Assembly: GCA_017303505.1 (NCBI GenBank)
Contig: JAFLCP010000006.1
Span: 1 to 64,000 of the forward strand
Length of the DNA: 64,000 nucleotides
Direction: 5' to 3'
From: Planctomycetota bacterium
Lineage (GTDB): Bacteria; Planctomycetota; Planctomycetia; Pirellulales; Pirellulaceae
The notes beneath the pieces were generated by a model, which did no database searches, was not told the origin of the DNA, and saw only the letters and a program-made list of their open reading frames with translations. Shown here one piece after another: positions 1 to 64,000 of the stretch. Within the stretch, counting starts at the first letter, position 1. Each line of letters starts with the position of its first letter. A program made the translations under genes and the position numbers.

Positions 1-1013
1 GGCATTAACTTGATAAAGGAATGAAACGCTTCTTCATGTCGCCCGACTCGACTTAACAAATCGATATAGGTTTCGATGGCCGCTGTTCCATGTTCGCGCA
101 CATCCAATGATTCCGCTTTTTGTCGGAACAATCTCAACCCCGCTTCGACATGTTGACCTAAAAGCGTTCGGAAAAACGCAATCGAATTCGGGAAGAACTC
201 TAAGAAAGGTTCATCGCCAGGATATTGATATTGAGGATGCAGGTTCCGGCCATAATGGGCAATGTCCAAACAGAGCTTTTGCAACGCCGGTTCTTCCAGC
301 ACACGACCGATTCGAACTGTTGACGAAAGATGGGTTGTATCCAAATGGTATGAACCATCTTTCAAGAGTGTCGGGTGCTCCGCCAAAATGGCTTCGGCCG
401 TTTCACACAACGTCGGTTTCCCTTCGCGTCGACCGACATCAACTCGCAATGAATTCATCAACTCGCGATGCACATGTCGCACTAATAATGCGGCCGCTTG
501 TTGCCGATCAGACTTGGATTTGTAGGCAACTGTGGAATCATAGAGTGTGATGCTGTTGCAAGTTCCCAACCGCGTGAGCGACAGTAGATAGCCACGTTCA
601 ACATCGACACCTTCATTGACCAACACATCCATCAGTTCATCGAGATTCTCGGATGTCGCCTCAATTCCGGCTAAAGCTTGAGCGGCCGCAGCACGATCTC
701 CGACGGGTCGCATATACATCCAGCCTTCACGGATTCGTCCCGCACCCAGCAATAGCAAACCAACCGTTCGACAAGCGTCGATCAAAGCTCGCTCAAGTTT
801 ATCAGTGACCACTGGACCTAAATTTTCATCGGGCCCTGGGGGAACCGCAGTGAGGCCCAATTCCAATCTGGCTTTCATCTTGAGAGCTTCGAATAACTCG
901 TGATAAGCTCCTTGATGACGAAAAAACTCGATGACATTTTTGGCTGTCGCAGCAGCCCCTTGGGTGTTCAGATTATCAGCGAGCGAATCAAAGAAATTAT
1001 CCACAGTGGTCAT
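1..1013 (-). CDS. Hypothetical protein, 3' end beyond the window
   Basis: An uninterrupted reading frame runs on the minus strand from an ATG at 1013-1011 to the window edge, giving 337 residues with no stop. It starts MTTVDNFFDSLADN and the last readable residues are HEEAFHSFIKLM. An AAGGA sequence lies about ten bases before the ATG. I do not recognise the family. The protein has no signal peptide or membrane segment, is rich in Leu, Ala and Glu, and looks all-helical; the final stretch (IDLLSRVGRHEEAFHSFIKL) resembles a TPR-like helical pair. It is divergent from the sugar isomerase downstream, with a 246-base gap between them in which I see no clear site. Function is unknown. Confidence 0.8.
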   Translation of the reverse strand, partial: MTTVDNFFDSLADNLNTQGAAATAKNVIEFFRHQGAYHELFEALKMKARLELGLTAVPPGPDENLGPVVTDKLERALIDACRTVGLLLLGAGRIREGWMYMRPVGDRAAAAQALAGIEATSENLDELMDVLVNEGVDVERGYLLSLTRLGTCNSITLYDSTVAYKSKSDRQQAAALLVRHVHRELMNSLRVDVGRREGKPTLCETAEAILAEHPTLLKDGSYHLDTTHLSSTVRIGRVLEEPALQKLCLDIAHYGRNLHPQYQYPGDEPFLEFFPNSIAFFRTLLGQHVEAGLRLFRQKAESLDVREHGTAAIETYIDLLSRVGRHEEAFHSFIKLM

Positions 1014-1259
1014 GATTGACTTACTATCCTTTGTTGTAGTTTGCCCACACAATATCTGCGTTGTCTCGTTCTAGCGCTGGTATCGTATCACTGCCAGAAA
1101 GTGTACGATCTTGGAGTCTCAATCCGTTGGCAAAACCGGATTTTCGGAGTGCTCTAAGCATAACAAGCGAACGGAAATTCAGATACTCCCACCCCCAGGT
1201 CAGTATCCCCGATACCATCCACCAAAATCCGCTCAGCAGCGAGCGAATGAGGACCAAAA

Positions 1260-2099
1260 ATGTTTCGATATGCTATTTGCAATGAGCTCTTTCATGACCG
1301 CACGCTCGAACAGGGAATGCGCGAAGCGGTGGCGTTGGGATATACGGGTCTTGAAGTCGCACCTTTCACCCTCGCTCCGCCCGAAAATCCGTTTGTATCG
1401 GCGATCTCAGCGGAATCGAGGAAACAAGTTCGCGATTTGGGTCAAAACGTAGGGATGGAAATTATCGGATTGCATTGGTTGTTGGCCAAAACCCAGGGCT
1501 TTCATCTGACCACTCGCGACAAGGCCGTACGCGAAAAGACGGCTGCCTATTTGCTTGAGTTGATCGACTTGTGCAAAGATCTGGGTGGTTCGGTCATGGT
1601 GTTGGGCTCACCGCTACAGCGCAATTTTCCACCCGAAATGTCGCATGCGGAAGCGTTAGAAAATGCCGCTGAAGTCATCAGTGTGATCGCGAGAACACTT
1701 GAACAAAAAGACATAACCTTGGCCATTGAACCCCTCGGCCCGACCGAAGGGAATTTTCTCAACTTCGCTAAACAGGGACGCGAATTGATTGAACGGGTCA
1801 ATTCCGAAAAGGTCAAACTCCACCTCGATGTCAAAGCGATGTCCACCGAAGGTACACCGATCCCGGACATCATAGTGGAAAATGCCGATTTGCTAGCTCA
1901 TTTTCATGCCAACGATCCGAACCTGCTCGGTCCAGGGATGGGATCCGTCGCTTTTGAGCCAATTTTCGCCGCTTTACGGAACATTGGATACTCTGGCTGG
2001 GTATCGGTTGAAGTCTTCGACTATAGCCCAGGAGTGGGGACCATTCTGCAGAAAAGTATGGAAACCATGCGGCGTGCTGAACTCGCATGTGCGCAGTAG
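1260..2099 (+). CDS. Sugar phosphate isomerase/epimerase (xylose-isomerase-like TIM barrel)
   Basis: This is a 279-residue cytoplasmic protein of the AP-endonuclease-2/xylose-isomerase-like TIM-barrel superfamily, in the branch of ketose 3-epimerases and hydroxypyruvate-isomerase-like enzymes. The expected metal ligands can be seen in order: Glu in LAIEPLGPTEGNF, Asp in LHLDVKAM, His in AHFHANDPNLLGPG and Glu in VSVEVFDYSPG. The N-terminus MFRYAICNELF is the first barrel strand. The ATG is preceded by GAGG six bases upstream, which supports this start. Substrate cannot be read from the sequence: the family acts on keto sugars, inositol derivatives or hydroxypyruvate. It is the first of three plus-strand genes before the surface-protein region, but the 94-base gap to lepB gives no strong case for an operon. 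Confidence 0.88.
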   Translation: MFRYAICNELFHDRTLEQGMREAVALGYTGLEVAPFTLAPPENPFVSAISAESRKQVRDLGQNVGMEIIGLHWLLAKTQGFHLTTRDKAVREKTAAYLLELIDLCKDLGGSVMVLGSPLQRNFPPEMSHAEALENAAEVISVIARTLEQKDITLAIEPLGPTEGNFLNFAKQGRELIERVNSEKVKLHLDVKAMSTEGTPIPDIIVENADLLAHFHANDPNLLGPGMGSVAFEPIFAALRNIGYSGWVSVEVFDYSPGVGTILQKSMETMRRAELACAQ

Positions 2100-2193
2100 G
2101 GCGAAAGCAATATACTGCGGGCTATTCGCTGATGTGCCTGAAATGCTGATGTGTCCGAAATCTGTGCCGGCGGTTTGATCTGGGAGTCCAAGC

Positions 2194-4152
2194 TTGAATT
2201 CACCTAGTGCGACGAAAAAGGTGGAACCTACGAAGAAAGACAATCACGGCTCTCAGAAAGAGTCGGTGGGACGCTACCGCGAACTGCTGGAATCGTTCAT
2301 TGTGGCCTTGGTTCTCGCCTTCTTCTTCAAGTCGTTTGTGGCAGAAGTCTTTGTGATCCCAACCGGATCGATGGCCCCAACATTATTGGGAGCGCACAAA
2401 GATATTCGCTGCTCCGAATGTGGCTCGCAGTATCAAGCGGGTGCGAGCTTGGAAACGGACCAGAACACCGGGGGCCAAACCGATACGATAGTCATCGGGG
2501 GTATTTGCCCTCTATGCCGCACTCAAAACAACTTGGATTTGCGGCAATCGGCAGACAAGACCGTGATGGGAGATCGTATTGTCGTCGGCAAATTCAACTA
2601 TATCTTCTCGGACCCACAGCGCTGGGATGTTATCGTTTTCAAATATCCCCAAGATGCACGTATCAACTATATCAAACGACTCATCGGTTGCCCAAATGAG
2701 CAGATCTTGATTCAACATGGCGATATTTATACTCGCCCTTACATCGATGGCACTTTGTCGAACGAACCCTACAAAATCGCTCGTAAACCGGCCAGCAAAG
2801 TTGAGACACTGCAACAATGCGTTTTTGATTCCGAACATATTCCGGCCGATCTAGTGAAAGCGGGCTGGCCGAATAATTGGCAAGCTTGGCCCAAGGAATC
2901 GAGTGCCAAATGGAGCACCAAATATGAAGAGAAAGCATGGGAAGCGTCCGTTGATGCGGAAGGAATCCCAGTCGAAAATGTAAGTTTGTTACGCTATTAT
3001 CATCGCTTTCCTTCGCCTGAAGAGTGGCGAGAAATCCAAAAGGGAACAGCGAAATTACAAAGCGTTGCTCCCTACGACAGCACGCTTATCACCGACTTTG
3101 CCAGTTACAACGCAATGGTGATTGCTCCGCGAGATTCTGTGTATACGCAGAATAATTCGATCAGCCCGAAGTACAAAGGTGGCCTTTATCCTGACGAGGC
3201 TTTGGTCGATCCGAGCCGATACAGCATCGGTCACGGCGGGACTCGGTCGATTGAATCCGAAGATGGAAATCACTGGGTAGGCGATTTGCTGGCCGAATTC
3301 GAAGTAGAAATCAAAGCAGCCGACCAAGGCGTTTTGATTCTCGAATTAGTCGAAAAGGGAATCCGATTTCAATGCCGCATTAATACGGTAGACGGCTCGG
3401 CGACTTGGCAATTAATTAAGAATCGAGCTCCCATTTCCATTTGGGAAGATGTTCCTGCGGATCAAGCACCTCAGGGGAAAACCGCTATTCGCAGCAATGG
3501 TCAATATCGAATCAAAATCGCCAATGTTGATAGCCAATTGTTTTTGTGGGTCAACGGTAGCCTTGTCGAGTTCAGCCACCCGACGACATTCGACGACGAA
3601 AAACTGCTGACCCGAGAAGAACATCGGCCTTTCTGGACACCGAACGAACCATTGGATGCAGCCCCGGTCGGAATCGGATTTGCTCAAGGCAAGTTGATCG
3701 TCAAAAAAACGAAGGTATGGCGAGACGTATACTACATCGCTCATGCGATGGGTAAACACTTGACCGATTACCCAATGGACGATGACCAGGAACAGGCCAA
3801 CTTGATCGCGTCGGTTGTCGACCCCGATGTGCGACGCTTAATCGAACAAGCGCGGCGAACAGGGGCCACCCAAGAGCAATCCCTTTTAGCCGTTCTTAAA
3901 ACGGTTTATGCCTCACCGCCGATGTGGGAAAAAACAGGACTTTTCAATCTTCGCCGAATTCGGAGCTACACGCTCGATCAGGATCAGTTCTTTCCCCTGG
4001 GCGATAATTCGGCAGCCAGTGCCGATGCGCGATCTTGGTATACGCACCATGTTCCGCGCGAACTGTTAATGGGCAAAGCGTTGGTTTTGCTCTGGCCACA
4101 TTCAGCCTACATGTTTGTTCCAAAGTTTGGACGCATGGGCTTGATACGCTAG
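2194..4152 (+). CDS. lepB: Signal peptidase I with zinc-ribbon and large internal insertion
   Basis: Membrane-bound Ser-Lys protease that cleaves Sec and Tat signal peptides on the outer face of the inner membrane. Residues 31-54 form the membrane anchor; the catalytic serine is Ser59 in IPTGSMAPTL and the general-base lysine is Lys161 in YIKRLIG. The C-terminal box is GDNSAASADARSW, with Asp604. The protein has 652 residues against roughly 200-350 for common bacterial enzymes. Two additions explain this: a four-cysteine cluster (C73xxC76...C105xxC108) directly after the serine box, and about 420 residues between the lysine box and the GDNS box, part of which looks like a beta-sandwich. The start is TTG at 2194, preceded by GGGAG at a suitable distance; no in-frame ATG lies before the membrane segment. 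Confidence 0.92.
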   Translation: MNSPSATKKVEPTKKDNHGSQKESVGRYRELLESFIVALVLAFFFKSFVAEVFVIPTGSMAPTLLGAHKDIRCSECGSQYQAGASLETDQNTGGQTDTIVIGGICPLCRTQNNLDLRQSADKTVMGDRIVVGKFNYIFSDPQRWDVIVFKYPQDARINYIKRLIGCPNEQILIQHGDIYTRPYIDGTLSNEPYKIARKPASKVETLQQCVFDSEHIPADLVKAGWPNNWQAWPKESSAKWSTKYEEKAWEASVDAEGIPVENVSLLRYYHRFPSPEEWREIQKGTAKLQSVAPYDSTLITDFASYNAMVIAPRDSVYTQNNSISPKYKGGLYPDEALVDPSRYSIGHGGTRSIESEDGNHWVGDLLAEFEVEIKAADQGVLILELVEKGIRFQCRINTVDGSATWQLIKNRAPISIWEDVPADQAPQGKTAIRSNGQYRIKIANVDSQLFLWVNGSLVEFSHPTTFDDEKLLTREEHRPFWTPNEPLDAAPVGIGFAQGKLIVKKTKVWRDVYYIAHAMGKHLTDYPMDDDQEQANLIASVVDPDVRRLIEQARRTGATQEQSLLAVLKTVYASPPMWEKTGLFNLRRIRSYTLDQDQFFPLGDNSAASADARSWYTHHVPRELLMGKALVLLWPHSAYMFVPKFGRMGLIR

Positions 4153-4192
4153 CGATGTGTTTCGATTTGCTTTAGTGACGAGGAATTAGCAC

Positions 4193-5056
4193 ATGGATGT
4201 GCTCGACGTAAATTCGCTTGTAAAGACCTATGGCGGTCGCAAGGTAGTCGACGGTGTTTCTTTCCGCGTAGGCCCGGGAGAGATTGTGGGACTATTGGGC
4301 CCCAATGGCGCTGGCAAATCCACCAGTTTTCGCATGACTTGCGGCATGGTAACTCCCGACGGCGGCAAGGTGATCTTGGGAGGCCAAGATGTTACCGATT
4401 GGCCGATGTATCGCCGAGCTCGGGATGGTCACATGGGCTACCTTGCCCAAGAAGCAAGTGTCTTCAGAAAGCTCACTGTCGAACAAAACATTTCGAGCAT
4501 GCTTGAGCTCTTGGGCGTGGACCGAAAAACACGCCGACGACGCACTCAAGAACTGCTTGAGCAGTTTGACATCGTCAAAATTCGACGCAGCAAAGCGTCC
4601 AAATTGTCGGGGGGCGAACGACGGCGGCTCGAAATCGCTCGGTGTCTCATTACCAATCCACAGATCATTATGTTGGATGAGCCGTACGCCGGTATCGATC
4701 CGGTCACTGTGCAGAGTATCCGCGGGACCATCAATCGACTCCGCGACACCGGAATTGCTATTCTGATCACTGATCACGCAGCCATGGAGATCCTAAGAAC
4801 AGTTGACAGGTGCTATGTCATCAATGAAGGTAAGGTATTGTTCGAAGGAACGCCTGAAGAAGTAAAGATGCACAAACAGGTACAAAAGCAATACTTGGGG
4901 GACATCGACGGAGACGCGTCCGACACCACCAAGTCTGCTGCGCGCGAGTCGGCCGTCAAGGCGCCGCATTGGCTCAAACGTCCCACATCCGCGACGACTG
5001 CTCCACCTGCCGCCCCTGCCAACAAGACCACCTTGCGTCGCCGCACGGATGTTTGA
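4193..5056 (+). CDS. lptB: LPS export ABC transporter ATP-binding protein LptB
   Basis: Cytoplasmic ATPase of the LptBFGC complex that extracts lipopolysaccharide from the inner membrane and drives it along the Lpt bridge. The Walker A motif is GPNGAGKST (residues 36-44), the ABC signature LSGGERRRLEIAR begins at residue 138, Walker B with Asp162-Glu163 lies in IIMLDEPYAGIDP, and the switch histidine is in LITDHA. The DEPYAGIDP and LSGGERRR wording is typical of LptB rather than amino-acid importers. At 287 residues it is about 45 longer than E. coli LptB; the extra C-terminus is rich in Ala, Thr, Pro and basic residues and looks disordered. GAGGAA precedes the ATG. The gene follows lepB by 40 bases and is probably cotranscribed. 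No lptF, lptG, lptC or lptA is present in the window. Confidence 0.93.
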   Translation: MDVLDVNSLVKTYGGRKVVDGVSFRVGPGEIVGLLGPNGAGKSTSFRMTCGMVTPDGGKVILGGQDVTDWPMYRRARDGHMGYLAQEASVFRKLTVEQNISSMLELLGVDRKTRRRRTQELLEQFDIVKIRRSKASKLSGGERRRLEIARCLITNPQIIMLDEPYAGIDPVTVQSIRGTINRLRDTGIAILITDHAAMEILRTVDRCYVINEGKVLFEGTPEEVKMHKQVQKQYLGDIDGDASDTTKSAARESAVKAPHWLKRPTSATTAPPAAPANKTTLRRRTDV

Positions 5057-5263
5057 TTTTCATTAAGAGCGATTCAAATAATCGATATTTTTAGCAAAAC
5101 TCATATAGACCAATTAATCTGAAAGATTGGCTGCGTTTCGAAGCACCACTTCGAAACGAGCCGTCGGCTTGGAAAAAGTTGAGCGTCCCACAGTGCGTCT
5201 TAACTTGTTCCGAAGGTTGGTGGCATTCAGACAATCACTTAGTGCGTCAGAGGCATTTGGTTT

Positions 5264-7852
5264 ATGCGATTTCGTTCGAACCCGTCAAAACCAAGGAAGC
5301 GGTGGGGAGTATTTGAGTCCTTGGAAGATCGACGCGTCTTGGCAACAGAAGGTGAACTGGTCACTATCGAACGCGCGCTTGATACTTCTGGGCTGTCCGG
5401 CAATCTCAGTGGTGTCATCTCTTGGAACGATGGCACGACGAGTGCTGCCCAAATCGTAAGTCAACCCTCTGCGGGTCCTCTGAAAATTCGCTTCGATTAT
5501 TCACTTGATACGTCGGGCTTTTTTGCGATTCAAGCTCGACGCGATGTATTGCAACTCGCAGCGGATATTCTTATCACGAAATTCGCAGATAGCTTGACTG
5601 CCATTAGCCCGGGTGGAGTCAATCAGTGGACAGCCAATTTCCAAAACCCTGCCACTGGCCAAATGGTTTCGTTATCCAATCTGAATATCGCCGCCAATGA
5701 GTTGGTTGTTTATGTCGGTGCCCGCACGTTATCAGGAAGCAATTTGGCCTTGAGTTCTATAGGAGGTTACTCCGCCAGCGGAACGCAAACATTTCTTGAT
5801 ACGGTGAAGGCCCGTGGACAAGTAGGGGCACTAGCCGCTAATCCGACCGATTTTGGCCCCTGGGGCGGGTCCATCGCGTTTCAATCGACTGCGAATTGGC
5901 ATTTTGGCAATACGACAACAGGCCTCGAAACCACAGAAAAGGATTTTCTCTCCACTGCCTTACATGAACTTTGTCATATTCTTGGTTTCGGTACTTCATC
6001 GAGCTGGGCAACCTATCTCAGCGGCACTCAATTTACGGGAAGTAACTCCAAAGCAGCTTATGACTTGGGAGGCAATATTCCTCTCGATTCTATTCGTGTT
6101 CATTGGGCAGAAGGAACAGCGGATTCTGGCCGCGAGACATTGATGGATCCCAACCTTGCTTCTGGGGTTCGCAAGCCACTCACTCGACTTGACTTAGCAG
6201 CACTTCAAGACATCGGATGGACATTGATCGATCCGACTGCCGTCGTTCGCGGAAGTCGCACATTCGCAGATAACGGTAGTTTTGATGTTGACGTTCAAAT
6301 TGTCGGCGCGCGATCCGGGACTGGCGGTTGGAGCGAAAATCTCAAAGTATTTAATGCTCTTCCCGTCTTAGCCTCCATTTCTAACTTCAATGTGGTTGCC
6401 AACACACCATTGGTTATACCGCGACTTGGACAATTTACGGACCTCGGCTACGACAATCCACTTTCCTCGCCCGCTACACAAGAACGCTTTACCTATCAGA
6501 TCGAATGGGGCGATGGTTCAACATCTCAAAGTGGAAACGCCACGATTGAGGCTATGGGCAAAGCGGGGACGCCAACTTCAGGGTTCTTTGCTGGATCATA
6601 CGTTTACACTACCCCTGGCACATACACAGCAACCGCCCGAATATCGGACGACGACGGTGGTTCCGCCTCGCGTTCCTTCACAGTCACCGTCCAAGCTTCA
6701 CCACAACTTACGTTGTCCGTATCAAAAAACGTTATCGACGAGAACTCTGGAAAGAAGGCCTCTCTCCTCACCATTCGCCGTACCAGCGGCTCACCAATCC
6801 CTCTAACGGTAAATCTAAGTTCGAGCGATACGACCGAACTTCGACTCCCTCAATCCGTTGTTATTGCCGCCAACTCCAACGAAGCTCAAGTCGATTTGGA
6901 AGCCATCGATGACACGCTCCTAGATGGAAACGTCTTAGTAACGATTACCGCTTCCGCGACTGGCTTTGCTAATGGAACGACCCAAGTCACTGTAGCGGAT
7001 GTCGAGCAAATCAGCGGAACGTTGAGCCAAGCGACCATTGCTGAAAACGCTGGAACAAGTGCGTTGTCGTGGACCCTAACTCGCAGCACCACCGACCAAT
7101 CCGTGCCATTGGTTCTTCAGTTATCAAGTTCAGACACTTCGGAATTAGTACTGCCGACTACCGTAACCATCAACGCTGGCTCATCGAGCGTGGTTGTGCC
7201 TATCAACGTGCAAGATGACAACATCCTTGATGGTACGATTCAGGTGATCTTGAGCGCCGCCGCGGTCGGCTACAGAGGAAGCACTCAGGTCGTTTCGGTT
7301 CTGGATGTTGAAACACTTCAATTCACCGTCGACCGAGCCCAACTCGAAGAGAAGTCGCCACTGGATACCGTCAAAGCCACGGTGCAACTTAGCTTTGCGG
7401 CACCCGTTGGTGGTTATGCGATTCAATTGGCACCATCTAGGTCCGAACAACTTCAAGTCCCCGCCAGCATTCTGATTCCGGAAGGCTCGAAGAGCTTTGA
7501 ATTCGAAATTGCTCCTCTCGATGATTATGCGGTGGAGGGGACAACGGATCTAAGATTGGTCGGATCCGGGAGTGGTGTGTCGTCCGCGACGGTTGATCTA
7601 ACGATTCTGGACAACGACCTTCCATTGTGGCAAAACCCGGCGGATCGATGGGACGTGGACAACAACCGATTCGTCAACGCCGTGGACGCGTTGGTAATCA
7701 TCAACAATCTCAATCGGCTCGGAAATCGCTATTTGCGCCCCGGCACCGATTCTCCCTCCCCACCTTATATCGACACCAATGGTGATGGGGTCGTCAATGC
7801 GATCGATGCGCTAATTTTGATCAATGAACTGAACCGGCGAGCCCGTCCATAG
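5264..7852 (+). CDS. Secreted LEPR-XLL protein: metallopeptidase-like, PKD, Calx-beta, dockerin
   Basis: An 862-residue predicted exported protein. Its basic N-terminus leads into ESLEDRRVLA, the planctomycete LEPR-XLL-type motif. The next region contains HELCHILGFG (His234, Glu235, His238), with His280 in VHWAEG and MDP at 294-296 followed by LTRLDLAALQDIGW. This order resembles leishmanolysin-like metallopeptidases, so an active zinc site is plausible. Then come a PKD-like domain (about 387-477, WGDGSTSQSG and ARISDDDGG), three Calx-beta-like domains (about 482-580, 582-680 and 685-788) and a dockerin-type Ca-binding pair (787-862) with DVDNNRFVNAVDAL and DTNGDGVVNAIDAL. GAGG precedes the ATG. 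The dockerin and N-terminal motif are shared with the giant gene immediately downstream, so the two look like paralogues in architecture. Substrate and exact location are unknown. Confidence 0.88.
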   Translation: MRFRSNPSKPRKRWGVFESLEDRRVLATEGELVTIERALDTSGLSGNLSGVISWNDGTTSAAQIVSQPSAGPLKIRFDYSLDTSGFFAIQARRDVLQLAADILITKFADSLTAISPGGVNQWTANFQNPATGQMVSLSNLNIAANELVVYVGARTLSGSNLALSSIGGYSASGTQTFLDTVKARGQVGALAANPTDFGPWGGSIAFQSTANWHFGNTTTGLETTEKDFLSTALHELCHILGFGTSSSWATYLSGTQFTGSNSKAAYDLGGNIPLDSIRVHWAEGTADSGRETLMDPNLASGVRKPLTRLDLAALQDIGWTLIDPTAVVRGSRTFADNGSFDVDVQIVGARSGTGGWSENLKVFNALPVLASISNFNVVANTPLVIPRLGQFTDLGYDNPLSSPATQERFTYQIEWGDGSTSQSGNATIEAMGKAGTPTSGFFAGSYVYTTPGTYTATARISDDDGGSASRSFTVTVQASPQLTLSVSKNVIDENSGKKASLLTIRRTSGSPIPLTVNLSSSDTTELRLPQSVVIAANSNEAQVDLEAIDDTLLDGNVLVTITASATGFANGTTQVTVADVEQISGTLSQATIAENAGTSALSWTLTRSTTDQSVPLVLQLSSSDTSELVLPTTVTINAGSSSVVVPINVQDDNILDGTIQVILSAAAVGYRGSTQVVSVLDVETLQFTVDRAQLEEKSPLDTVKATVQLSFAAPVGGYAIQLAPSRSEQLQVPASILIPEGSKSFEFEIAPLDDYAVEGTTDLRLVGSGSGVSSATVDLTILDNDLPLWQNPADRWDVDNNRFVNAVDALVIINNLNRLGNRYLRPGTDSPSPPYIDTNGDGVVNAIDALILINELNRRARP

Positions 7853-8268
7853 CCACAAAGAGGGGTACAGCAACCGTATTAAGGGTGTATTCCGCCAACT
7901 TTATTCAAAGTTGGAACTTTTGCTTGCTTCTTGACGTCCAACGCTCGTATGAGTACGCCCACAAACCCTCCCTTAAGGGGGATTTTATTGGGTAAATCCG
8001 TTTTATTGATACGACCCGCAAAGTGGTTACTGGCGTTGGTTATGGTCAAGAAATGGCTGGTTCTCGTAACAATCTGAAAATTCGTCAGCATTTCAGACAG
8101 TGACAGAACGGGGTGCGGCAAGCAAAATAGACTTGCCTCTCCATACCGGCAGTCAGCTGGGCGGTGTTGGCAAGTTATGCCTGAAATGTCTTGTCGCGTT
8201 AAATCAGGCGGTATCAATAAACAGATCCGGTTATTCAGCCGGGGTATTGGGTTTCTAAGGGCAATTGA
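7853..8268. other. 416-base intergenic leader of the giant surface-protein gene
   Basis: No convincing gene is present here. The proximal part holds a hairpin described separately. A second weak palindrome, CCCTTAAGGG with flanking C and G runs, lies near 7970-7981 and is followed by GGATTTTATT. The distal 250 bases must contain the promoter and 5' leader of the giant gene, but I cannot name a reliable -35/-10 pair. An AAGGG ribosome-binding sequence at 8257-8261 sits eight bases before the ATG at 8269. Confidence 0.5.
7895..7914 (+). terminator. Hairpin, possible terminator of the smaller surface-protein gene
   Basis: CCAACTTT, loop ATTC, AAAGTTGG: a perfect eight-base-pair stem 42 bases after the stop codon, followed by AACTTTTGCTTGCTTCTT. 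The downstream T-tract is interrupted, so termination strength is uncertain. It separates the two LEPR-XLL genes, suggesting separate transcription units. Confidence 0.5.
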
Positions 8269-11200
8269 ATGGCCATGTTCAAAAACGGCAACTCGGTTAG
8301 TGGCATTCGAAGTGTTGAGAAGAAGCGCGCTTTGTTGCGCAGGATTTTGCTGGAAACATTGGAGCGCCGCGAGTTGATGGCGGCAGACTCGGCAGGGGTG
8401 ATATTCGCTCCTGGTACCCCGAAAGATTATGCCGATACTTGGCTTGATTTCTACAAGCAAGGAACGTCAGGAACGGGCGAACCAGACGGGAATTCCGGCA
8501 ACTTTGATGCAGGTGGTGGCGGCCGTTGGAGCAACCCAGTGGGTGGTCCTTCTCCCAACATGGGTGATCCGTCCACCGTGACCTGGAGTATTGTTCCAGA
8601 CGGAACCTTGGTGGGCAGCAACCAAGACCCAAGTAACTTCATCGCGTTCATGGACGGCATTTACGGCGGTGGCGCCGGTCCAGTCAATACGCGTCCTTGG
8701 TTCCCACTCGTACAACGAGCTTACGATAACTGGGCAGCAGTTTCTGGTCTGACCTTTGTGTACGAATCGTTTGACGACGGTGCTCCACAAGGTGGATCAA
8801 ACCGTGGTATTCAAGGTGTTCGAGGTGACGTTCGCATAGGCGGTGCCGCCGTCGACGGTGACTTCGGTATCTTGGCTTACAACTATTTTCCAAGCAACGG
8901 CGGTAATTCTGGTTTCGACGGCGATATGGTCCTCGACACTAGCGACGCGTTTTACGGCTTAAACTCGGACGGCCCTTCAGGTGAAAATCGTGCACTGCTC
9001 AACGTATTGATGCACGAAGCAGGCCACGGTATTGGTCTAGGTCACGTCGACCCTGTCAACCAAACCAAATTGATGGAGCCATTCCTTTCGACCGCATTCT
9101 ATGGCCCACAGCATGACGACATCTTGGGTGGTCAAACGCTGTACGGCGATGATCGCGAAAGCAATGATGCTGCTACAACGGCCACTTCGTTGGGCACCAT
9201 CAGCAACGGCACACGCACTTTATCTTTGTTGTCGATGGACAACAACGCTGACCGCGATTTCTTCAGCTTTGATGCACCATCTTCGGGTCGCATCACCCTT
9301 TCGATCACGCCTGTCGGTTTTCAATATGACGTTGCTCCTACCGGCGGTTCAGTGGGTCCTGTTAACAGCTTGCTCTACAGTGACTTATCCTTCCAAGTTC
9401 TCGGGTCGGATGGACAAACCATCTTGGCTCAAGTGAACAATGGCGGCTTGGGCGTTACTGAAGTATTGACTGACTTCGATATCCGCACACCTGGACGATA
9501 CTACATCCGCGTCGATGGTACCACGGACGTCGTACAGTTGTACGACTTCTCGCTGGTGGCTACCGGTTTCCGATCCGCAAACGCAGACGTTCGAGCACCA
9601 CAATTGATCAGCGTTAATCCAAACGCTGGCTCGATCTTCAGCTTTGTCGACCCTAACCTCAACCGACTATCGGTATCGCCACGCGAACTCATCTTCCGAT
9701 TCGATGGTGCTCAGCAACTTGACCCAGCGACCCTGGGCTCGATCCGTATTACACGCAGCGGCGATGGTACCTTTGGAAATGGCAACGATATCGTCATCGA
9801 GCCAGGCTACCTTGGCTTTGGCGATACCGATCGTATTGTGATCGCTCGCTTCAAGGAAACATTGCCCAACGATTTGTATCGAATTGAGATCTTTGGATAT
9901 GACGATCCCGATCGCGGTGTCATCGGCCTACGCAACATCGACGGCATCTTGCTGGAACCACGCGTTCCTGGAACAGACCGCGATACCATCGACTTCCGCT
10001 TAGAACTCGGTGCGCAAATTGTTAGCGTCGTTCCACAACCCGTTCAGAAATCGGGCAACACTTGGACCCAACAAACAAACGTCATCGAAGTTTACTTCAA
10101 CGAAGATGATTTGTGGCCAGTTGCTGTAAGCTCCACCGGCTCACCTTCCGATCCTTCGATTGTGAACACTCAGTTCTATCAGTTGCACTTAACTGGTAAC
10201 ACCGTTCGCAATACAGATGATACCGTATTCAATCCATTATCGGTGACTTACGACCCAGCCCTCAACAAGGCTGTTCTGACATTCGACAGCTCGGCAACCG
10301 CCACTAATCCGTTCAACTACACCCTCTACAACGGTGCTGCCTATCGCTTGCGAATCGGAACCAGCGAAACGATTCCAACGGTTCCCTTCACTATCGATGC
10401 AGTGGCTACTGATCCAGCTGATACGTTTACCAACGCAACGGGCTTAGGAACATTCTCGGGCTTCCAGAGTTTGCTAGTCAACTCGGAAATTGTGAACCAA
10501 ACGAACTATAACCTCGACTTCCCAGGCGCACCGGACACCCCTGGCGTTCGTGAAGTCAATGCAACCCCCGGTGATACCGATTACACCAGCATCGATCATT
10601 TGCGAGCTGATGCACCTGATACCGATAGCACCATCAAGACCCAATACTACAACTTCCTCAAGACCCAGCCTTACGGTACAAGTTCGCAAGGAACGTTGTT
10701 GTTCAGCTCGATCACCTCGGTCCAAGAACAACGCATCCGCGAAGTCCTGTCGTTCTATGCCCAATACTTGGGTATCAAGTTTGTTGAAACAGATGCTCCG
10801 GTTGGTGCAGATGACTGGACCATCGTCGTTGGCGACTTGATTCCATTGGGAAGCAATAGCTCTGAAGGTGGCACACTGGGCTTAGCTGGCTTCCAGCCTC
10901 CAGGTGTTCGTGCTAACCACACCTTCGGCCGAAACACCGTTATTCTCGATCGTGCGGAAACTTGGAACGATGCCTTTGGCGCATCGGACAGCGTGAAGCC
11001 AAGTTTGTTCGTTGTTGCAATGCGAGAAATCGGCAACCTGCTTGGCCTTGGACAAATGTCCGAGTTGCCTCCAGGCACAATCATGGGTGGTAACTATACC
11101 AATGCCACCCTCGGTGGAGAACCATCGCTTCTTGGAAACAACCCAACCGAACCCGTATTCCCTGGCGATCAAGATATCATCGCCGGTCGTTATCTTCACC

Positions 11201-14200
11201 GACCAGATAGCCGCGATATTGACCTCTATCGCTTTACCATCGCCCCAGGACAAGCAGGACTTTTCACAGCTGAAATCGTCTCTGAGCGTTTGACTGACGG
11301 TAGCTTGCTGGATTCTTACTTAACTTTATATCGTCAGAAACCAGACGGAAGCCGCGAAGTCATCGCGGTTAACGACGATTACTTCAGCCAAGATTCCTTC
11401 TTGCAACTGGACCTTGCAGAAGGGACCTATTTCTTAGGCGTCAGTGCTTCGGGCAACGCGAACTATAATCCCGACATCAATGATTCCGGCATGAATGGAA
11501 CATCGGAAGGTGGCTATTCGCTACGAACCACGTTCCGTCCATTGGTCAATCGTCAAATTGTTGATGTTTCCAGCACTGCGTTGGATGGTGATCTCGATGG
11601 TGTTGCCGGCGGTGTTTTCAACTTCTGGTTCCGCGCCGCTCAACCATTGACCGATGCTTCGAGCACCGCTGTTCGAACCATCTTTGTTGATAAGTCACAT
11701 GTTCAGAACACATCGCCAGGTGCACCAGCCCTTGGTTCATTGGCGAACCCATATAACAAGATCTCGAGTGCACTATCGGTTGCCCGCCCTGGCGATATCG
11801 TTCGCATCTTGGGCAATGGTGGCTTGGATGGCAATGCGTTAACTCTTGCCGATTCGTATGCGTATGAAATCGGTACCGGTGGTCCATTGAACCAACCGCT
11901 CAGCGACGGCGCAACGATGAACGTTCCGCGCGGTGTCACTGTGATGATCGATGCTGGAGCTGTCTTCAAGTTGCGTGGCGCGAGCATCAACGTCGGTTCA
12001 ACGACCAGCAGTGTCGATCGCAGCCGTGGCAATTTGCAAATTCTTGGCAAACCTGGCCAAACTGTTCTCTTTACCAGCTATCAAGATGAAACGATTGGCG
12101 TTGATACCAACCCAATTACGACCACTGCGAAGCCAGGCGACTGGGGTGGAATCGAGTTCAAGAATGACATTGATCAAGCTGAAGGCCGTTTCAGTTTCGA
12201 ACGCGAAGGCATTTTCTTGGACTATGTCAATAACGCCGATATTCGTTACGGCGGTGGTCAAGTTTCGCTCGACTCGCAAACCCGCGTCATTGCCCCAATC
12301 CAAATGGCAAAGACCCGTCCAACTATCACCTTCAACACGATTACGTTGAGTGCTGATGCGGCGATGTCGGCCGATCCTGACAGCTTTGAAGAAACCACCT
12401 TCAACACTTCGCTCTACCAACTCAACGGCACCTTCACACCGGACTACACACGAGTTGGTCCGATGATTCGAGGTAACGCCCTGAGCAACAACTCGACCAA
12501 CGGCTTGTTCGTTCGTGTTGATACGTTGCCAGGCAACGCAACTACACAACAAACCGTGGCCGGTCGTTGGGACGATACCGATATTACTCACGTTATCGGT
12601 CAGAACGTGGTATTGGCAGGCACAGCTGGCGGTCCAAAACTAGAAAATGCTCGCCCAGCGATTAATTCTGTGACGCTAGCAGGTGTCCGTGTTACCGGTG
12701 GTACATTGGCTCCGCCAGTCGCTGGTACGGTGACCTACAATTATCGCCTCGTTTATGTTGATGCTGCTGGTGGTGAAACCTTAGCCAGCAATGCAACACA
12801 GAACGTCAACCTCACCTACACCACGCCATCGGCTACATTTAATGCCGTTCAATTGACACTGCCAACAGCCCCAGCGGGTTTTGTGGCTCGTCGCATTTAT
12901 CGCAGCCAATCCAACGGTGCTGGTCCCTATGTGTTGGTCACAGAACTCAATCGCAGCAGTTCGGTTTATGTCGACCGCGGCGGCTCTTTGGGCAACATTT
13001 TGGTTGACCGAACCGAATTGAATCGTCCTCGCTTGGACTCCAGCTTGGTCATCGATCCAGGCATCGTAATCAAGTCCGATGGTGCACGCATTGAAGCAGG
13101 CATCGGCACTACGTTGATCGCTGAAGGCCGTGATGGAATCCCAGTGATCTTCACCAGTCGTCGCGATGACCGTTACGGTGCATCGGGTACCTTTGATACC
13201 AACAATGACGGAGTTTCCGCACCAAACGCCGGTGATTGGGGTGGAATCTACTTCGGTCACTTGAGCAAAGGTTCTATCGATCACGCTTTGATCACGTTTG
13301 CGGGTGGTATCACTAGCATCGCTGGTAATTTTGCGGGCTTCAACGCGACGGAAATCCATCAAGCCGATGTTCGCATCAGCAACACCGTTTACGAACAAAA
13401 CTCCAGTGGCTTTGGTGCGCAATCGACATCAAACCGCGACGGTCATGGCTTCAACGAAGCAGCCGTCGTTTTTGTTCGCGGTGCTCAACCTGTGATCATC
13501 AACAACATTTTCCGCAACAATCCAACTCCGAATACACCTGTGATCAGCATCAACGCCAACGCGTTGACTTCGGACAGCGTATTGGATGCAGGTCGTCAAC
13601 GCGGCTTCGCAGATCGCTTGACCGAAGTTGTCGACAACCTAGGTCCAATGATCTATGGTAACTTTGTTGGCGGTAACTCGCTTAACGGTATGGACGTTCG
13701 CGGCCAAACCTTGACCACTTCAACGGTTTGGGATGATACCGATATCGTGCACGTTCTGCGCGACGAAATCATCGTGCCAGACTTGAATGTTTTAGGTGGC
13801 ATCCAACTCAAGAGCCGTCCCACGGAAAGCTTGGTTGTTAAATTATCTGGAAACGCTGGCTTCACCGCGACAGGTCGTCCGCTTGAAATCGATGACCGCA
13901 TCGGCGGTATCGTTCAAATCGTCGGCAGCCCTGGCTTCCCAGTTTACCTGACCTCCTTGCGGGATGACTCGATCGGTGCTGGCTTTGATCCAACCGGTTT
14001 GGCTCAAAACGACACCAACGGTGACGGACCAAGTGTAGGTAATGCAGGTGATTGGCGCAGCATTCGTCTCGACAAGTACAGTCACGACCGCAACGTTGAA
14101 ACAATCGTTGAACAAGAATCTCCACGTGTAACAGCCCCTGGAACCAACGCGGTTCCTTCCAACGCTCAACAATTGGGTGTATTGGCAGCTGCCGAAGATG

Positions 14201-17200
14201 AAGGTGACGAAAATCTTCGCTTAGGCTTTACCGTACAAGGCGTAATCAACGAGAAGTCGGACATCGACGTTTACAGCTTTGTCGGTAACGCTGGAACAGA
14301 AGTGTGGATCGATATCGATCGTACCACCAATGCCCTAGATACCGTTGTTGAACTGGTTAACGGCAATGGTGAAATCATTGCCCTCAGCGACAACAGCTAT
14401 GATGAAGCTTTGGGTAGCTATAGTATCTACAAGAACCCAGAATTGATTCCTCTACATCAGGCCAATAGCCTGCCACGAGATGCCTTCTTCCCCAAGAATG
14501 GCAACGGTACAACCACCGACTTCTATTCAACCAACCCATTTGACGCTGGCTTCCGCATCGTATTGCCTGGCGTTATCGGCGAGTTGAATACTTACTTCGT
14601 GCGTGTACGCAGCTCCAACATTGACTCCTTGAATCCAGCCGCTAACCGCGATGATCTTCAAGATCCATCCAAGTTGCGTGATGGTAAGACCACCGGCCGT
14701 TATCAATTGCAAGTTCGCTTGAGAGAGATGGACGAATGGGGTGGATCGTCGGTTCGCTATGCCGATATTCGCTATGCGACCACTGGCATCGAAGTATTGG
14801 GTATGCCTGCTCATTCGCCTCTGCTCGGTGAAGCTATCGAACCGCTACAAGCTGGTGTCGATACCAACAACAACATCGGCGGTGCTGTAGATCTAGGTAA
14901 CTTCTCTAACACCGACCGCGCTGCTTTGAGCATTGCGGGAGAATTGGCAACTGCCAACGACGTCGATTGGTATCGCTTCGATATCCAAATTGATTCGATC
15001 CAAGGCAGTGGTTTAGCTCAACACTTAGCAACGATTATCGACATCGACTATGCGGATGGTTTGGCTCGTCCAAACACTTCGTTCTGGTTGTATTACAACT
15101 CGCCAAACGGCGTTCAATTAGTGGCTGCTGGTACCGATTCGAACATTGCCGACGATCGCAGCGCTCCGCTGAACGGCTCCGATATGGATGACCTTTCTCG
15201 CGGTAGCGTTGGGTTCTTGGATGCCTACTTGGGATCGACGGAACTCACTGCTGGTACGTACTTCTTGGCGGTTACCAATAACTCGCAAATCCCAACCGAT
15301 TTGCGTCAATTCCAAGAAGGTAACCCATCGAACCCATTGGCTCGTTTGGAACCTGTTAACAGCATCAACAAGATCAGCGAAGACCGCTTCAATCAAGCAC
15401 CAAACACAACAGCTTTCGGTGCAACCCAAGTTGCCTTCAACGGCAATGCAAACGCAATCGACTACACCCTGGGCGATGTGGTTCTCTTTGTTTCACGCCC
15501 CAACGCAAGCGGTATCGTTTCGGACTTGTTAACGGTCGATTCGCTCACTGGTACTCCAGAAACATCGATTCGTACATTCCCATTCGTATTCGACATCGCA
15601 ATGCGACCAGACGGTAACCTTTATGGTTACGAAATCCCAACGACCGTTGCTTCGACCGACAACAACAACGGTAACTACATCCGAATTGATACGGCGGGCA
15701 ACGGCACCAACGTTGTAGCGGGTAACTCGGGTATCGATACCTTTACCCAAAACAATAACACACCTCCGGATGATGCGAAGGTTGCCGCTAACCCTGAAAC
15801 AGGTGCTGATGATGGTATCGGTATTCAATTCCGAGCCATCACCTACACCACAGGTTCCAGCCTCGGCCTCTACGGCGCAGGTAGCCGCGGTTACAACCAA
15901 GGCACCTGGAACGCTTTGGTCAACACTCCACAGAGTTCACGCAACTACATCTACCAGATGAACCCTGTGTCTGGTGCCGCGACCAGCTCGCCACAGACCG
16001 ACCGAATCAATGCCGGTCGAGCTGCCCCTGCAACCGCTCCAATTCAAGCGGCAGGTACCCAGATTCGCGAACGTGGGTGGGTCAATACGACCACCGATAT
16101 CAACCCACAAGCTTCCCGTGTGTTGTATACGTCGCCGGCTCGAACCAATCTCGCATCGGGCAACATCGTCGACGGTGATTTGATTACCGTAAACGGTCAA
16201 CGATATGAATTTGATGCAGGCACCACGGACCCAGCCATTCGTTTGAACATCACGCCACCTGGCTTGGTTCCAACCGATGGCCAAACCTTTACCCTAACGG
16301 TTGGTGCAACAACCTACACCTTCGAATTCGACACCGGTCGTGTCCTCGAAGTGACAGCAGGTGGTTCAGCGGCCTTGGAAGGTCAAACCATCGTCATTCG
16401 CGATGCGGCTAACGTTGACCATACGTTTGAATTCAGTGCAGACAACACCTTGGCAACTCCGGGTGCCATTCGAATCCCATATCGTGTCGATGATTCGTCG
16501 GACAACATTGTCACCAACATCACTAATGCCATCAACGGCGCTGGTTTAACCATCACCGCTGAAATCTTGGCCGGAACACAGCGCATCACCTTGAATGGCG
16601 ACATCGCTTTGACCGAAAACACCGCAGCAACACAAGTTGCCGCTGGTACCGAGTACGGTTTGCTCAACGCTGCCGCGACCTCAATTCTTGTCGAAGAAAC
16701 TTGGACTAATGCCCAAGCTGCTGCGGCGATTTTGGCGGTCCTCGATGGCACACATGCCAGCGGTGTAGTGGCCTCGCTATTAGGCAATGAGATTACCTTC
16801 AATGGTGCAGACCAAGGCTTCTTTGATACCACACCATGGTTCATCGTGGTATCGACGGGCGTAAGCGTTCAGCCGGGCAATATTCCAATTCCATTCAGCA
16901 TCGATGATTCGGCTGCTGAAATTGCTCAGTCTGTTTACACTTCGCTTTCCACAATCATCCCTGGCGTTACTTGGACGGGTAACTCTGTATCGTTGCCAAA
17001 CGGCTTCGCTTACGATACGACATTAACCCACTTCCAACGCTCGACATCAGGTCGTGTTGGTCCTTTGTCTCTCGACTTTGCCCCACTTCCATTAGCTATT
17101 GCTCAAGCACCTTATGTTCAAGGTGTGGCAATGGTTGGTTCGAGAATGTATGCCGTGAGCGAACGCGGTGACTTGTTCGAAGTCGGTACCTACAACGCGA

Positions 17201-20200
17201 TAACGGGTGTTGTCAGTGCATTTAACCCATCGTCCACCGCAAACCGTGGTGACTACATCGCTACAATTGCTGACCCTGACACGGGTGCCACGGTGACCTT
17301 CTCCGGGCTAACCGTAGGTCCTCGCAACGTAGAAGGTGGCCGATTCGATGACGTACTTTTCGGTATCGCCAGCAACGGTGATATCTACGCATTCGACGTT
17401 CGCGGTCGCTTGGTTCCTGCCTTTGCAAACGGCAAGTCCAAGATTAGCACCGGTATCGCCGGTGCAAACGGCTTGGCCTTCAGTAACCTCGACGTCAACC
17501 TCTGGCACGTAAGTGCAAACCGCAGCGGTGATGCAGGTCACGGTGTTGAATCCACATTCGACGGTTCGCGAACCGCCGATAGCGCTGCTGGTAACAGCCT
17601 CTACTTCGGTTTCGAAGATCCTAAGAAGGGCTCACCAGTACAAGTGGGTAACTGGGGCGGCGTTTGGGATCTAGGTAATACCGGCGTGGCATCGGACTAC
17701 GATGCAGGCCGCTATAACACCTATGAATTCCCAGGTGGTGCACAAGGTAGCATCGAAAGCAATCCTCTCGACCTTACGCAATACAGTGCCGAAGATAAGC
17801 CAACCTTGTATTTCAACTATCGCTTGGCCACGGAAAACGCCAATAGCGATTTGAACGACGCAACGGTAATGCGTGATTCGTTCCGCGTATTTGCTGCGGA
17901 CGATGATGGTGTATGGCATCTGTTGGCAACCAACAACTCGATGTTCGATAGCGAACGCGTTTTCAACTCGAACGACGAGAAAGACTACTTTATCAACGGT
18001 ACCGACCGTCAAGTTCAAGAACTTTACGATGTGAACGACACTAACAACGGCACCCGTCCTGCAGCAGCGAACAGCTGGCGTCAAGCTCGAATCGATCTCG
18101 GCGATTTCGCAGGCAAAGCGAATGTCCGTCTCCGCTTCGACTTCTCGACTGCCGGTTCGATGGCTAACCGTGTGTTGGGAACTGGCGGAGAAGAAATTCG
18201 TGTTGTAGAAGCCAATCGCTTGGCTGATGGCGACACCTTTACGATTCGACGCACTGTTGCTGGAAACCCTGTTGATTCGATTTTCGAATTCGAATTCGGA
18301 GCAACCTTCAACGCTCCAAGCGGTGCGAATATCCCTGAAGGTGCAACGTTTGATGTCGACGGAACCACATTCACTTTCACCGCTACCCCAGCATCGATTA
18401 CCGATATTCAAATCGGTAACAGCGATAACTCGGGAACTATGGCGGCACGAATTGCAGCTACCTTGGCAAACAATGGTTTCACGGTATCGGTTGATCCTGT
18501 GAACCTCACACGACTTTCGGTTCCCAATGCGACCACCGCCACTCAAGATGGTTCGCTTCCAGCCAACTTCATCGACGGTTTGCCAGGTGTTGCTCCAGGT
18601 AATCTGCCTGTCTTCGTAACCTACGATATGTCGGTTGCCCAAGTACGGGATGCGATTCGCGTCGCTCTGGCTCTTCAGTACAACGAACTGAGCGAAAAAT
18701 CGAACATCGACACCTTCCGTGTCGAAAACGAAATTCTGCGTCTCAACGAATTGCGAGTGGTTGATCCAGGTAAACTCGGATTGTCGCGACAAGGCGTATC
18801 GTCCTCGGACATCTTCGGTGGCTTTGGATCGAACCTGCGTGGCCAAAACAACCGCTTCGAAGGCGTCTACATCGACGACATCATCGTTGGTTTTGCAGAA
18901 CGTGGCGAAATCGTCACCAACGGTACGATTGGGGGAACGGGCTTCGCTTCGAACTTGCAGTACGAACCGCAAGCTATCACGGGTGAAGACAAGGTTGAAG
19001 TTGAAACTGGCAAGTACCAAGTCGAAATCCGTCGAGCTGCTTCGTTCGGCATCAATGGTGGCACTTCCTTGTCGCTTGACCCAATGGCGGGTGCACGTGC
19101 CTTCGACACCAACGAACGTTTGACTCAAGGCTTTGCATTGGTTGCTCGTCCTGGCTCGCAAATCGCTGACGGCGAGAGCTTCACCATCAGCGACGGTGTG
19201 AACACGGTTCGCTTCGAATTCAATGACACCACCATCAATGCTCCATTGCCAGGTGCTGGCTTTACTCAAGGTAATATTGAAGTTCCATTCACTCCAACCA
19301 TGACTACTGCCGAGATTGCCCGCGCTATTCGCGACGCAATCAACAGCTCGGATTCTCAAGCAGTTCTAAAGGTAATAGCTGGTTTATCCGACTCTCGAAA
19401 CGACAGTGCCTCAAGCAGTTCGATCCTAGTGAACCTCTATGGTGCGGCGGGTGCGGACAACAATGCAACCAACAACTTCGGCGACATCGCGTGGGTTGAA
19501 TTTGCCGTAGATAACTTCGATAAGGAAGATGCTGGCGACTCCAACCGCAAGCGTGATCAAGGCCAGATCATTCTGCACAGCAACATCGTTCGTGATAGCA
19601 GCTCTTTCGGTATCATCATTGATGCTGCCTCACGAGTCAGCACATTGACGCCACTGGCAGGTGCCTTGCCACATTCCGGACCAATCCGCAACTTACCTCA
19701 AGTAAACACGGAAGGTTGGGTGCCTGGTGTTGTTGCAGCCAACAACGTTTTGGCCTCGAACCGAGCGGGCGGCATCCTATTTAGTGGTGATTCACGCGTC
19801 GGTAACACCATGAATGCGTCGGTACCATTCGGGCGTTTGATCAACAACACGATCTACGGCATGAACGCTTCCGACATTGGTATCAGTGTGACCAACAACG
19901 CTAGCCCAACATTGCTCAACAATATCGTGGCTAATCTTGGAACGGGTATCCAAGTTGACGCTTCAAGCAACACGACCGTTGTCGGTTACACCTTATATCA
20001 AGGTAACCGCACCAACACCGTTGGTACCACTGCGGGTGCTCAAGCAATTCAGCTCACAGCTACCGATCCATTGTTTGTCAACGCAACAGGATACAACTTC
20101 TATCCAGCTCCGTTGTCCAAGGCCATCGACAGCTCGCTTGATGCTCTAGCAGACCGCCCTGAACTTGTATCAGTGCGAACCGCTGTTGGACTTCCAGTTT

Positions 20201-23200
20201 CGCCAATTTTGGCTCCATCGCGTGACATCACTGGTCAATTGCGTGTTGACGATCCTGCGGTCACAACACCATCCGGTCAAGGTGGAAACGTATTCAAGGA
20301 TCGCGGTGCTTATGATCGTGCCGACTTCGTCAGCCCGATTGCCCAGTTGCTCGTTGCTCAAGACAACGACAATGAAGGCCGAGATATCGACCCGAACTTG
20401 ACCTACGTGCAGTTGCTCGAAGGCACACTCGATCACTTCTCGATCTTGCTGTTGGAAGACAACGGAACAGGTCCAGACGTATCCACAGTTTCCAAGCTAT
20501 CCGTATCGATCTTGGAAGATGGCCGCTTGTTGCGAGAAGGCGTTGACTATACCTTCGGCTTCAACGTTACCAATCGAACCATCCGCTTGACTCCACTGTC
20601 AGGTATCTGGCGACCAGGTAGCGCCTACGAAATCACACTTAACAACCGTGATCGATTTGTGCTCTCCGCACAAGATGGCGCGTCGGTTGCTGATGGCCAA
20701 CAGTTCCGTATCGTTGATCAAAACGGTGTAAGTGCCGTTTATGAATACGAAAGTGGTTACAGCATCCAAGTACCACAAACACTCGCGATCACTGTTCCTG
20801 CAGTCGGTGCAGCCACCGGTGGTGTTATCGATGGCCAGAGCTTCAAGATTGGTTTCAACGGCACGGAAGTGACGTTCGAACTCGACTCGAACAACAATAC
20901 TGTCTTGGGCAACACCCCAATCAGCATTGCAGTCGGCGACACGGCGACTCAAGTTCGCGACAAGATCTTGGCAGTGCTCCTCGCAGACACTCTGTTGAAC
21001 TTGGCACCTAAGGCTGTTGGCACCGACTCGATCCACTTGGGTAGCTTGCCTCTGCATACTTTGGATATCAGCAACTCGTTGTTGATTCCATCGGGTGTTT
21101 CGGCGGGTGTTGAAGACGGTCAATCCTTCAGCTTCACTCAAGATGGCCAAACCAAGGTCTTCGAGTTCAACACGGTTGGTGACACCAACATTGGAACTGG
21201 AAACATTGCGATTCCATTCTTGCGAACCATGACCAATTCAGATATCGCTGCTGCGATTGTGAATATCATGACAGCACAGGCCTACGACTTGCCAATTTTG
21301 GCGGACCTCGGTAACGGTTTGGTACATATCGGTGGTCGCAGCGGTCATGTCTTGGATACTTCGGCATCCTTGCTACAAGGCCTCGGCACCCCAGGTGTAT
21401 CGAAGAGCCTAGAGCTCCTCGTTCCATCAATGGCCGGCCCTGGTGCTATTCAAGATGGTGAAACCTTCACCATTACACGTGGCACACAAACGATCACCTT
21501 TGAGTTCAACAGCAACGCTGCTACCACTCCTGGTAACACCGTGATTAACTTCTCACCAAGCAACACGGCTGCACAAGTCGCTACTGCGATCGCCAACGTG
21601 ATCCGCGGTACCACACTTGGTTTAACCGGTGCACAAGCAATCGGTGATGTGGTCAAACTCAACGAAGGTATTGGTTACACCATCAATACTGGAACATCGC
21701 GACTGGTACAGTCGGGGGTTTCCGGTGGAGCGATTCCGATCGTTTATACACCTTCGGCGAAGTTCACCGCTGATGACATGGCAGGTGTGATCATCAACGC
21801 GATCAACGGTACCGCTTTCGCTGCAGACGCTCGATCGCGAGGTAGCGAGACGATCTTCTTGACCGGTGCAAGCGTCGTCACCGATATCGACAACATCGAA
21901 ATTTTGGGCATCACCGACGTTGCCGGAAACTTCCTTGCTCCAAACCGAAGCAACCAAGAAACTCAGTTCACGATCTTGTTGCCAGGTGTAAACCTTGACT
22001 ACAGCGACTCGCCTGACCCAGGCTACAGCACTGTGCTAAACAGCAATGGTGCTCGTCACGTGGTTCTTGCAAATGATCCATTGCGATTGGGCAACGTCAT
22101 CACCACGGAAACCAATGGGGTTCCAACGGCCGATGCCTTAGGCGATGGTGGCGACGACGGTGTGACCTTCAGTGGTGTCTTTAACGAAAACACCAACCCT
22201 GTGGTCGTCACAATCGAAGCCTCTGAATCAGGCTTGATCGATGCCTGGGTTGACTGGAACCGCGACGGTGACTGGAACGATCCAGGTGAGCAGTTCATGA
22301 ACACCGTTCCCGTTCGTCCAGGCTTGAACACCTTCTCGCTGGTAACTCCTGTAGGGGCTTCGATCGGTACTACCTTCGCTCGCTTCCGAATCAGCAGTGC
22401 TGGTGGCCTCTCGCCAACTGGCGTGGCGATGGACGGTGAAGTTGAAGATTACTTGATCAACGTCTTGCCAGGAACACCACCGGTAGGAACAGCGGATCAG
22501 TACGCAGTTCTCGAAGGTGGCGTTCTAACAACCATTCAAACAACGGAACTAGATGCGTTACTAAATAACAACGGTGTGTTGGTCAACGACAATGCAGGTA
22601 CTCCTGCTGGTACGATGTCCGCACAACTTGTTACAGGTCCAAGTAACGGTTCATTGGTGCTCAATGCGAACGGTACGTTCACTTATACTCCAGCGACCGA
22701 TTACTTTGGTAGCGATTCCTTTGTCTATCGAATTGTTAATACCAACGGCTTGATTGCCAATCAAAACACAACGGTTAGCATCACGGTTGTTCCACAGAAT
22801 GACAATCCAACAGCGATCGATCTAACCTACAGTGCAGGCCAAGGTTCAACGGTTACCATTCCGCTGGCAGACCTGTTGCTCAATAGCACAGCGGGTCCAA
22901 CCAATGAATCCAACGCAGCTCCTGCAGGTCAAGGACAAATCGTGTCGATTCATCCGGTGACACCTGTTGGTTCGGCAACTCCAGCTGGCTCAACTGTTAG
23001 CTACAACTCGACTACGGGAATGGTCACCTTTACACCAAGTTCTGCTGCAATCACTCAAGGTACCTTTGAGTACACCTTGATCGATGACGGTAAGGATGGT
23101 GTTCAAGCGGATAACGTACAGACAGGTGAAGTCAATGCGTTCAAGACAGTAACACGCCTTGTCACCATCAACTTCATTCCAGTCAACGACCCACCAACGT

Positions 23201-25029
23201 TCACACCTGGACCATCGACTATTACCGTCGACGAGGACTCTGGCAGCTACTCGGCAGCCTGGGCTTCCAACATCCTGCCAGGCCCTGTAGGAGATCCTGG
23301 TGAGTCGGGACAAACCGTAACGTTTGAAGTGACCCCAACGACGAGCACAAGCTTGTTTGCAACCGCACCAGCGATCAGTTCCACCGGTGTGCTAACCTTT
23401 ATCCCAGCAGCGAATGCTAATGGGACGGTTATCCTCAGCGTGGTTGCTCGTGACAGCGGAAGCAATGTTGCTCCTGACCGTAACTATTCCGATCCGGTGC
23501 TCCTGACAATCACCATCAACTCGGTGAACGATGATCCTGTTGCATCCAACAGCTACAACTACACCATTACAGAAGATACTCTGTTGTCGGTGAATGCTCC
23601 TGGCTTGTTGACACTCGCAACGGACAACGACTTGCCCAATGATGTCTTGTCGGGAGTTGTAGCCAACACGACCAGCCTGCGTGGTGCACCAGTTGTCGTC
23701 AATGCCAACGGGTCATTCAGCTATGATCCTCGCAGCGTGGCTCAACTACAGGCGTTGTCCAATGGCCAATTCTTGTTGGACTCTTTCACCTATCAAGTGA
23801 GAGACGCCGCTGGAGCCCTCAGCAACGTGGCAACCGTTCAGATTCGTGTCGACGGTACGAACGATGCACCTGTCGCCGTTAACGATCCGGCATCTGGCCG
23901 CTTCGTAGTGGCTGCTGGATCGAACCGAGTCTTGACGATCTTGAGCAATGACACCGATGTTGATAATGCCATCAACCCAGCTTCCGTGTCGCTCGAAATC
24001 CTTCCAAGCTTTGGTACAGCAATTGTGAATTCCGATGGTACCGTAACCTATCGTCCGTCGACGGGCTTCCGCGGCAACGATTCGTTCACTTACCGAGTTC
24101 GCGACGTGTTGGGTGCTGTGTCCAACGAGGCAACCGTAAGTATTTTGGTCAACGACTCGCCGGTAGCGGTTGGCGACCAAGCCTTCACCAGCCGAAACTT
24201 GCCAGTAAACATCAACGTCCTTGCCAATGACAATGATCCTGACGGCACGCTAGATACCACAAGCGTTACCATTGTAACTGCTCCTTCAGCAGCTCAAGGT
24301 ACCGCACAAGTACTCTCGAACGGTCAGATCCGCTTCACACCGGCTGCAAGTTTCGTGGGCGAAGCAACCTTCTCCTACACGGTTCGTGATAACGTCGGAA
24401 CCACATCCAATGTGGCTCAAGTACGCGTCACGGTTATCTCCAGTGCATGGCAGAACCAAGGCAATCGTTACGACGTCAATGCTGATACTTATGTGACTGC
24501 AATCGATGCCTTGATTGTTATTAACACCATCAATCGTAACGGTGGTACCATCATCCTCGTGCCAGGTGTAAGTGCACCACCACCTCCATACTTGGATGTG
24601 GACGGCAACAACGTTGTCAATTCACAAGATGCATTGAATGTCATCAACGAGTTGAATCGACGATCGGGAATCGGTGGTGAAGGCGAAGGTTCGGCAGAGG
24701 GTGAAGGTAGCGGCGACTTCAGTATGGCCTACTTGGCCGGTGGCTTGGTCACACAAGCAACCACCCAGTATGTTGGAACCAACGCTATGGTGTCCGCCGT
24801 AGGTCAAGCCATCACCCGCGAAGTGCAAGCCGGTTTGGATTCGATGTTGTTCAATTCGGGTCGCCGAGTTGCAACCGTCCCAGCCTTCGGCAGCTACCCA
24901 ACGGGTCGACTGGAAGATCTGCTCGCCGACGATATGGACGATGTCTATACACTGCTAGCAGCTGACAATGAAGAAGATGATGAAGCAACCGATGTTCTCC
25001 TTTCGGATATCGATTCGCTGCTCAGCTAA
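8269..25029 (+). CDS. Giant secreted LEPR-XLL/dockerin surface protein, 5586 residues
   Basis: One intact 16.8-kb frame. Residues 28-41 (LLETLERRELMAAD) form the LEPR-XLL motif. A matrixin-type zinc site HEAGHGIGLGH (His249, Glu250, His253, His259) is followed by a PPC-like domain (297-430). A second matrixin-like domain ends in a degenerate site near 918-929, followed by another PPC-like domain (about 977-1090). A right-handed beta-helix with long internal repeats spans about 1138-1930, then PPC-like domains near 1961 and 2197 and propeller-like stretches. Ten copies of a DGxxF...FEF module lie between 2635 and 4500, a GEVED domain at 4650-4735, about six cadherin-like/Big_9-type repeats to 5390, a dockerin pair (5394-5468) and an acidic tail. 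AAGGG precedes the ATG. The family setting points to an extracellular or envelope-attached adhesin or matrix protein; peptidase activity is plausible but unproven. Confidence 0.9.
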   Translation: MAMFKNGNSVSGIRSVEKKRALLRRILLETLERRELMAADSAGVIFAPGTPKDYADTWLDFYKQGTSGTGEPDGNSGNFDAGGGGRWSNPVGGPSPNMGDPSTVTWSIVPDGTLVGSNQDPSNFIAFMDGIYGGGAGPVNTRPWFPLVQRAYDNWAAVSGLTFVYESFDDGAPQGGSNRGIQGVRGDVRIGGAAVDGDFGILAYNYFPSNGGNSGFDGDMVLDTSDAFYGLNSDGPSGENRALLNVLMHEAGHGIGLGHVDPVNQTKLMEPFLSTAFYGPQHDDILGGQTLYGDDRESNDAATTATSLGTISNGTRTLSLLSMDNNADRDFFSFDAPSSGRITLSITPVGFQYDVAPTGGSVGPVNSLLYSDLSFQVLGSDGQTILAQVNNGGLGVTEVLTDFDIRTPGRYYIRVDGTTDVVQLYDFSLVATGFRSANADVRAPQLISVNPNAGSIFSFVDPNLNRLSVSPRELIFRFDGAQQLDPATLGSIRITRSGDGTFGNGNDIVIEPGYLGFGDTDRIVIARFKETLPNDLYRIEIFGYDDPDRGVIGLRNIDGILLEPRVPGTDRDTIDFRLELGAQIVSVVPQPVQKSGNTWTQQTNVIEVYFNEDDLWPVAVSSTGSPSDPSIVNTQFYQLHLTGNTVRNTDDTVFNPLSVTYDPALNKAVLTFDSSATATNPFNYTLYNGAAYRLRIGTSETIPTVPFTIDAVATDPADTFTNATGLGTFSGFQSLLVNSEIVNQTNYNLDFPGAPDTPGVREVNATPGDTDYTSIDHLRADAPDTDSTIKTQYYNFLKTQPYGTSSQGTLLFSSITSVQEQRIREVLSFYAQYLGIKFVETDAPVGADDWTIVVGDLIPLGSNSSEGGTLGLAGFQPPGVRANHTFGRNTVILDRAETWNDAFGASDSVKPSLFVVAMREIGNLLGLGQMSELPPGTIMGGNYTNATLGGEPSLLGNNPTEPVFPGDQDIIAGRYLHRPDSRDIDLYRFTIAPGQAGLFTAEIVSERLTDGSLLDSYLTLYRQKPDGSREVIAVNDDYFSQDSFLQLDLAEGTYFLGVSASGNANYNPDINDSGMNGTSEGGYSLRTTFRPLVNRQIVDVSSTALDGDLDGVAGGVFNFWFRAAQPLTDASSTAVRTIFVDKSHVQNTSPGAPALGSLANPYNKISSALSVARPGDIVRILGNGGLDGNALTLADSYAYEIGTGGPLNQPLSDGATMNVPRGVTVMIDAGAVFKLRGASINVGSTTSSVDRSRGNLQILGKPGQTVLFTSYQDETIGVDTNPITTTAKPGDWGGIEFKNDIDQAEGRFSFEREGIFLDYVNNADIRYGGGQVSLDSQTRVIAPIQMAKTRPTITFNTITLSADAAMSADPDSFEETTFNTSLYQLNGTFTPDYTRVGPMIRGNALSNNSTNGLFVRVDTLPGNATTQQTVAGRWDDTDITHVIGQNVVLAGTAGGPKLENARPAINSVTLAGVRVTGGTLAPPVAGTVTYNYRLVYVDAAGGETLASNATQNVNLTYTTPSATFNAVQLTLPTAPAGFVARRIYRSQSNGAGPYVLVTELNRSSSVYVDRGGSLGNILVDRTELNRPRLDSSLVIDPGIVIKSDGARIEAGIGTTLIAEGRDGIPVIFTSRRDDRYGASGTFDTNNDGVSAPNAGDWGGIYFGHLSKGSIDHALITFAGGITSIAGNFAGFNATEIHQADVRISNTVYEQNSSGFGAQSTSNRDGHGFNEAAVVFVRGAQPVIINNIFRNNPTPNTPVISINANALTSDSVLDAGRQRGFADRLTEVVDNLGPMIYGNFVGGNSLNGMDVRGQTLTTSTVWDDTDIVHVLRDEIIVPDLNVLGGIQLKSRPTESLVVKLSGNAGFTATGRPLEIDDRIGGIVQIVGSPGFPVYLTSLRDDSIGAGFDPTGLAQNDTNGDGPSVGNAGDWRSIRLDKYSHDRNVETIVEQESPRVTAPGTNAVPSNAQQLGVLAAAEDEGDENLRLGFTVQGVINEKSDIDVYSFVGNAGTEVWIDIDRTTNALDTVVELVNGNGEIIALSDNSYDEALGSYSIYKNPELIPLHQANSLPRDAFFPKNGNGTTTDFYSTNPFDAGFRIVLPGVIGELNTYFVRVRSSNIDSLNPAANRDDLQDPSKLRDGKTTGRYQLQVRLREMDEWGGSSVRYADIRYATTGIEVLGMPAHSPLLGEAIEPLQAGVDTNNNIGGAVDLGNFSNTDRAALSIAGELATANDVDWYRFDIQIDSIQGSGLAQHLATIIDIDYADGLARPNTSFWLYYNSPNGVQLVAAGTDSNIADDRSAPLNGSDMDDLSRGSVGFLDAYLGSTELTAGTYFLAVTNNSQIPTDLRQFQEGNPSNPLARLEPVNSINKISEDRFNQAPNTTAFGATQVAFNGNANAIDYTLGDVVLFVSRPNASGIVSDLLTVDSLTGTPETSIRTFPFVFDIAMRPDGNLYGYEIPTTVASTDNNNGNYIRIDTAGNGTNVVAGNSGIDTFTQNNNTPPDDAKVAANPETGADDGIGIQFRAITYTTGSSLGLYGAGSRGYNQGTWNALVNTPQSSRNYIYQMNPVSGAATSSPQTDRINAGRAAPATAPIQAAGTQIRERGWVNTTTDINPQASRVLYTSPARTNLASGNIVDGDLITVNGQRYEFDAGTTDPAIRLNITPPGLVPTDGQTFTLTVGATTYTFEFDTGRVLEVTAGGSAALEGQTIVIRDAANVDHTFEFSADNTLATPGAIRIPYRVDDSSDNIVTNITNAINGAGLTITAEILAGTQRITLNGDIALTENTAATQVAAGTEYGLLNAAATSILVEETWTNAQAAAAILAVLDGTHASGVVASLLGNEITFNGADQGFFDTTPWFIVVSTGVSVQPGNIPIPFSIDDSAAEIAQSVYTSLSTIIPGVTWTGNSVSLPNGFAYDTTLTHFQRSTSGRVGPLSLDFAPLPLAIAQAPYVQGVAMVGSRMYAVSERGDLFEVGTYNAITGVVSAFNPSSTANRGDYIATIADPDTGATVTFSGLTVGPRNVEGGRFDDVLFGIASNGDIYAFDVRGRLVPAFANGKSKISTGIAGANGLAFSNLDVNLWHVSANRSGDAGHGVESTFDGSRTADSAAGNSLYFGFEDPKKGSPVQVGNWGGVWDLGNTGVASDYDAGRYNTYEFPGGAQGSIESNPLDLTQYSAEDKPTLYFNYRLATENANSDLNDATVMRDSFRVFAADDDGVWHLLATNNSMFDSERVFNSNDEKDYFINGTDRQVQELYDVNDTNNGTRPAAANSWRQARIDLGDFAGKANVRLRFDFSTAGSMANRVLGTGGEEIRVVEANRLADGDTFTIRRTVAGNPVDSIFEFEFGATFNAPSGANIPEGATFDVDGTTFTFTATPASITDIQIGNSDNSGTMAARIAATLANNGFTVSVDPVNLTRLSVPNATTATQDGSLPANFIDGLPGVAPGNLPVFVTYDMSVAQVRDAIRVALALQYNELSEKSNIDTFRVENEILRLNELRVVDPGKLGLSRQGVSSSDIFGGFGSNLRGQNNRFEGVYIDDIIVGFAERGEIVTNGTIGGTGFASNLQYEPQAITGEDKVEVETGKYQVEIRRAASFGINGGTSLSLDPMAGARAFDTNERLTQGFALVARPGSQIADGESFTISDGVNTVRFEFNDTTINAPLPGAGFTQGNIEVPFTPTMTTAEIARAIRDAINSSDSQAVLKVIAGLSDSRNDSASSSSILVNLYGAAGADNNATNNFGDIAWVEFAVDNFDKEDAGDSNRKRDQGQIILHSNIVRDSSSFGIIIDAASRVSTLTPLAGALPHSGPIRNLPQVNTEGWVPGVVAANNVLASNRAGGILFSGDSRVGNTMNASVPFGRLINNTIYGMNASDIGISVTNNASPTLLNNIVANLGTGIQVDASSNTTVVGYTLYQGNRTNTVGTTAGAQAIQLTATDPLFVNATGYNFYPAPLSKAIDSSLDALADRPELVSVRTAVGLPVSPILAPSRDITGQLRVDDPAVTTPSGQGGNVFKDRGAYDRADFVSPIAQLLVAQDNDNEGRDIDPNLTYVQLLEGTLDHFSILLLEDNGTGPDVSTVSKLSVSILEDGRLLREGVDYTFGFNVTNRTIRLTPLSGIWRPGSAYEITLNNRDRFVLSAQDGASVADGQQFRIVDQNGVSAVYEYESGYSIQVPQTLAITVPAVGAATGGVIDGQSFKIGFNGTEVTFELDSNNNTVLGNTPISIAVGDTATQVRDKILAVLLADTLLNLAPKAVGTDSIHLGSLPLHTLDISNSLLIPSGVSAGVEDGQSFSFTQDGQTKVFEFNTVGDTNIGTGNIAIPFLRTMTNSDIAAAIVNIMTAQAYDLPILADLGNGLVHIGGRSGHVLDTSASLLQGLGTPGVSKSLELLVPSMAGPGAIQDGETFTITRGTQTITFEFNSNAATTPGNTVINFSPSNTAAQVATAIANVIRGTTLGLTGAQAIGDVVKLNEGIGYTINTGTSRLVQSGVSGGAIPIVYTPSAKFTADDMAGVIINAINGTAFAADARSRGSETIFLTGASVVTDIDNIEILGITDVAGNFLAPNRSNQETQFTILLPGVNLDYSDSPDPGYSTVLNSNGARHVVLANDPLRLGNVITTETNGVPTADALGDGGDDGVTFSGVFNENTNPVVVTIEASESGLIDAWVDWNRDGDWNDPGEQFMNTVPVRPGLNTFSLVTPVGASIGTTFARFRISSAGGLSPTGVAMDGEVEDYLINVLPGTPPVGTADQYAVLEGGVLTTIQTTELDALLNNNGVLVNDNAGTPAGTMSAQLVTGPSNGSLVLNANGTFTYTPATDYFGSDSFVYRIVNTNGLIANQNTTVSITVVPQNDNPTAIDLTYSAGQGSTVTIPLADLLLNSTAGPTNESNAAPAGQGQIVSIHPVTPVGSATPAGSTVSYNSTTGMVTFTPSSAAITQGTFEYTLIDDGKDGVQADNVQTGEVNAFKTVTRLVTINFIPVNDPPTFTPGPSTITVDEDSGSYSAAWASNILPGPVGDPGESGQTVTFEVTPTTSTSLFATAPAISSTGVLTFIPAANANGTVILSVVARDSGSNVAPDRNYSDPVLLTITINSVNDDPVASNSYNYTITEDTLLSVNAPGLLTLATDNDLPNDVLSGVVANTTSLRGAPVVVNANGSFSYDPRSVAQLQALSNGQFLLDSFTYQVRDAAGALSNVATVQIRVDGTNDAPVAVNDPASGRFVVAAGSNRVLTILSNDTDVDNAINPASVSLEILPSFGTAIVNSDGTVTYRPSTGFRGNDSFTYRVRDVLGAVSNEATVSILVNDSPVAVGDQAFTSRNLPVNINVLANDNDPDGTLDTTSVTIVTAPSAAQGTAQVLSNGQIRFTPAASFVGEATFSYTVRDNVGTTSNVAQVRVTVISSAWQNQGNRYDVNADTYVTAIDALIVINTINRNGGTIILVPGVSAPPPPYLDVDGNNVVNSQDALNVINELNRRSGIGGEGEGSAEGEGSGDFSMAYLAGGLVTQATTQYVGTNAMVSAVGQAITREVQAGLDSMLFNSGRRVATVPAFGSYPTGRLEDLLADDMDDVYTLLAADNEEDDEATDVLLSDIDSLLS
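8980..9050 (+). other. Intact matrixin-like zinc site within the giant gene
   Basis: Codons for residues 249-259 read HEAGHGIGLGH, the full HExxHxxGxxH metzincin signature, about 220 residues after the N-terminal motif. Downstream TKLMEPFLST supplies a methionine where matrixins have a Met-turn. All three zinc-binding histidines and the catalytic glutamate are present, so this copy could be active. Confidence 0.85.
10870..11100 (+). other. Degenerate second matrixin-like domain within the giant gene
   Basis: Residues 918-929 read MREIGNLLGLGQ, aligning with HExxHxxGxxH but with Arg919, Asn923 and Gln929 in place of the three histidines; Glu920 is kept. The following PPGTIMGG resembles a Met-turn. 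The lead-in (RIREVLSFYAQYLGIKFVET) also matches matrixin helix A. With no zinc ligands this copy should be catalytically dead and may bind or scaffold. Confidence 0.75.
11680..14060 (+). repeat. Beta-helix region with three long internal repeats
   Basis: The protein segment opens with IFVDKSHVQN...GSLANPYNKISSAL, a typical entry to right-handed parallel beta-helices. A block of the form (I/V)xGxxGxPVxFTSxxDDxxG...GDWGGIxF recurs starting at residues 1254, 1614 and 1881. A companion block (GPMIxGN...NG...WDDTDIxHV) recurs at 1398 and 1795. Repeat spacing is about 270-400 residues. This suggests growth of the gene by internal duplication. Confidence 0.75.
16165..21960 (+). repeat. Ten-copy DGxxF...FEF protein module in the giant gene
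   Basis: A short module recurs with its first acidic residue at 2635, 2670, 2704, 3320, 3357, 3634, 4142, 4188, 4283 and 4396. The first half is (D/E)Gxx(F/I)x(I/L), a variable turn, then (F/Y)EF(D/N/E). In complete copies a second half follows 20-30 residues later: GNxxIPFxxxxTxxxIAxAIxxAI. The last three copies are spaced 95 and 113 residues apart and share an ending of the form LD-S-LL-SGV. Several early copies are half-modules. I do not recognise it as a named domain. Confidence 0.8.
24448..24672 (+). other. Dockerin-type calcium-binding repeat pair of the giant protein
   Basis: Residues 5394-5468 contain DVNADTYVTAIDALIVINTIN and DVDGNNVVNSQDALNVINELN, two EF-hand-like dockerin half-repeats separated by a Pro-rich spacer. 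The smaller upstream surface protein ends with the same arrangement, opening with a matching WQN. Here a further tail of about 118 residues follows, ending in many Asp and Glu residues. Confidence 0.85.
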
Positions 25030-25060
25030 TTCGCTTGCGAAGACATAGAGCTCAAATTCA

Positions 25061-25098
25061 AAAACGCCCGTGGCTGCGATTGCAGTCACGGGCGTTTT
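25061..25098 (+). terminator. Strong intrinsic terminator after the giant gene
   Basis: AAAACGCCCGTG-G-CTGC, loop GATT, GCAG-T-CACGGGCGTTTT: a 17-pair stem including one G-U pair, ending in a T-run, 32 bases after the giant gene's stop. The A-run on the left means it could also work in the other direction, but only the plus-strand gene needs it. Confidence 0.92.
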
Positions 25099-25170
25099 CT
25101 ATTAACTCCGCTCGCGATTCACGATATGATCTACGGATAATCGCTCCGTCCCAGCTCGAAAGATCCAATC

Positions 25171-26157
25171 ATGAAATGCCTAGTCTTTAGCGCTAAACCT
25201 TACGATCGCTTGTATCTCGAACCCAAAGCTCGGGAAGCAGGACATGAGTTAGACTTCATCGAAACTCGAATCAACAATAAGACTTGCCGCTTGGCGGAAG
25301 GTTATTCGGCAATTTGTACGTTTGTAAACGACATGCTCGATGCGGAGATTCTGGAGGCCATTCATCGTGCTGGGATTCGCCTCATCACATTGAGATGCGC
25401 GGGCTATAACCAAGTGAACCTTCCGAAGGCCCAAGAATTGGGATTCAAGATCACCCGCGTCCCAGCGTACTCACCTTACGCAGTTGCCGAACATGCAGTC
25501 GGCATGACACTCTCATTGTGCCGAAACTTACATCGCGCTTATCAACGTGTGCGGGATAACAACTTTGCTTTAGACGGCCTGCTTGGGTTTGACTTACACG
25601 GTCGGGAAGTAGGAATTATCGGTACGGGTGCCATCGGTTCAGTGACTGCCAAAATCTTTTCCGGATTTGGATGTCGCGTTCGGCTTTATGATATCCAACA
25701 GAATGCTGCTTGCCATGGAATCGGCGAATATGTACCACTTGAATACTTGCTGCAGAACAGCGATATCATCTCGCTCCATTGCCCCCTCACGCCGTCCACG
25801 TTTCACATGATCAATGAGCAGACCATCGCATCCATGCGGAAAGGTGTCATGCTTATCAATACCAGTCGCGGTGGCCTAGTCGACACACAAGCCGTTATCC
25901 AAGGTTTAAAAAACAGTCATATCGGCTCGGTTGGCCTAGACGTTTACGAAGAAGAGGGTGATCTGTTTTTCGAAGACCTGTCCAACCGCGTTATCACGGA
26001 TGATGTCTTTTCTCGACTTCTCACTTTTCCAAACGTTTTGATCACCGCCCATCAGGCATTCTTTACAACGGACGCACTTAATGCGATCGCCACAACTACG
26101 GTCGATAACTTGACCCGATTTGAAGCCAACCAACCACTTCTGAATTGCCTAACATAG
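25171..26157 (+). CDS. ldhA: D-lactate dehydrogenase (LdhA-type 2-hydroxyacid dehydrogenase)
   Basis: NAD-dependent enzyme that interconverts pyruvate and D-lactate, normally to recycle NADH in fermentation. The 328-residue length matches E. coli LdhA (329), and long stretches recall that enzyme: LRCAGYNQVNLPKAQELG, VPAYSPYAVAEHAVGM and the ending VLITAHQAFFTTDAL. The NAD-binding motif is GTGAIG; the active-site arginine is in INTSRGGLVDT, the glutamate in DVYEEEGDLFFED and the catalytic histidine in TAHQAF. There is only a weak purine-rich ribosome-binding site before the ATG. It lies alone between the giant gene's terminator and a convergent gene, which is 25 bases away. Confidence 0.92.
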   Translation: MKCLVFSAKPYDRLYLEPKAREAGHELDFIETRINNKTCRLAEGYSAICTFVNDMLDAEILEAIHRAGIRLITLRCAGYNQVNLPKAQELGFKITRVPAYSPYAVAEHAVGMTLSLCRNLHRAYQRVRDNNFALDGLLGFDLHGREVGIIGTGAIGSVTAKIFSGFGCRVRLYDIQQNAACHGIGEYVPLEYLLQNSDIISLHCPLTPSTFHMINEQTIASMRKGVMLINTSRGGLVDTQAVIQGLKNSHIGSVGLDVYEEEGDLFFEDLSNRVITDDVFSRLLTFPNVLITAHQAFFTTDALNAIATTTVDNLTRFEANQPLLNCLT

Positions 26158-26182
26158 ATTGTCCCGGACGGCTTAATTGCCG

Positions 26183-27409
26183 TTAAAACGGAGCCTGAGC
26201 GTCCAGACGCTTTCGGGCCTCTTGTGCCCATGGGCTATTTGGAGTTAGCTGCAAGAACTGGTTCCAATGCTCACATGCTTCAGCGTGCGAGCCAAGATCA
26301 TCAAGAACCTGTGCCAAATGATGGTGGACATCAGCATATTCTGAATGCAATGCCAATGCACCTTTGAACACAGCGACTGCTAATTCGTTTTGCCCCAACT
26401 CAGCCAAAACACATCCTAAATTCGCTCGCGCTTCGACAAAATGGCTATCGAGTTCAACCGCCGTAAAATAGCGCTCACGAGCAGCTGCCACTTCACCCAA
26501 GCGATAAAGTAACTCGGCCAGCTGAAAGCATAATTCTGCAGATGGCCCGTCATGGGCCAGAATCAAACGGTAACAAGCAACAGCATCTTCAAGCTCATTT
26601 TGCTCTTCCAGTCGGGTTGCTTCCTCCAACAGCGCTGCGCGATCAAATTGAAAAGTCGAATCGTCCGAAGTCGCTCCAAACGGACTGGGATACTTGAATG
26701 ACACCAAGCGATCCCGGCTTTCGCTATCGAGCTCATGCGACATATCTCCATCGTTCGGAAGATCGAGCGCATCGAAATCGATTCGCAACTGACCTCGAGG
26801 CTCAAGTAGCTTACCCGCCCCACGCATCAAGACTTGCTTGCCCTCTACCAATAAAGACAACTGTGTCAAAGGTCGCTCTGCATCGGGATAGAGCTTTGCC
26901 AATTCGACCAGTTGTTGTTCGATTTGCTGGGGGCTTGTTCCCTGAGCCAAAAGTTCGGCAAGACGGCGAGCGTTTATAACCTCTTGAAAATCAAAATAGG
27001 GTAAACGATGAATTTCTTTGACGGGGACAATCAATCCTAACTTACGCCAACGACGAATCTCGCGTACCGATACAGCGAGAAGATCCGCGAGCATCGCTGG
27101 TGTATAGAGTTGCCGGATGTTCTGCTCATGCTCGACCATCCCCAAACGATGCCAAAGTTCGGTTTCCGAAATGAGCTCGCACTGAGACGCTTGAACACGC
27201 TGCCGGATCGGTTCTGGCAAGATGGTTTGTTCGACGAGGGATGGCAATGAATCTGCCCCCATTACCAACAGATCAATTTCGTCATTGGGCCGCTCAAACG
27301 GAATGGCGCCATGCTCGCGCACAATTCGCATGGCGTCTTTGCGGGATGTGCCGCCCAGCTTACCCACAAATGCGATTTTGAGCCCGTGAAGCGGAGAGCC
27401 TTTCTCCAT
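26183..27409 (-). CDS. BRCT domain - MerR-like HTH - TPR fusion protein
   Basis: A 408-residue cytoplasmic protein with three parts. Residues 7-84 look like a BRCT domain (LHGLKIAFVGKLGGTSRKDA...IVREHGA...IDLLVMGAD). Residues 99-175 form a MerR-type winged helix with LLAVSVREIRRWRKLGLI followed by a wing-like segment. After a short beta-rich linker (about 185-215), residues 250-405 hold at least four TPR units (CYRLILAHDGPSAELCFQLA, ARERYFTAVELDSHFVEARA and so on). AAGG lies nine bases before the ATG. It is 36 bases downstream of the zinc-ribbon gene and likely cotranscribed. A DNA-binding regulator or adaptor is a reasonable inference; targets are unknown. Confidence 0.82.
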   Translation of the reverse strand: MEKGSPLHGLKIAFVGKLGGTSRKDAMRIVREHGAIPFERPNDEIDLLVMGADSLPSLVEQTILPEPIRQRVQASQCELISETELWHRLGMVEHEQNIRQLYTPAMLADLLAVSVREIRRWRKLGLIVPVKEIHRLPYFDFQEVINARRLAELLAQGTSPQQIEQQLVELAKLYPDAERPLTQLSLLVEGKQVLMRGAGKLLEPRGQLRIDFDALDLPNDGDMSHELDSESRDRLVSFKYPSPFGATSDDSTFQFDRAALLEEATRLEEQNELEDAVACYRLILAHDGPSAELCFQLAELLYRLGEVAAARERYFTAVELDSHFVEARANLGCVLAELGQNELAVAVFKGALALHSEYADVHHHLAQVLDDLGSHAEACEHWNQFLQLTPNSPWAQEARKRLDAQAPF

Positions 27410-27445
27410 ACGTACAATCCTTCAGACCAAAGACGAAACTGTTGA

Positions 27446-29632
27446 TTATGGACGTTGTCCAACTTCGCTGCTGCGAAGCGGACGAATAACTGCCAACAGC
27501 ATATCACTTTGTGGGTCGATCGCGAACCGTATGGAAGGTAGATCTTGGTCAGACAATGTCGAAAAACGACTGAGTCTGCGCTTTAAGCTCTCTAAATCGC
27601 GTTGATCCGATAATTCAAAATGAACCATCATTTCCATATGGTTCAAGCGGGATGTTGTCGTGAGCAACAAGTGATTCGAATTAAGCCAAGCCACTTCCAA
27701 ACCGAACTTCAAGGCTACCGCATCTGCTAAACCGCTTAGACTTCGTCCTTTGGGCAAATAAGTTTCCTCGGTGTAGGGCGACAGCCCATGTTCCCAAGTG
27801 CCAGACCAATCGATGGAGAACGTAGCTCCAACCTCGCGTGCGCTTTGACTCAAGGTTTGTACAATAGGCGCATTCTTGACTGCGGCCTGAGTCAAAATAG
27901 TAGTGGTTGCGGAGGAGTTATTGGGGGTCGGCCAAGCTCGCTGAAATAAGCTCGGCTTGTACGAACTTACAAGCGGAACATTTCGCATCGCCCTTAAATG
28001 TTCTAAGGTCTCTAGTACAGCGAATTTTTGAAACGGTTTCGCAGTTGCTGCCCACTCTATTTCGTTGTTCGTAATTTTGAACAAATCTCCAAGTGACGGG
28101 TTGATAGCGCGAATAATTCGTTCAATTTCGGCCACAGGCGATTTGTCGGTTACCAAGTCATCCAATTTCCAAGTTTGCGGTAAGAACTCAGTGACTTTCG
28201 CTTCTAGCGGCGCGATTCTTACCAACGATTTATCGAGGGGCACAAATTCCAAACCGAGAGGAGCAAGCACGCCCGAAAGCAAGTCTTGAAAGTTCGTTCG
28301 GCCCATTCGAACCGATACAAGATCGGTCGGCTCGACATTAACGGCAGCCAACTCATTCCACCGAATCTCGATTCCAACTCCCGACAATTGACTCCACAAC
28401 TCGAGTACTTCACTTAAAGGTCGCTCTTGGATTTCGATTCCCGCAAGCTCCTCACTCAATCGCTTGGCGACATCCTGCGGTGGAGCGGCAGGGGGATGTA
28501 ATTTGGTAGAACTCACAATGGGCAATGCGGCGACATCAGGCGTACTGAGTCCAGCTTGCACACGACTACCGGGAACTTCACCCAAACGCATTTCAAGCGA
28601 TGGATCGAAGATCGTAGCCAGTTTTCGTAGCGACTCAGGCAAGGGCGCAGGAGCATCTTTCGCCGCCGCATTTGTGGCACCAGTATCAGCTCCTTCCGTC
28701 TTTTTCTCGTCTGAGGACTTCTCGGGAGCAGTTTCATTTGCAGGCGTACCATTCGGTTCGGTAACTTTATCGCCCGTATCCATTGGACTATTGTCGCTTC
28801 CCCCTTCGACGTTTGGTGTCTCGGTCATCGCAATGTCATCGCCCGGTGGCTTCGTGGCCACATCGTCGGAATTTGTTGTCGCTTCCTTGTCTGCTCCGGT
28901 ATCTGTTGCCTTGGAATTTTCCGGCGTTTCAGAGACCTGATCTGTAGAATCATTGTTAGGCGTTCCAGCAGTCCCCGAGTTAAGATTCGCGTGGTTATCA
29001 CCAACATCTAAGCTCTCTGGAACCTTATTCTCTGGAGGAGATTCTGCAACGGTCGGTTGTTTTACATCCGCATTCTTGGCAAGCGTATCCTTCGGCTTAT
29101 CTCCCCAGTTGCGGAGAAACAACACGAAAAGTAACACAGCCACAATACAACTGGAGAAGGAAAGAAAAAACACTAGCAGGATCTGCCGCCGAGCTTTTGC
29201 TTTGGCCGATACCCAATCGTTACGAACCAAGGCATCCATGGAAGGGCTTGAGTCAGGAAGATCCTGTTCTTTAGCCACTGCGTTTGCGGATGACGCATTC
29301 GAGGTCGCCGCATTCGCGGTTGCATTTGTCCCTAATCCCCCGCTGGGTGTCGAATTGGTGGCGGTGCCCGCATCGGCGCGAAACCGACCACGAGCTTGAT
29401 TCCCTTCGCCTTTGTCGGCGTCTTTAATACTGGGGAGTGGCCCAAGCGCTTCTTTGGTTTCGGTTTGTGAGTTGGCCGCATCACCGTGGGGCGACAAAAC
29501 AATGCGGTTATTGTTTTCAATCAACACCATGCTGCTGCACTTTGGACAAGGAACAATTTGTCCAATCAGGTTCGGATTACGAACCTTTATGCGACTTTGA
29601 CAAGTTGTGCAGACAACCGTGAATTCTTGCAA
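27446..29632 (-). CDS. Zinc-ribbon membrane protein with secretin/STN-like C-terminal domain
   Basis: A 728-residue protein that starts at a TTG codon. Residues 4-36 are an MJ0042-type zinc ribbon with C8xxC11 and C29xxC32. A single transmembrane segment (about 150-175, LLVFFLSFSSCIVAVLLFVLF) follows, then roughly 170 residues of Asp/Glu/Thr/Asn-rich, probably disordered linker. The C-terminal half contains an STN/secretin-N-like segment around 395-480 (IEIQERPLSEVLELWSQLSG and FQDLLSGVLAPLGLEFVPL), then a domain with a similar repeated pattern (LSGLADAVALKFGLEVAWL). The orientation implied is zinc ribbon inside the cytoplasm and secretin-like part outside the inner membrane. It is the first gene of a two-gene unit with the BRCT-MerR-TPR protein. 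Function is unknown. Confidence 0.78.
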   Translation of the reverse strand: MQEFTVVCTTCQSRIKVRNPNLIGQIVPCPKCSSMVLIENNNRIVLSPHGDAANSQTETKEALGPLPSIKDADKGEGNQARGRFRADAGTATNSTPSGGLGTNATANAATSNASSANAVAKEQDLPDSSPSMDALVRNDWVSAKAKARRQILLVFFLSFSSCIVAVLLFVLFLRNWGDKPKDTLAKNADVKQPTVAESPPENKVPESLDVGDNHANLNSGTAGTPNNDSTDQVSETPENSKATDTGADKEATTNSDDVATKPPGDDIAMTETPNVEGGSDNSPMDTGDKVTEPNGTPANETAPEKSSDEKKTEGADTGATNAAAKDAPAPLPESLRKLATIFDPSLEMRLGEVPGSRVQAGLSTPDVAALPIVSSTKLHPPAAPPQDVAKRLSEELAGIEIQERPLSEVLELWSQLSGVGIEIRWNELAAVNVEPTDLVSVRMGRTNFQDLLSGVLAPLGLEFVPLDKSLVRIAPLEAKVTEFLPQTWKLDDLVTDKSPVAEIERIIRAINPSLGDLFKITNNEIEWAATAKPFQKFAVLETLEHLRAMRNVPLVSSYKPSLFQRAWPTPNNSSATTTILTQAAVKNAPIVQTLSQSAREVGATFSIDWSGTWEHGLSPYTEETYLPKGRSLSGLADAVALKFGLEVAWLNSNHLLLTTTSRLNHMEMMVHFELSDQRDLESLKRRLSRFSTLSDQDLPSIRFAIDPQSDMLLAVIRPLRSSEVGQRP

Positions 29633-29896
29633 GACTCTCTCTCACAGTTCAACTATTTCTGTCCGAGACGACCATCCATCCAAGAAGATGTTCTGCCTCC
29701 GTTTGGGCCATGGACATTTATACCTCGAAAAGAGATCGGTTTCGAGATGAAGTAGCCTCACGTCTTGGTAAGTCTAAGTGTATGCTATTGCCGGTAGGGA
29801 TTAAATCGAAACCGCCCGATTTCCCGCATGTAACGGGTTGCAAAAACTAAGAAAACTTGCCGAAAAACCGGATTAAGTGAGAAAGAACTCACTTTT

Positions 29897-30667
29897 ATGC
29901 TTCATATGGACACTACGTGGTGGCTAACCACCGCTCTGATCGGCGTCATATTGGCCTTTTGCGGTGCATTGCAGGCCATGATCGGATTTGCAGCCGCCAT
30001 GTTCGGAATCCCGCTGCTGATGCTCTGTGGATTTGAAATGCCCGAAGCCCAGGTCATTGTGATCACTGCCATGCTTCCCCAAAACGTCTTGGCTGTTTGG
30101 CAATTGCGTAAAGAACTTTCTTGGCGCGAATGGATCATCCCCGCTTTAGTTCGCATCGCCTTTCTGCCGCTTGGTGTGCTCGTGATGGGATGGATGCAAG
30201 CTGAGGCCAAGCCACTCTTAAGACAAATTGTGGGTGGCGTCATGTTGGCCGCTACAGCCATGCAATGGCTCAGCAAAACAGAAACCCAATCAGCCAGTAA
30301 GCCACATTGGATGTTCGGCACATTTTCGTTGAGCGGATTCTTGCAAGGACTTTGTGGGATGAGTGGCGCGCCGATGGTTTTATGGTGTTATGCGCGTCCT
30401 TGGTCGGCCAGCAAAGTTCGCGCTTTCTTGTTCACGGTTTACTTAACGAGCTTCTTACCGCAGTGGCTCATGTTAGCCGGAAGGTTTGGCAAGATTATCC
30501 CCGCCGCCGGGCTGCGAACAGTCATGGCATTACCCCTAGTTCTACTCGGAACTTTTGTTGGACTAAAGCTTGCCCACCGAATTCCCGATCAAGCAGCCAA
30601 ACAACTCTCTTATGCTGTGCTGATTCTCTTGGCAGCAATAGAAATGCTCCATCCATTATTCTCATAG
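29897..30667 (+). CDS. TauE/SafE-family membrane permease
   Basis: A 256-residue polytopic inner-membrane protein with about eight hydrophobic segments and the family's typical features: an early GALQAMIGFAAAMFGIPLLML segment and a repeat-like second half with FLQGLCGMSGAPMVLW. The TauE/SafE family (formerly DUF81) exports sulfite, sulfoacetate or related organosulfur anions, or is otherwise uncharacterised; the substrate cannot be read here. The annotated ATG and another in-frame ATG nine bases on (MLHMDTTWW) are both possible, with only weak ribosome-binding sequence. It stands alone, divergent from the zinc-ribbon gene across 264 bases and convergent with tadC. No sulfur-metabolism partner sits next to it. 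Confidence 0.88.
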   Translation: MLHMDTTWWLTTALIGVILAFCGALQAMIGFAAAMFGIPLLMLCGFEMPEAQVIVITAMLPQNVLAVWQLRKELSWREWIIPALVRIAFLPLGVLVMGWMQAEAKPLLRQIVGGVMLAATAMQWLSKTETQSASKPHWMFGTFSLSGFLQGLCGMSGAPMVLWCYARPWSASKVRAFLFTVYLTSFLPQWLMLAGRFGKIIPAAGLRTVMALPLVLLGTFVGLKLAHRIPDQAAKQLSYAVLILLAAIEMLHPLFS

Positions 30668-30735
30668 AGAAAACGGCTGGAGCATTCATTGGTTTTGAAA
30701 GTAATGTCGATTTTGAAAGGACTATGACGCGATGA

Positions 30736-31692
30736 TTATGGTCCCATCAAAGGCAACATGTCTCGGGCCATCTGAATACCGGCAGGGCCAACAAGAACCA
30801 CGAAGATTCCCGGGAAGATGAAGAGCACCAGCGGGAAAATCAACTTCACCGCCGTTTTGGCCGCCTTTTCTTCAGCGATCTGTTGACGCTTGGTACGCAT
30901 CGCATCGCTTTGTGTACGCAATGCCTGAGCGATACTTGTTCCAAATTTATCGGCTTGGATCAACGTCGAACCAAGAGCACGCAGATCATCAACACCGGTA
31001 CGACTACCTAATTCTTGAAGAACTTGAGCTCGGGTTCGTCCCATTTGCAAATGCAAATTGCACAATCCAAACTCCTCAGCGATTTCGCGCCAACTTTTCT
31101 TCATTTCTTCCGCAACTTTTCGCATCGCTTGGTCGAGACCCAAACCGGATTCGACGCAAACCACCATCAAGTCCAACGCATCTGGCAAACCACGGAAGAT
31201 TTGTTGCTTGCGAGTCTTGCCGAAGTAATCGAGAATGAAGTTGGGAGCCATCAAACCAACCACCAGCGAACAAATTAGCGGCAGCAATGCGCTTTCGCTA
31301 AAGCCCACAAGCAGCATGGTCAACCCACCACCTAAGGTGAAGCAAACCAACATGGACAAAAAGCGGAGTGAGAGAAAAATGGCCATCGCATTTTCCTTGC
31401 GAAAGCCCGCTTCACTTAACCGTTGACGCAATGCGCCAATGTCCTTCTCTGTCTTGGGCTGCAACGCTTGCGACAATTGAGGGGAAGCGTCTTCAAGAAG
31501 CTTTGCTAACTCTTCTTTACGACTTCGCGTCGTCCCAGATTTGCCGTTCTTTCCTGATGCATCTCGAAGGAACTTCAGGCGGTGATCATAGTTCGAGCCC
31601 TGCCCGACGTTGAGCAGTTGGATCACCCACCAAACAAGAGATGCAACACCGACAAACGCCGTCACCGCAATGATGATTTGTGTTGAGTTCAT
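30736..31692 (-). CDS. tadC: Tad pilus/secretion inner-membrane protein TadC (T2SS F family)
   Basis: A 318-residue inner-membrane platform protein of the GspF/TadC family. An N-terminal membrane segment (about 5-24) is followed by a soluble region, a pair of membrane segments (about 105-155), the conserved cytoplasmic domain with GLPDALDLMVVCVESGLGLDQAM and FGTSIAQALRTQSDAMRTKR, and a C-terminal membrane segment ending near LPLMGP. In Tad systems TadB and TadC form the base on which the TadA ATPase acts. It is the last gene of tadA-tadB-tadC, beginning only 14 bases after tadB. Confidence 0.9.
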   Translation of the reverse strand: MNSTQIIIAVTAFVGVASLVWWVIQLLNVGQGSNYDHRLKFLRDASGKNGKSGTTRSRKEELAKLLEDASPQLSQALQPKTEKDIGALRQRLSEAGFRKENAMAIFLSLRFLSMLVCFTLGGGLTMLLVGFSESALLPLICSLVVGLMAPNFILDYFGKTRKQQIFRGLPDALDLMVVCVESGLGLDQAMRKVAEEMKKSWREIAEEFGLCNLHLQMGRTRAQVLQELGSRTGVDDLRALGSTLIQADKFGTSIAQALRTQSDAMRTKRQQIAEEKAAKTAVKLIFPLVLFIFPGIFVVLVGPAGIQMARDMLPLMGP

Positions 31693-31706
31693 AGATTGAT
31701 CCGCTC

Positions 31707-32672
31707 TTAAACTTGTACGTTAATGATCTTCTTAATCCACATTGCTCCCAAAAATTGGAGGAACAATGCACCAGCCATCAGCTTTCGTCCGGTCGGATCG
31801 TCGATCAGAACCATCGTGTATTCTTTATTCAAGAAGTACATCACGACGAACAATCCCGGTGCTAACGCCAACAATACGATACCTGACAACCGACCTTCGC
31901 CCGTTAACGCTTGAACTTGACCTGCGAGCTTGAAACGCTCTCGAATCAGTCTCGACAGTTTGTCGAGAATTTCAGCCAAGTCACCACCCGTTTGACGTTG
32001 CAGCGTTACCGCTGTGGCGAAAAATCGCAAGTCAACGTTGGGAACTCGCTTGGTCATCGAGTCCAATGTTTCTTCTAAGGGAACGCCGAAGTTTTGTTCG
32101 TCAAAGGCTCGAGCGAATTCAGGCCCCAGCGGTGCGGGCATTTCTTCGGCACACAATCCGATACCTGCACCCAAGCTATAACCACTTCTTAGCGATCGTC
32201 CAAGTAAATCGAGAGCTTCAGGCAATTGAGCACTGAATTTCTTCAATCGCATGGACCGACGAAATAGCAGGAACATGTAGGGGAGGGCACCCACAATCGG
32301 GAAAGCGATAGGGGCAAAATAGCGTGTGATTGGGAACAGGGCCGTCAGGAACGCACCCACAAAACCGGCTCCAACACTGATCAAGAAGAACTTGCCTGGT
32401 GTTAAAGGAACACCGGCTTGATCCAATAAACCTTGAATGTCGCCGAATTTATTCGCGTATTTGTCAGCCCATGATGTGGATTCATCCAACGCATTGGACA
32501 ACAAGTTCATCGCCGACTCATCTTTACCAGCTTTCATCCGCTGCATTTCGGACATCGCTGATAAACGCTCTTCCGCATTCGAGGCCGGTGAACGCTGCAT
32601 GAAAACAGCAACACTACCAACGAGGGCGGCAATACAAATGCCAACGGAGATGATGATAATCCAGGTAATCAT
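31707..32672 (-). CDS. tadB: Tad pilus/secretion inner-membrane protein TadB
   Basis: A 321-residue GspF/TadB-family platform protein: N-terminal membrane segment (residues 2-25), paired segments around 100-140, the conserved cytoplasmic domain with LPEALDLLGRSLRSGYSLGAG and RQTGGDLAEILDKLSRLIRERF, and C-terminal segments with LAPGLFVVMYFL. AGAGGATT precedes the ATG at a good distance. It lies between tadA and tadC with short gaps of 36 and 14 bases, so the three form one transcription unit. Confidence 0.92.
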   Translation of the reverse strand: MITWIIIISVGICIAALVGSVAVFMQRSPASNAEERLSAMSEMQRMKAGKDESAMNLLSNALDESTSWADKYANKFGDIQGLLDQAGVPLTPGKFFLISVGAGFVGAFLTALFPITRYFAPIAFPIVGALPYMFLLFRRSMRLKKFSAQLPEALDLLGRSLRSGYSLGAGIGLCAEEMPAPLGPEFARAFDEQNFGVPLEETLDSMTKRVPNVDLRFFATAVTLQRQTGGDLAEILDKLSRLIRERFKLAGQVQALTGEGRLSGIVLLALAPGLFVVMYFLNKEYTMVLIDDPTGRKLMAGALFLQFLGAMWIKKIINVQV

Positions 32673-32708
32673 GTTCGAGTAATCCTCTTAATTTGGTCCG
32701 GACCACCA

Positions 32709-34037
32709 TTAGGCTTGCATGATGACGCGTTGACGGAATGTATTGGCAGGGAGACGAACACCACCCGCTTCCAGACGTGGCATAAAGGTTGGGCGAACAC
32801 CGGTCGCTTCAAAATGACCGTAAGCCTTACCGTTGCCATCGATACCATCTTGCACAAAGCGGAAGATGTCTTGCATCACCACGGTATCTTGTTCCATACC
32901 TACCACTTCAGTAATGTGCGTCACGCGACGTGGACCACCTTGCAAGCGGTTCGCCTGAATAATAACTTGCACTGCACTGGCGATCTGTGTTCGAATCGCT
33001 TTGATTGGCAAGTCATAACCTGCCATCATCACCATCGTTTCCAAACGAGCCACACCGTCACGTGGGGTGTTAGCGTGAATCGTTGTCAACGAACCGTCGT
33101 GACCTGTGTTCATAGCTTGCAACATGTCCAACGTTTCGCCACCACGGCATTCGCCGATGATGATTCGCTCAGGACGCATACGCAACGCGTTTTTCACCAA
33201 GTCGGTTGCCGTAACGGCACCGCTGCCTTCGATGTTCGGTGGTCGAGTTTCCAATCGCACAACGTGGTCCTGTTGCAACTGCAATTCGGCCGCGTCTTCG
33301 ATCGTAATAATGCGTTGATCGTTTTGAATAAACGCGCTCAGCGTATTGAGCAATGTCGTTTTACCGGAACCAGTACCACCGCAAATCACCATATTGAGTC
33401 GCGATTTGATACAGCCTTCGAGCAACATCACCATTTCAGGCGTGAAGGCTTTGTAGTTCAAAAGGTCTTCCAGACGAAGTGGCTTGGAACCGAAGCGGCG
33501 AATGGAAACCGCTGCACCATCCAAAGCTAATGGAGGAATGATGGCGTTAACACGCGAACCATCTTCCAAACGAGCGTCCACCATCGGACACGTTTCGTCC
33601 ACGCGACGACCAACTCGAGATACAATTCGGTCAATGATCTGCATCAAGTGACCATTATCGCGGAATTCCACTTCGGACTTTTCAAGTTTACCGCGACGTT
33701 CGACGTAAATATTCTTAGGACCGTTGATCAAAATATCGCTGATCGAATGGTCTTTCAAAATCAGTTCCAAGGGACCTAGACCAAACGTTTCGTCCAGAAC
33801 TTCTTCGATAAGACGTTCACGTTCAGTACGATTCAACATCGTGTTCTCAGCATCGCACAGATGCTCGACGACCACACGAATTTCGCGACGAAGAACGTCG
33901 CCCTTTAAGTCGCCAACTCGACTTAGATCCAGCTTATCAACCAGCTTCGAGTGAATTCGACGCTTAATGTTGTCAAATTCTTCTGCCTTGGATTGTTCAG
34001 GGCTGCGATTGGAAGCGCCAATTGTCTTGATTGCCAT
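32709..34037 (-). CDS. tadA: Tad/CpaF secretion ATPase TadA
   Basis: Cytoplasmic hexameric ATPase of the VirB11/CpaF family that drives Tad pilus assembly or secretion. Its 442 residues contain an N-terminal helical domain, a PAS-like domain with [20 protein letters not shown], the Walker A motif [16 protein letters not shown] (about 217-230), the acidic Walker B region ITIEDAAEL, and the conserved [20 protein letters not shown] and [15 protein letters not shown] boxes. GGTGAT lies before the ATG. It is the promoter-proximal gene of the tadABC set. Flp prepilin, TadV peptidase, RcpA secretin and TadZ are not in this window, so the rest of the machine must be elsewhere if the system is functional. 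Confidence 0.94.
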
Positions 34038-34245
34038 TGGGGATCACCGTGCCGATACAGTTGCCGTGTTTTATGAATTCGCGAGCCACCTCTGGAAGGA
34101 GTTTTTTCCGAATAAACAGAAAATCTTTCCCAGGTCCCAAACTCGCCTAATAAATCACGAAACCATACATCACGATTGGAAAAATGTAGCGGTTTATTAA
34201 AGTCTTTCCCCAATCAGACAGCACCGCTATAGCAGAATCGGTTGG

Positions 34246-35010
34246 CTATTTCGATTCTGACGGCTGTAACGTTTGCAAGTGCACCTTGCCCACATCGGCC
34301 ATGTAACCTTGATCATTGGCCGCTAAAGACTTCTTGAGATAAGCGATTGCTTTGGCCTTGTCGCCCTTCAAATCGCACCATAAACCTAAGTACAGGTAAC
34401 CATAGAATTCTGCTGTTTCACGCCCTTTCGTGCCCGCTTCGAATTTTTCGATCGCCTTTTCAACATCTTCCGTTGTCCCTTCATTGCGAACCAAACGATA
34501 CACATCCATCAACGGGGGGCGGGCATCACCGCGAGAGGGAATGATCTTACTTCTGGCAGCTTCAATCGAATCCGCTTTTGCCAAACAAAGGAAATACCAA
34601 AACGTATTTTCAACATCGTCAGGGTTTACACGATGATGTTCCTCAAATTGTTCTGCTCCATCGTTGAATCGCCCAACGTAGTAGAGCGCGATTCCCCGTT
34701 GCCAGTTCTCAGCTCGAAACGCTGGCTGAATTTCGACCACTTTATCAAAATCGGGAACGGACTCGACCACTCGCCCCATGCGGAATAAGGTTTCAGCCCG
34801 GATCTGCAACAAGGAGGTGTTCTTCGGATCCTTTTCCAACGCTTCTCCCAATAACTTCAAAGCTTCACTCTTGTCATCCGCAGCCAAAGCTTTATTGAGT
34901 TTCTGAAAAACGTTCGCCCTATCAGTCTCCTGCGCGCACCCGAAAAGCCCCATATGAAAGACGATTGCTATAGCAATACAAATCGAACGAAAAGAATAGC
35001 GTGAAAGCAT
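34246..35010 (-). CDS. TPR-repeat lipoprotein upstream of tadABC
   Basis: A predicted outer-membrane or periplasmic lipoprotein of 254 residues. I place the start at the ATG at 35010 because it directly begins a signal peptide (MLSRYSFRSICIAIAIVFHM) ending in a lipobox-like LFGC; a longer frame exists upstream but adds 47 unlikely residues. Several TPR units follow: LNKALAADDKSEALKLLGEA, LLQIRAETLFRMGRVVESV, and others to residue 245. Its direction and place just before tadA recall TadD, a TPR lipoprotein needed for Tad assembly; this link is inference from position and architecture. The 208-base gap to tadA leaves open whether they share a transcript. Confidence 0.82.
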   Translation of the reverse strand: MLSRYSFRSICIAIAIVFHMGLFGCAQETDRANVFQKLNKALAADDKSEALKLLGEALEKDPKNTSLLQIRAETLFRMGRVVESVPDFDKVVEIQPAFRAENWQRGIALYYVGRFNDGAEQFEEHHRVNPDDVENTFWYFLCLAKADSIEAARSKIIPSRGDARPPLMDVYRLVRNEGTTEDVEKAIEKFEAGTKGRETAEFYGYLYLGLWCDLKGDKAKAIAYLKKSLAANDQGYMADVGKVHLQTLQPSESK

Positions 35011-35180
35011 TTTACGGCCTTTTATCAAGGTACCACTACTTGCGGTTCGGGAAGATATCCCCATGATGATACTTAGGTGCCGAGATTGCAAGTAACCTGC
35101 TGTTTCTCTGGGGAAACCGCAGTGTCCGCTGCATTCCTTCCTTACGATCACACGCTAGATAAATCTATTGGGTACGCATT

Positions 35181-36539
35181 ATGTCGCGATTGCTTATTCG
35201 AAACGCTTCCATCGTTTTTCCAGATCGCATCGTGACCGGCAACGTCTTGTGCGGAGGAGGAAAGATCCTCGATGTTGATGCCTCCCTCACAGCATCTGCC
35301 GATGAGGTGATCGATGGCCAAGGCAAGTTCCTGTTGCCCGGAGTTATCGATGACCAAGTCCATTTTCGTGAGCCAGGACTCACTCATAAAGAAGATCTGG
35401 CAACCGCATCTGCTGCCTGTGCTGCCGGTGGTGTCACAAGTTTTCTCGAAATGCCCAACACGAAACCTAGTGCCACTACGCAAGCCCTCATCGAAGACAA
35501 ATATCAAATCGCATCTCAAAAAGCGATTGTCAACTATGGCTTCTACATCGGAGCTACCGCCGAAAACGTCGACGACCTAAAGCGAGCCTCCAATGTCCCT
35601 GGCATCAAGATATTTATTGGATCAAGCACAGGAGATTTACTCGTCGATTCACAGGATGCCTTAGAAAGAATCTTTGCGGAAACCGCGCTTCCCATTTGCG
35701 CCCATTGCGAAGATGAATCAACGGTTCGCGCAAATTCGGAGCGAATTGGAACTCCGACCAGCGTGCATGATCATTCGCGCATTCGAGATCATCAAGCCGC
35801 TTACATTGCGACCAAACGGGCCATCGATTTAGCTGTACGTCACAAACATCGCTTCCACGTACTGCACGTTAGCACTGCGGGTGAGTTACCGTTAATCGAC
35901 AACCAAGCCCCTTGGATTACAGCGGAAGCATGCCTCCACCATTTCCTGTTCTCGATCGATGACTACGATCGTTTGGGGACGCTGATCCAAATGAATCCTT
36001 CGATCAAGACCAAGGAAGATTGCCAACAAATTTGGCTCGCCCTCCACAAAGATATACTACAAGTGATCGCGACCGATCACGCTCCCCATACGATGGAAGA
36101 AAAGCAAAAAGCTTATCCTCAATCTCCATCAGGCCTGCCAGCGGTGGAAAACAGCCTCGCTCTCATGCTAGATCAAGCCAATCAAGGTCATTGCTCGCTG
36201 ACCCAAATTGCACATTGGATGAGCGATGCACCGGCCCGCATCTGGGGTATGGTTGGTAAAGGACGGATCGAAAACGGTTATGATGCTGACCTGGTGTTAG
36301 TGGATCTCAACTTGCGTCAGACCATTCAAAACGAAAAGCAATTCACCAAGTGCAAATGGAGTCCATGGCACGGAGTGGAATTGCAGGGCTGGCCCACAAC
36401 AACCATCGTTGGAGGTTCCGTGGTTTTCCGCGATGGAATGATTGTGAATACGAAGGCCGCGCAAAGACTGAAATTCGATCACAGCCGAGGTGGCTATTGG
36501 GCAACGTCAGAAGGCATCGGTCCCTCGACGAATTCGTGA
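35181..36539 (+). CDS. pyrC: Dihydroorotase, with Gln in place of the first metal-site His
   Basis: Zinc amidohydrolase that closes carbamoyl-aspartate to dihydroorotate in pyrimidine synthesis. The 452-residue protein has the class I signatures: [17 protein letters not shown] (57-73), the lysine expected to be carboxylated (Lys143 in [10 protein letters not shown]), histidines in HVLHVSTAG, and the metal-site aspartate Asp299 in ATDHAPHT. In most dihydroorotases the first motif is DxHxHxRxPG; here the first histidine is Gln59, while His61 and Arg63 are kept. I recall that variant from other dihydroorotase subfamilies, including Bacteroidetes, so this is probably a functional branch. It is divergent from the TPR lipoprotein, with a 170-base gap holding both promoters. 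Confidence 0.87.
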
Positions 36540-36552
36540 TTTCAACGCAAAT

Positions 36553-36936
36553 TTAGGTAATCGTGACACCACGTCGTCGAGCCAAAGCCCGCATCGCGAA
36601 TTCAAAGTAAGGAAACGGAACAGACGGATTGCGCTGCAACGACCAAGTGTAAACAGTATTCACCATCGCTCGCGAAATCTTACCTTGCTGAACCAACAAG
36701 ACTACGCTGGAAACAAAGGCTTTTTGTTGAGGCAAAAAAGTTCGTAATCCGCGACTCAACTGTACCTCAAAATCAACAATCCCACGGCCACTACCCGTCT
36801 CGGCCAAGTTGCGTGAAGTTGGTTCCTGAGCTGTGATGCGTCGAAACGGAGTTAGCGCCAATGTAAGGGCACCACAAACCACTACCCCGGAGGCCAAGCC
36901 CAGTAACTCTCGCCGAGAATAATGCACTCTTTTCAT
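36553..36936 (-). CDS. Small exported protein with twin-arginine-like signal
   Basis: A 127-residue protein if translation begins at the ATG at 36936, which has GGAG seven bases upstream; a GTG-initiated form ten residues longer is possible but has no comparable site. The N-terminus MKRVHYSRRELLGLASG contains a twin-arginine-like S-R-R-E-L-L motif followed by a hydrophobic stretch (VVVCGALTLALTPF). The mature part has no domain that I recognise; it contains GIVDFEVQLSRGLRTFLPQQ and a helical end with YFEFAMRALARRR. It lies convergent with pyrC, 13 bases away. Export by Tat is inference, as many planctomycete proteins start with SRRE-LL signals. Confidence 0.7.
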   Translation of the reverse strand: MKRVHYSRRELLGLASGVVVCGALTLALTPFRRITAQEPTSRNLAETGSGRGIVDFEVQLSRGLRTFLPQQKAFVSSVVLLVQQGKISRAMVNTVYTWSLQRNPSVPFPYFEFAMRALARRRGVTIT

Positions 36937-37074
36937 CGTCTCGCTCCATTGAAAATACTTCTTCACACATGGAGCAATAGCAAAATCGGTTCGTAAGCGT
37001 CAAGAGAGACTTTGCTGCACACGCCTTGGCAAGCTAGATAAACTTCCCAAGTTAACGAAGTTCTGTAAGCCACA

Positions 37075-39105
37075 CTACTTACTTGTAGACTTACTTCGAG
37101 CCGCCTTTCGAATTTCGTCTTTGGCACCACGAATCGATTTGAGGCAATTCGGATTGTCGGCCTGCCCGGTCACTTCATATAAAAATCGGCTTGGGAATGT
37201 AGGCCGTAGCTTACCCCACTTCATGCGTTGCAGCGAAACCGACAAGGTCAATTCATCTTGAGCGCGGGTAATTCCCACGTAACAAAGTCGACGTTCTTCA
37301 TCGATCTGCTCGTCGGCCTCCCCAATACTTCGACGATGAGGCAAGAGCCCTTCCTCCATCCCCACCATATAAACGAAAGGAAACTCCAAGCCTTTCGCGC
37401 TGTGTAGGGTCATCAAAGAAATTGCGTTGCGAGCCTTATCTTTATCGTTCGAACCACCCCCAAATTCTCGACCAGCTAACGTCACTTCTTCCAAGAAGCC
37501 ATTCAATGTAGGCTCATCAGCTTCCTCTTCGTATTCCGCCACTGCATTGACAACTTCCTCGATAGCGGCGACGCGACTCTGCTGCTCTTCAGGATTCGGA
37601 TAAAGCCGACGGACTTCTGCTTCATACCCAATACTGGTAATCAACTCGCGAACTGTTTCAACCAAAGTCGTCTTGGTAGCCATTTCGGAGAAGCGAGCTG
37701 CAATTCCTTTTAGCTGCGCGATCCCCTTCTTGGCAGCTTCCGGTAACTTCTCAGCTAAATCCTTAAATTCCATCGCCTCCCATACACTCTTGCCGTCGCG
37801 AACGGCTCGATCCAAAAGTTGCTCAACGCTCTTCGCCCCCAGACCACGCGGCGGAACATTGATGATTCGCAACAATGAGGCTTCATCCCGTGGCGAATCA
37901 ATCATGCGGATGTATGCCAGAATGTCCCTCACTTCCTTGCGATCGAAGAAGGATTGACTACCGGTTAACATGTAGGGCAACTTCGCTCTTCGCAACTCGG
38001 TTTCAAAAACGCGCGGCTGCTCGTTCGTTCGAAAGAGAATAGCAAAATCTTTCGGCTCAAATTGACGATCCTCTAACCGCCTGGCGATTTCGGCGGCAAC
38101 TCCCTGAGCCTCCTCAACCTCGGTTTTGAATTGCAGAATGCGGGGTTGCTGTCCCATGCCGCGAGCGGGAATCAACATTTTGTCATGACGTTGTTTATTG
38201 AAAACAATCAAGCGGTTCGCCATCGCCAAAATGGCACCGGTCGAACGATAGTTTTCTTCTAGTCGCACAACCTTTGCGTCAGGCCAGTCTCGCTTAAAAT
38301 TCAAAATGTGCTGCACTTCAGCACCGCGCCAACCGTATATGGATTGATCGTCGTCACCCACCACACACAAATTGCGATGGCCAATGCTCAATTGCTTGAT
38401 GATTCGATATTGCGAACCATTCGTGTCTTGATATTCGTCGACCAAAACGTGATCGAAACGCTGAGCTTCTTCGCGGGCCACATCAGCAAAGTCGGACAAT
38501 AACTGCTCGGTCGCTAACAGCAAATCGTCAAAATCAAACGCACCGCACAGCTTGAGCGCTTGCTGGTAACGACGGTAACCTGCAGCAGCCAAATGCTCTT
38601 TATCTGTCCGAGCCACATCACCAGCTTGCTCAGGACGAACGGCACCGTTCTTCCATGTGCTCAATTGGTTCAGCAGGTCGCCCGGCCGCATCGTCTCGTT
38701 AGGTACACGCAGGTCTCGCAGCACCTGCCGAGCAATACTCTCTTGGTCGCCCCGATCGTAAATCGTGAACTGGGCTGGATAACCTAACTTGGGAGCGTGA
38801 CGTTTCAAAATTCGAACGCAGGTAGAGTGAAACGTGCCGATCTGCGGACGAGGAGTCTTCTTTCGAGCCCCCCCCTTGCGGTTCAAGCCCAGTTCACCTG
38901 CGATACGATGCTGCATTTCCTTCGCAGCTTTGTTGGTAAAGGTCACCGCCAAAATTCGATCCGGTTGGATCCCATTTTGGATCAGTTTTCCGATCCGGAT
39001 GGTAACAACGCGAGTTTTCCCAGAGCCGGCCCCAGCCAGCACTAGCAGGGGCCCCCCAAGAGTATGTACCGCTTCGTGTTGTGCCGGGTTGAGTTTGTAC
39101 GCCAT
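37075..39105 (-). CDS. pcrA: UvrD/PcrA/Rep-family DNA helicase
   Basis: Superfamily 1A 3'-5' DNA helicase of 676 residues, acting in repair and in clearing replication blocks. Motifs in order: Q-motif LNPAQHEAV (5-13), Walker A AGAGSGKTR (24-32), the Ib/II region with HVLVDEYQDTN, motif III GDDDQSIYGWRGA, motif IV VRLEENYRS, and motif V/VI LHSAKGLEFPFVYMVG and ERRLCYVGITRAQDEL. Length fits Rep (673) and is a little short of PcrA/UvrD (about 720). The C-terminus lacks an obvious Tudor-type tail and ends in basic residues. AGGGG precedes the ATG. Assignment among Rep, PcrA and UvrD is not certain; the gene stands alone. Confidence 0.9.
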   Translation of the reverse strand: MAYKLNPAQHEAVHTLGGPLLVLAGAGSGKTRVVTIRIGKLIQNGIQPDRILAVTFTNKAAKEMQHRIAGELGLNRKGGARKKTPRPQIGTFHSTCVRILKRHAPKLGYPAQFTIYDRGDQESIARQVLRDLRVPNETMRPGDLLNQLSTWKNGAVRPEQAGDVARTDKEHLAAAGYRRYQQALKLCGAFDFDDLLLATEQLLSDFADVAREEAQRFDHVLVDEYQDTNGSQYRIIKQLSIGHRNLCVVGDDDQSIYGWRGAEVQHILNFKRDWPDAKVVRLEENYRSTGAILAMANRLIVFNKQRHDKMLIPARGMGQQPRILQFKTEVEEAQGVAAEIARRLEDRQFEPKDFAILFRTNEQPRVFETELRRAKLPYMLTGSQSFFDRKEVRDILAYIRMIDSPRDEASLLRIINVPPRGLGAKSVEQLLDRAVRDGKSVWEAMEFKDLAEKLPEAAKKGIAQLKGIAARFSEMATKTTLVETVRELITSIGYEAEVRRLYPNPEEQQSRVAAIEEVVNAVAEYEEEADEPTLNGFLEEVTLAGREFGGGSNDKDKARNAISLMTLHSAKGLEFPFVYMVGMEEGLLPHRRSIGEADEQIDEERRLCYVGITRAQDELTLSVSLQRMKWGKLRPTFPSRFLYEVTGQADNPNCLKSIRGAKDEIRKAARSKSTSK

Positions 39106-39436
39106 CCCTGAATCCCCTTAACTAAGCCCGATAGTACGCAGCGGAAAGCCGTTTACCAAGCCCCTCTACCTGAAAGTCCTTGATCAAGGGGGAGAATGGT
39201 GCAAGTACGACTTTGCAGTTTCTGGTTCAGTTGTTACCCTTATGGATTCTTGAAAAATAGTGGCGTAAGTCGTTAGAGAATAACGATTTTGACTGCGTAG
39301 CCGGGTGTTTCTCGCAACGGGTCAAATGTTCCTAGCGGAGCTTATGCGATTGAGAAACAGCAGCGGAACCGATGAGTGTGTCGGTTTCCGAATAATACGG
39401 CGTGATAAAACGCACAAACTTTAGGAGAATGTTCAC
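39106..39436. other. 331-base intergenic leader between the helicase and the microprotein gene
   Basis: This region holds the divergent start of the helicase gene and the leader of the 32-residue microprotein gene. The one structure that I can support is the hairpin at 39364-39390, listed separately. AGGAG at 39424-39428 is the ribosome-binding site of the microprotein. I see no other gene. Confidence 0.5.
39364..39390 (+). promoter_or_regulatory. Hairpin in the leader of the microprotein gene
   Basis: CGGAACCGA, loop TGAGTGTG, TCGGTTTCCG: a nine-base-pair stem with one bulged base, about 46 bases before the microprotein start. There is no T-run, so it is not a standard terminator. It could be a leader structure or protein-binding site; no known riboswitch pattern is recognised. 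Confidence 0.35.
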
Positions 39437-39535
39437 ATGGCCAAGCCACATCGTCGGTTGAAGAAGGCGAATCACGGCGCTCGCCCAGCCAATAGCAAAG
39501 CTCGCAAATCGAAACGCAAGAAGATCAAGACCTAA
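39437..39535 (+). CDS. 32-residue highly basic microprotein
   Basis: ATG at 39437 to TAA at 39535 encodes MAKPHRRLKKANHGARPANS followed by KARKSKRKKIKT. AGGAG lies eight bases before the ATG, one of the better ribosome-binding sites in the window. About half of the residues are Lys, Arg or His and there are no acidic residues, so the product should bind nucleic acid or ribosomes. I do not recognise it as a named ribosomal protein. I recall similar short basic frames in planctomycetes but cannot confirm conservation here. It precedes the FabZ-like gene by 85 bases in the same direction and may share its transcript. Confidence 0.7.
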   Translation: MAKPHRRLKKANHGARPANSKARKSKRKKIKT

Positions 39536-39620
39536 TTTTGGTGTTGCTCGCTTGTCGTTTAACATGGAACTAACGAGCTCTTCCTTGTCTTACTCCACTG
39601 TCTAACGGGAAATTCCAATC

Positions 39621-40145
39621 GTGGCTGAGAAAGATTACATCGTGGACCCAGCCCTGCTGGATTGCAATCGTGTGATCGCAGACATCCACGAAATCCGCAA
39701 ATACAACCCTCAACGGTTCGAGATGGAACAGTTGACGGCGATTATTTACGAGGATTTGGAAAATCACGTTTGCGGTGGCTACAAGGACATTACACCCAAT
39801 GAATTTTGGGCTCGTGGGCACATGCCAAACATGCCGTTGATGCCTGGCGTCATGATGTTAGAAGCTGCCGCTCAGATGTGCAGTTACTTCGCCATGAAGC
39901 ACGACTTGCTCGGTGCCAAGATGGTGGGTTTCGGTGGTCTTGAAGACGTTCGTTTTCGCGACCCAGTTATCCCCGGTGATCGGTTGATCGTGGTCTGCGG
40001 AATGACCAAACTTCGTCGCGGAAGAATTGTCGTCTGCCGCTTCCAAGGTTTAGTCCGTGGCAGCATTGTCGTCGAGGGTATCCTCAAGGGAATCCCAATC
40101 CCAGTCGATCTCGTCAGCGAACAACTCAGCAAGATCCAAGCGTAA
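39621..40145 (+). CDS. fabZ: FabZ-like 3-hydroxyacyl-ACP dehydratase
   Basis: A 174-residue hot-dog-fold protein. Dehydratases of this family remove water from 3-hydroxyacyl-ACP in type II fatty-acid synthesis. The active-site motif is RGHMPNMPLMPGVMMLEAAAQM, with His67 and Glu81 at the catalytic positions; FabZ normally reads HFPGxPVxPGV, so PN replaces PG after the His. The sheet motif FRDPVIPGDRLIV fits FabZ/FabA. Compared with E. coli FabZ (151) it has extra N-terminal residues. The start is GTG at 39621, with GGGA upstream. Other fatty-acid genes are absent nearby, so a role in a specialised lipid pathway is possible. Confidence 0.85.
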   Translation: MAEKDYIVDPALLDCNRVIADIHEIRKYNPQRFEMEQLTAIIYEDLENHVCGGYKDITPNEFWARGHMPNMPLMPGVMMLEAAAQMCSYFAMKHDLLGAKMVGFGGLEDVRFRDPVIPGDRLIVVCGMTKLRRGRIVVCRFQGLVRGSIVVEGILKGIPIPVDLVSEQLSKIQA

Positions 40146-40214
40146 CGATGTTGCAGATTTGCTTCAGCGCCTATAGACAACACGGACAGTAACCGAAACA
40201 CAAAATCGAAAAAC

Positions 40215-40253
40215 AAAAACGGTAGGTTGCAACTTTGCAACCTACCGTTTTTT
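40215..40253. terminator. Bidirectional intrinsic terminator between fabZ and the metal-domain lipoprotein
   Basis: AAAAAC-GGTAGGTTGC, loop AACTTT, GCAACCTACC-GTTTTTT. The ten-pair G/C-containing stem is flanked by an A-run and a T-run, so it can end transcription from the plus-strand fabZ-like gene and the convergent minus-strand gene. Confidence 0.92.
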
Positions 40254-40301
40254 CGTGACTCTTCTCTTCGCGAAACTCTAGGTTCCAGCCAAAACTAACG
40301 A

Positions 40302-40658
40302 CTAGTTCAAGACTTCTGCATCGCTAAAGCCATTCTTTGACAACGCATCAATCGCTGCAGGTGCATCAAAGTTGCCATTGAAATAAATCGTAACTTCTGG
40401 CTTATCGATCGTATCTTCTTCCGATTGCTTAGCGAGTTCTACCGAAGCCACGCCCTGTTGTTCTTCCAGTGTTTTCTTCACGGTTGGCCAACAGCCGTGC
40501 GGGCAAGACATGGTTGGGACCTTCATCACCAACTTGCTCGAAGCGGGAGTTACTGCGACATCAGTTGCTTCATTGGCTTTGGCTGTTGTATCTTCTTGCT
40601 TGGAACATCCAACCAGCATGCAAGCGGAAACCACAAACGTAAGTGCCAGGAGACGCAT
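40302..40658 (-). CDS. Lipoprotein with heavy-metal-associated-like domain
   Basis: A 118-residue predicted lipoprotein if it starts at the ATG at 40658, which has GAGG nine bases upstream; an ATG five codons earlier lacks a site. The signal ends in the lipobox LVGC. The mature part is an HMA-type ferredoxin-like fold: KLVMKVPTMSCPHGCWPTVK, then a helix with EEQQGVASVELAKQ and strand VTIYFNGNF. The canonical copper-binding loop is MxCxxC; here it is MSCPHGC, spacing CxxxC with a histidine inside. A periplasmic or surface role in binding copper or another soft metal is inferred. It lies 155 bases downstream of sufSE on the same strand. Confidence 0.8.
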   Translation of the reverse strand: MRLLALTFVVSACMLVGCSKQEDTTAKANEATDVAVTPASSKLVMKVPTMSCPHGCWPTVKKTLEEQQGVASVELAKQSEEDTIDKPEVTIYFNGNFDAPAAIDALSKNGFSDAEVLN

Positions 40659-40813
40659 GGTAAAAAACCTCATTTCAACTTAGAAATTTTACAACGTTGT
40701 TTTCGACGAATTTTAGATTGAAGCGACACACCCGCCTCAGCCAGTGCCTCCACATCACCATCATCATTATAGAGGCTGCCAGCCCCCATTGAAGAGCAGT
40801 AGCGACAATTCGT

Positions 40814-42580
40814 TCAGCTTTTGGCATTCTCTTTTTTGAGCACTTCTTCGGCAAAAGCATGGATCCGTTTCGCCATCCCAGCCAGCCCATTGCGGCGTTG
40901 TAGCGTGACGAATTTATCCAAGCCAATTTTCCGAATAAATGCCTCCAAATCGAAGGCCCGAATATCTCCAGCTCTCTGACCAGAGAATAGGTGTTGCAAC
41001 AGGGCGATCAGCCCACGCACCAAGTCATTGTTGGAATCCCCAACAAATTCAATTCGATCGGGCTGTGAAGCAATAGGACGCCCTGCCAAGTAGACCTCGC
41101 TCATGCACCCGCTTACAGCGGGAGTATGTACTTTCAAGTGTGAGAAAGTTCGCGGCAGCTTTTGCCCAAGCTCGTTCAAAATCGTATTCTTCTCTAACTC
41201 AGTATCTACTAAGTCGAATTCCTCTTCGAGTTTCTCCGCCACTTGTTCAATCGATTCGGCCGCGACTCCGCTGGAGTGCTTTGCAAAAATCTCTTCAAGC
41301 CCCTGAGTTGCGTCATCTGACTTGGATGCGGCTGAGTTTCCTTTTAGCTGCACCAATCGCTTTTCGATCATCTGCTTCAGCACATCGACTAAGCGATCGA
41401 CTTCATGCTCTGTATTGTAGAAAGCCAAAGAAGCCCGACATGTTCCGGCGATACCGAGCTCGTGCATGAGTGGCATGCAACAGTGATGACCGATTCGCGT
41501 GGCTATCCCTGCTTGATTGAGTGCTTCAGAAATATCTAAGAGAGAGATGAACGGTTCTTCAATAACAAAACTGATCGTAGCAACTTTTTTGGGTGCCGTA
41601 CCAACGATGCGAACGCCCTTCACTGAACCGACGGCTTTGGTTGCATATTGAAGCAGGTGATTTTCATAGGCATGGATTCGATCCAAACCGATTGATTGGA
41701 CATATTTGATTGCAGATGCTAAGCCCAAGGCGCCGCAGATATTTGGAGTCCCAGCTTCGAATCGATGCGGCAAATCAGCGAACGTAGAGCCCTCAAACGA
41801 AACCGTTTCAATCATGTCGCCGCCACCTTTATACGGCGGCATCGATTCCATAAGTTCTTTACGGCCCCATAGAACTCCAATCCCAGTCGGCCCAAAGAGT
41901 TTGTGTCCACTAAACACAAAAAAATCGCAGCCGAGTTTCGGCAAATTAGTCGGCTGATGTGCAACAGCTTGGGCACCGTCAACCACCACCAGTGCGCCAA
42001 CCGATTTTGCAGCGTGTATTAAAGTATCAAGATCGTGAATGGTCCCTAATGCATTCGACGTTGCTTGCAGCGAAACCAATTTCGTGCGCGAAGTCAGCTG
42101 TGCTTTAAAGTCAGCCACATCGATCGAACCATCCAGGGTCGTACGAGCATGCTTTAAGGTGGCGCCTTTGGCTCTACACGCCAGTTCCCACGGAACAATA
42201 TTGGAATGGTGCTCTAAGCCGCTAACCAGCACTTCATCACCGGCAGCCAGACGGCTCCAGGCCCAACTGTGGGCCAATAAGTTGATGCCTTCGGTGGTGC
42301 CGCTAGTAAATATGCACTCTTTGGGATTCACACCGCCAAGAAACTCTGCCACGGTCGCTCTAGCAGCTTCATACTTTTCCGTTGCTTGTCGGCTGAGATC
42401 GTAAGCCCCGCGATGGATATTCGCGTTCTCGGCTTCGTAGAATTTACAGATGGTGTCAATCACGACACGAGGCTTTTGCGTAGTCGCTCCATTGTCCAGA
42501 TAGGCAAGCGGCTTGCCGTTCATCAACGTTGACAGAATCGGAAAGTCCTGGCGAATTCGTTCAACATCAAATTGATTCAT
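40814..42580 (-). CDS. sufS: SufS-SufE fusion: cysteine desulfurase with sulfur-acceptor domain
   Basis: PLP enzyme that takes sulfur from cysteine as a persulfide for Fe-S cluster assembly. I start it at the ATG at 42580 (MNQFDVERIRQDFPIL), the usual SufS N-terminus; a frame 22 residues longer begins upstream. Residues 1-410 are SufS: PLP lysine Lys227 in FSGHKLFGPTG and active-site cysteine in GHHCCMPLM (Cys367, Cys368). After a linker with Glu-rich helix, residues about 445-588 match SufE, with acceptor cysteine Cys492 in VSGCMSEVYLAG. In E. coli these are two proteins that pass sulfur between them; fusion would make the transfer intramolecular. It follows sufU on the same strand after 134 bases. 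Confidence 0.93.
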   Translation of the reverse strand: MNQFDVERIRQDFPILSTLMNGKPLAYLDNGATTQKPRVVIDTICKFYEAENANIHRGAYDLSRQATEKYEAARATVAEFLGGVNPKECIFTSGTTEGINLLAHSWAWSRLAAGDEVLVSGLEHHSNIVPWELACRAKGATLKHARTTLDGSIDVADFKAQLTSRTKLVSLQATSNALGTIHDLDTLIHAAKSVGALVVVDGAQAVAHQPTNLPKLGCDFFVFSGHKLFGPTGIGVLWGRKELMESMPPYKGGGDMIETVSFEGSTFADLPHRFEAGTPNICGALGLASAIKYVQSIGLDRIHAYENHLLQYATKAVGSVKGVRIVGTAPKKVATISFVIEEPFISLLDISEALNQAGIATRIGHHCCMPLMHELGIAGTCRASLAFYNTEHEVDRLVDVLKQMIEKRLVQLKGNSAASKSDDATQGLEEIFAKHSSGVAAESIEQVAEKLEEEFDLVDTELEKNTILNELGQKLPRTFSHLKVHTPAVSGCMSEVYLAGRPIASQPDRIEFVGDSNNDLVRGLIALLQHLFSGQRAGDIRAFDLEAFIRKIGLDKFVTLQRRNGLAGMAKRIHAFAEEVLKKENAKS

Positions 42581-42714
42581 AGGGCCATATAACTTGCTGC
42601 AATTGTTGGTTCGGGAAGCTTCCCTTCCTATCCCAAACAGGTTCACCTACCGACGTTGTAGTGTAGGGGGAATGGGGTAGGTCGACAAGGTGATCGCGAG
42701 GGACCATGATCGTC

Positions 42715-43149
42715 TTACTGCTCTTCGCCCAGATTCGGACCACCGAACTTTGCTCCGCCATCGGGATCGCCTATCGGAGAATGAATAGCCGTTTGCAACA
42801 CCTGCCAAGACAGCAAACAGCACTTTTGGCGGTTGGGGGTAAGACGCGGTCCGAACAGTTCCAGCATATCTTCAGCACTGAAGGCCTTTACATCGTCAAC
42901 CGTTTTTCCTTCGACGCACTCCATTAACATGGAGGCTGCAGCTTGAGAAATACAGCACCCCTCTCCCTCGAACCACGCCTCTCGAATTTTTCCTTCGGCA
43001 TCGATCCGCATCTCGACAACAATCTCATCCCCGCATATCGGATTCTTAGCGTGATGCCGGTGCGAGACTTGCTCACATTCGCCACGATGATAGGGATCTT
43101 CGTAATGATCCATGACACGGTCTGGGTAAATATCTTCTATTTCAGCCAT
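42715..43149 (-). CDS. sufU: Fe-S cluster scaffold SufU/IscU-like
   Basis: A 144-residue scaffold protein of the NifU N-terminal/SufU family, with three cysteine sites: Cys39 in NPICGDEI, Cys65 in GEGCCISQAAASM and Cys110 in RQKCCLLSWQVLQTA. The GEGCCISQA motif and insertion around it are of the SufU kind that partners SufS. The ATG at 43149 (MAEIEDIYPDRVM) is chosen over a TTG four codons upstream. It is transcribed ahead of the sufS-sufE fusion and probably cotranscribed. Because SufU is usually a zinc-dependent sulfur acceptor from SufS in Gram-positives, having both SufU and a fused SufE is unusual. sufB, sufC and sufD are not in the window. Confidence 0.9.
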   Translation of the reverse strand: MAEIEDIYPDRVMDHYEDPYHRGECEQVSHRHHAKNPICGDEIVVEMRIDAEGKIREAWFEGEGCCISQAAASMLMECVEGKTVDDVKAFSAEDMLELFGPRLTPNRQKCCLLSWQVLQTAIHSPIGDPDGGAKFGGPNLGEEQ

Positions 43150-43432
43150 GTTTTGCCGCAACTATCCCGTCTCGCGTTTTCTCCCAATCCCTTGGTCATC
43201 ATCTTCCGAGGACACCACTCTTCAGTGTAGGAAGACGGGCTCATACCGACAAGGAGCGTCTGATAGCCAGCATTTGCAGTTGAGCCAAAAATTGAACCAA
43301 TTAGTGAAAAACAGCACGATTTTATGGCTCGACTGAGTGAGCCAAGCATTTTGCTCTGGAATCCTTTGGCTAAACGTGCTATTGCCCCACATAGGGTTTG
43401 GTAGTTTCTAAGAATCGTATCGAGAACTTGTT

Positions 43433-44185
43433 ATGCCTTATGGACTATATGTTTCAGCGGCTGGAGCCAACGCTCAGAGCCACCGGCTGGATGTATTGAG
43501 CCACAATTTGGCAAACGTCAATACGCCCGGCTTCAAGCCGCACCTGTCGATATTGAAGGCTCGACATTCGGCTGGCATCGAAAATGGCGAAGCCCAAGCG
43601 GGCAGCGGAGGCGTGGACGACTTGGGTGGTGGTGTTGCGATCCAACCCACAGTTACCCAGTTCTCGCAAGGTCCGATTCGTGCAACTGGCGTTGATACCG
43701 ATTTTGCCCTTAACAGCGAGAACTCATTCTTTGTCGTCAGTCGCGATAACCAACAAATGTTAACGCGCGCAGGGAACTTTTCTTTTAACGCACAAGGCCA
43801 ATTGGTAACTGAAAGCGGAGACATGGTTCTCAGCACCGGTGGAAACGCGATTGCGATTGACACCACGCAGCCATACCGCGTCACTCCTGATGGTGGAATT
43901 GAACAAGGAGGAGCCAAACAACTTTTGATGATTGGCAAACCTCAAGCGGTCGGCGATTTGACGCGAGTGGGAGATAACCTCTATCGTCCATTGGGCTCAG
44001 TAAACCCTGTCCTGCCTGAAGGCCGCAGAGTTATCAACGGACACCTTGAACAATCTGCCATCCAACCCACCGCCGCAATGATGGAGTTAATTGAAGCATC
44101 GCGTGCCTATGAAGCCAACGTGCGCATGATCCAAAACCAGGATAGCGTTCTTGGTACTCTCATCGGTCGCGTATTGAGAGAGTAA
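43433..44185 (+). CDS. flgF: Flagellar basal-body rod protein FlgF
   Basis: Proximal/distal-rod protein of the flagellar basal body, exported by the flagellar type III system. The 250-residue sequence has the rod-family N-terminus MPYGLYVSAAGANAQSHRLD with HNLANVNTPGFK, and the C-terminal signature AAMMELIEASRAYEANVRMI. The central FlgE/F/G-like segment includes TRAGNFSFNAQGQLVTESGD. FlgF and FlgG are close relatives; I assign this one FlgF because the longer, more typical FlgG follows. It opens the plus-strand run flgF-G-A-H-I-J. Two hundred and eighty-three bases separate it from sufU and probably hold its promoter. Confidence 0.87.
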   Translation: MPYGLYVSAAGANAQSHRLDVLSHNLANVNTPGFKPHLSILKARHSAGIENGEAQAGSGGVDDLGGGVAIQPTVTQFSQGPIRATGVDTDFALNSENSFFVVSRDNQQMLTRAGNFSFNAQGQLVTESGDMVLSTGGNAIAIDTTQPYRVTPDGGIEQGGAKQLLMIGKPQAVGDLTRVGDNLYRPLGSVNPVLPEGRRVINGHLEQSAIQPTAAMMELIEASRAYEANVRMIQNQDSVLGTLIGRVLRE

Positions 44186-44249
44186 TGGACTGACGAAACT
44201 CACTAGAACTTAGCCGACATCTTAGCCCAACTAAAACTGACGAACAAAA

Positions 44250-44281
44250 GCTCTGAAGTATAGAAGCTCTGAAGTATAGAA
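44250..44281. repeat. Tandem repeat, two 16-base copies, between flgF and flgG
   Basis: GCTCTGAAGTATAGAA occurs twice in direct succession in the 151-base flgF-flgG gap, followed by GCACG. A two-copy slippage duplication is the simplest explanation. It does not overlap the flgG ribosome-binding site AGGAG, some 45 bases downstream. Confidence 0.85.
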
Positions 44282-44336
44282 GCACGAACCTACAAAAAGC
44301 ACTGACACCAATTAGAGCCAGTCGAGGAGAATCGCA

Positions 44337-45143
44337 ATGAGCGTACAAGCTCTTTACACCGCCGCATCCGGCATGGATGCCATGCAAACAAAACTGGATG
44401 TTATTGCGAACAACTTGGCCAACGTTAGTACCACGGGTTTCAAGCGAGATCGTGCGAACTTCGAAGATCTTTTGTATCGCAATGAAGTCTACCCTGGGAT
44501 GTTCGACAACAACCAGCTGCCTACTGCAGTGGGTACACACATAGGGTTAGGTACCCGTGTGACGAGCGTTCAAATGGACCACCGCCAAGGCACGGTTCAA
44601 CAAACAGGACGTGAATTGGATATTGCCATCGAAGGAAAAGGGTTTTTGCAAGTTACCGACCCGTTGACTCAAACCGTTCAATACACAAGAGCGGGCAACC
44701 TGAATATCAACGCCAACGGCCAGCTCGTACTTGGCTCCGCCCTAACCGGACGTGTCCTCGAACCACCGATTCAAATTCCGCAAGATGCAAGTTCCATTTC
44801 AATTAGCGCCAACGGCTTGGTTTCTATCCGCCGAACAGGCTCGCAACAAATGGAAAATGCGGGACAACTCACACTGGCAACTTTTATCAACCCCGATGGC
44901 TTGCTGAAGTTAGGTGAGAACCTTTACGCCCAAACCGACGCATCCAGCGCACCGTTGCTCAACAACCCGGGGCAAAGTGGTACGGGGGTGATTCGCCAAG
45001 GATCGCTGGAGGCATCCAACGTTGAACCCGTACAAGAACTTATCGACCTGATAACAACCCAACGCGGATTTGAGCTCAACTCACAAGCGATTCAAGCGGG
45101 TGACCAAATCATGCAACAGATCGCTAACTTGAGAAGGTTCTAA
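44337..45143 (+). CDS. flgG: Flagellar distal rod protein FlgG
   Basis: The 268-residue distal-rod subunit. N-terminus MSVQALYTAASGMDAMQTKL with NNLANVSTTGFKRDRANFED is diagnostic of FlgG, as is LGLGTRVTSVQMDHRQGTVQ near residues 67-86 and the C-terminal SNVEPVQELIDLITTQRGFE. Length is close to E. coli FlgG (260). AGGAG sits seven bases before the ATG. It is 19 bases upstream of flgA, so the genes are cotranscribed. Confidence 0.94.
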   Translation: MSVQALYTAASGMDAMQTKLDVIANNLANVSTTGFKRDRANFEDLLYRNEVYPGMFDNNQLPTAVGTHIGLGTRVTSVQMDHRQGTVQQTGRELDIAIEGKGFLQVTDPLTQTVQYTRAGNLNINANGQLVLGSALTGRVLEPPIQIPQDASSISISANGLVSIRRTGSQQMENAGQLTLATFINPDGLLKLGENLYAQTDASSAPLLNNPGQSGTGVIRQGSLEASNVEPVQELIDLITTQRGFELNSQAIQAGDQIMQQIANLRRF

Positions 45144-45162
45144 GCGAACCGCGAGGCGTCGA

Positions 45163-46278
45163 ATGACAAACACAAATCTAGTTCACTTTCTGTTGCGTTC
45201 GGCCTGCAGATCAGCCTTGTGCCTCATCTGCTCGCTGTATGTGCTATTGCTTGGCGGAAACGTGGCAAGCGGGCAAGCCACGCAAGAATTGGTGATGCAA
45301 TTTCGAGCTACTCCGAAACTCGATGGCAATTTGGTGCGATTCGGCGATGTACTAGAAATTCGCGGCAATGAAGAGGAAAGCAAGCGAATTGCCGACTTGC
45401 CTTTAGTTCCGACCCCACAACCAGGGACTGAATTGCGCATCAAGAAAGAAGACATTTTACAACAACTCACAACTCGTGGTTATGACCTCGGTCGATTTCG
45501 TTGGATTGGTGGTGTTGAGTCGCTCTTAAAACCTAGCGCACCAGAAGTATCAAATGGATTTCGCAATACGGCGACGATGCTACCTGCGTACGTTACCGAT
45601 CGGAGTGTGGTACAAGCCGAACGCAATTTGAAAGATGTTATCTCGCGGTACATCGCGTTACAGGAACCAAACCTGTCCGGCGCAAAGATGCAATTTGATA
45701 TTCCCAAAGAGCATCTGCACTTACTCTTTCAACGCAGAAACATCAAGCGAATCGGCGGCGGTCAGGCTCCTTGGACCGGAGAACAATCTTTTATTCTGCA
45801 AGTACAAGATAAGAATGATGTGCTCGAAATACCTATTCGTTCTTTGATCACTCCCCCAGAAACCTACGTCGTGGCCGTTCAGCCATTGCGACGCGGAGAT
45901 ATTGTGGAAGCGACCGATCTTAAATTTCAAGTTATCCCTGATTCCACCTTCACTAATCAAGAAAGTCAGTACTTTACAGACTTCAAGGACATCATTGGTA
46001 AACAACTTCGGCGATCGATTTCGAGTGGACAAGCCATTCGGGCTGAGGACGTTGGCGAACCTATTGTTGTCGAAAAGAACCAGTTAGTGCAGATCAAAGT
46101 TATTATCGGCGGTATTGAAGTCGAAACGGCGGGGCGTGCATTGACCGAAGGTGCAGTTGGCGATCTCGTGCAGGTTGAAACGATCAATTTGAAAGAACGC
46201 AAAAAACTTACCGCTCAAGTAATGAATACGAACACGGTTCAAGTAATTGCTTCGGCAGTCAACGCGACCCGCAGATAA
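45163..46278 (+). CDS. flgA: Flagellar P-ring assembly chaperone FlgA
   Basis: Periplasmic chaperone for FlgI ring formation, 371 residues. A signal peptide (about 1-38) is followed by an N-terminal region with DVLEIRGNEE, and the C-terminal SAF-type domain typical of FlgA: VVAVQPLRRGDIVEATDLKF, then GKQLRRSISSGQAIRAEDVG and a VQIKVIIGGIEVETAGRALT strand set ending in VQVIASAVNATRR. It is longer than E. coli FlgA (219) because of the extra N-terminal half. GAGG precedes the ATG. The order G-A-H-I places it just before the two ring genes that it would serve. Confidence 0.88.
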   Translation: MTNTNLVHFLLRSACRSALCLICSLYVLLLGGNVASGQATQELVMQFRATPKLDGNLVRFGDVLEIRGNEEESKRIADLPLVPTPQPGTELRIKKEDILQQLTTRGYDLGRFRWIGGVESLLKPSAPEVSNGFRNTATMLPAYVTDRSVVQAERNLKDVISRYIALQEPNLSGAKMQFDIPKEHLHLLFQRRNIKRIGGGQAPWTGEQSFILQVQDKNDVLEIPIRSLITPPETYVVAVQPLRRGDIVEATDLKFQVIPDSTFTNQESQYFTDFKDIIGKQLRRSISSGQAIRAEDVGEPIVVEKNQLVQIKVIIGGIEVETAGRALTEGAVGDLVQVETINLKERKKLTAQVMNTNTVQVIASAVNATRR

Positions 46279-46365
46279 CTCAGTGAGTCGACAGCCTGTT
46301 CCATACGCCAGTGTCCTCCCGAAATTAACATTAATGACCATTAAACTATAGCAGTGAGCTGACCT

Positions 46366-47046
46366 ATGTCATCGAAACCCCTATTGCTCGCGATTTGGAT
46401 TGCCGCGATTTTCTCGGCGTCCGAGACCTTCGGACAGGAATCGAGCTTGTTCAATCGTGCCCCGCAGCAGATGGCCTCTCCAGATGGCCTGACCTTGCGA
46501 AATAGCTCATGGACCTACGCGCCTCCGCAAACCGCACGCGTCTTGAAACTTCATGACATCGTGAGTATTCGCGTCGACGAACTCTCTCGCGGAATGGCTG
46601 AAGGGACCACGAGCTCCCGCAAAAATGGCGTATACGATGCGTTGCTTCGGAGTTGGGTTGTTTTGAACGGTATTCGTCAAGCCGAACTCACACCGCAAAC
46701 ATTGGGCGACCCCAGAATCCAAGGCCAAACTAACCAACTCTATCGAGCCGACTCGGACCTGGAAACTCGAGAGTCCTTGGCCTTTAACATCGCCGCAGAA
46801 GTTGTCGACATCCGGCCCAATGGCGTTGTCCTCTTAGAGGCCCGCAAGTCAATCAAGCTAAACGATAACGTTTTTGAAACGACGCTCACAGGCTTTTGTC
46901 GATCGGACGACATCGGACCAGATAACGTTGTCCTCAGCCGCGATTTGTTGGATCTCAACATCGACAAACAAGATCGCGGACAAGTGCGCAATGGTTATCG
47001 ACAAGGCTGGTTTTCTCGCTGGCTCTCTGAGTTAACACCATTCTAA
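46366..47046 (+). CDS. flgH: Flagellar L-ring protein FlgH, without a visible lipobox
   Basis: Outer-membrane ring subunit of 226 residues. Family motifs are visible: LHDIVSIRVDELSRG, the ELTPQTLGDPRIQGQT region, LAFNIAAEVVDIRPNGVVLL and GPDNVVLSRDLLDLNI at the C-terminus. The N-terminus (MSSKPLLLAIWIAAIFSASE) is a signal peptide, but no cysteine follows it; FlgH is normally a lipoprotein with a lipobox. The only cysteine is near the C-terminus in GFCRSDD. Either this organism anchors its L ring without lipid or the assignment of an ordinary signal-peptidase-I site is right. It lies 87 bases after flgA and 17 before flgI. Confidence 0.87.
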   Translation: MSSKPLLLAIWIAAIFSASETFGQESSLFNRAPQQMASPDGLTLRNSSWTYAPPQTARVLKLHDIVSIRVDELSRGMAEGTTSSRKNGVYDALLRSWVVLNGIRQAELTPQTLGDPRIQGQTNQLYRADSDLETRESLAFNIAAEVVDIRPNGVVLLEARKSIKLNDNVFETTLTGFCRSDDIGPDNVVLSRDLLDLNIDKQDRGQVRNGYRQGWFSRWLSELTPF

Positions 47047-47063
47047 TCAGGATCCCTCTAGCC

Positions 47064-48149
47064 ATGAGAAAAATCACCGCTGCACTATTATTTCTCTTTG
47101 CGTGGACCTACATAAGCAATGCATGTTTCGCGCAGCATCGCATTGCCGATATTTGCCGCCTGAAGGGCCAGGAAGAGAATACCATTCACGGCTTGGGGTT
47201 GGTCGTCGGTCTTAAGGGGACTGGCGACGGCAAGATGTTGCCAACCGCGCGTTCGCTCGCGCGAATGATGCAGCAATTAGGTGGCCAAGTCGGTGCTGAC
47301 CAACGCGGCAACTTCACACTCGACGACGTGGATGACGCCGCAAACGTAGCTTTGGTCATGGTCACGGCGACCATCCCAGCCGGTGGCGCTCGACGTGGTG
47401 ACAAACTTCATTGTCAAATCGCAGCCATTAACGCCAAGAGCTTAGTCGGTGGCGTTTTGATGCTCACACCGCTCCTCGGCCCGCGTCCTGACGTACCGGA
47501 AGTATTCGCTTTGGCTCAGGGCCAAATCGCCATTCCAGATAAGACCATTCCAACCTTTGGAATGGTCAGCTTCGGCGTCAAAATGGAAGCCGATGTCAAC
47601 ACTCAGTTTATTGAAAATGGAAAGCTAACCCTTCTCATCGATTCGGACCATGCAAGCTTCTCTACTGCAGCACGAATTGAAGAAGCGATCAATAACTTCA
47701 ATTCAAATGGCCAAGGAGGCGGTGGCGGATATTCGGAACAAGTCGTGATGGCCGATGCTAAAGATTCTTCCCAAGTGGAAGTCACGATTCCTAAGCAATA
47801 TTTACAGGCCCCTGTAAAGTTCATTGACTTGCTAATGGAAATTGAACTTCCGTTGCTACGAGCTACCAATCGCGTTGTGATCAATGAACGCGAAAATGTC
47901 ATCATCATTGGCGAAGATGTGCAGATCGCGCCTGTCGCCATTAGTCATCAAAACATCTCCATCAATGCGGGACAACCGCCCCGGTCATTCACTGGTTTCG
48001 ATCCTGAAAACGGCCAAAATCCCAATCCGAAACTCAAAAACTTGGTCGACGCACTAAATGCCCTAGGCGTCCCCAACGAAGATGTGATCGCCATCATTCG
48101 CGCACTCAAACGTCGCGGCGCCATTTATGGTGAAGTCATTATTAACTAA
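47064..48149 (+). CDS. flgI: Flagellar P-ring protein FlgI
   Basis: Periplasmic ring subunit around the rod, 361 residues, close to E. coli FlgI (365). After a signal peptide (1-23) the mature start RIADICRLKGQEENTIHGLG and GLVVGLKGTGDGKM are diagnostic. Later motifs are ANVALVMVTATIPAGGARRG, GGVLMLTPLLGP and the C-terminal LVDALNALGVPNEDVIAIIR followed by ALKRRGAIYGEVIIN. Cotranscribed with flgH and flgJ, with a 14-base gap to flgJ. The ribosome-binding sequence before its ATG is weak, which may suggest coupling to flgH translation. Confidence 0.95.
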   Translation: MRKITAALLFLFAWTYISNACFAQHRIADICRLKGQEENTIHGLGLVVGLKGTGDGKMLPTARSLARMMQQLGGQVGADQRGNFTLDDVDDAANVALVMVTATIPAGGARRGDKLHCQIAAINAKSLVGGVLMLTPLLGPRPDVPEVFALAQGQIAIPDKTIPTFGMVSFGVKMEADVNTQFIENGKLTLLIDSDHASFSTAARIEEAINNFNSNGQGGGGGYSEQVVMADAKDSSQVEVTIPKQYLQAPVKFIDLLMEIELPLLRATNRVVINERENVIIIGEDVQIAPVAISHQNISINAGQPPRSFTGFDPENGQNPNPKLKNLVDALNALGVPNEDVIAIIRALKRRGAIYGEVIIN

Positions 48150-48163
48150 CAGAGGAGCATCTT

Positions 48164-48520
48164 ATGACGATGCCGATTTCATCATCACTGAATCCAACAG
48201 CGCACATCGACGCCCTAAATCGCCGTCAAATGGATACAACCGCCTCACGCCTGCTGAGCGAACAAAACCAATCGCAAGTACCCGGTGATGATGCCGCCTT
48301 GAAAGAGGCTTTCAACGACTTTGTCGGCCAAACCTTCTTTGGTCAATTGCTCTCATCCCTGCGGAGCACTCAAGGTGAAGTCGCCTATTTCAATGGCGGT
48401 CGAGCAGAAGAGATATTCCAGGGCCAACTCGACCAAGTCCTCACAGAAAAAATCAGTGAGGCCTCCGCTGATAAAATCGCTGATCCAATGTACGATTTGT
48501 TTCGCCTACCTCGCTCTTAA
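48164..48520 (+). CDS. flgJ: Rod-binding protein FlgJ, short form
   Basis: A 118-residue protein matching only the N-terminal rod-binding half of FlgJ: LKEAFNDFVGQTFFGQLLSS, then GEVAYFNGGRAEEIFQGQLD and a C-terminal helix. The E. coli protein (313 residues) also carries a peptidoglycan hydrolase domain; that domain is missing here, so another enzyme must open the cell wall for the rod. Short FlgJ forms are known in other phyla. AGAGGAG gives a strong ribosome-binding site. It ends the flagellar run, convergent with the SixA-like gene 21 bases further on. Confidence 0.87.
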   Translation: MTMPISSSLNPTAHIDALNRRQMDTTASRLLSEQNQSQVPGDDAALKEAFNDFVGQTFFGQLLSSLRSTQGEVAYFNGGRAEEIFQGQLDQVLTEKISEASADKIADPMYDLFRLPRS

Positions 48521-48541
48521 CGGACGTTTCCGATCACGCCA

Positions 48542-49048
48542 TCAATAGTCAATCTCTTTCGGCGTAACGAAGAATTTCAACTTCGGTTTACGAGAGAAGA
48601 ACTGTTGCCAAGATTCGCACTCAGTTTCCAAACAAGCAATCGCAGCTGTTGGAAAAGGGGTATCTTTTTCCGTGAACTGACTGAGTAACTCATACATTCC
48701 AGGGTTATGGGCCACAATCATCACGCGGCCAATACTTCCGTCCACTTGAGCAGCCGATATCTTGAGAGTTTCAGGAGGAGCATGGTAAAGGCCTCCGAAA
48801 ACTTCCAGCGGAACTTCTTTCGGCAAATAACAATTTACTAACTCCGCTGTCTCCTTCGCGCGAGTCGCGGTACTACATCGGATCAACTCTGGAACGAAGT
48901 GATTCTTGGTCAACCACTCAGCCATTTCGGGGGCTGCTTTTTTGCCACGCGGGGCCAAAGGCCGATCATGGTCGGACATGTGGGCGTTATCCCAACTACT
49001 TTTGGCATGCCGCATTAACAACAGTTGTCGCAACATAGGTTCAGACAC
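48542..49048 (-). CDS. sixA: SixA-like histidine phosphatase
   Basis: A 168-residue member of the histidine-phosphatase superfamily, branch 1. The N-terminus LLLMRHAKSSWDN carries the RHxK variant of the catalytic RHG motif, typical of SixA, followed by DHDRPLAPRGKKAAPEMAEWL. A second phosphate-site arginine lies in RCSTATRAKETAEL and the second catalytic histidine in VMIVAHNPGMYELL. E. coli SixA dephosphorylates histidine phosphocarriers; the substrate here is unknown. GTG at 49048 with GGGGA upstream and ATG at 49036 are both possible starts. Confidence 0.88.
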   Translation of the reverse strand: MSEPMLRQLLLMRHAKSSWDNAHMSDHDRPLAPRGKKAAPEMAEWLTKNHFVPELIRCSTATRAKETAELVNCYLPKEVPLEVFGGLYHAPPETLKISAAQVDGSIGRVMIVAHNPGMYELLSQFTEKDTPFPTAAIACLETECESWQQFFSRKPKLKFFVTPKEIDY

Positions 49049-49060
49049 AGACCATCCCCT

Positions 49061-52000
49061 TTACCGATGTTTGCCACCCATGGCATAAAATTCGGGTGGC
49101 AGCGATCGGATATGCAAATCTCGCTGTGGAAAAGCAATCGAAATATTGTGTTGTGCAAATGACTTGTAAATTTGATTATGCAAATCATGTGTCGTTGGCA
49201 GACGGAAACTTACATCTGCCAAAAATGCTCGAATCGTAAATGTCAATGAACTATCTGCAAACGCTTCAAAAGTCACCGTCGCTTCAGGATCTCGTAACAC
49301 GTTTGAGTGTTGTTTAACAATATCTTGTAACAATCGATGTACCAACTCGACATCGCTGCCATATGCGACCCCAACTTGCATCACCAACCGATTCGTCCCA
49401 TCAGATAACGTCCAATTGAGAATTCGGCCCGTAATCAGATCTTTGTTGGGAACGATCAACTCCTTGCGATCCCAGTTCACAATGGTAGTCGATCGCATCC
49501 GAATTCTGGAGACCATCCCCGTCGTATCACCGATGGTGATCACGTCACCGACGCGAATGGGTTGTTCAAACAATACAATCAGTCCGCATACAAAGTTTGC
49601 AAAGATCTCTTGCAAACCGAACCCCAAACCCACACCTAACGCTGCGACTAGCCATTGAATCGATGCCCATCGCAAACCAAGTGATGCCAGGACGACAACG
49701 ACTCCCAAAATGAGAATCGCATAGCTTGAAATCGAAGTGATCGCATACCGCATCGCTTTGTCGAGCGGCAAATTTTGCAGCAAAGCGATTTCCATCAAGC
49801 CGGGCAAATTACGACTCGCAATGACCGTCAGAACAACGATCGGTATAGCGATGACCACGTTTGCTAGGGTGATAGCGATGCGATCGTCCGGTGTGACTCC
49901 GTCGACCGTCCACAAGGTTACGCTATTAAGCATCGAAACAGCCGGCAGAATACTCTTCCAAATGATACCAACAGCAATCAAGCCTAGAACAAAAAGCGAA
50001 CTAGTAACCAAGCGTCGCGTCTGATCATTGATGGCGGCAATATCCACATCCTGAACTTCGACAGAAATCGAACTCAGCGCTTGAGGATCTTTCTTGGCCG
50101 CTTCTTCCAAACGCAACTTGGCCTGTTGAATCATCAGTTTGCGTCGGCTCAATAACAACCAACGCATCAATAAACCATGCATTACGATCAGGCCCACTAA
50201 GGTCCACATCGTCGTGTGCAAACTCAGAGCAATTCGTTCTGCCGTGTAGTGAAAACCGATAAAACTAAGACCCGCTAAGGCAATGGGTGTCAGTACCATC
50301 GCCGGGAACCAAATTAGTTTGAGCCGATCCATCCATCCGTCGCGGTTTTCTTTGAGGAAGGATGTTAAGATCCCTCCATTCAAACGAAATACTTGGGACA
50401 AGAAAATCGACAACAAAAACATCAGTACGATAAATAGCATTCGGCCAATCGACTCGTCGCGGCGAGAGCCGGCGAGTTCATCAAACATAACGATTCCGAT
50501 GACCAGAGGAATTCCAAGATCCAGCCACCATCTCAGATGCGTACGCAATAAATCGGTACTAGGTTTCGGCCAATGCAAATGCCCGATACCAAGTCCGTTG
50601 GGCCTAGAGATTTGTCGCAACAGCTCAAGTGACGCCAAAAAACGTCCACCTGCCAATAGCCCAGTCCCGAGCGCTGAAACGAAAGGCAATTCATTTCCGG
50701 CGCCTCTCAGCCTCATCCCCAGATAAACCAAGAGCAGAGGAAAAGGGGCAGCTACCAATAGCGTCAACAACAGTGCGCGAAACGTCGGCTCAAAACTAAC
50801 ATTGGCCCGTCGATTCACTTGCTCATTGAGCGCAATTAAGTTGCGACGAAATCGACTCTGATAGAGCAGCAAACCAACCACACCGGCAACCACAATTAGA
50901 TACAGCCATGGAACCCCCTTAAAATCTTGGACCAGGTAGTCCAGCACTGCCATCCAATTGCGATAGTCCACCAAATACTGAAAGGCTTGCCACGCACTCT
51001 TGAAATCGGATTTATCCAAATTCTCACTACTGCGAATCCAGAGTATGTGCTGATCAATAAATGTTCGATACTGTTCGCTCAGTCTAGCCAGTCGTTCCTT
51101 GCCATCAGCCAGTTGCAACAAATCGTTGTAATATGCATCCGCTTCGGCCCGCGTACCCGATAGAATCTTGCCTTCCTTCTCGAGCATATCCTGAACCTGA
51201 GCCAACATTTCGTCGGTGATAGGCTCGTTCGACTCAGGGGAAATTTCGCTATAAAGCAATGCGCGGTCGCGCTGGGCAGCTTCGAGATTAGTCCTTCGAT
51301 CTTCCAAATCAAATATCAAAGAGTCCGCCACTTGCATTTCGTTTTGGTGCTTGCGAATTTGACCTCGCAGTTCGGATGGATCGGGTAGATCCTTGCGTTG
51401 CTCGCGCAACATCAATCCAACCCAGCTGTTAAATCCACCCAAGTCAGGTCCCGATTGCGGTTTGATGCGAGCACCCATACGTTGAAAGCGTTCATTCCAT
51501 TGCTCAAATTCGAGCTTCGAATTCGATAGATCCTGTTGCAAACTAGCGCGTTTTCTGGTGAGCTCCAACCACTTTTGAGCGCGATCCAATAATCGATCCG
51601 CAATCGAATGCAGCGTTGGTGGTGAATTCTCCTTGAGCATCTCGGCTTCAGCCAATGCAAGTTCGATTCCCAAGGTACGACGTTTGTTGACAACATCGGT
51701 CAACCGTTGCACTTCAATCTGCAACAAATTCATCCTCTGCTGAGCTTCATCGCGTCTCGTTGGCCACAGTTCACTTTCGGCATCGTAGGCCCGCTGCTCT
51801 TGCTCGATCGACGCGATTTCCGCCAGTGCACGCTCACGCTGAAATCGTTTCCAGGCCATTTCGGTTTCACGTAACATGGGATCAGCGGTCTCCACAGGCG
51901 GTGCCGCTTTTTCACGATCCAAAGTCCCGATCTTCTCACGTAAGACTGCGAGTAAGCTTGGAAAATCTTTTCTGCGTTTGTCGCGTTGATTGATGGTCTC

Positions 52001-52645
52001 TTCCGCTTTGGTTCGCTGGCTCGTTGCTGCCTGCAACTCGCTTTGCAACGCCTGCAATTGCCGCTCTAACTCGGACAACTCGGTGCCGAAATTCGGCAAG
52101 CTAGGGGGAAGATTGGCGACTCTTTCGGCCGCAAGCTTCGACATCTGTAAGCGGTCTTTCGCCGACGCCACTGCCAAAGGCGCTTGTTCTGCTGCTGCCG
52201 TCCAGTCTTTGCGAAGCTTCTCAAATTCAGCGATCGCCTTAACGTCGACACTGATCTGCTTATACAACTCCAATAAAGCTTCTTTTAGTTTCGTATCAAG
52301 ATCAACGCTCGCTTGGATTTGAGCCGTTCGATTTTGAATCGCTTCGAGTGACCAAGGATCGGGAGAAGTTTGCGGTGTTTGATCTTGAACCGTGTTGGCA
52401 TTTGCAGGCGCGACATTAAAGCCGACTGCAGCAGGGGGTTGGGCAACACCATTGATGGGCGGCTCGACTTGCCCACCCGTTAAAAATCCCTGCGTTTGAA
52501 ATCCAAACAGACTCGTACCGAATAGGCTCAACCAAAAAAGCGTTAGAACAGCTTTGAAGGTTAATCGACCGTCGACGCAAATACCATTTCGCGCTCTCAA
52601 TCGAGTATTTCGACATCCCCAACGAATCGTGCATTGTCCTTTCAT
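49061..52645 (-). CDS. Large MscS/MscK-type mechanosensitive channel with coiled-coil domain
   Basis: About 1194 residues. An N-terminal signal or anchor (LFWLSLFGTSLFG) precedes a long charged coiled-coil region (roughly residues 85-565, many Leu/Glu/Gln/Arg heptads), then 8-10 membrane segments between 570 and 1010. The MscS core follows: VAALGVGLGFGLQEIFANFV (pore helix TM3 and start of the cytoplasmic domain), FEQPIRVGDVITIGDTTG and WDRKELIVPNKDLITGRILN. This is the KefA/MscK layout with a large periplasmic domain, seen in osmotic-shock release channels. GGAG six bases before the ATG at 52645 favours this start; an ATG four codons earlier lacks one. The gene is not clearly linked to its neighbours. 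Confidence 0.9.
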   Translation of the reverse strand: MKGQCTIRWGCRNTRLRARNGICVDGRLTFKAVLTLFWLSLFGTSLFGFQTQGFLTGGQVEPPINGVAQPPAAVGFNVAPANANTVQDQTPQTSPDPWSLEAIQNRTAQIQASVDLDTKLKEALLELYKQISVDVKAIAEFEKLRKDWTAAAEQAPLAVASAKDRLQMSKLAAERVANLPPSLPNFGTELSELERQLQALQSELQAATSQRTKAEETINQRDKRRKDFPSLLAVLREKIGTLDREKAAPPVETADPMLRETEMAWKRFQRERALAEIASIEQEQRAYDAESELWPTRRDEAQQRMNLLQIEVQRLTDVVNKRRTLGIELALAEAEMLKENSPPTLHSIADRLLDRAQKWLELTRKRASLQQDLSNSKLEFEQWNERFQRMGARIKPQSGPDLGGFNSWVGLMLREQRKDLPDPSELRGQIRKHQNEMQVADSLIFDLEDRRTNLEAAQRDRALLYSEISPESNEPITDEMLAQVQDMLEKEGKILSGTRAEADAYYNDLLQLADGKERLARLSEQYRTFIDQHILWIRSSENLDKSDFKSAWQAFQYLVDYRNWMAVLDYLVQDFKGVPWLYLIVVAGVVGLLLYQSRFRRNLIALNEQVNRRANVSFEPTFRALLLTLLVAAPFPLLLVYLGMRLRGAGNELPFVSALGTGLLAGGRFLASLELLRQISRPNGLGIGHLHWPKPSTDLLRTHLRWWLDLGIPLVIGIVMFDELAGSRRDESIGRMLFIVLMFLLSIFLSQVFRLNGGILTSFLKENRDGWMDRLKLIWFPAMVLTPIALAGLSFIGFHYTAERIALSLHTTMWTLVGLIVMHGLLMRWLLLSRRKLMIQQAKLRLEEAAKKDPQALSSISVEVQDVDIAAINDQTRRLVTSSLFVLGLIAVGIIWKSILPAVSMLNSVTLWTVDGVTPDDRIAITLANVVIAIPIVVLTVIASRNLPGLMEIALLQNLPLDKAMRYAITSISSYAILILGVVVVLASLGLRWASIQWLVAALGVGLGFGLQEIFANFVCGLIVLFEQPIRVGDVITIGDTTGMVSRIRMRSTTIVNWDRKELIVPNKDLITGRILNWTLSDGTNRLVMQVGVAYGSDVELVHRLLQDIVKQHSNVLRDPEATVTFEAFADSSLTFTIRAFLADVSFRLPTTHDLHNQIYKSFAQHNISIAFPQRDLHIRSLPPEFYAMGGKHR

Positions 52646-52769
52646 TGATCGCTCCATCCGTGTTACCGCCTTAACATTCCTCCATGTCTACCCCATCAAG
52701 ACGGTTTGAGCAACCATACGTCCCACGAGACCATGTCAAACCAGGCAAGCTAGTTAAAATCCAAATCCA

Positions 52770-55229
52770 TTATGGGAAATTAAGTGCAGGTAGTGCGATG
52801 GGTGGGGAAACGTAAGTCGCCTTATTTCCTTCTCGACTTGGCTTCCATTGGATGACTAATTTGATCCCTTCGAGTTTGGTGCCAGGTGCCTGTTGACTTA
52901 GGTCCGGCAATGGAATCGCAAGCGTTTTTGTTTCGCCTGTTAACTCAACATCTGTCGGTGTGGTATTGATCCCTTGCGGAAAACCTTGCCACAGTACTTG
53001 GGCCGCACCAACAACACCGGGACGCGACTCGATCAGCACACCTACGGAATTTTGTCCTTGCTCTTTGCTCCAATTCCATGAATTAGGAACTTCCTTTTCC
53101 AACTTGAAATTCAAAGGTGAAACGATTCGCCCCTGCAGCGGTTTCAATAACCAAGAGGCGCCTTGAGCATTGCCATTGGCATCGGTTGCGGTCCAACGCA
53201 GAGACCACTGGAACATATTTGCTGTTGCGTCGGCAGGCACAACAACTCGCAATTTACTCTCTTCACCTAATGCGACTTGGCCATAGCCCGCGCTTCGAGG
53301 CGCATTCTCGTCGCCAACGGGAACAATCGTTATCCCTTTACCATCTGCAGCCACACTTCCGATTTGAAGTGCTTTGCGATAATCGATTGGTGAATTGGGA
53401 TCCTGCGGATTGGTGCGATCAATCGTTTGTGTCGATACCATCTCCACTTTCAATTTCCAACCTTTTTGTTGGTCTGACAAAGCGGGCCACGTCCATACTA
53501 CGGGGATTTCATAGTCTAAACCGGCGACAAATTCGAACGGCTCGGAGATTGCATCTTTCCAATTCACCTGAGCATCGAGTACTTTTGGCCCAACGATGAT
53601 CGGTAACAAGTGTTCTGCAAACCCGGTCGTATTCAGTATCCTTCCAGGCACCACGGCTTGTGTTACGCGAGCCAATTCACCACTGGGGTACTTGGCAATC
53701 ACCGATACCCATTGGCTACCGACGGCTTCATTGGTGAGCTGAATCGGAATCAAGCCACGGTTTTGATTTTCGGCAATGCTGACTGGTGAGTGCGGCGATA
53801 ACGCACCTTCTTCACTCATGGTAACCGCCATGACCTCGATCGGTTGGTTCATTCCATTGCGATTAACGTTAACTTCTAGAAGCCCCAGGCTCCCGGGATG
53901 CAAAATGGAATTGATCTCAAAGACTGAGACGTCGATCGGCTCTGTACCTGCTTGAGTCAAAACCAATTCATATCCTTCTGCGTCACCTTGAACAGGAATA
54001 ACGGGATCAATGTGCACAACCACATCATTTACATTGGGCTCGCCACCAAACCTAGCTCTGGGATCAATCGTCCCCGGTCGATCATCTCCCGTGCCAAGTT
54101 GCCTATTATCCAGAGCAGTAAGCGTCAATCGCGAATCAAAATTTGCTCCTAAACGAGTCGCCCAAAGTTCTGCATCCAGAGGCTTTCCAGCGCCGCAGGC
54201 CACGATAAAGCGCCCAGTCGCTTTCCCTTGAAGAGCACCGTGAACGATGGCTGGTAAACTTGGAACTCTCAGAACTTTTCCAACATTGGGCACATCCTCT
54301 GCCACCAGTTCGCTGGCTTCGAACCGCTTCCAATTCGATTGAATCGAACGGGGAAGGGGAGCCACTACGGATTCGATTGTCCCTTGAAAAGCAAAATCGA
54401 TAGGGGACCGTGAGATGTTTCCAGGCAGACCCCAATGCTGAAAAATGCTGTTGGCATCGATGCGTAGTTCATCACCTGCCAATCGTTTCGCTTTGACAAT
54501 GTCTGCATCCGATGTGCGGGCCATTCTCAAGCGAAAGTAACCATCCATCGAATTAAACTGAAGATCTTGCAGAGCGATCGTATATTTTCCTGTCTTGGGG
54601 ACACGAAAATAGCATGCCGCATCTCCTTCCATATTCAGCATAGGTCCACTCGAAGCGATCTGGCGATTTTTGTCGTCCAAGACTCGCAGCAACGGCTCCC
54701 AGTTCCAACCTAATCTTCTGCCTTGCACATCAACAAAGAAATATTCCCCAGCCTGCAATTCAACGGCAGTTCTCTTTACTTCATTGCCACTTATTTTTCC
54801 ACTAAGTGCGAGGGGAAGAGTGGGGACCTGATCCGCAAATACTTGAGTGGGCAACGCATCGATGGCCCAGCGACGACTGCCTGATACTTGCCCTTTTGTT
54901 CGGAAAGCCCCCCACACAATTTGTGCCGGTACCTTACCCAACTGCACTTCAATCTCTGCATGGTTGGCAGAATGCAGCTTGAGTTTTTGTTGGGTCCCAA
55001 ACGGCATAATCAAACTCAGCGATTCATCGAATCCTTTTCCGCGCACTTCAACCATAGTGGTTGCATTCGAAGTCAAACCATAAACCGATACACTATCGAC
55101 CTGAAGACTATCTTGCCCAATTGCGATCGAGGTGCTGATGAATGGAAATAGAATCGCCGTCAGCAAGGCAAAGGTGTTAACGAATGGTAACTCAATCGAC
55201 GCAGATACTTTACGGGGAAAGGAAGTCAT
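52770..55229 (-). CDS. Secreted protein with PPC-like domains, unknown function
   Basis: An 819-residue exported protein. The signal peptide (about 1-38) has a hydrophobic core FALLTAILFPFISTSIAIG. Residues about 45-115 look like an Ig/IPT-type beta domain (VSVYGLTSNATTMVEVRGKG). A PPC-like domain follows (about 140-240: GEYFFVDVQGRRLGWNWEPLLRVLDDKNRQIAS in two parts), and a second similar region (about 330-425) with ARFGGEPNVNDVVV. The rest is beta-rich and not recognised. This class of multidomain beta protein is common in planctomycetes and often surface-exposed. It is 140 bases downstream of the DPFGG-rich protein; the terminator between them suggests separate transcription. Confidence 0.8.
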   Translation of the reverse strand: MTSFPRKVSASIELPFVNTFALLTAILFPFISTSIAIGQDSLQVDSVSVYGLTSNATTMVEVRGKGFDESLSLIMPFGTQQKLKLHSANHAEIEVQLGKVPAQIVWGAFRTKGQVSGSRRWAIDALPTQVFADQVPTLPLALSGKISGNEVKRTAVELQAGEYFFVDVQGRRLGWNWEPLLRVLDDKNRQIASSGPMLNMEGDAACYFRVPKTGKYTIALQDLQFNSMDGYFRLRMARTSDADIVKAKRLAGDELRIDANSIFQHWGLPGNISRSPIDFAFQGTIESVVAPLPRSIQSNWKRFEASELVAEDVPNVGKVLRVPSLPAIVHGALQGKATGRFIVACGAGKPLDAELWATRLGANFDSRLTLTALDNRQLGTGDDRPGTIDPRARFGGEPNVNDVVVHIDPVIPVQGDAEGYELVLTQAGTEPIDVSVFEINSILHPGSLGLLEVNVNRNGMNQPIEVMAVTMSEEGALSPHSPVSIAENQNRGLIPIQLTNEAVGSQWVSVIAKYPSGELARVTQAVVPGRILNTTGFAEHLLPIIVGPKVLDAQVNWKDAISEPFEFVAGLDYEIPVVWTWPALSDQQKGWKLKVEMVSTQTIDRTNPQDPNSPIDYRKALQIGSVAADGKGITIVPVGDENAPRSAGYGQVALGEESKLRVVVPADATANMFQWSLRWTATDANGNAQGASWLLKPLQGRIVSPLNFKLEKEVPNSWNWSKEQGQNSVGVLIESRPGVVGAAQVLWQGFPQGINTTPTDVELTGETKTLAIPLPDLSQQAPGTKLEGIKLVIQWKPSREGNKATYVSPPIALPALNFP

Positions 55230-55281
55230 GATGGCCTGCGTTGCTCAAGGTGGGAAATTGATGGGAGAGTTCAATAACTAA

Positions 55282-55323
55282 GCAAAAGAAAAGAGGTAGC
55301 TTTCTCATTCGAAAAGCTACCTC
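55282..55323 (-). terminator. Intrinsic terminator after the DPFGG-rich secreted protein gene
   Basis: On the minus strand: GAGGTAGCTTT, loop TCGAATGA, AAAGCTACCTC, then TTTTCTTTT. The 11-pair stem lies 47 bases after the stop codon at 55370 and ends transcription before the PPC-like protein gene. Confidence 0.88.
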
Positions 55324-55369
55324 TCGTTAATTCTAACCGACAACATACTGCTGTTGGTACAAGTGGAAA

Positions 55370-56083
55370 TTAGTTTCCACCGAATGGATCGTCTTCCGCA
55401 GGTTTAGCACCACCGCTAGAACCGCCAAACGGATCGTCTTCGGCAGGAGCGGGCTTGGCAGGAGCATCATCACCAAATGGATTGTCGCCCTCAGCTGCTG
55501 GAGCTGGAGTTGCTGGCTTGTTTTCATCAACAGTAGGAGCACCGTCCTGCATTTTCTCTGGGTTCGCAAACGGATCGTTTGCAGCTACATCAGGCTTGGT
55601 CTCAACCACAGGTGGTGTCGACGCAGCAGGGCGAACCATTTCTGCATCGCTCTTCTTCACCGATTCATATTGATCGCGAAGAATTTGAGCTTTGTTGGCT
55701 TGAGCAGTGAGACGTGCCTTGCGGCGAGCGTCTTCGATTTGCAGACGATTGGCACCTTGGATACGAGCCAAAGCCTTACCTACCTCAACAGCTCGCTTGC
55801 TGGAAACTTCCAGACCAGCGCCCTTGTCGAAATCAACAACTGCTTCGTCGGTCATTCCCATGCTCGCTTTAACCAAGCCACGGAAATAGAAGACTCGTGG
55901 ATCGGTGGAACCAGCGGTGTCCGCGTCATTTAGAAAAGTTAACGCCCCAGTTGTATCGCCAGCAAAATAGGCGTGAACACCTCGGCCATAAAGTTCACTC
56001 AAGACATCTTGAGCCGAACAAGCAGCAGGGAGCGAAACTAACGAACCGAAAGCTAATAGTGCGAATGCGAACCGGCGAGCCAT
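55370..56083 (-). CDS. Secreted TPR-like protein with acidic DPFGG tail
   Basis: A 237-residue exported protein. The signal peptide MARRFAFALLAFGSLVSLPA ends near CSAQD. Residues 28-105 form a TPR pair (ELYGRGVHAYFAGDTTGALT; FYFRGLVKASMGMTDEAVVD), followed by a basic helix (ANRLQIEDARRKARLTAQAN). The last 90 residues are low complexity, rich in Ala, Pro, Asp and Gly, with repeated NPFGDD and DDPFGG units. AGAGGA lies before the ATG. The tail could be a short linear binding motif array. The function is unknown. Confidence 0.82.
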   Translation of the reverse strand: MARRFAFALLAFGSLVSLPAACSAQDVLSELYGRGVHAYFAGDTTGALTFLNDADTAGSTDPRVFYFRGLVKASMGMTDEAVVDFDKGAGLEVSSKRAVEVGKALARIQGANRLQIEDARRKARLTAQANKAQILRDQYESVKKSDAEMVRPAASTPPVVETKPDVAANDPFANPEKMQDGAPTVDENKPATPAPAAEGDNPFGDDAPAKPAPAEDDPFGGSSGGAKPAEDDPFGGN

Positions 56084-56261
56084 GTCCGGCTATCCTCTCG
56101 AAAAGGGGAGCAATAAATCAATCCGTACCGTCAATTCCTTTATGGTAATTCGCCCAAACCGCAATAGCAACCAAATGACAGGTTTGCAGAAAGATGATCG
56201 CGGGTACAATCTACGGTGTTCATTCATTTCACCCCCATAATGTAGTAAAGTATCCCCGGTT

Positions 56262-57494
56262 ATGAAGAACATTGTTGCCGTTCTCCCCTTTGTTGCGATG
56301 ACCTTTGTGAGTTGGGGCGTTTATGGCCCACTGCTGCACGAAGGCAAACATGCCATGGAAGAAAGCAGCCTTCGCCCATTTGTGGGGGTAGGAATCGCTT
56401 ATTTCATTATCGCTGTCATTGTTCCCGTGCTCATGCTTCGCAAAGGTGAAAAAGGGCATTGGTCGGTCGGCGGTACCCTCCTCTCCTTCTTGGCCGGCAG
56501 CGTGGGTGCCCTGGGTGCACTGGGCGTTATTCTGGCTCTCACCGCCGGTGGAAAACCTGTTTTTGTGATGCCAGTGGTGTTCGGATTTGCCCCGGTCGTT
56601 AACACTCTGGTCACTTCTTACCTCAGCAAAACGTTTGATCAAATCAATCCAAAGTTTCTCGCTGGCATGCTGGCGGTTGCCCTGGGTGCCGTCGGGGTTC
56701 TGGTTTTCAAACCCGCAACTCCGGCTCCAAAGCCCCATGCCGATTCTTCCCATGCGGAAGTTAAGCCTGCTTCGTTGCTGCTTTTGCAAGACAATGCAGC
56801 CCCTTCAGCAGGAGCCAAACAAGACGAAGCTAAAACAGAAGAAGCGGGAAAGCCTGAAGCCGCTCAAGAAGAGCCTGCCAAAGAAGAAAACGCAAAAACA
56901 GTAGACGAGCCAGCCAATACATCTGCCGCAAAAGAAGAGGCTAAACCCGCAGTAGAAGGCGAATCGAAACCAGAAGCCACGAAGAACGCAGCAGCGAGCG
57001 CACCATCGCCGCTAAATTCGCGGGTCATTGGAGCTCTCATCATGGCAGCACTCTGCTGGGGATCGTATGGACCGTTCTTGCATATCGGTCAAATGAAAAT
57101 GGGAGGTAGCCGCTTGCGTCCTTTCTGTTGCGTCGGCCTGGCATACTTCCTCATCGCCGTTGCAGTACCACTGTTGATTCTTTCTGTGTGGAACGAACCA
57201 GGACGCTGGACAATGAGTGGAACGGCGTGGTCCATCGCTGCAGGTTCCGCAGGTGCATTGGGCGCTTTGGGAATCATCCTGGCATTCAACTTTGGTGGTA
57301 AACCGATCTACGTTATGCCGTTGATCTTTGGATTTGCTCCGGTTGTGAACACGTTAACAACCATGGCAACTGCAGGCACGATGTCAGCAGTCAGCGTCCC
57401 TTTCATTTGCAGCTTGGGAGTCGTTATCACAGGCGCAGTCACGGTATTGATCTTTGCTCCGAAACCAAAGCCGCACGCTGCTCCAGCGAAATAA
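56262..57494 (+). CDS. Internally duplicated polytopic membrane protein
   Basis: A 410-residue inner-membrane protein of two homologous halves. Residues 1-150 and about 250-405 each contain roughly five membrane segments and share WGxYGPxLH, RPFxxVGxAYFxIAV, GSxGALGALGxILA and GGKPxxVMPxxFGFAPVVNTL, at an offset of about 248 residues. The linker (about 150-250) is rich in Glu, Ala and Lys. The fold resembles five-helix DMT/EamA-like units, so a transporter is plausible; no substrate can be named. It is isolated between divergent and convergent neighbours. Internal duplication in one gene is clear from the sequence. Confidence 0.83.
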   Translation: MKNIVAVLPFVAMTFVSWGVYGPLLHEGKHAMEESSLRPFVGVGIAYFIIAVIVPVLMLRKGEKGHWSVGGTLLSFLAGSVGALGALGVILALTAGGKPVFVMPVVFGFAPVVNTLVTSYLSKTFDQINPKFLAGMLAVALGAVGVLVFKPATPAPKPHADSSHAEVKPASLLLLQDNAAPSAGAKQDEAKTEEAGKPEAAQEEPAKEENAKTVDEPANTSAAKEEAKPAVEGESKPEATKNAAASAPSPLNSRVIGALIMAALCWGSYGPFLHIGQMKMGGSRLRPFCCVGLAYFLIAVAVPLLILSVWNEPGRWTMSGTAWSIAAGSAGALGALGIILAFNFGGKPIYVMPLIFGFAPVVNTLTTMATAGTMSAVSVPFICSLGVVITGAVTVLIFAPKPKPHAAPAK

Positions 57495-57545
57495 CGCATC
57501 ATACATCAATGCTAGTCCAAGGCTTTTAGCTTTGACGATTCAAAA

Positions 57546-57590
57546 AAAACGCTCGCAGCCAGGAACTCTCCTAGCTGCGAGCGTTTTATT
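57546..57590. terminator. Bidirectional intrinsic terminator after the duplicated membrane protein
   Basis: AAAACGCTCGCAGC, loop of 14 bases, GCTGCGAGCGTTTT, with an A-run before and TATTTT after. The 14-pair stem lies 51 bases after the stop at 57494 and also faces the 3' end of trmB. Confidence 0.92.
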
Positions 57591-57644
57591 TTATATCCAC
57601 TGTGTTGTGTGCTGCGCTGAACATGCCCCGCAGCATTGACACGG

Positions 57645-58226
57645 CTATACTTTACGAAACAACGATCGATAAACGGGTAGTTGGTTCAAGCGAGTCCGAC
57701 GCTCAAAATGCGTGCGATAGTCCATATCGTTTTCGGGTGGAGTTTCTGGTACGAATTCGGGTCCGATCAGTTTAGTGTGCTCAGCCAACAGTTCCAAGGT
57801 GCTCTCAAAATACTCCAACACGTCAGTCCAAAAATGGAGTTCCCCCCCCGGCTTCAAGGTTCGCTCGATGTTCTTCACCATACCTTCGTTGAGAACGCGT
57901 CTCTTTTTATGACGCTTCTTCCACCAAGGATCCGGGAAATATACATGGACTTCATCGAATGAATCAGGGTTTTGCTCCGCCATCCAACGACATGCATCGA
58001 CCGCTAAGCAACATGCATGTTGATGCCCCATCTTGGTCAACTTAGCATGCGACATTTCGGCATATTTCTTCGCAAGTTCCAGGCCGATTATCTCATGCTC
58101 TGGATACATCTTGGCATAGCGGCAAAGGAACAACCCTTTGCCACTACCAACTTCCACGATGCGTTTGCGAAGCACTCCGTTATCAGCGGTTGCCGTTGTC
58201 GGCAACACTTCAACATGATCAGACAT
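57645..58226 (-). CDS. trmB: tRNA (guanine-N7-)-methyltransferase
   Basis: SAM-dependent enzyme that makes m7G46 in the variable loop of tRNA. The 193-residue protein has the SAM motif VEVGSGKGLFLCRYAKMYP, the family's IIGLELAKKYAEMSHAKL, and the diagnostic VHVYFPDPWWKKRHKKRRVL followed by GGELHFWTDVLEYFE. The ATG at 58226 lies two bases past the DUF1080 stop, so translation is likely coupled. The N-terminus is short compared with E. coli TrmB (239). Confidence 0.93.
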   Translation of the reverse strand: MSDHVEVLPTTATADNGVLRKRIVEVGSGKGLFLCRYAKMYPEHEIIGLELAKKYAEMSHAKLTKMGHQHACCLAVDACRWMAEQNPDSFDEVHVYFPDPWWKKRHKKRRVLNEGMVKNIERTLKPGGELHFWTDVLEYFESTLELLAEHTKLIGPEFVPETPPENDMDYRTHFERRTRLNQLPVYRSLFRKV

Positions 58227-58228
58227 CT

Positions 58229-59236
58229 CTATTTTTCAACAATCCAAATATTGCGGAAGGCGACAGGGTTACCATGATCTTGCAAGAAAATTGCACCGGG
58301 TGAATTGGCTTCACCTTCTCGACCAGGAGTTGCTTTTGGAAACACTAAATCCTTGTGAATAACAACGCCATTGTGTCGAATGGTTGCAGTCGCATCACTG
58401 GTCTTTTTACCCGCCGCATCATATTTAGCTGCGGTGAAGTCCACATCGTAGGTTTGCCATCGCAGCGGCGGATAGCACATGTTTACTTTAGGCCGAGCGA
58501 TCTGATAGATTCCACCGCACTCATTGTTTTCACCCGACAAACCAAACGAATCGAGAATCTGAACTTCATAGCGGCTTTGCAAATACATGCCGCTATTGCC
58601 GCGTCCTTGTCCACGGCTTTGTGGCATAAAAGGTGTTCGGAATTCTAAATGCAGAGTGAAGTCGTTGAACTTTTTCTTGGACGATGTACCGATATCCAAA
58701 TATCCCTCAGCAGTCAGGCGACCACCTTCCCAATCGTCAGCATTCTTACCATCAAACAGCACCACCGCACCTTCTGGTGCCTTCGCGCCCAAGGTTGAAC
58801 TTTCACGTTCTACTTTTTGAAGAGTGCCCAAAGTGGTTCCGCTAAGATCTTGAACTTTAAGAGTCTTACCATCAACGACCAATTGGAATTCATTGCTGAC
58901 AAACTTAGCCGTTTCACCTTCCAAACTACCATCGCTTTCGCGAACCGACTCATTTGGATCGAACCCATCTCCCGGCAAGCCACCGGGATAACCAACGGCG
59001 TGAAACTTACCGTTCCCGAGGGCGATGACCTGAGCCCCCCAAGTCCGGCCACCATCAGCATCGATTACGCCAAGGTATTCACCCTGAATTTTGTAATCGA
59101 TGCCCGCTTTCGCAACATCAATAATGGTTAGATCTTCTGCATAAATCGATGCAGATAGCATAGCGGAGGAGGAAAACGCCAAGCCAAAACATACAGCACG
59201 GCAGAAGCGGGAGAGGTTCTTTCTCAACATAAACAT
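58229..59236 (-). CDS. Secreted DUF1080 (3-keto-disaccharide hydrolase-like) protein
   Basis: A 335-residue exported protein if started at the ATG at 59236, which has CAGG upstream; a GTG eight codons earlier is possible. After a signal peptide, residues about 30-145 are a beta-rich region with GRTWGAQVIALGNGKFHAVG. The C-terminal DUF1080/concanavalin-like domain (about 150-335) has AVVLFDGKNADDWEGGRLTA, then DFTLHLEFRTPFMP, GNSGMYLQSRYEVQILDSFG and VAFRNIWIVEK. This domain is abundant in planctomycetes and some members act on oxidised sugars; catalytic identity cannot be read here. It ends two bases before trmB on the same strand. Confidence 0.86.
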   Translation of the reverse strand: MFMLRKNLSRFCRAVCFGLAFSSSAMLSASIYAEDLTIIDVAKAGIDYKIQGEYLGVIDADGGRTWGAQVIALGNGKFHAVGYPGGLPGDGFDPNESVRESDGSLEGETAKFVSNEFQLVVDGKTLKVQDLSGTTLGTLQKVERESSTLGAKAPEGAVVLFDGKNADDWEGGRLTAEGYLDIGTSSKKKFNDFTLHLEFRTPFMPQSRGQGRGNSGMYLQSRYEVQILDSFGLSGENNECGGIYQIARPKVNMCYPPLRWQTYDVDFTAAKYDAAGKKTSDATATIRHNGVVIHKDLVFPKATPGREGEANSPGAIFLQDHGNPVAFRNIWIVEK

Positions 59237-59340
59237 GGGTACCTGAGAGACTCGTGTCACGGAATCAGTGATGCATCTTTGCTTAAAAGACTACACGGAA
59301 GCTTGCCCCCTCTCAACAGCTAATCCCGCAAAGCACCAAC

Positions 59341-59382
59341 AAAAAAGCGTCCGGAATCCAAAGTTCCCGGACGCTTCTTTTT
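59341..59382. terminator. Intrinsic terminator between the secreted protein and DUF1080 genes
   Basis: AAAAAAGCGTCCGG, loop AATCCAAAGTTC, CCGGACGCTTCTTTTTT. The minus-strand reading ends in T6 and lies 25 bases after the stop at 59407, so it serves the secreted protein gene. The A-run and T-run make it potentially bidirectional. Confidence 0.88.
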
Positions 59383-59406
59383 TGTCAACTGACGATCGAT
59401 TTCTGC

Positions 59407-61056
59407 TTATTGAGGAGCGTTGCCTTGGTTCATGGAACCAGCAGCTCGCAATACGCCTTCTTCCACGGTAAAGCGATAGACCATACCGCGTGGAATCGAG
59501 CGGGACTGCAGCATTACGTGATCCTTGTCTGGGAAGTCCGTAATCGCTTTGACGGCAACTTCCAGAATCGGGTTCGATTCAATCGATTGTGCATATCGCA
59601 AGAACTGACCGACCTGAATCACAAATTCGAATGGCGAAACCTTGACCTTACCCTTCGAGGCATTGGTATCGATAACCGACTTCAACAATTCATCTCCACC
59701 TGAACCGACAGCGACAAAGAACGATTTCTTGCCGGTACCGATAACGATCGGGAGTTCAGTGCCGAAGATCTGCTGAGCCTTTCCTTGATCAGGAACGGGA
59801 ACCGAAACGGTGTGGAAAGTAACGTCTTTGTAGGTCGAAGCGTCGAAGTTGATGTTTGGAACTTCTGGGTTGCCCTTAACTTCTTCGAAGATGCTCTTCA
59901 GGTCGCTTGCCAATTGCTCGCCATCAGCGATTCGACCACCCATTACAGAGCGGAACTTGTCGCCATCCAAAACAACTGCTGCACCGCCGTCAAACACACC
60001 TTCCTTGACGGTTTTGGTCAATAAGCTGAACATCTTTTCGATAACAGCCTTAGCAACTTCTTTGCCCTTACCTTCAGGAATCTCATCGTTGTCATCAACC
60101 TGTGCCAACGCTTGAGCCTTCGCAGTTTCCAAGCTGGTTACAGCTTGAGCGGCATCCTTCTCGGCAATCAAAGAACCAAATCGCAATGTGGCTGCTGCAT
60201 TTTCGATCATGAAACCAGCGAATTCTGTGGTCATCTCTTGCTGCTTCAGAAGGTCGGCAGCCATGTCGGTGCCTTCCAAGGCCTGAACACCGAAGTCCAT
60301 GTAGGTCTTCTTCGAGGACGAATCAATGTTCCATCCGATGACAACTTCATCCATTTCGGTGAACGATTTTTCTAGCTGTGCCAGAGTTTGCTCAGCAGCA
60401 GCTTCAGCCTGCTCTTGTTGCTCTTCTGTTTGGTTTTCAGCTTGCAATTCCATAGCTTGTTCAAGGGAATTGCTTACTTGGTCCATGAACATCGTCTTCA
60501 ACTCTTCAGGGATGTTCTTGACGATGAAGCGAGCAGATACGTTGTAGCTATCTTCGCTTTTTGGAACGATGGTGGTTGGATCTTCTGGCAAGCCTTCCAA
60601 TACACCTTCATCCATACCAACGTACAACCACTTTTCGGTCTTTAATGCGAAAACAGGGGTTGCTCCAACGTCCATTGCGTACTTGCCGTCACCCAAATCA
60701 TCAGGTTCGCCAAAGTTCTGGAGCGATTCCATGAACTTATCAAAGTCAGCCAATGGGAGATAAGCGACTACAGAAGGAGTCTCACCTTGCATGGCAACCA
60801 AAACACCAGCTGGACGTTCTGTGTCCAAGCCTTGGCTATATTGATCCACCATGAGATTGACGAATCCACCGATTTGTGGCGAACCAACTGACCTCATCAA
60901 ATAAACAATGTCAGGCTGAACTTTTTTCAGTTCTCCAATGGTCACCACTGCCATCGGTTTTTCGAAAATTGACTGGGCTCGCAATGCACTAATGGCAGGG
61001 CTTACCAACATCAACAGGGAAAGAAGCCCCACACGGGGCAAAGACCAACGAGCCAT
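59407..61056 (-). CDS. Secreted protein of unknown function
   Basis: A 549-residue exported protein. The ATG at 61056 (MARWSLPRVGLLSLLMLVSP) has AGGAG seven bases upstream and directly begins a signal peptide ending near ALRAQ; a longer frame extends 13 codons upstream. The mature protein has alternating beta and helical segments, with AVVTIGELKKVQPDIVYLMR, VVAYLPLADFDKFMESLQNF, a Gln/Glu/Ala-rich helix (about 215-250), and a repeated theme in FAGFMIENAAATLRFGSLIA and FFVAVGSGGDELLKSVIDTN. No catalytic motif is recognised. Two-part similarity (VFALKTEKWLYVGMDEGVLE against KKSFFVAVGSGGDELLKSVI) suggests an internal repeat. Likely soluble in the periplasm or exposed. Confidence 0.82.
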   Translation of the reverse strand: MARWSLPRVGLLSLLMLVSPAISALRAQSIFEKPMAVVTIGELKKVQPDIVYLMRSVGSPQIGGFVNLMVDQYSQGLDTERPAGVLVAMQGETPSVVAYLPLADFDKFMESLQNFGEPDDLGDGKYAMDVGATPVFALKTEKWLYVGMDEGVLEGLPEDPTTIVPKSEDSYNVSARFIVKNIPEELKTMFMDQVSNSLEQAMELQAENQTEEQQEQAEAAAEQTLAQLEKSFTEMDEVVIGWNIDSSSKKTYMDFGVQALEGTDMAADLLKQQEMTTEFAGFMIENAAATLRFGSLIAEKDAAQAVTSLETAKAQALAQVDDNDEIPEGKGKEVAKAVIEKMFSLLTKTVKEGVFDGGAAVVLDGDKFRSVMGGRIADGEQLASDLKSIFEEVKGNPEVPNINFDASTYKDVTFHTVSVPVPDQGKAQQIFGTELPIVIGTGKKSFFVAVGSGGDELLKSVIDTNASKGKVKVSPFEFVIQVGQFLRYAQSIESNPILEVAVKAITDFPDKDHVMLQSRSIPRGMVYRFTVEEGVLRAAGSMNQGNAPQ

Positions 61057-61366
61057 CCGCTTCTCCTTCGTACGTTTTGATAAGTAGAACTGCAAGCCTC
61101 ACATGAAACATGCGCGACCTGCAGATATCGTTTTAGAAAACTCTGCGAAAGACCATCACAATGTCTAACGCCAACAAGTCATCTTTCTGGCAATCCATGC
61201 AATCCGTAGGTACTCAACCGTTACCCAAAATCAGGTAACCATAGAGCGAGCTACTTGGAATTCAAACCAGATGCTGCGTGTTACCCTGGGCTGAATGAAA
61301 TAGTTTCATGAGTCAAATTGTCCCAGCCAACGGTTCGAGGAAATTCGTCGTTGGCGCGGCGGTTGT
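61057..61366. other. 310-base intergenic stretch between infA and the secreted protein gene
   Basis: No gene is seen on either strand. It holds the promoter and leader of the downstream minus-strand gene and the end of infA. A small palindrome ATGAAA-TAG-TTTCAT lies at 61295-61309, and CCAACG...CGTTGG forms a short hairpin at about 61325-61353 without a T-run. Neither can be assigned. Confidence 0.4.
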
Positions 61367-61588
61367 TTAGCGTTCGCGGAAGACGATGCGACCTTTGGTG
61401 AGATCGTAAGGCGACAACTCAACACGAACCTTATCTCCTGGAACAATCTTAATGAAGTTCTTGCGCATGCGTCCTGCGACGTGTGCCAGAACTTCTGTTC
61501 CGGTATCCAATTGAACACGGAAACGCGTGTTTGCTAACGCTTGCGTTACAGTTCCTTCTACTTCAAATGCTTCTTCGTTCTTGGACAT
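61367..61588 (-). CDS. infA: Translation initiation factor IF-1
   Basis: A 73-residue S1/OB-fold protein that binds the ribosomal A site during initiation. The sequence shows the IF-1 core: [20 protein letters not shown], then [20 protein letters not shown] and [18 protein letters not shown] at the C-terminus. Length equals the usual 72-73. It is a single gene here with no ribosomal-protein operon next to it, in contrast to its common place near rpmJ in many bacteria. Confidence 0.97.
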
Positions 61589-61798
61589 AAATTCCTAACT
61601 CAAATTACCCAGCAGCAACCGCCAAACCGCAGAAATCAGGAACTCATCAACAGGATTCATCCCTTTTGCCCTTCCGCTTTGACTCCTCGTGAATCAAGTT
61701 ATACGGGGAGAATGGTCATTTCGTCTACCAGTTAATGACAGTTTCATTAAGCATTCCCGTTCTCGAGCGGTTTTCTGTTCCCTTTACGGACCTTCCTT

Positions 61799-63007
61799 GT
61801 GTCGCAATTTGCTTTCGTCGCCTGCCAAGTTGGTGCAGAACGCACCCTTTTTCAGCAACTTTCTCCGCCACAAGGGACTTGGAAAAAGGCCTTTTCTCGA
61901 CCGGGCTTCATCACGCTCAAGTTGGATGAAGCCGCGGCAGCGGAAGCCGAACCACTCACATCCTCTACCCCTTCGCTTCCATCGTCACCCTTCATTCGAA
62001 CTGCTGGCTGGGCCATCGGGCACGTCTCAGGTTCCAACGCGGAAGAATTAGCTGCTGCCGTATGCGACAAAATCGCAGAGCCACATCGCTGGAACGCCAT
62101 CCATTTTTGGCATCGCGATCCTACGGTCCCTGGTTGGAACGGATACGAGCCGGGGCCATCCGATGAAGACCAACTCAACATCACGGCCATCACGAACGCT
62201 TGGCAACAGAAGTTTCCTAGCGTCGCGGTTCCCCCCATCAATATTGTTGCCAAGGGTGGTGAAAAAGTTCTCGATGTGATCGCAGTCGAACCGAACCAGT
62301 GGTGGATTGGATTTCACGATGCCGTCGATCGACCAAGTTGTTGGCCTGGAGGTGTACTGCCCATTCATCGCCCCGCCAACATGATCAGCCGCGCTTATCT
62401 GAAAATCACGGAAGCCGTGGCTTGGTCGCGTTTCGATTGGCAACCTGGTGATCATGTCGTAGAAATTGGGAGTGCCCCTGGAGGTGCTTGCCAACGCTTG
62501 CTCGAAATTGGTCTCAACGTCACCGGCATTGATCCCGCTGAAATGCATGAATCTTTGATGGTTCATCCTAACTTCACGCATTGGCGCGGAAAGGCTGCTC
62601 AGCTCAAACGCAAAATGTTTCGCAAGTTCCGTTGGCTCACCGCAGATGCCAATGTCGCAGCAAGCTATACACTCGACGCTGTCGAAGCGGTAGTGACATA
62701 CCCTGGCGTCAAAGTCGAAGGAATGCTTCTCACGCTGAAAATGTCCGAATGGTCGCAGGCGAGTGAACTCGCGCAACACATCGCGCGCATCAAGTCGTGG
62801 GGCTTCCCGATGGTCGCGGTTCGGCAGCTCGCTTATAACCGTCGAGAGGTATGTGTGGCGGCTTGGCGATTGAAGTCGTCGTCGAAGTTCCGTTCGAAGA
62901 AGACGCGATCATCGAAGACACGGCGGTCAAAGCCTCTTGGGCCGAAGAGTCCAAATCGCCGCCGACCGGCAACTCCTGCAGACGCGCCCCCAACATCAGA
63001 GAATTAA
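61799..63007 (+). CDS. RlmM-like rRNA 2'-O-methyltransferase
   Basis: A 402-residue SAM-dependent enzyme with the FtsJ/RlmM core. The catalytic-lysine segment is SRAYLKITEA, the SAM motif VVEIGSAPGGACQRLLEIGL, the conserved acidic region DPAEM followed by LTADANVAASYTLDAVEAVV, and the second lysine in LLTLKMSEW. RlmM methylates C2498 of 23S rRNA; an rRNA target here is inferred from the family. The N-terminal half (about 1-190) corresponds to the substrate-binding part. The start is GTG at 61799 with no strong ribosome-binding site. After VCVAAWRLK a basic Ser/Lys/Arg/Pro tail of about 44 residues overlaps the convergent FabH-like gene. Confidence 0.82.
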   Translation: MSQFAFVACQVGAERTLFQQLSPPQGTWKKAFSRPGFITLKLDEAAAAEAEPLTSSTPSLPSSPFIRTAGWAIGHVSGSNAEELAAAVCDKIAEPHRWNAIHFWHRDPTVPGWNGYEPGPSDEDQLNITAITNAWQQKFPSVAVPPINIVAKGGEKVLDVIAVEPNQWWIGFHDAVDRPSCWPGGVLPIHRPANMISRAYLKITEAVAWSRFDWQPGDHVVEIGSAPGGACQRLLEIGLNVTGIDPAEMHESLMVHPNFTHWRGKAAQLKRKMFRKFRWLTADANVAASYTLDAVEAVVTYPGVKVEGMLLTLKMSEWSQASELAQHIARIKSWGFPMVAVRQLAYNRREVCVAAWRLKSSSKFRSKKTRSSKTRRSKPLGPKSPNRRRPATPADAPPTSEN

Positions 63008-64000
63008 TCCCCGAGCCAATTCCAAGCAAGGCGACATCCTGATCGCGTCCCACAAAACCAGACCGTGATGACATCGCCAACGTCAATGGCAAAGCCACCG
63101 ATCCCGTGTTGCCTAACCAAGGATACGTTGCGTAATCCGTTTCTGCCTTGAGCCCCAACGTTTGCAGCATCAATTTGCGGTGAGCTGAACCGACTTGATG
63201 GCAGATAGTGCGATCGATTCGCTCGGTGCCAATTCCTTGCTCATCCAAGAATCGAGAGAAAGCCGCTTTGCCCGTCGCAACGCCAGCCACCAGCAGCTGC
63301 TCCGAATCGGTTTCCATCAAGGGGGTCATTCCTGCCCCTGCTTGATCTTCGTCGCTATGACAAAGATCGTGATGTTCGGTGTGAGCTTGCGCCACTGCCG
63401 TATGCATTCGCGATCCGCTGCGACTGATCGATTCATGCGTCAAAATCATGGCGCAACTTCCTGAACCGATCGTCAGCGAAGCAAACGAAGGTTTGATCGT
63501 GTGACGGGTCAAGTCGCCGCGACTCGTCAACATTTTCAAGGTAGCTTCCAACAGATTGCGACTGCTCTCTGTTCCCACTACCATCCCCGCTTTAATGATT
63601 CCAGCCTGAATGCTGGTCGCGATTTGGATCATGCCATTGAGCAGCCCCAAACATGCGTTCGAAACATCATAAACCAAACAGGCTGAAGGCAACTTCAAAA
63701 GATGATGCACCCGCGATGCAGTGGCCGGTTCCAGAAAGTCTCGACATACACTGGCATGAATCAACAATCCGATATCGGATCGATCAATACCAGCAGCTTC
63801 GATCGCTTTTTCACCACTAATAACACTAGCATCACTGACTCGAAAGCCGCGCGGCCAGAGTCGGCGCTGAGCCACACCACTCATCCACTCCAAGCGTCCT
63901 GGAGGGAAACCGAGTCGATCATAGACAGGAGCCAGCGTTTCTTCTATTTGATTCGAAGTAATGATCTCTTCGGGTAACGCAAAACCGATCGACTCTAAAC
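62790..64000 (-). CDS. 3-oxoacyl-ACP synthase III (FabH-like), 5' end beyond the window
   Basis: Thiolase-fold condensing enzyme. The frame stays open past the first visible TTG at 63893 to the window edge, where the extra residues read ESIGFALPEEIITSNQIEET, then LAPVYDRLGFPPGRLEWMSG; this matches the N-terminal strand-loop of KAS III, so the true start lies outside. The catalytic triad is present: Cys in DVSNACLGLL, His in ICHQVGSAHRK and Asn in YPWLGNTGSVALP. The glycine-rich end LLGIGSGINSLMLGARL closes the fold; about 60 further residues form a Ser/Thr-rich tail. Substrate may be acyl-CoA or another activated acyl group in fatty-acid, olefin or polyketide-type synthesis; this is unresolved. 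Confidence 0.88.
   Translation of the reverse strand, partial: LESIGFALPEEIITSNQIEETLAPVYDRLGFPPGRLEWMSGVAQRRLWPRGFRVSDASVISGEKAIEAAGIDRSDIGLLIHASVCRDFLEPATASRVHHLLKLPSACLVYDVSNACLGLLNGMIQIATSIQAGIIKAGMVVGTESSRNLLEATLKMLTSRGDLTRHTIKPSFASLTIGSGSCAMILTHESISRSGSRMHTAVAQAHTEHHDLCHSDEDQAGAGMTPLMETDSEQLLVAGVATGKAAFSRFLDEQGIGTERIDRTICHQVGSAHRKLMLQTLGLKAETDYATYPWLGNTGSVALPLTLAMSSRSGFVGRDQDVALLGIGSGINSLMLGARLQELPVGGDLDSSAQEALTAVSSMIASSSNGTSTTTSIAKPPHIPLDGYKRAAEPRPSGSPTT

Follow-up and report, generated by a model that had tools for sequence, protein, structure and literature searches.

A Putative Pseudo-Matrixin Domain beside an Intact Matrixin Domain in a Giant Planctomycete Protein

Introduction

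Why would a single secreted protein carry two domains of one protease family, the first with a complete zinc site and the second with none of its zinc ligands? The question is raised by a stretch of 64,000 nucleotides from a Planctomycetota bacterium of the Pirellulaceae (GCA_017303505.1, contig JAFLCP010000006.1, positions 1 to 64,000 of the forward strand), hereafter the window, in which one open reading frame (ORF) of 5586 aa encodes both domains, here named D1 (intact) and D2 (degenerate). The answer that we favour, with a probability of roughly two in three, is that D2 is a pseudo-matrixin kept for its fold, as a scaffold or binding part and not as a protease, while the cutting is left to D1.

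Results and Discussion

Architecture of the Giant Protein

The ORF encodes a giant surface or secreted protein of planctomycete type, whose N-terminal part contains two matrixin domains. This protein combines a length above 5000 aa with adhesin-type repeats, the two features by which giant surface proteins are recognized, and its Big_9, Cadherin_5, Cadherin_4, GEVED and dockerin domains all score above their cut-offs. The named records among its relatives belong to Planctomycetota, in many cases with the label Pirellulaceae, Rhodopirellula, Rubripirellula or Stieleria; giant genes are already known from planctomycetes (PMC5177795, PMC7717043). The features are as follows (positions in the window, with residues of the protein as aa).

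8269..25029, + strand: giant secreted protein, 5586 aa, ORF uninterrupted, with Big_9/Cadherin repeats, GEVED and dockerin domains
8338..8388, + strand: putative planctomycete extracellular signal motif LERRELMAA, aa 24–40 (17.5 bits against Pfam Planc_extracel, which has a cut-off of 25.5)
8521..9168, + strand: D1, intact matrixin domain, aa 85–300 (Peptidase_M10, E 5.5e-17; MMP-16, E 2.3e-9)
9013..9045, + strand: zinc site of D1, HEAGHGIGLGH, aa 249–259
9073..9075, + strand: Met-turn methionine of D1, M269 (KLMEP)
9250..9519, + strand: PPC domain after D1, aa 328–417 (Pfam PPC, E 4.7e-8)
10546..11298, + strand: stretch used as query in the D2 searches, aa 760–1010
10618..11208, + strand: metzincin fold of D2, about aa 784–980 (predicted structure compared with MMPs)
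11023..11055, + strand: pseudo-active site of D2, REIGNLLGLGQ, aa 919–929 (R919, E920, N923, Q929)
11083..11085, + strand: Met-turn methionine of D2, M939 (TIMGG)
11194..11238, + strand: junction between D2 and the domain after it, HRPDSRDIDLYRF, aa 976–990, strongly conserved whether a copy is live or dead
22240..22461, + strand: GEVED domain, aa 4658–4731 (Pfam)
24469..24657, + strand: C-terminal dockerin type I domain, aa 5401–5463 (E 1.1e-9)

State and Fold of the Two Domains

When aa 1–1200 were scanned, D1 reached 62.5 bits against the Peptidase_M10 profile (cut-off 24), with its best stretch at aa 148–293, and it has both hallmarks of matrixins, the HExxHxxGxxH motif (here HEAGHGIGLGH) and the Met-turn (KLMEP). 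D2 follows after about 460 residues made of beta-domains and is 29% identical to D1 when the two are aligned. None of its three zinc-binding histidines is left, the codons CGA, AAC and CAA encoding R919, N923 and Q929, and the glutamate (GAA, E920) and the Met-turn methionine (ATG, M939, in TIMGG) are retained. A preliminary description of the window, made from its letters alone, had reported an intact and a degenerate matrixin-like domain in one giant protein, the second with Arg, Asn and Gln at the zinc positions and the catalytic Glu kept; the codons and the single 5586-aa ORF bear out both statements.

On its own, D2 matches Peptidase_M10 at E 4.3e-4 and 20.6 bits, under the gathering score of 24. 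An AlphaFold model of D2 computed from a 54-row alignment (pLDDT 79.5, pTM 0.74) superimposes on MMP-11 (1hv5_B) with a Z-score of 16.3 over 153 residues (2.6 Å, 22% identity), and a Foldseek search with this model returned 187 chains at E ≤0.001, the 50 top rows being MMPs without exception. In a search against solved structures, a profile of 54 D2 sequences also led to an MMP, MMP-1 (E 4e-8). Considering the confident predicted fold and the Z-score against MMP-11, the likeness of D2 to MMPs is not due to chance. The metzincin fold that the preliminary description wanted checked over residues 770–960 is thus predicted, with its extent corrected to about aa 784–980 (residues 25–221 of the model, the part aligned with MMP-11). 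A larger model of aa 41–1130, containing D1 and D2, did not place them confidently relative to each other (pTM 0.43) and left most of D1 below a pLDDT of 70; a structure search with it matched the D2 part only.

The predicted fold of D2 is therefore like that of the matrixins (Pfam PF00413), such as MMP-11, with which D1 shares the profile, the zinc site and the Met-turn; the differences are that D2 lacks the three zinc histidines and falls under the Pfam gathering score, and that D1 and D2 lie in a 5586-aa chain. D1, having everything that a zinc endopeptidase requires, would probably be the sole protease of this chain, and D2, with the same predicted fold and its zinc site gone, would do no catalysis.

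Distribution and Phylogeny of the D2 Family

A search of 199 genomes of this bacterial family with the window's D2 gave matches at E 1e-6 in 159 (the window's own genome counted). For sampling, named genome contigs were scanned with a pattern taken from the junction past the Met-turn, i.e., outside the active site, which yielded 80 loci, of which 79 were usable (49 with a complete site and 30 with an incomplete one), a fragment (L074) being excluded from every count. These 79 loci, 60 places in 19 complete genomes, the window, its paralogue and five further loci (L006, L008, L027, L032 and L034) together made up 146 D2 rows. The five came from the 30 best loci of the family-genome search, the others of which were omitted as apparent copies of named loci or sampled genomes, judged by appearance and not individually. 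A D2 was called “live” when it had H, E and H plus H or D as third ligand. By this definition, 69 rows are live and 77 dead; among the latter, 51 have no ligand, 24 have one and two have two, and the Glu is kept in 11.

On a quick tree of the 146 rows, for which the motif columns were left out, the live/dead label changes at least 15 times, and well supported branches force at least seven of these changes; with shuffled labels, about 49 changes are needed. A count allowing losses only, with a midpoint root, also gives 15. Three clades are wholly dead: B (24 rows, support 98), C (20 rows, support 96) and D (nine rows, support 100). Loss of the zinc site is recurrent in the D2 family, and the three dead groups are old paralogues.

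Constraint on Copies without a Zinc Site

Among 18 pairs of closely related dead D2s, dN/dS ranges from 0.010 to 0.124, compared with 0.013 to 0.105 for live pairs (13 computable of 14), the pairs having been picked by hand from rows near each other in the tree, with many dS values above 1 and with rows shared between pairs, so that they are not independent. Judged from these substitution patterns, the dead D2s elsewhere in the family are maintained and not decaying, under strong purifying selection like that on live copies. As a separate observation, six rows of one genus (g7: L149, L150, L152, L203–L205) are heavily changed dead D2s (e.g., TLVMSALGVGS and GMVKDLIGVSD), and their dN/dS is still 0.05–0.12.

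Column by column, the conservation of dead copies follows that of live ones (r 0.75, 331 columns), and the columns most lost in dead D2s are the three ligands and the Glu, followed by parts of the cleft and of the loop preceding it. By region, the mean relative entropy is 2.07 in live and 2.17 in dead copies over the first helix region (aa 785–850), 2.23 and 1.76 over the cleft part (aa 851–975), and 2.31 and 2.56 at the junction (aa 976–1000). Within the pseudo-site helix, the mean pairwise identity is 0.67 in group C (three long-branch rows left out), which has a consensus of its own, 0.68 in live copies and 0.49 in group B.

Under the pseudo-matrixin reading, the D2 family would thus be a family of head domains, present in most genomes of the bacterial family. 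Selection would preserve their fold and the junction to the next domain, and the zinc site, repeatedly lost, would be dispensable. The job of D2 would likely be mechanical or adhesive, either as a rigid module between head and stalk or as a binding face, and in the window's lineage a catalytic copy would have taken the step that its paralogues took long ago. For the window's D2 itself, whose best homologue is only 58% identical, constraint would follow by analogy with the dead D2s elsewhere.

Loss of the Site in the Window's Lineage

The window's D2 falls in a clade of six rows (support 99), together with four live rows and one dead row (L037). These nearest homologues are 50–58% identical to it, and four of the five keep the complete site HEIGHLLGLGH, from which it follows that the site was lost in the window's lineage after the domain had arisen, and that D2 fits the definition of a pseudoenzyme, i.e., a homologue of a putatively active enzyme that has lost catalytic residues. 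Two features tell against the pseudo-matrixin reading: the end branch of the window's row is the longest in the clade (0.44), although that row is also the deepest, and the window's D2 lacks some residues common to live and dead copies, such as the H at aa 972, replaced by A.

At face value, such a distribution might point to recent drift, as the preliminary description had supposed for the case that close homologues retain the histidines. The three substitutions are indeed not conserved among the close homologues; drift, however, is not implied, as D2 shows no speed-up. In a relative-rate count over the D2 core without the motif, the window's side accumulated 11–17 changes versus 15–18 on the side of a live clade member (L036), with no significant excess for the window's D2 over the latter against any of five outgroups, and in pair tables the window's D2 and the live D2 of L036 resemble the other tandem proteins to about the same degree. 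Hence, either the site was lost very recently or the domain is still held by its fold.

The first of these possibilities corresponds to the strongest rival explanation, according to which D1 sufficed and D2 is on its way out without a present function. It agrees with the complete sites of the four relatives, with the intact D1 and with a genome devoid of any live D2 (a state shared with G011, G096 and G200), and a very recent loss would likewise leave no excess of change. We nevertheless consider it unlikely, if to be taken seriously, given that the window's D2 has no excess of change against the five outgroups, that the ORF is intact and the fold of D2 confidently predicted, and that dead D2s elsewhere are strongly constrained.

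The other dead member of the clade, L037 (PL25a_bin.111), is a close homologue with both sites inactivated (D1, QQTGHGMGLSH; D2, GRIGSLLGLGH). A single loss shared by L037 and the window was considered and set aside: the best tree from a careful reconstruction with 30 rows places them apart (95/90), even though an AU test does not reject their joint clade (p 0.055). The substituted residues of their D2s also differ. Two separate losses are therefore favoured by these sequences, though not shown.

D2 Copies per Genome

Counting copies down to E 1e-5, 26 genomes hold 81 D2 copies, with exactly one live D2 in 22 genomes, none in four (those of the window, G011, G096 and G200) and two in no genome. 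Shuffling the live labels among genomes gives P 5e-5 for this pattern, a value that mainly restates the presence of one live orthologue per genome. D2 copies are often neighbours, about 16–25 kb apart.

In the window's genome, a different contig has the second D2, in a frame of 5048 aa that lacks D1; it reads QAVGVLLGLGT and the methionine of its Met-turn is absent. This paralogous giant protein (L035, contig C1, 4653–19001, + strand) has a D2 only, the site of which is more changed than in the window, and belongs to the dead group C. G011 and G200 have three D2 copies each, all dead. Among the genomes of the sister clade, G195, G199, G201 and G202 combine a live A-type copy with two dead ones and G200 has three dead ones, while the window's genome has two dead ones. 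The cases are too few to conclude that a loss of group B led to the dead A copy in the window's genome.

A broader reading starts from these sets. These planctomycetes might deploy a standing set of matrixin-headed giant surface proteins, composed of one live and two or three dead heads, in which the dead heads have turned to binding and act in trans with the single live head. The pseudo-site of group C, conserved with a consensus of its own, resembles what would be expected of a new binding site; as a whole, the idea is speculative and we regard it as improbable.

D1 and D2 in the Same Chain

An upstream D1 was sought in 140 of the 145 other D2 rows and found in 15, or 16 chains with the window. 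Fourteen of these tandem chains are live/live, one is dead/dead (L037) and one, that of the window, is live/dead. Upstream of the dead D2s scanned other than the window's, D1 is absent in 73 of 74, an upper bound because a few loci are truncated on that side. Many short frames carry a D1 by itself, and D1 reaches E 1e-20 in 71 of 199 family genomes. In two loci (L048 and L052, at about aa 81–130 of their frames), a D1 relic of about 40 residues precedes a live D2, and as only such short relics are kept there, D1 seems to be removed by deletion. D1 comes and goes; D2 stays, losing its site by substitution. A regular association of a dead D2 with a live D1 in one chain was among the candidates and was rejected, since chains with D1 are mostly live/live (14 of 16).

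These counts weigh on the suggestion, made in the preliminary description, that the dead copy binds substrate for the active one or inhibits it. That D1 and D2 share one chain speaks for such regulation in cis, and there is a precedent in carboxypeptidase D, in which, according to PMC11266112, an inactive domain stands beside two active ones. Two live sites in 14 of 16 tandem chains, dead D2s that lack an upstream D1 in 73 of 74 other cases, and the lack of a confident arrangement of D1 and D2 (pTM 0.43) nevertheless make it very improbable, and the live/dead pair does not hold up as a design, the window's chain being its sole instance among the 16. Weaker still, and scarcely credible, is the idea that D2 remains an enzyme through another metal or a mechanism based on Glu920: D2 does retain the Glu and the Met-turn methionine, but the Glu is kept in just 11 of the 77 dead rows, and Arg, Asn and Gln do not form a metal set known from metzincins.

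Comparison with Known Systems

The pseudo-matrixin reading of D2 has counterparts among other peptidases. Carboxypeptidase D likewise combines active and inactive versions of a peptidase domain within its chain (PMC11266112); it differs in belonging to another peptidase family (M14), and the planctomycete live/dead pair in cis concerns one in 16 tandem chains. The CLCA zincins are described in PMC3650047 as a zincin-like family that includes bacterial proteins and whose HExxH motif frequently carries substitutions, and changes of His to Arg or Lys are said there to be commoner than expected in zincins. The window's D2 indeed has Arg at the first His, although the CLCA proteins are a different zincin family, and the word stem “planctomycet” is absent from the main text of that paper. 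Among the literature matches listed, judged by titles and abstract openings, none dealt with inactive matrixins in planctomycetes.

Closer to the present proteins are three giants of Stieleria varia with consecutive locus tags (Pla52n_17480, _17490 and _17500; 6271, 7630 and 6858 aa) given in Table 2 of PMC7717043, of which the one of 6858 aa, and no other, is annotated as Matrixin and has giant neighbours. The spacing of D2 genes, often about 16–25 kb, is reminiscent of this arrangement; the passages of PMC7717043 concerned with these giants do not deal with active sites or with inactivated copies.

With at least 15 live/dead changes on one tree, and old dead clades beside live ones, often both in one genome, the D2 family amounts to a natural experiment on the purpose for which a protease fold persists after cutting ends. 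It also opens the heads of giant planctomycete proteins to a first experimental test; the functions of these proteins are mostly guessed from the domains they contain.

Other Metalloprotease-Like Genes

Two further genes of this genome deserve mention. The upstream neighbour of the giant gene (5264–7852, + strand) encodes a protein of 862 aa that also bears a dockerin domain and has a metalloprotease-like HELCHILGFG segment; it scores 39.3 bits against NF038122, under the cut-off of 80. Elsewhere in the genome (L003, C13:78979–79272), a stand-alone short matrixin with the site HEIGHALGLDH lies in a 329-aa frame that starts with a signal of planctomycete type.

Follow-up and report, generated by a model that had tools for sequence, protein, structure and literature searches.

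Discontinuous domains that lie in each other's loops are known from FliD, a flagellar axial protein in which D3 sits as an insert in a loop of D2 (PMC8533109), and from phage tail sheaths, where T4 gp18 is built as domain I in II in III in IV (PMC3004832). The module described here appears to resemble both. FliD (D2/D3) and Flagellin_IN appear to share with it an AIN/INxA helix followed by a β hairpin, and the insert domain of tail sheaths (PF17481; PHROG 165) shares a hairpin, a helix (DTAxxvAxaI..AI) and a further β hairpin (vtatxxg.vtLta), as well as its position as an insertion. Unlike FliD, the module stays below the PF07196 cut-off, its first hairpin (DG-F..FEF) lies outside the detected similarity, and it is carried by a giant secreted protein with peptidase and dockerin domains. 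Unlike the tail-sheath domain, it is found in a host without contractile sheath domains, again scores below the Pfam cut-off, and here appears to nest in itself. The module itself (49-58 bits) is also present in a different planctomycete family, where it lies between D1 and D2 of the hook protein FlgE; only one full copy scored there, whereas the protein studied here has ten modules, mostly in what appear to be nested stacks.

A giant secreted protein with ten modules

The giant genes of planctomycetes are a known puzzle and their functional annotation is sparse. In the 64,000-nucleotide stretch of DNA that we analysed (the window; contig JAFLCP010000006.1, Pirellulaceae), an open reading frame at 8269..25029 encodes a secreted giant protein of 5,586 amino acids, assigned by its domain annotation and by the zinc motif HEAGHGIGLGH at residue 249 (this gene and all features below are on the + strand). 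The protein comprises an N-terminal matrixin (M10) peptidase domain, PPC, a DVUA0089-type domain, the module clusters, GEVED, Big_9/cadherin-like repeats and a C-terminal dockerin type I domain. The Big_9/cadherin-like repeats, tandem Ig-like domains of the kind found in giant adhesins, are consecutive in sequence like beads on a string, whereas the module is inserted within other domains and, as it seems, within itself.

The original prediction had described ten copies of a repeated module in this region. The repeat is real and its position was correct (window 16162-21870), and the number is ten when each split copy is counted as one module (A1, A2, A3, B1, B2, D, C0, C1, C2 and C3). In leave-one-out profiles the five strongest full copies scored 29-62 bits, compared to a maximum of 15.7 bits in 1,000 shuffles per copy and 7.2 bits for the highest-scoring segment in the rest of the protein. 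The core motif reads DGxTFxIxDG..tFEFD / GNixV..tTaxxvAxaI..AIN...vxL and the conserved core spans ∼72-80 residues, the remainder being linker and tail. The regular ending LD-S-LL-SGV, which had been taken as a sign of a discrete domain, does occur in the last array and in homologues of that array. AlphaFold2 confidently predicted a single full module (copy C3, 60 relatives) as β-β-β-α-β-β (pLDDT 84, pTM 0.78), in agreement with the proposed discrete domain of β hairpin plus helix. The near-invariant positions are F and E of the hairpin, and G, A and I elsewhere; they look structural, and no conserved polar or aromatic site was found in the module beyond the hairpin. The nesting proposed below had not been noticed in the original prediction, and we judged it more interesting than the repeat.

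Half modules flank complete modules

We compared each block of the three clusters with the generic module by profile-profile alignment (hhalign), using orthologue families of 24, 19 and 7 sequences for clusters A, B and C, respectively. In cluster A, the N-terminal half of the outer module A1 (β1-β2 hairpin, residues 2632-2651, 16162..16221) matched module columns 4-31 (probability 96.9, E 1.4e-10) and that of the middle module A2 (residues 2667-2690, 16267..16338) columns 4-32 (95.3, E 2.4e-8). The complete innermost module A3 follows (residues 2701-2778, 16369..16602; 99.7, columns 4-83, 29 bits in the leave-one-out test), and then the C-terminal halves (β3-α-β4-β5) of A2 (residues 2800-2847, 16666..16809; 95.9, E 6e-9, columns 31-81) and of A1 (residues 2866-2912, 16864..17004; 97.8, E 1.1e-12, columns 29-81). 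Cluster B has one layer less: the N-terminal half of the outer module B1 (residues 3316-3344, 18214..18300; 96.1, E 3.6e-9, columns 3-29) and its C-terminal half (residues 3440-3495, 18586..18753; 95.6, E 1.2e-8, columns 31-61) enclose the complete module B2 (residues 3354-3421, 18328..18531; 96.6, columns 2-78). A single module without interruption, D, follows (residues 3631-3705, 19159..19383; leave-one-out 36.5 bits). In cluster C, the N-terminal half of the outer module C0 (residues 4139-4163, 20683..20757; 96.2, E 2.3e-9, columns 2-33) and its C-terminal half (residues 4485-4534, 21721..21870; 96.8, E 3e-10, columns 31-81) enclose three inner modules, C1 (residues 4185-4272, 20821..21084; leave-one-out 37 bits), C2 (residues 4280-4369, 21106..21375; 52 bits) and C3 (residues 4393-4479, 21445..21705; 62 bits).

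The order of the blocks is thus N1 N2 [full] C2 C1 in cluster A, N [full] C in B and N [full][full][full] C in C. Each half was supported with a probability of 95-98%, and column shuffles (50-60 per block) scored far below the real half-to-module alignments. The halves match complementary parts of the module with a common split point at about columns 29-33 in three clusters that were aligned independently: the β2-β3 loop is where all N-halves stop and all C-halves begin, with complete modules between them. Half- and full-length forms had been proposed and both exist; the halves, however, appear to be not shortened copies but complementary parts of interrupted modules. Judged from sequence, all three clusters appear to have the architecture of FliD and gp18, in which N- and C-halves flank an inserted complete domain. 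The most probable reading is that the 'half copies' are single modules opened by other modules inserted in the same loop, Russian-doll fashion. Consistent with this, the AlphaFold2 model of nested cluster A (24-sequence alignment; pLDDT 83, pTM 0.67) predicted the expected strands and helix for each half. An assembly artefact was considered and dropped, as dozens of genomes contain the clusters, in frames that are open and free of stops.

Could the halves instead be degenerate remains of tandem duplication, that is, a plain tandem array with decay? Full copies in tandem do exist (the inner array of cluster C), and generic half-profiles gave unequal numbers of orphan halves (22 N versus 46 C). 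With the same generic half-profiles, a bracket-balance shuffle test was not significant (8 nested pairs versus a null mean of 4.6, with the 99.9% level at 11), probably because the generic hairpin (N-half) profile is too weak and misses diverged host hairpins; the half assignments above rest on the cluster-specific orthologue profiles, which were adopted after this test. Decay, however, would not preserve both halves with well-kept hydrophobic patterns, nor does it fit with complementary halves that share one break point, stand N before C around complete modules and are conserved among 24, 19 and 7 homologues, or with the block pLDDT of ∼67-93 within the halves of cluster A. We therefore regard decay as very improbable.

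Possible relation of the module to sheath and flagellar domains

No Pfam or NCBIfam model matched the module above its curated threshold and no PHROG model names it, so that the claim that it belongs to no named family stood at this level. Scans of the window region with the same three collections also returned DUF6093, DUF2850 and Plexin_RBD, all at chance level only. The module is nevertheless not isolated, as it points to tail sheaths and, more weakly, to FliD/Flagellin_IN, and we considered whether it could be a diverged member of Flagellin_IN (PF07196) or of tail-sheath domain II (PF17481, Phage_sheath_domII). The 25-copy profile matched FliD 6iwy (E 0.0016, the top PDB profile match) and the sheath 8fop (E 0.0049), and 12 of 60 members had a match to the tail sheath of PHROG 165, with a best E of 9.8e-5, while none of the 24 reversed controls did. 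Homology of the module to sheath profiles thus appears detectable at the sequence level. An alignment to in-phylum Flagellin_IN scored 23.0 in hhalign, exceeding both the reversed profile (16.5) and all 200 column shuffles (at most 12.4), but its probability was 33% and it covered 41 columns only (the helix and the following hairpin), leaving the first hairpin (DG-F...FEF) outside. Moreover, no copy came close to either Pfam cut-off: the best score in the window region was 12.8 bits against 22.7 bits for PF07196, which reached only E 0.08-0.15 with 2/25 and 2/60 members, and for PF17481 (31.4 bits) one of 60 members matched (E 0.041). PF17481 itself was found in 7/246 genomes of the phylum, and the in-phylum sheath loci are too few for a good profile.

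Matches to PDB folds were weak. With a single module, the top Foldseek match in the PDB was the PhiTE sheath (probability 0.72), the best E being 0.4; with the nested model it was FliD (E 6e-3, TM 0.2). In a viral library, baseplate J-like proteins of uncultured Caudovirales phages matched with probability 1.00 and E 1.4e-3, in structure only. The host has matrixin, PPC, GEVED, Big_9 and dockerin domains instead of the subtilisin-like and C-terminal domains of a contractile tail sheath protein. Membership of the module in either known family is therefore doubtful, and its link to the tail-sheath insert domain is the weaker part of our reading, that to the FliD/IN domain weaker still. The similarities suggest that phage sheaths, flagellar caps, flagellar hooks and giant surface proteins have insert domains that descend from a common fold.

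Proposed architecture and its spread among relatives

We propose, and consider it likely as a whole, that the module, a compact β-β-β-α-β-β domain, resides as an insert within surface loops of other domains and also within the β2-β3 loop of its own kind. The ten modules of the host protein would then form one nested stack of depth 3, two of depth 2 and one single copy. The chain would lead outwards along the outer half-module(s), traverse the complete module(s) inside and return along the matching outer halves, with N1 pairing with C1 and N2 with C2. This would likely create side arms, both ends of which meet at the base, on the secreted matrixin/dockerin giant protein. Like the nested outer domains on FliD, FlgE and phage sheath subunits, the arms may serve as spacers in the structure or offer surfaces for contact (adhesion, display of substrates or partners) and not act as enzymes. 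Alternatively, the module could be an autonomous binding domain (e.g. for a glycan or metal), with nesting a by-product of copy duplication. The peptidase and dockerin of the host are typical of extracellular polymer degradation, and a model of cohesin-dockerin peptidase assemblies has been published for freshwater planctomycetes (PMC6461901). An autonomous binding role is unlikely, however, given that conservation outside the hairpin reveals no polar or aromatic site and that the same domain is present in FlgE hook proteins.

For one domain to nest in itself repeatedly appears unusual, and would account for the half-deleted look of such repeats and for their absence from domain databases. One family-wide component of planctomycete giant genes is now defined, together with a proposed rule of architecture by which copies are inserted recursively at a single loop. 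The module is encoded in 160/199 sampled genomes of the host's family (53/68 genera), and the nested pattern is retained in dozens of related genomes. A tblastn search of phage and plasmid sequences with the module consensus found no relative, a scan of viral contigs for the module found none, and a related-locus search with 1,000 residues of the module region also found none. Tentatively, the module could be an insertion element at the protein level: a loop-insertion domain that tolerates itself and has spread family-wide, both into its own loop and into those of domains unrelated to it. If so, branched giant surface proteins would arise via recursive nesting and not by tandem addition.

Both the number of inner modules and the occupied sites vary among relatives. 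Homologues of cluster C have 1, 2, 3, 4 or 5 inner modules and keep the outer halves. The cluster interrupts an Ig-like host domain, a strand of which, GSAYEITLNNRD (20617..20652), lies just 5' of it; comparison with genome G167 showed that the domain resumes 3' of the cluster with ITDVAGNFLAPN (21910..21945). In G167 this domain is uninterrupted and bare, without a module, and the two parts are joined as GIWSIGYTYKIELDNQTIRDLANNPLQPN. Conversely, orthologues carry extra modules at loops that are module-free here: after ...SVVPQPV (G167, G181), and further at W∼2122 (G167), W∼731 and W∼1105 (G327), and W∼1123 (G353).

A repeated module without a named family

The original prediction had placed ten copies of an undescribed-looking module at 16165-21960, and the module is indeed present there. 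A profile built from five full copies recovered most of the other copies, and in a leave-one-out comparison every full copy scored 29-62 bits against the profile of the other four, compared with at most 15.7 bits for shuffles (1,000) and 7.2 bits for the remainder of the protein. The impression that it is not a recognised named family also stood, as neither Pfam nor NCBIfam gave a match above the cut-off when searched with the region and with single copies; PHROGs gave no match for the window region itself. The sensible sub-threshold Pfam leads were PF07196 Flagellin_IN (E 0.08-0.15) and, for one member, PF17481 Phage_sheath_domII (E 0.04); the remaining weak names were isolated, scattered single matches.

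Split modules enclose complete ones

Both half- and full-length forms exist as predicted, but the halves belong to four split modules in strict order, so that the total of ten comprises six complete and four split modules. Cluster A of the giant protein reads N1 (residue 2632), N2 (2667), a complete module (2701-2778), C2 (2800) and C1 (2866). Cluster B consists of an N half (3316), a complete module (3354-3421) and a C half (3440), and cluster C of an N half (4139), three complete modules (4185, 4280 and 4393) and a C half (4485). Module D (3631) stands alone.

To examine this nesting, homologues were gathered for each cluster and its blocks were aligned in hhalign to a generic profile of the module. 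With the 24 sequences of cluster A, whose own copy was kept out of the profile, N1 aligned to module columns 4-31 (E 1e-10), N2 to 4-32 (E 2e-8), the inner module to 4-83 (E 2e-25), C2 to 31-81 (E 6e-9) and C1 to 29-81 (E 1e-12). The real blocks scored 36-127; when the columns of each block were shuffled 60 times, the top scores were 13-21. In cluster C (7 homologues, profile without cluster C members) the N half covered columns 2-33 (E 2e-9) and the C half 31-81 (E 3e-10), and in cluster B (19 sequences) the N half covered 3-29, the inner module 2-78 and the C half 31-61. All four splits lie in one common loop, between β2 and β3.

A cruder measure, the bracket balance of generic half-profile matches across 19 giant proteins, was not significant. 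Generic profiles probably miss many diverged host hairpins, which would explain this result; N1 of cluster A in the window, for example, goes undetected. The cluster-specific tests were run after the bracket-balance test and are therefore a refinement, not a pre-planned analysis.

Modules are gained and lost between homologues

In the related planctomycete genome G167 the Ig-like host domain of cluster C is uninterrupted (GIWSIGYTYKIELDNQ-TIRDLANNPLQPN); in the window the same domain reads GIWRPGSAYEITLNNRD, followed by ∼420 residues of modules and linkers and then ITDVAGNFLAPN. Cluster C homologues retain the outer half-modules, and the number of inner modules varies from 1 to 5: one (G353 contig C43; G466), two (the window genome's own paralogue; G274 C242), three (the window; G353 C2), four (locus L130) or five (a second gene on G353 C2; G274 C273; locus L129). 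Conversely, some orthologue loops carry a module where the window's equivalents are empty, namely after ...SVVPQPV (G167, G181) and at window residues ∼2122 (G167), ∼731 and ∼1105 (G327) and ∼1123 (G353).

Predicted fold and possible relatives

AlphaFold2 modelled copy C3, with 60 aligned copies, at pLDDT 84 and pTM 0.78, in the order E12-17, E20-27, E37-40, H47-59, E69-71, E74-76 and a lower-confidence tail. The cluster A model (pLDDT 83, pTM 0.67) has a hairpin for each N half and a strand-helix-hairpin for each C half. Its linkers contain additional short strands (30-35, 65-69, 164-168 and 223-226), which look like two-stranded connectors with a presumed strand pairing.

Against PDB sequences the module profile matched FliD (6iwy, E 0.0016) and phage sheaths (8fop, E 0.0049; 9hz7, E 0.011). 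The PHROG tail-sheath family was matched by 12 of 60 copies (best E 9.8e-5) and by none of 24 reversed copies. The top Foldseek match in the PDB was the PhiTE sheath, at probability 0.72 and E 0.4. A viral library was headed by a baseplate J-like phage protein, at probability 1.00 and E 1.4e-3, and the nested model had FliD 6iwy as its best match (probability 0.41, E 6.3e-3, TM 0.2). Because these searches are mutually consistent yet none is strong alone, homology to the sheath insert domain is likely and homology to Flagellin_IN possible. Nested domains have a precedent in FliD, whose D3 is inserted into a loop of D2 (PMC8533109). Another is T4 gp18, where domain I lies in II, II in III and III in IV (PMC3004832). 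A literature search gave no report of a domain nesting repeatedly in itself to varying depth and number, which is weak evidence only.

Distribution

Iterating the profile over planctomycete genomes defined a core of 72-80 residues (consensus DGdTFtIsDGtttvtFEFDdng.vtpGNvaVp...gdTAaeVAqAIaaAINg..glgvtAs..G.riTLtg). The module occurs in 160 of 199 genomes (53 of 68 genera) of the host's own family, often in ORFs of 4,500-9,500 aa, and in 37 of 392 genomes sampled broadly across the phylum. A consensus scan of genome contigs from 84,980 species, which detects close relatives only, returned only Planctomycetota MAGs (one named Pirellulaceae) and one unnamed bacterium, which points to Pirellulaceae as the probable family of the host. 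Another planctomycete family has single modules in proteins of ∼1,800 aa (Kelch and Big_2 domains in the only one scanned). Its FlgE hook proteins (L037:2091-4955(-), L038 and L097; Pfam scan of L037 only) contain the module too, in one full copy that separates the FlgE D1 and D2 domains. In L037 a weak C-half-like match (8.2 bits) precedes the full module, which raises the possibility of nesting in the outer domain of the hook as well.

Two further open frames are rich in matches. One of 19,806 aa in a distant planctomycete (L086, L087; G352:C1:445000-484000) has numerous partial and full ones, and one of 3,538 aa (L129, CAUJKL010000727.1) has ∼18, with two long runs of complete copies.

The giant host protein and a putative role

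The modules lie in a single 5,586-aa ORF (8269-25029). It starts with a weak planctomycete-type LERREL motif (Planc_extracel, E 0.008). Next come a matrixin domain, whose zinc site is intact (HEAGHGIGLGH, residue 249), and PPC and DVUA0089-type domains; the later part has GEVED, Big_9/cadherin-like repeats and a type I dockerin. A second matrixin-like stretch (11020-11085, residues 918-939) has a degraded zinc motif (MREIGNLLGLGQ), so the protein carries one active-looking and one probably dead M10 copy.

No conserved catalytic motif was found in the module. Its ends would have to lie near enough for placement in a loop, and its own loop would tolerate modules of its own kind; together with its use in FlgE, this leads us to infer that it is probably an outward-facing structural arm. 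Carried by a matrixin/dockerin protein such as this one, the arm would keep surfaces apart or present them, possibly in cohesin-dockerin peptidase assemblies like the proposed planctosome (PMC6461901). The adjoining 862-aa ORF (5264-7852, +) likewise has a type I dockerin at its end (E 1.6e-12), together with a weak PKD match, which suggests a dockerin-based extracellular assembly beside the giant gene.

A very acidic tail (EDLLADDMDDVYTLLAADNEEDDEATDVLLSDIDSLLS, 24900-25029) closes the giant protein, C-terminal to the dockerin. About 6 kb downstream lie two neighbouring type II secretion system F-family (T2SSF) genes (30736-32672, -), a possible export route for the giant protein.
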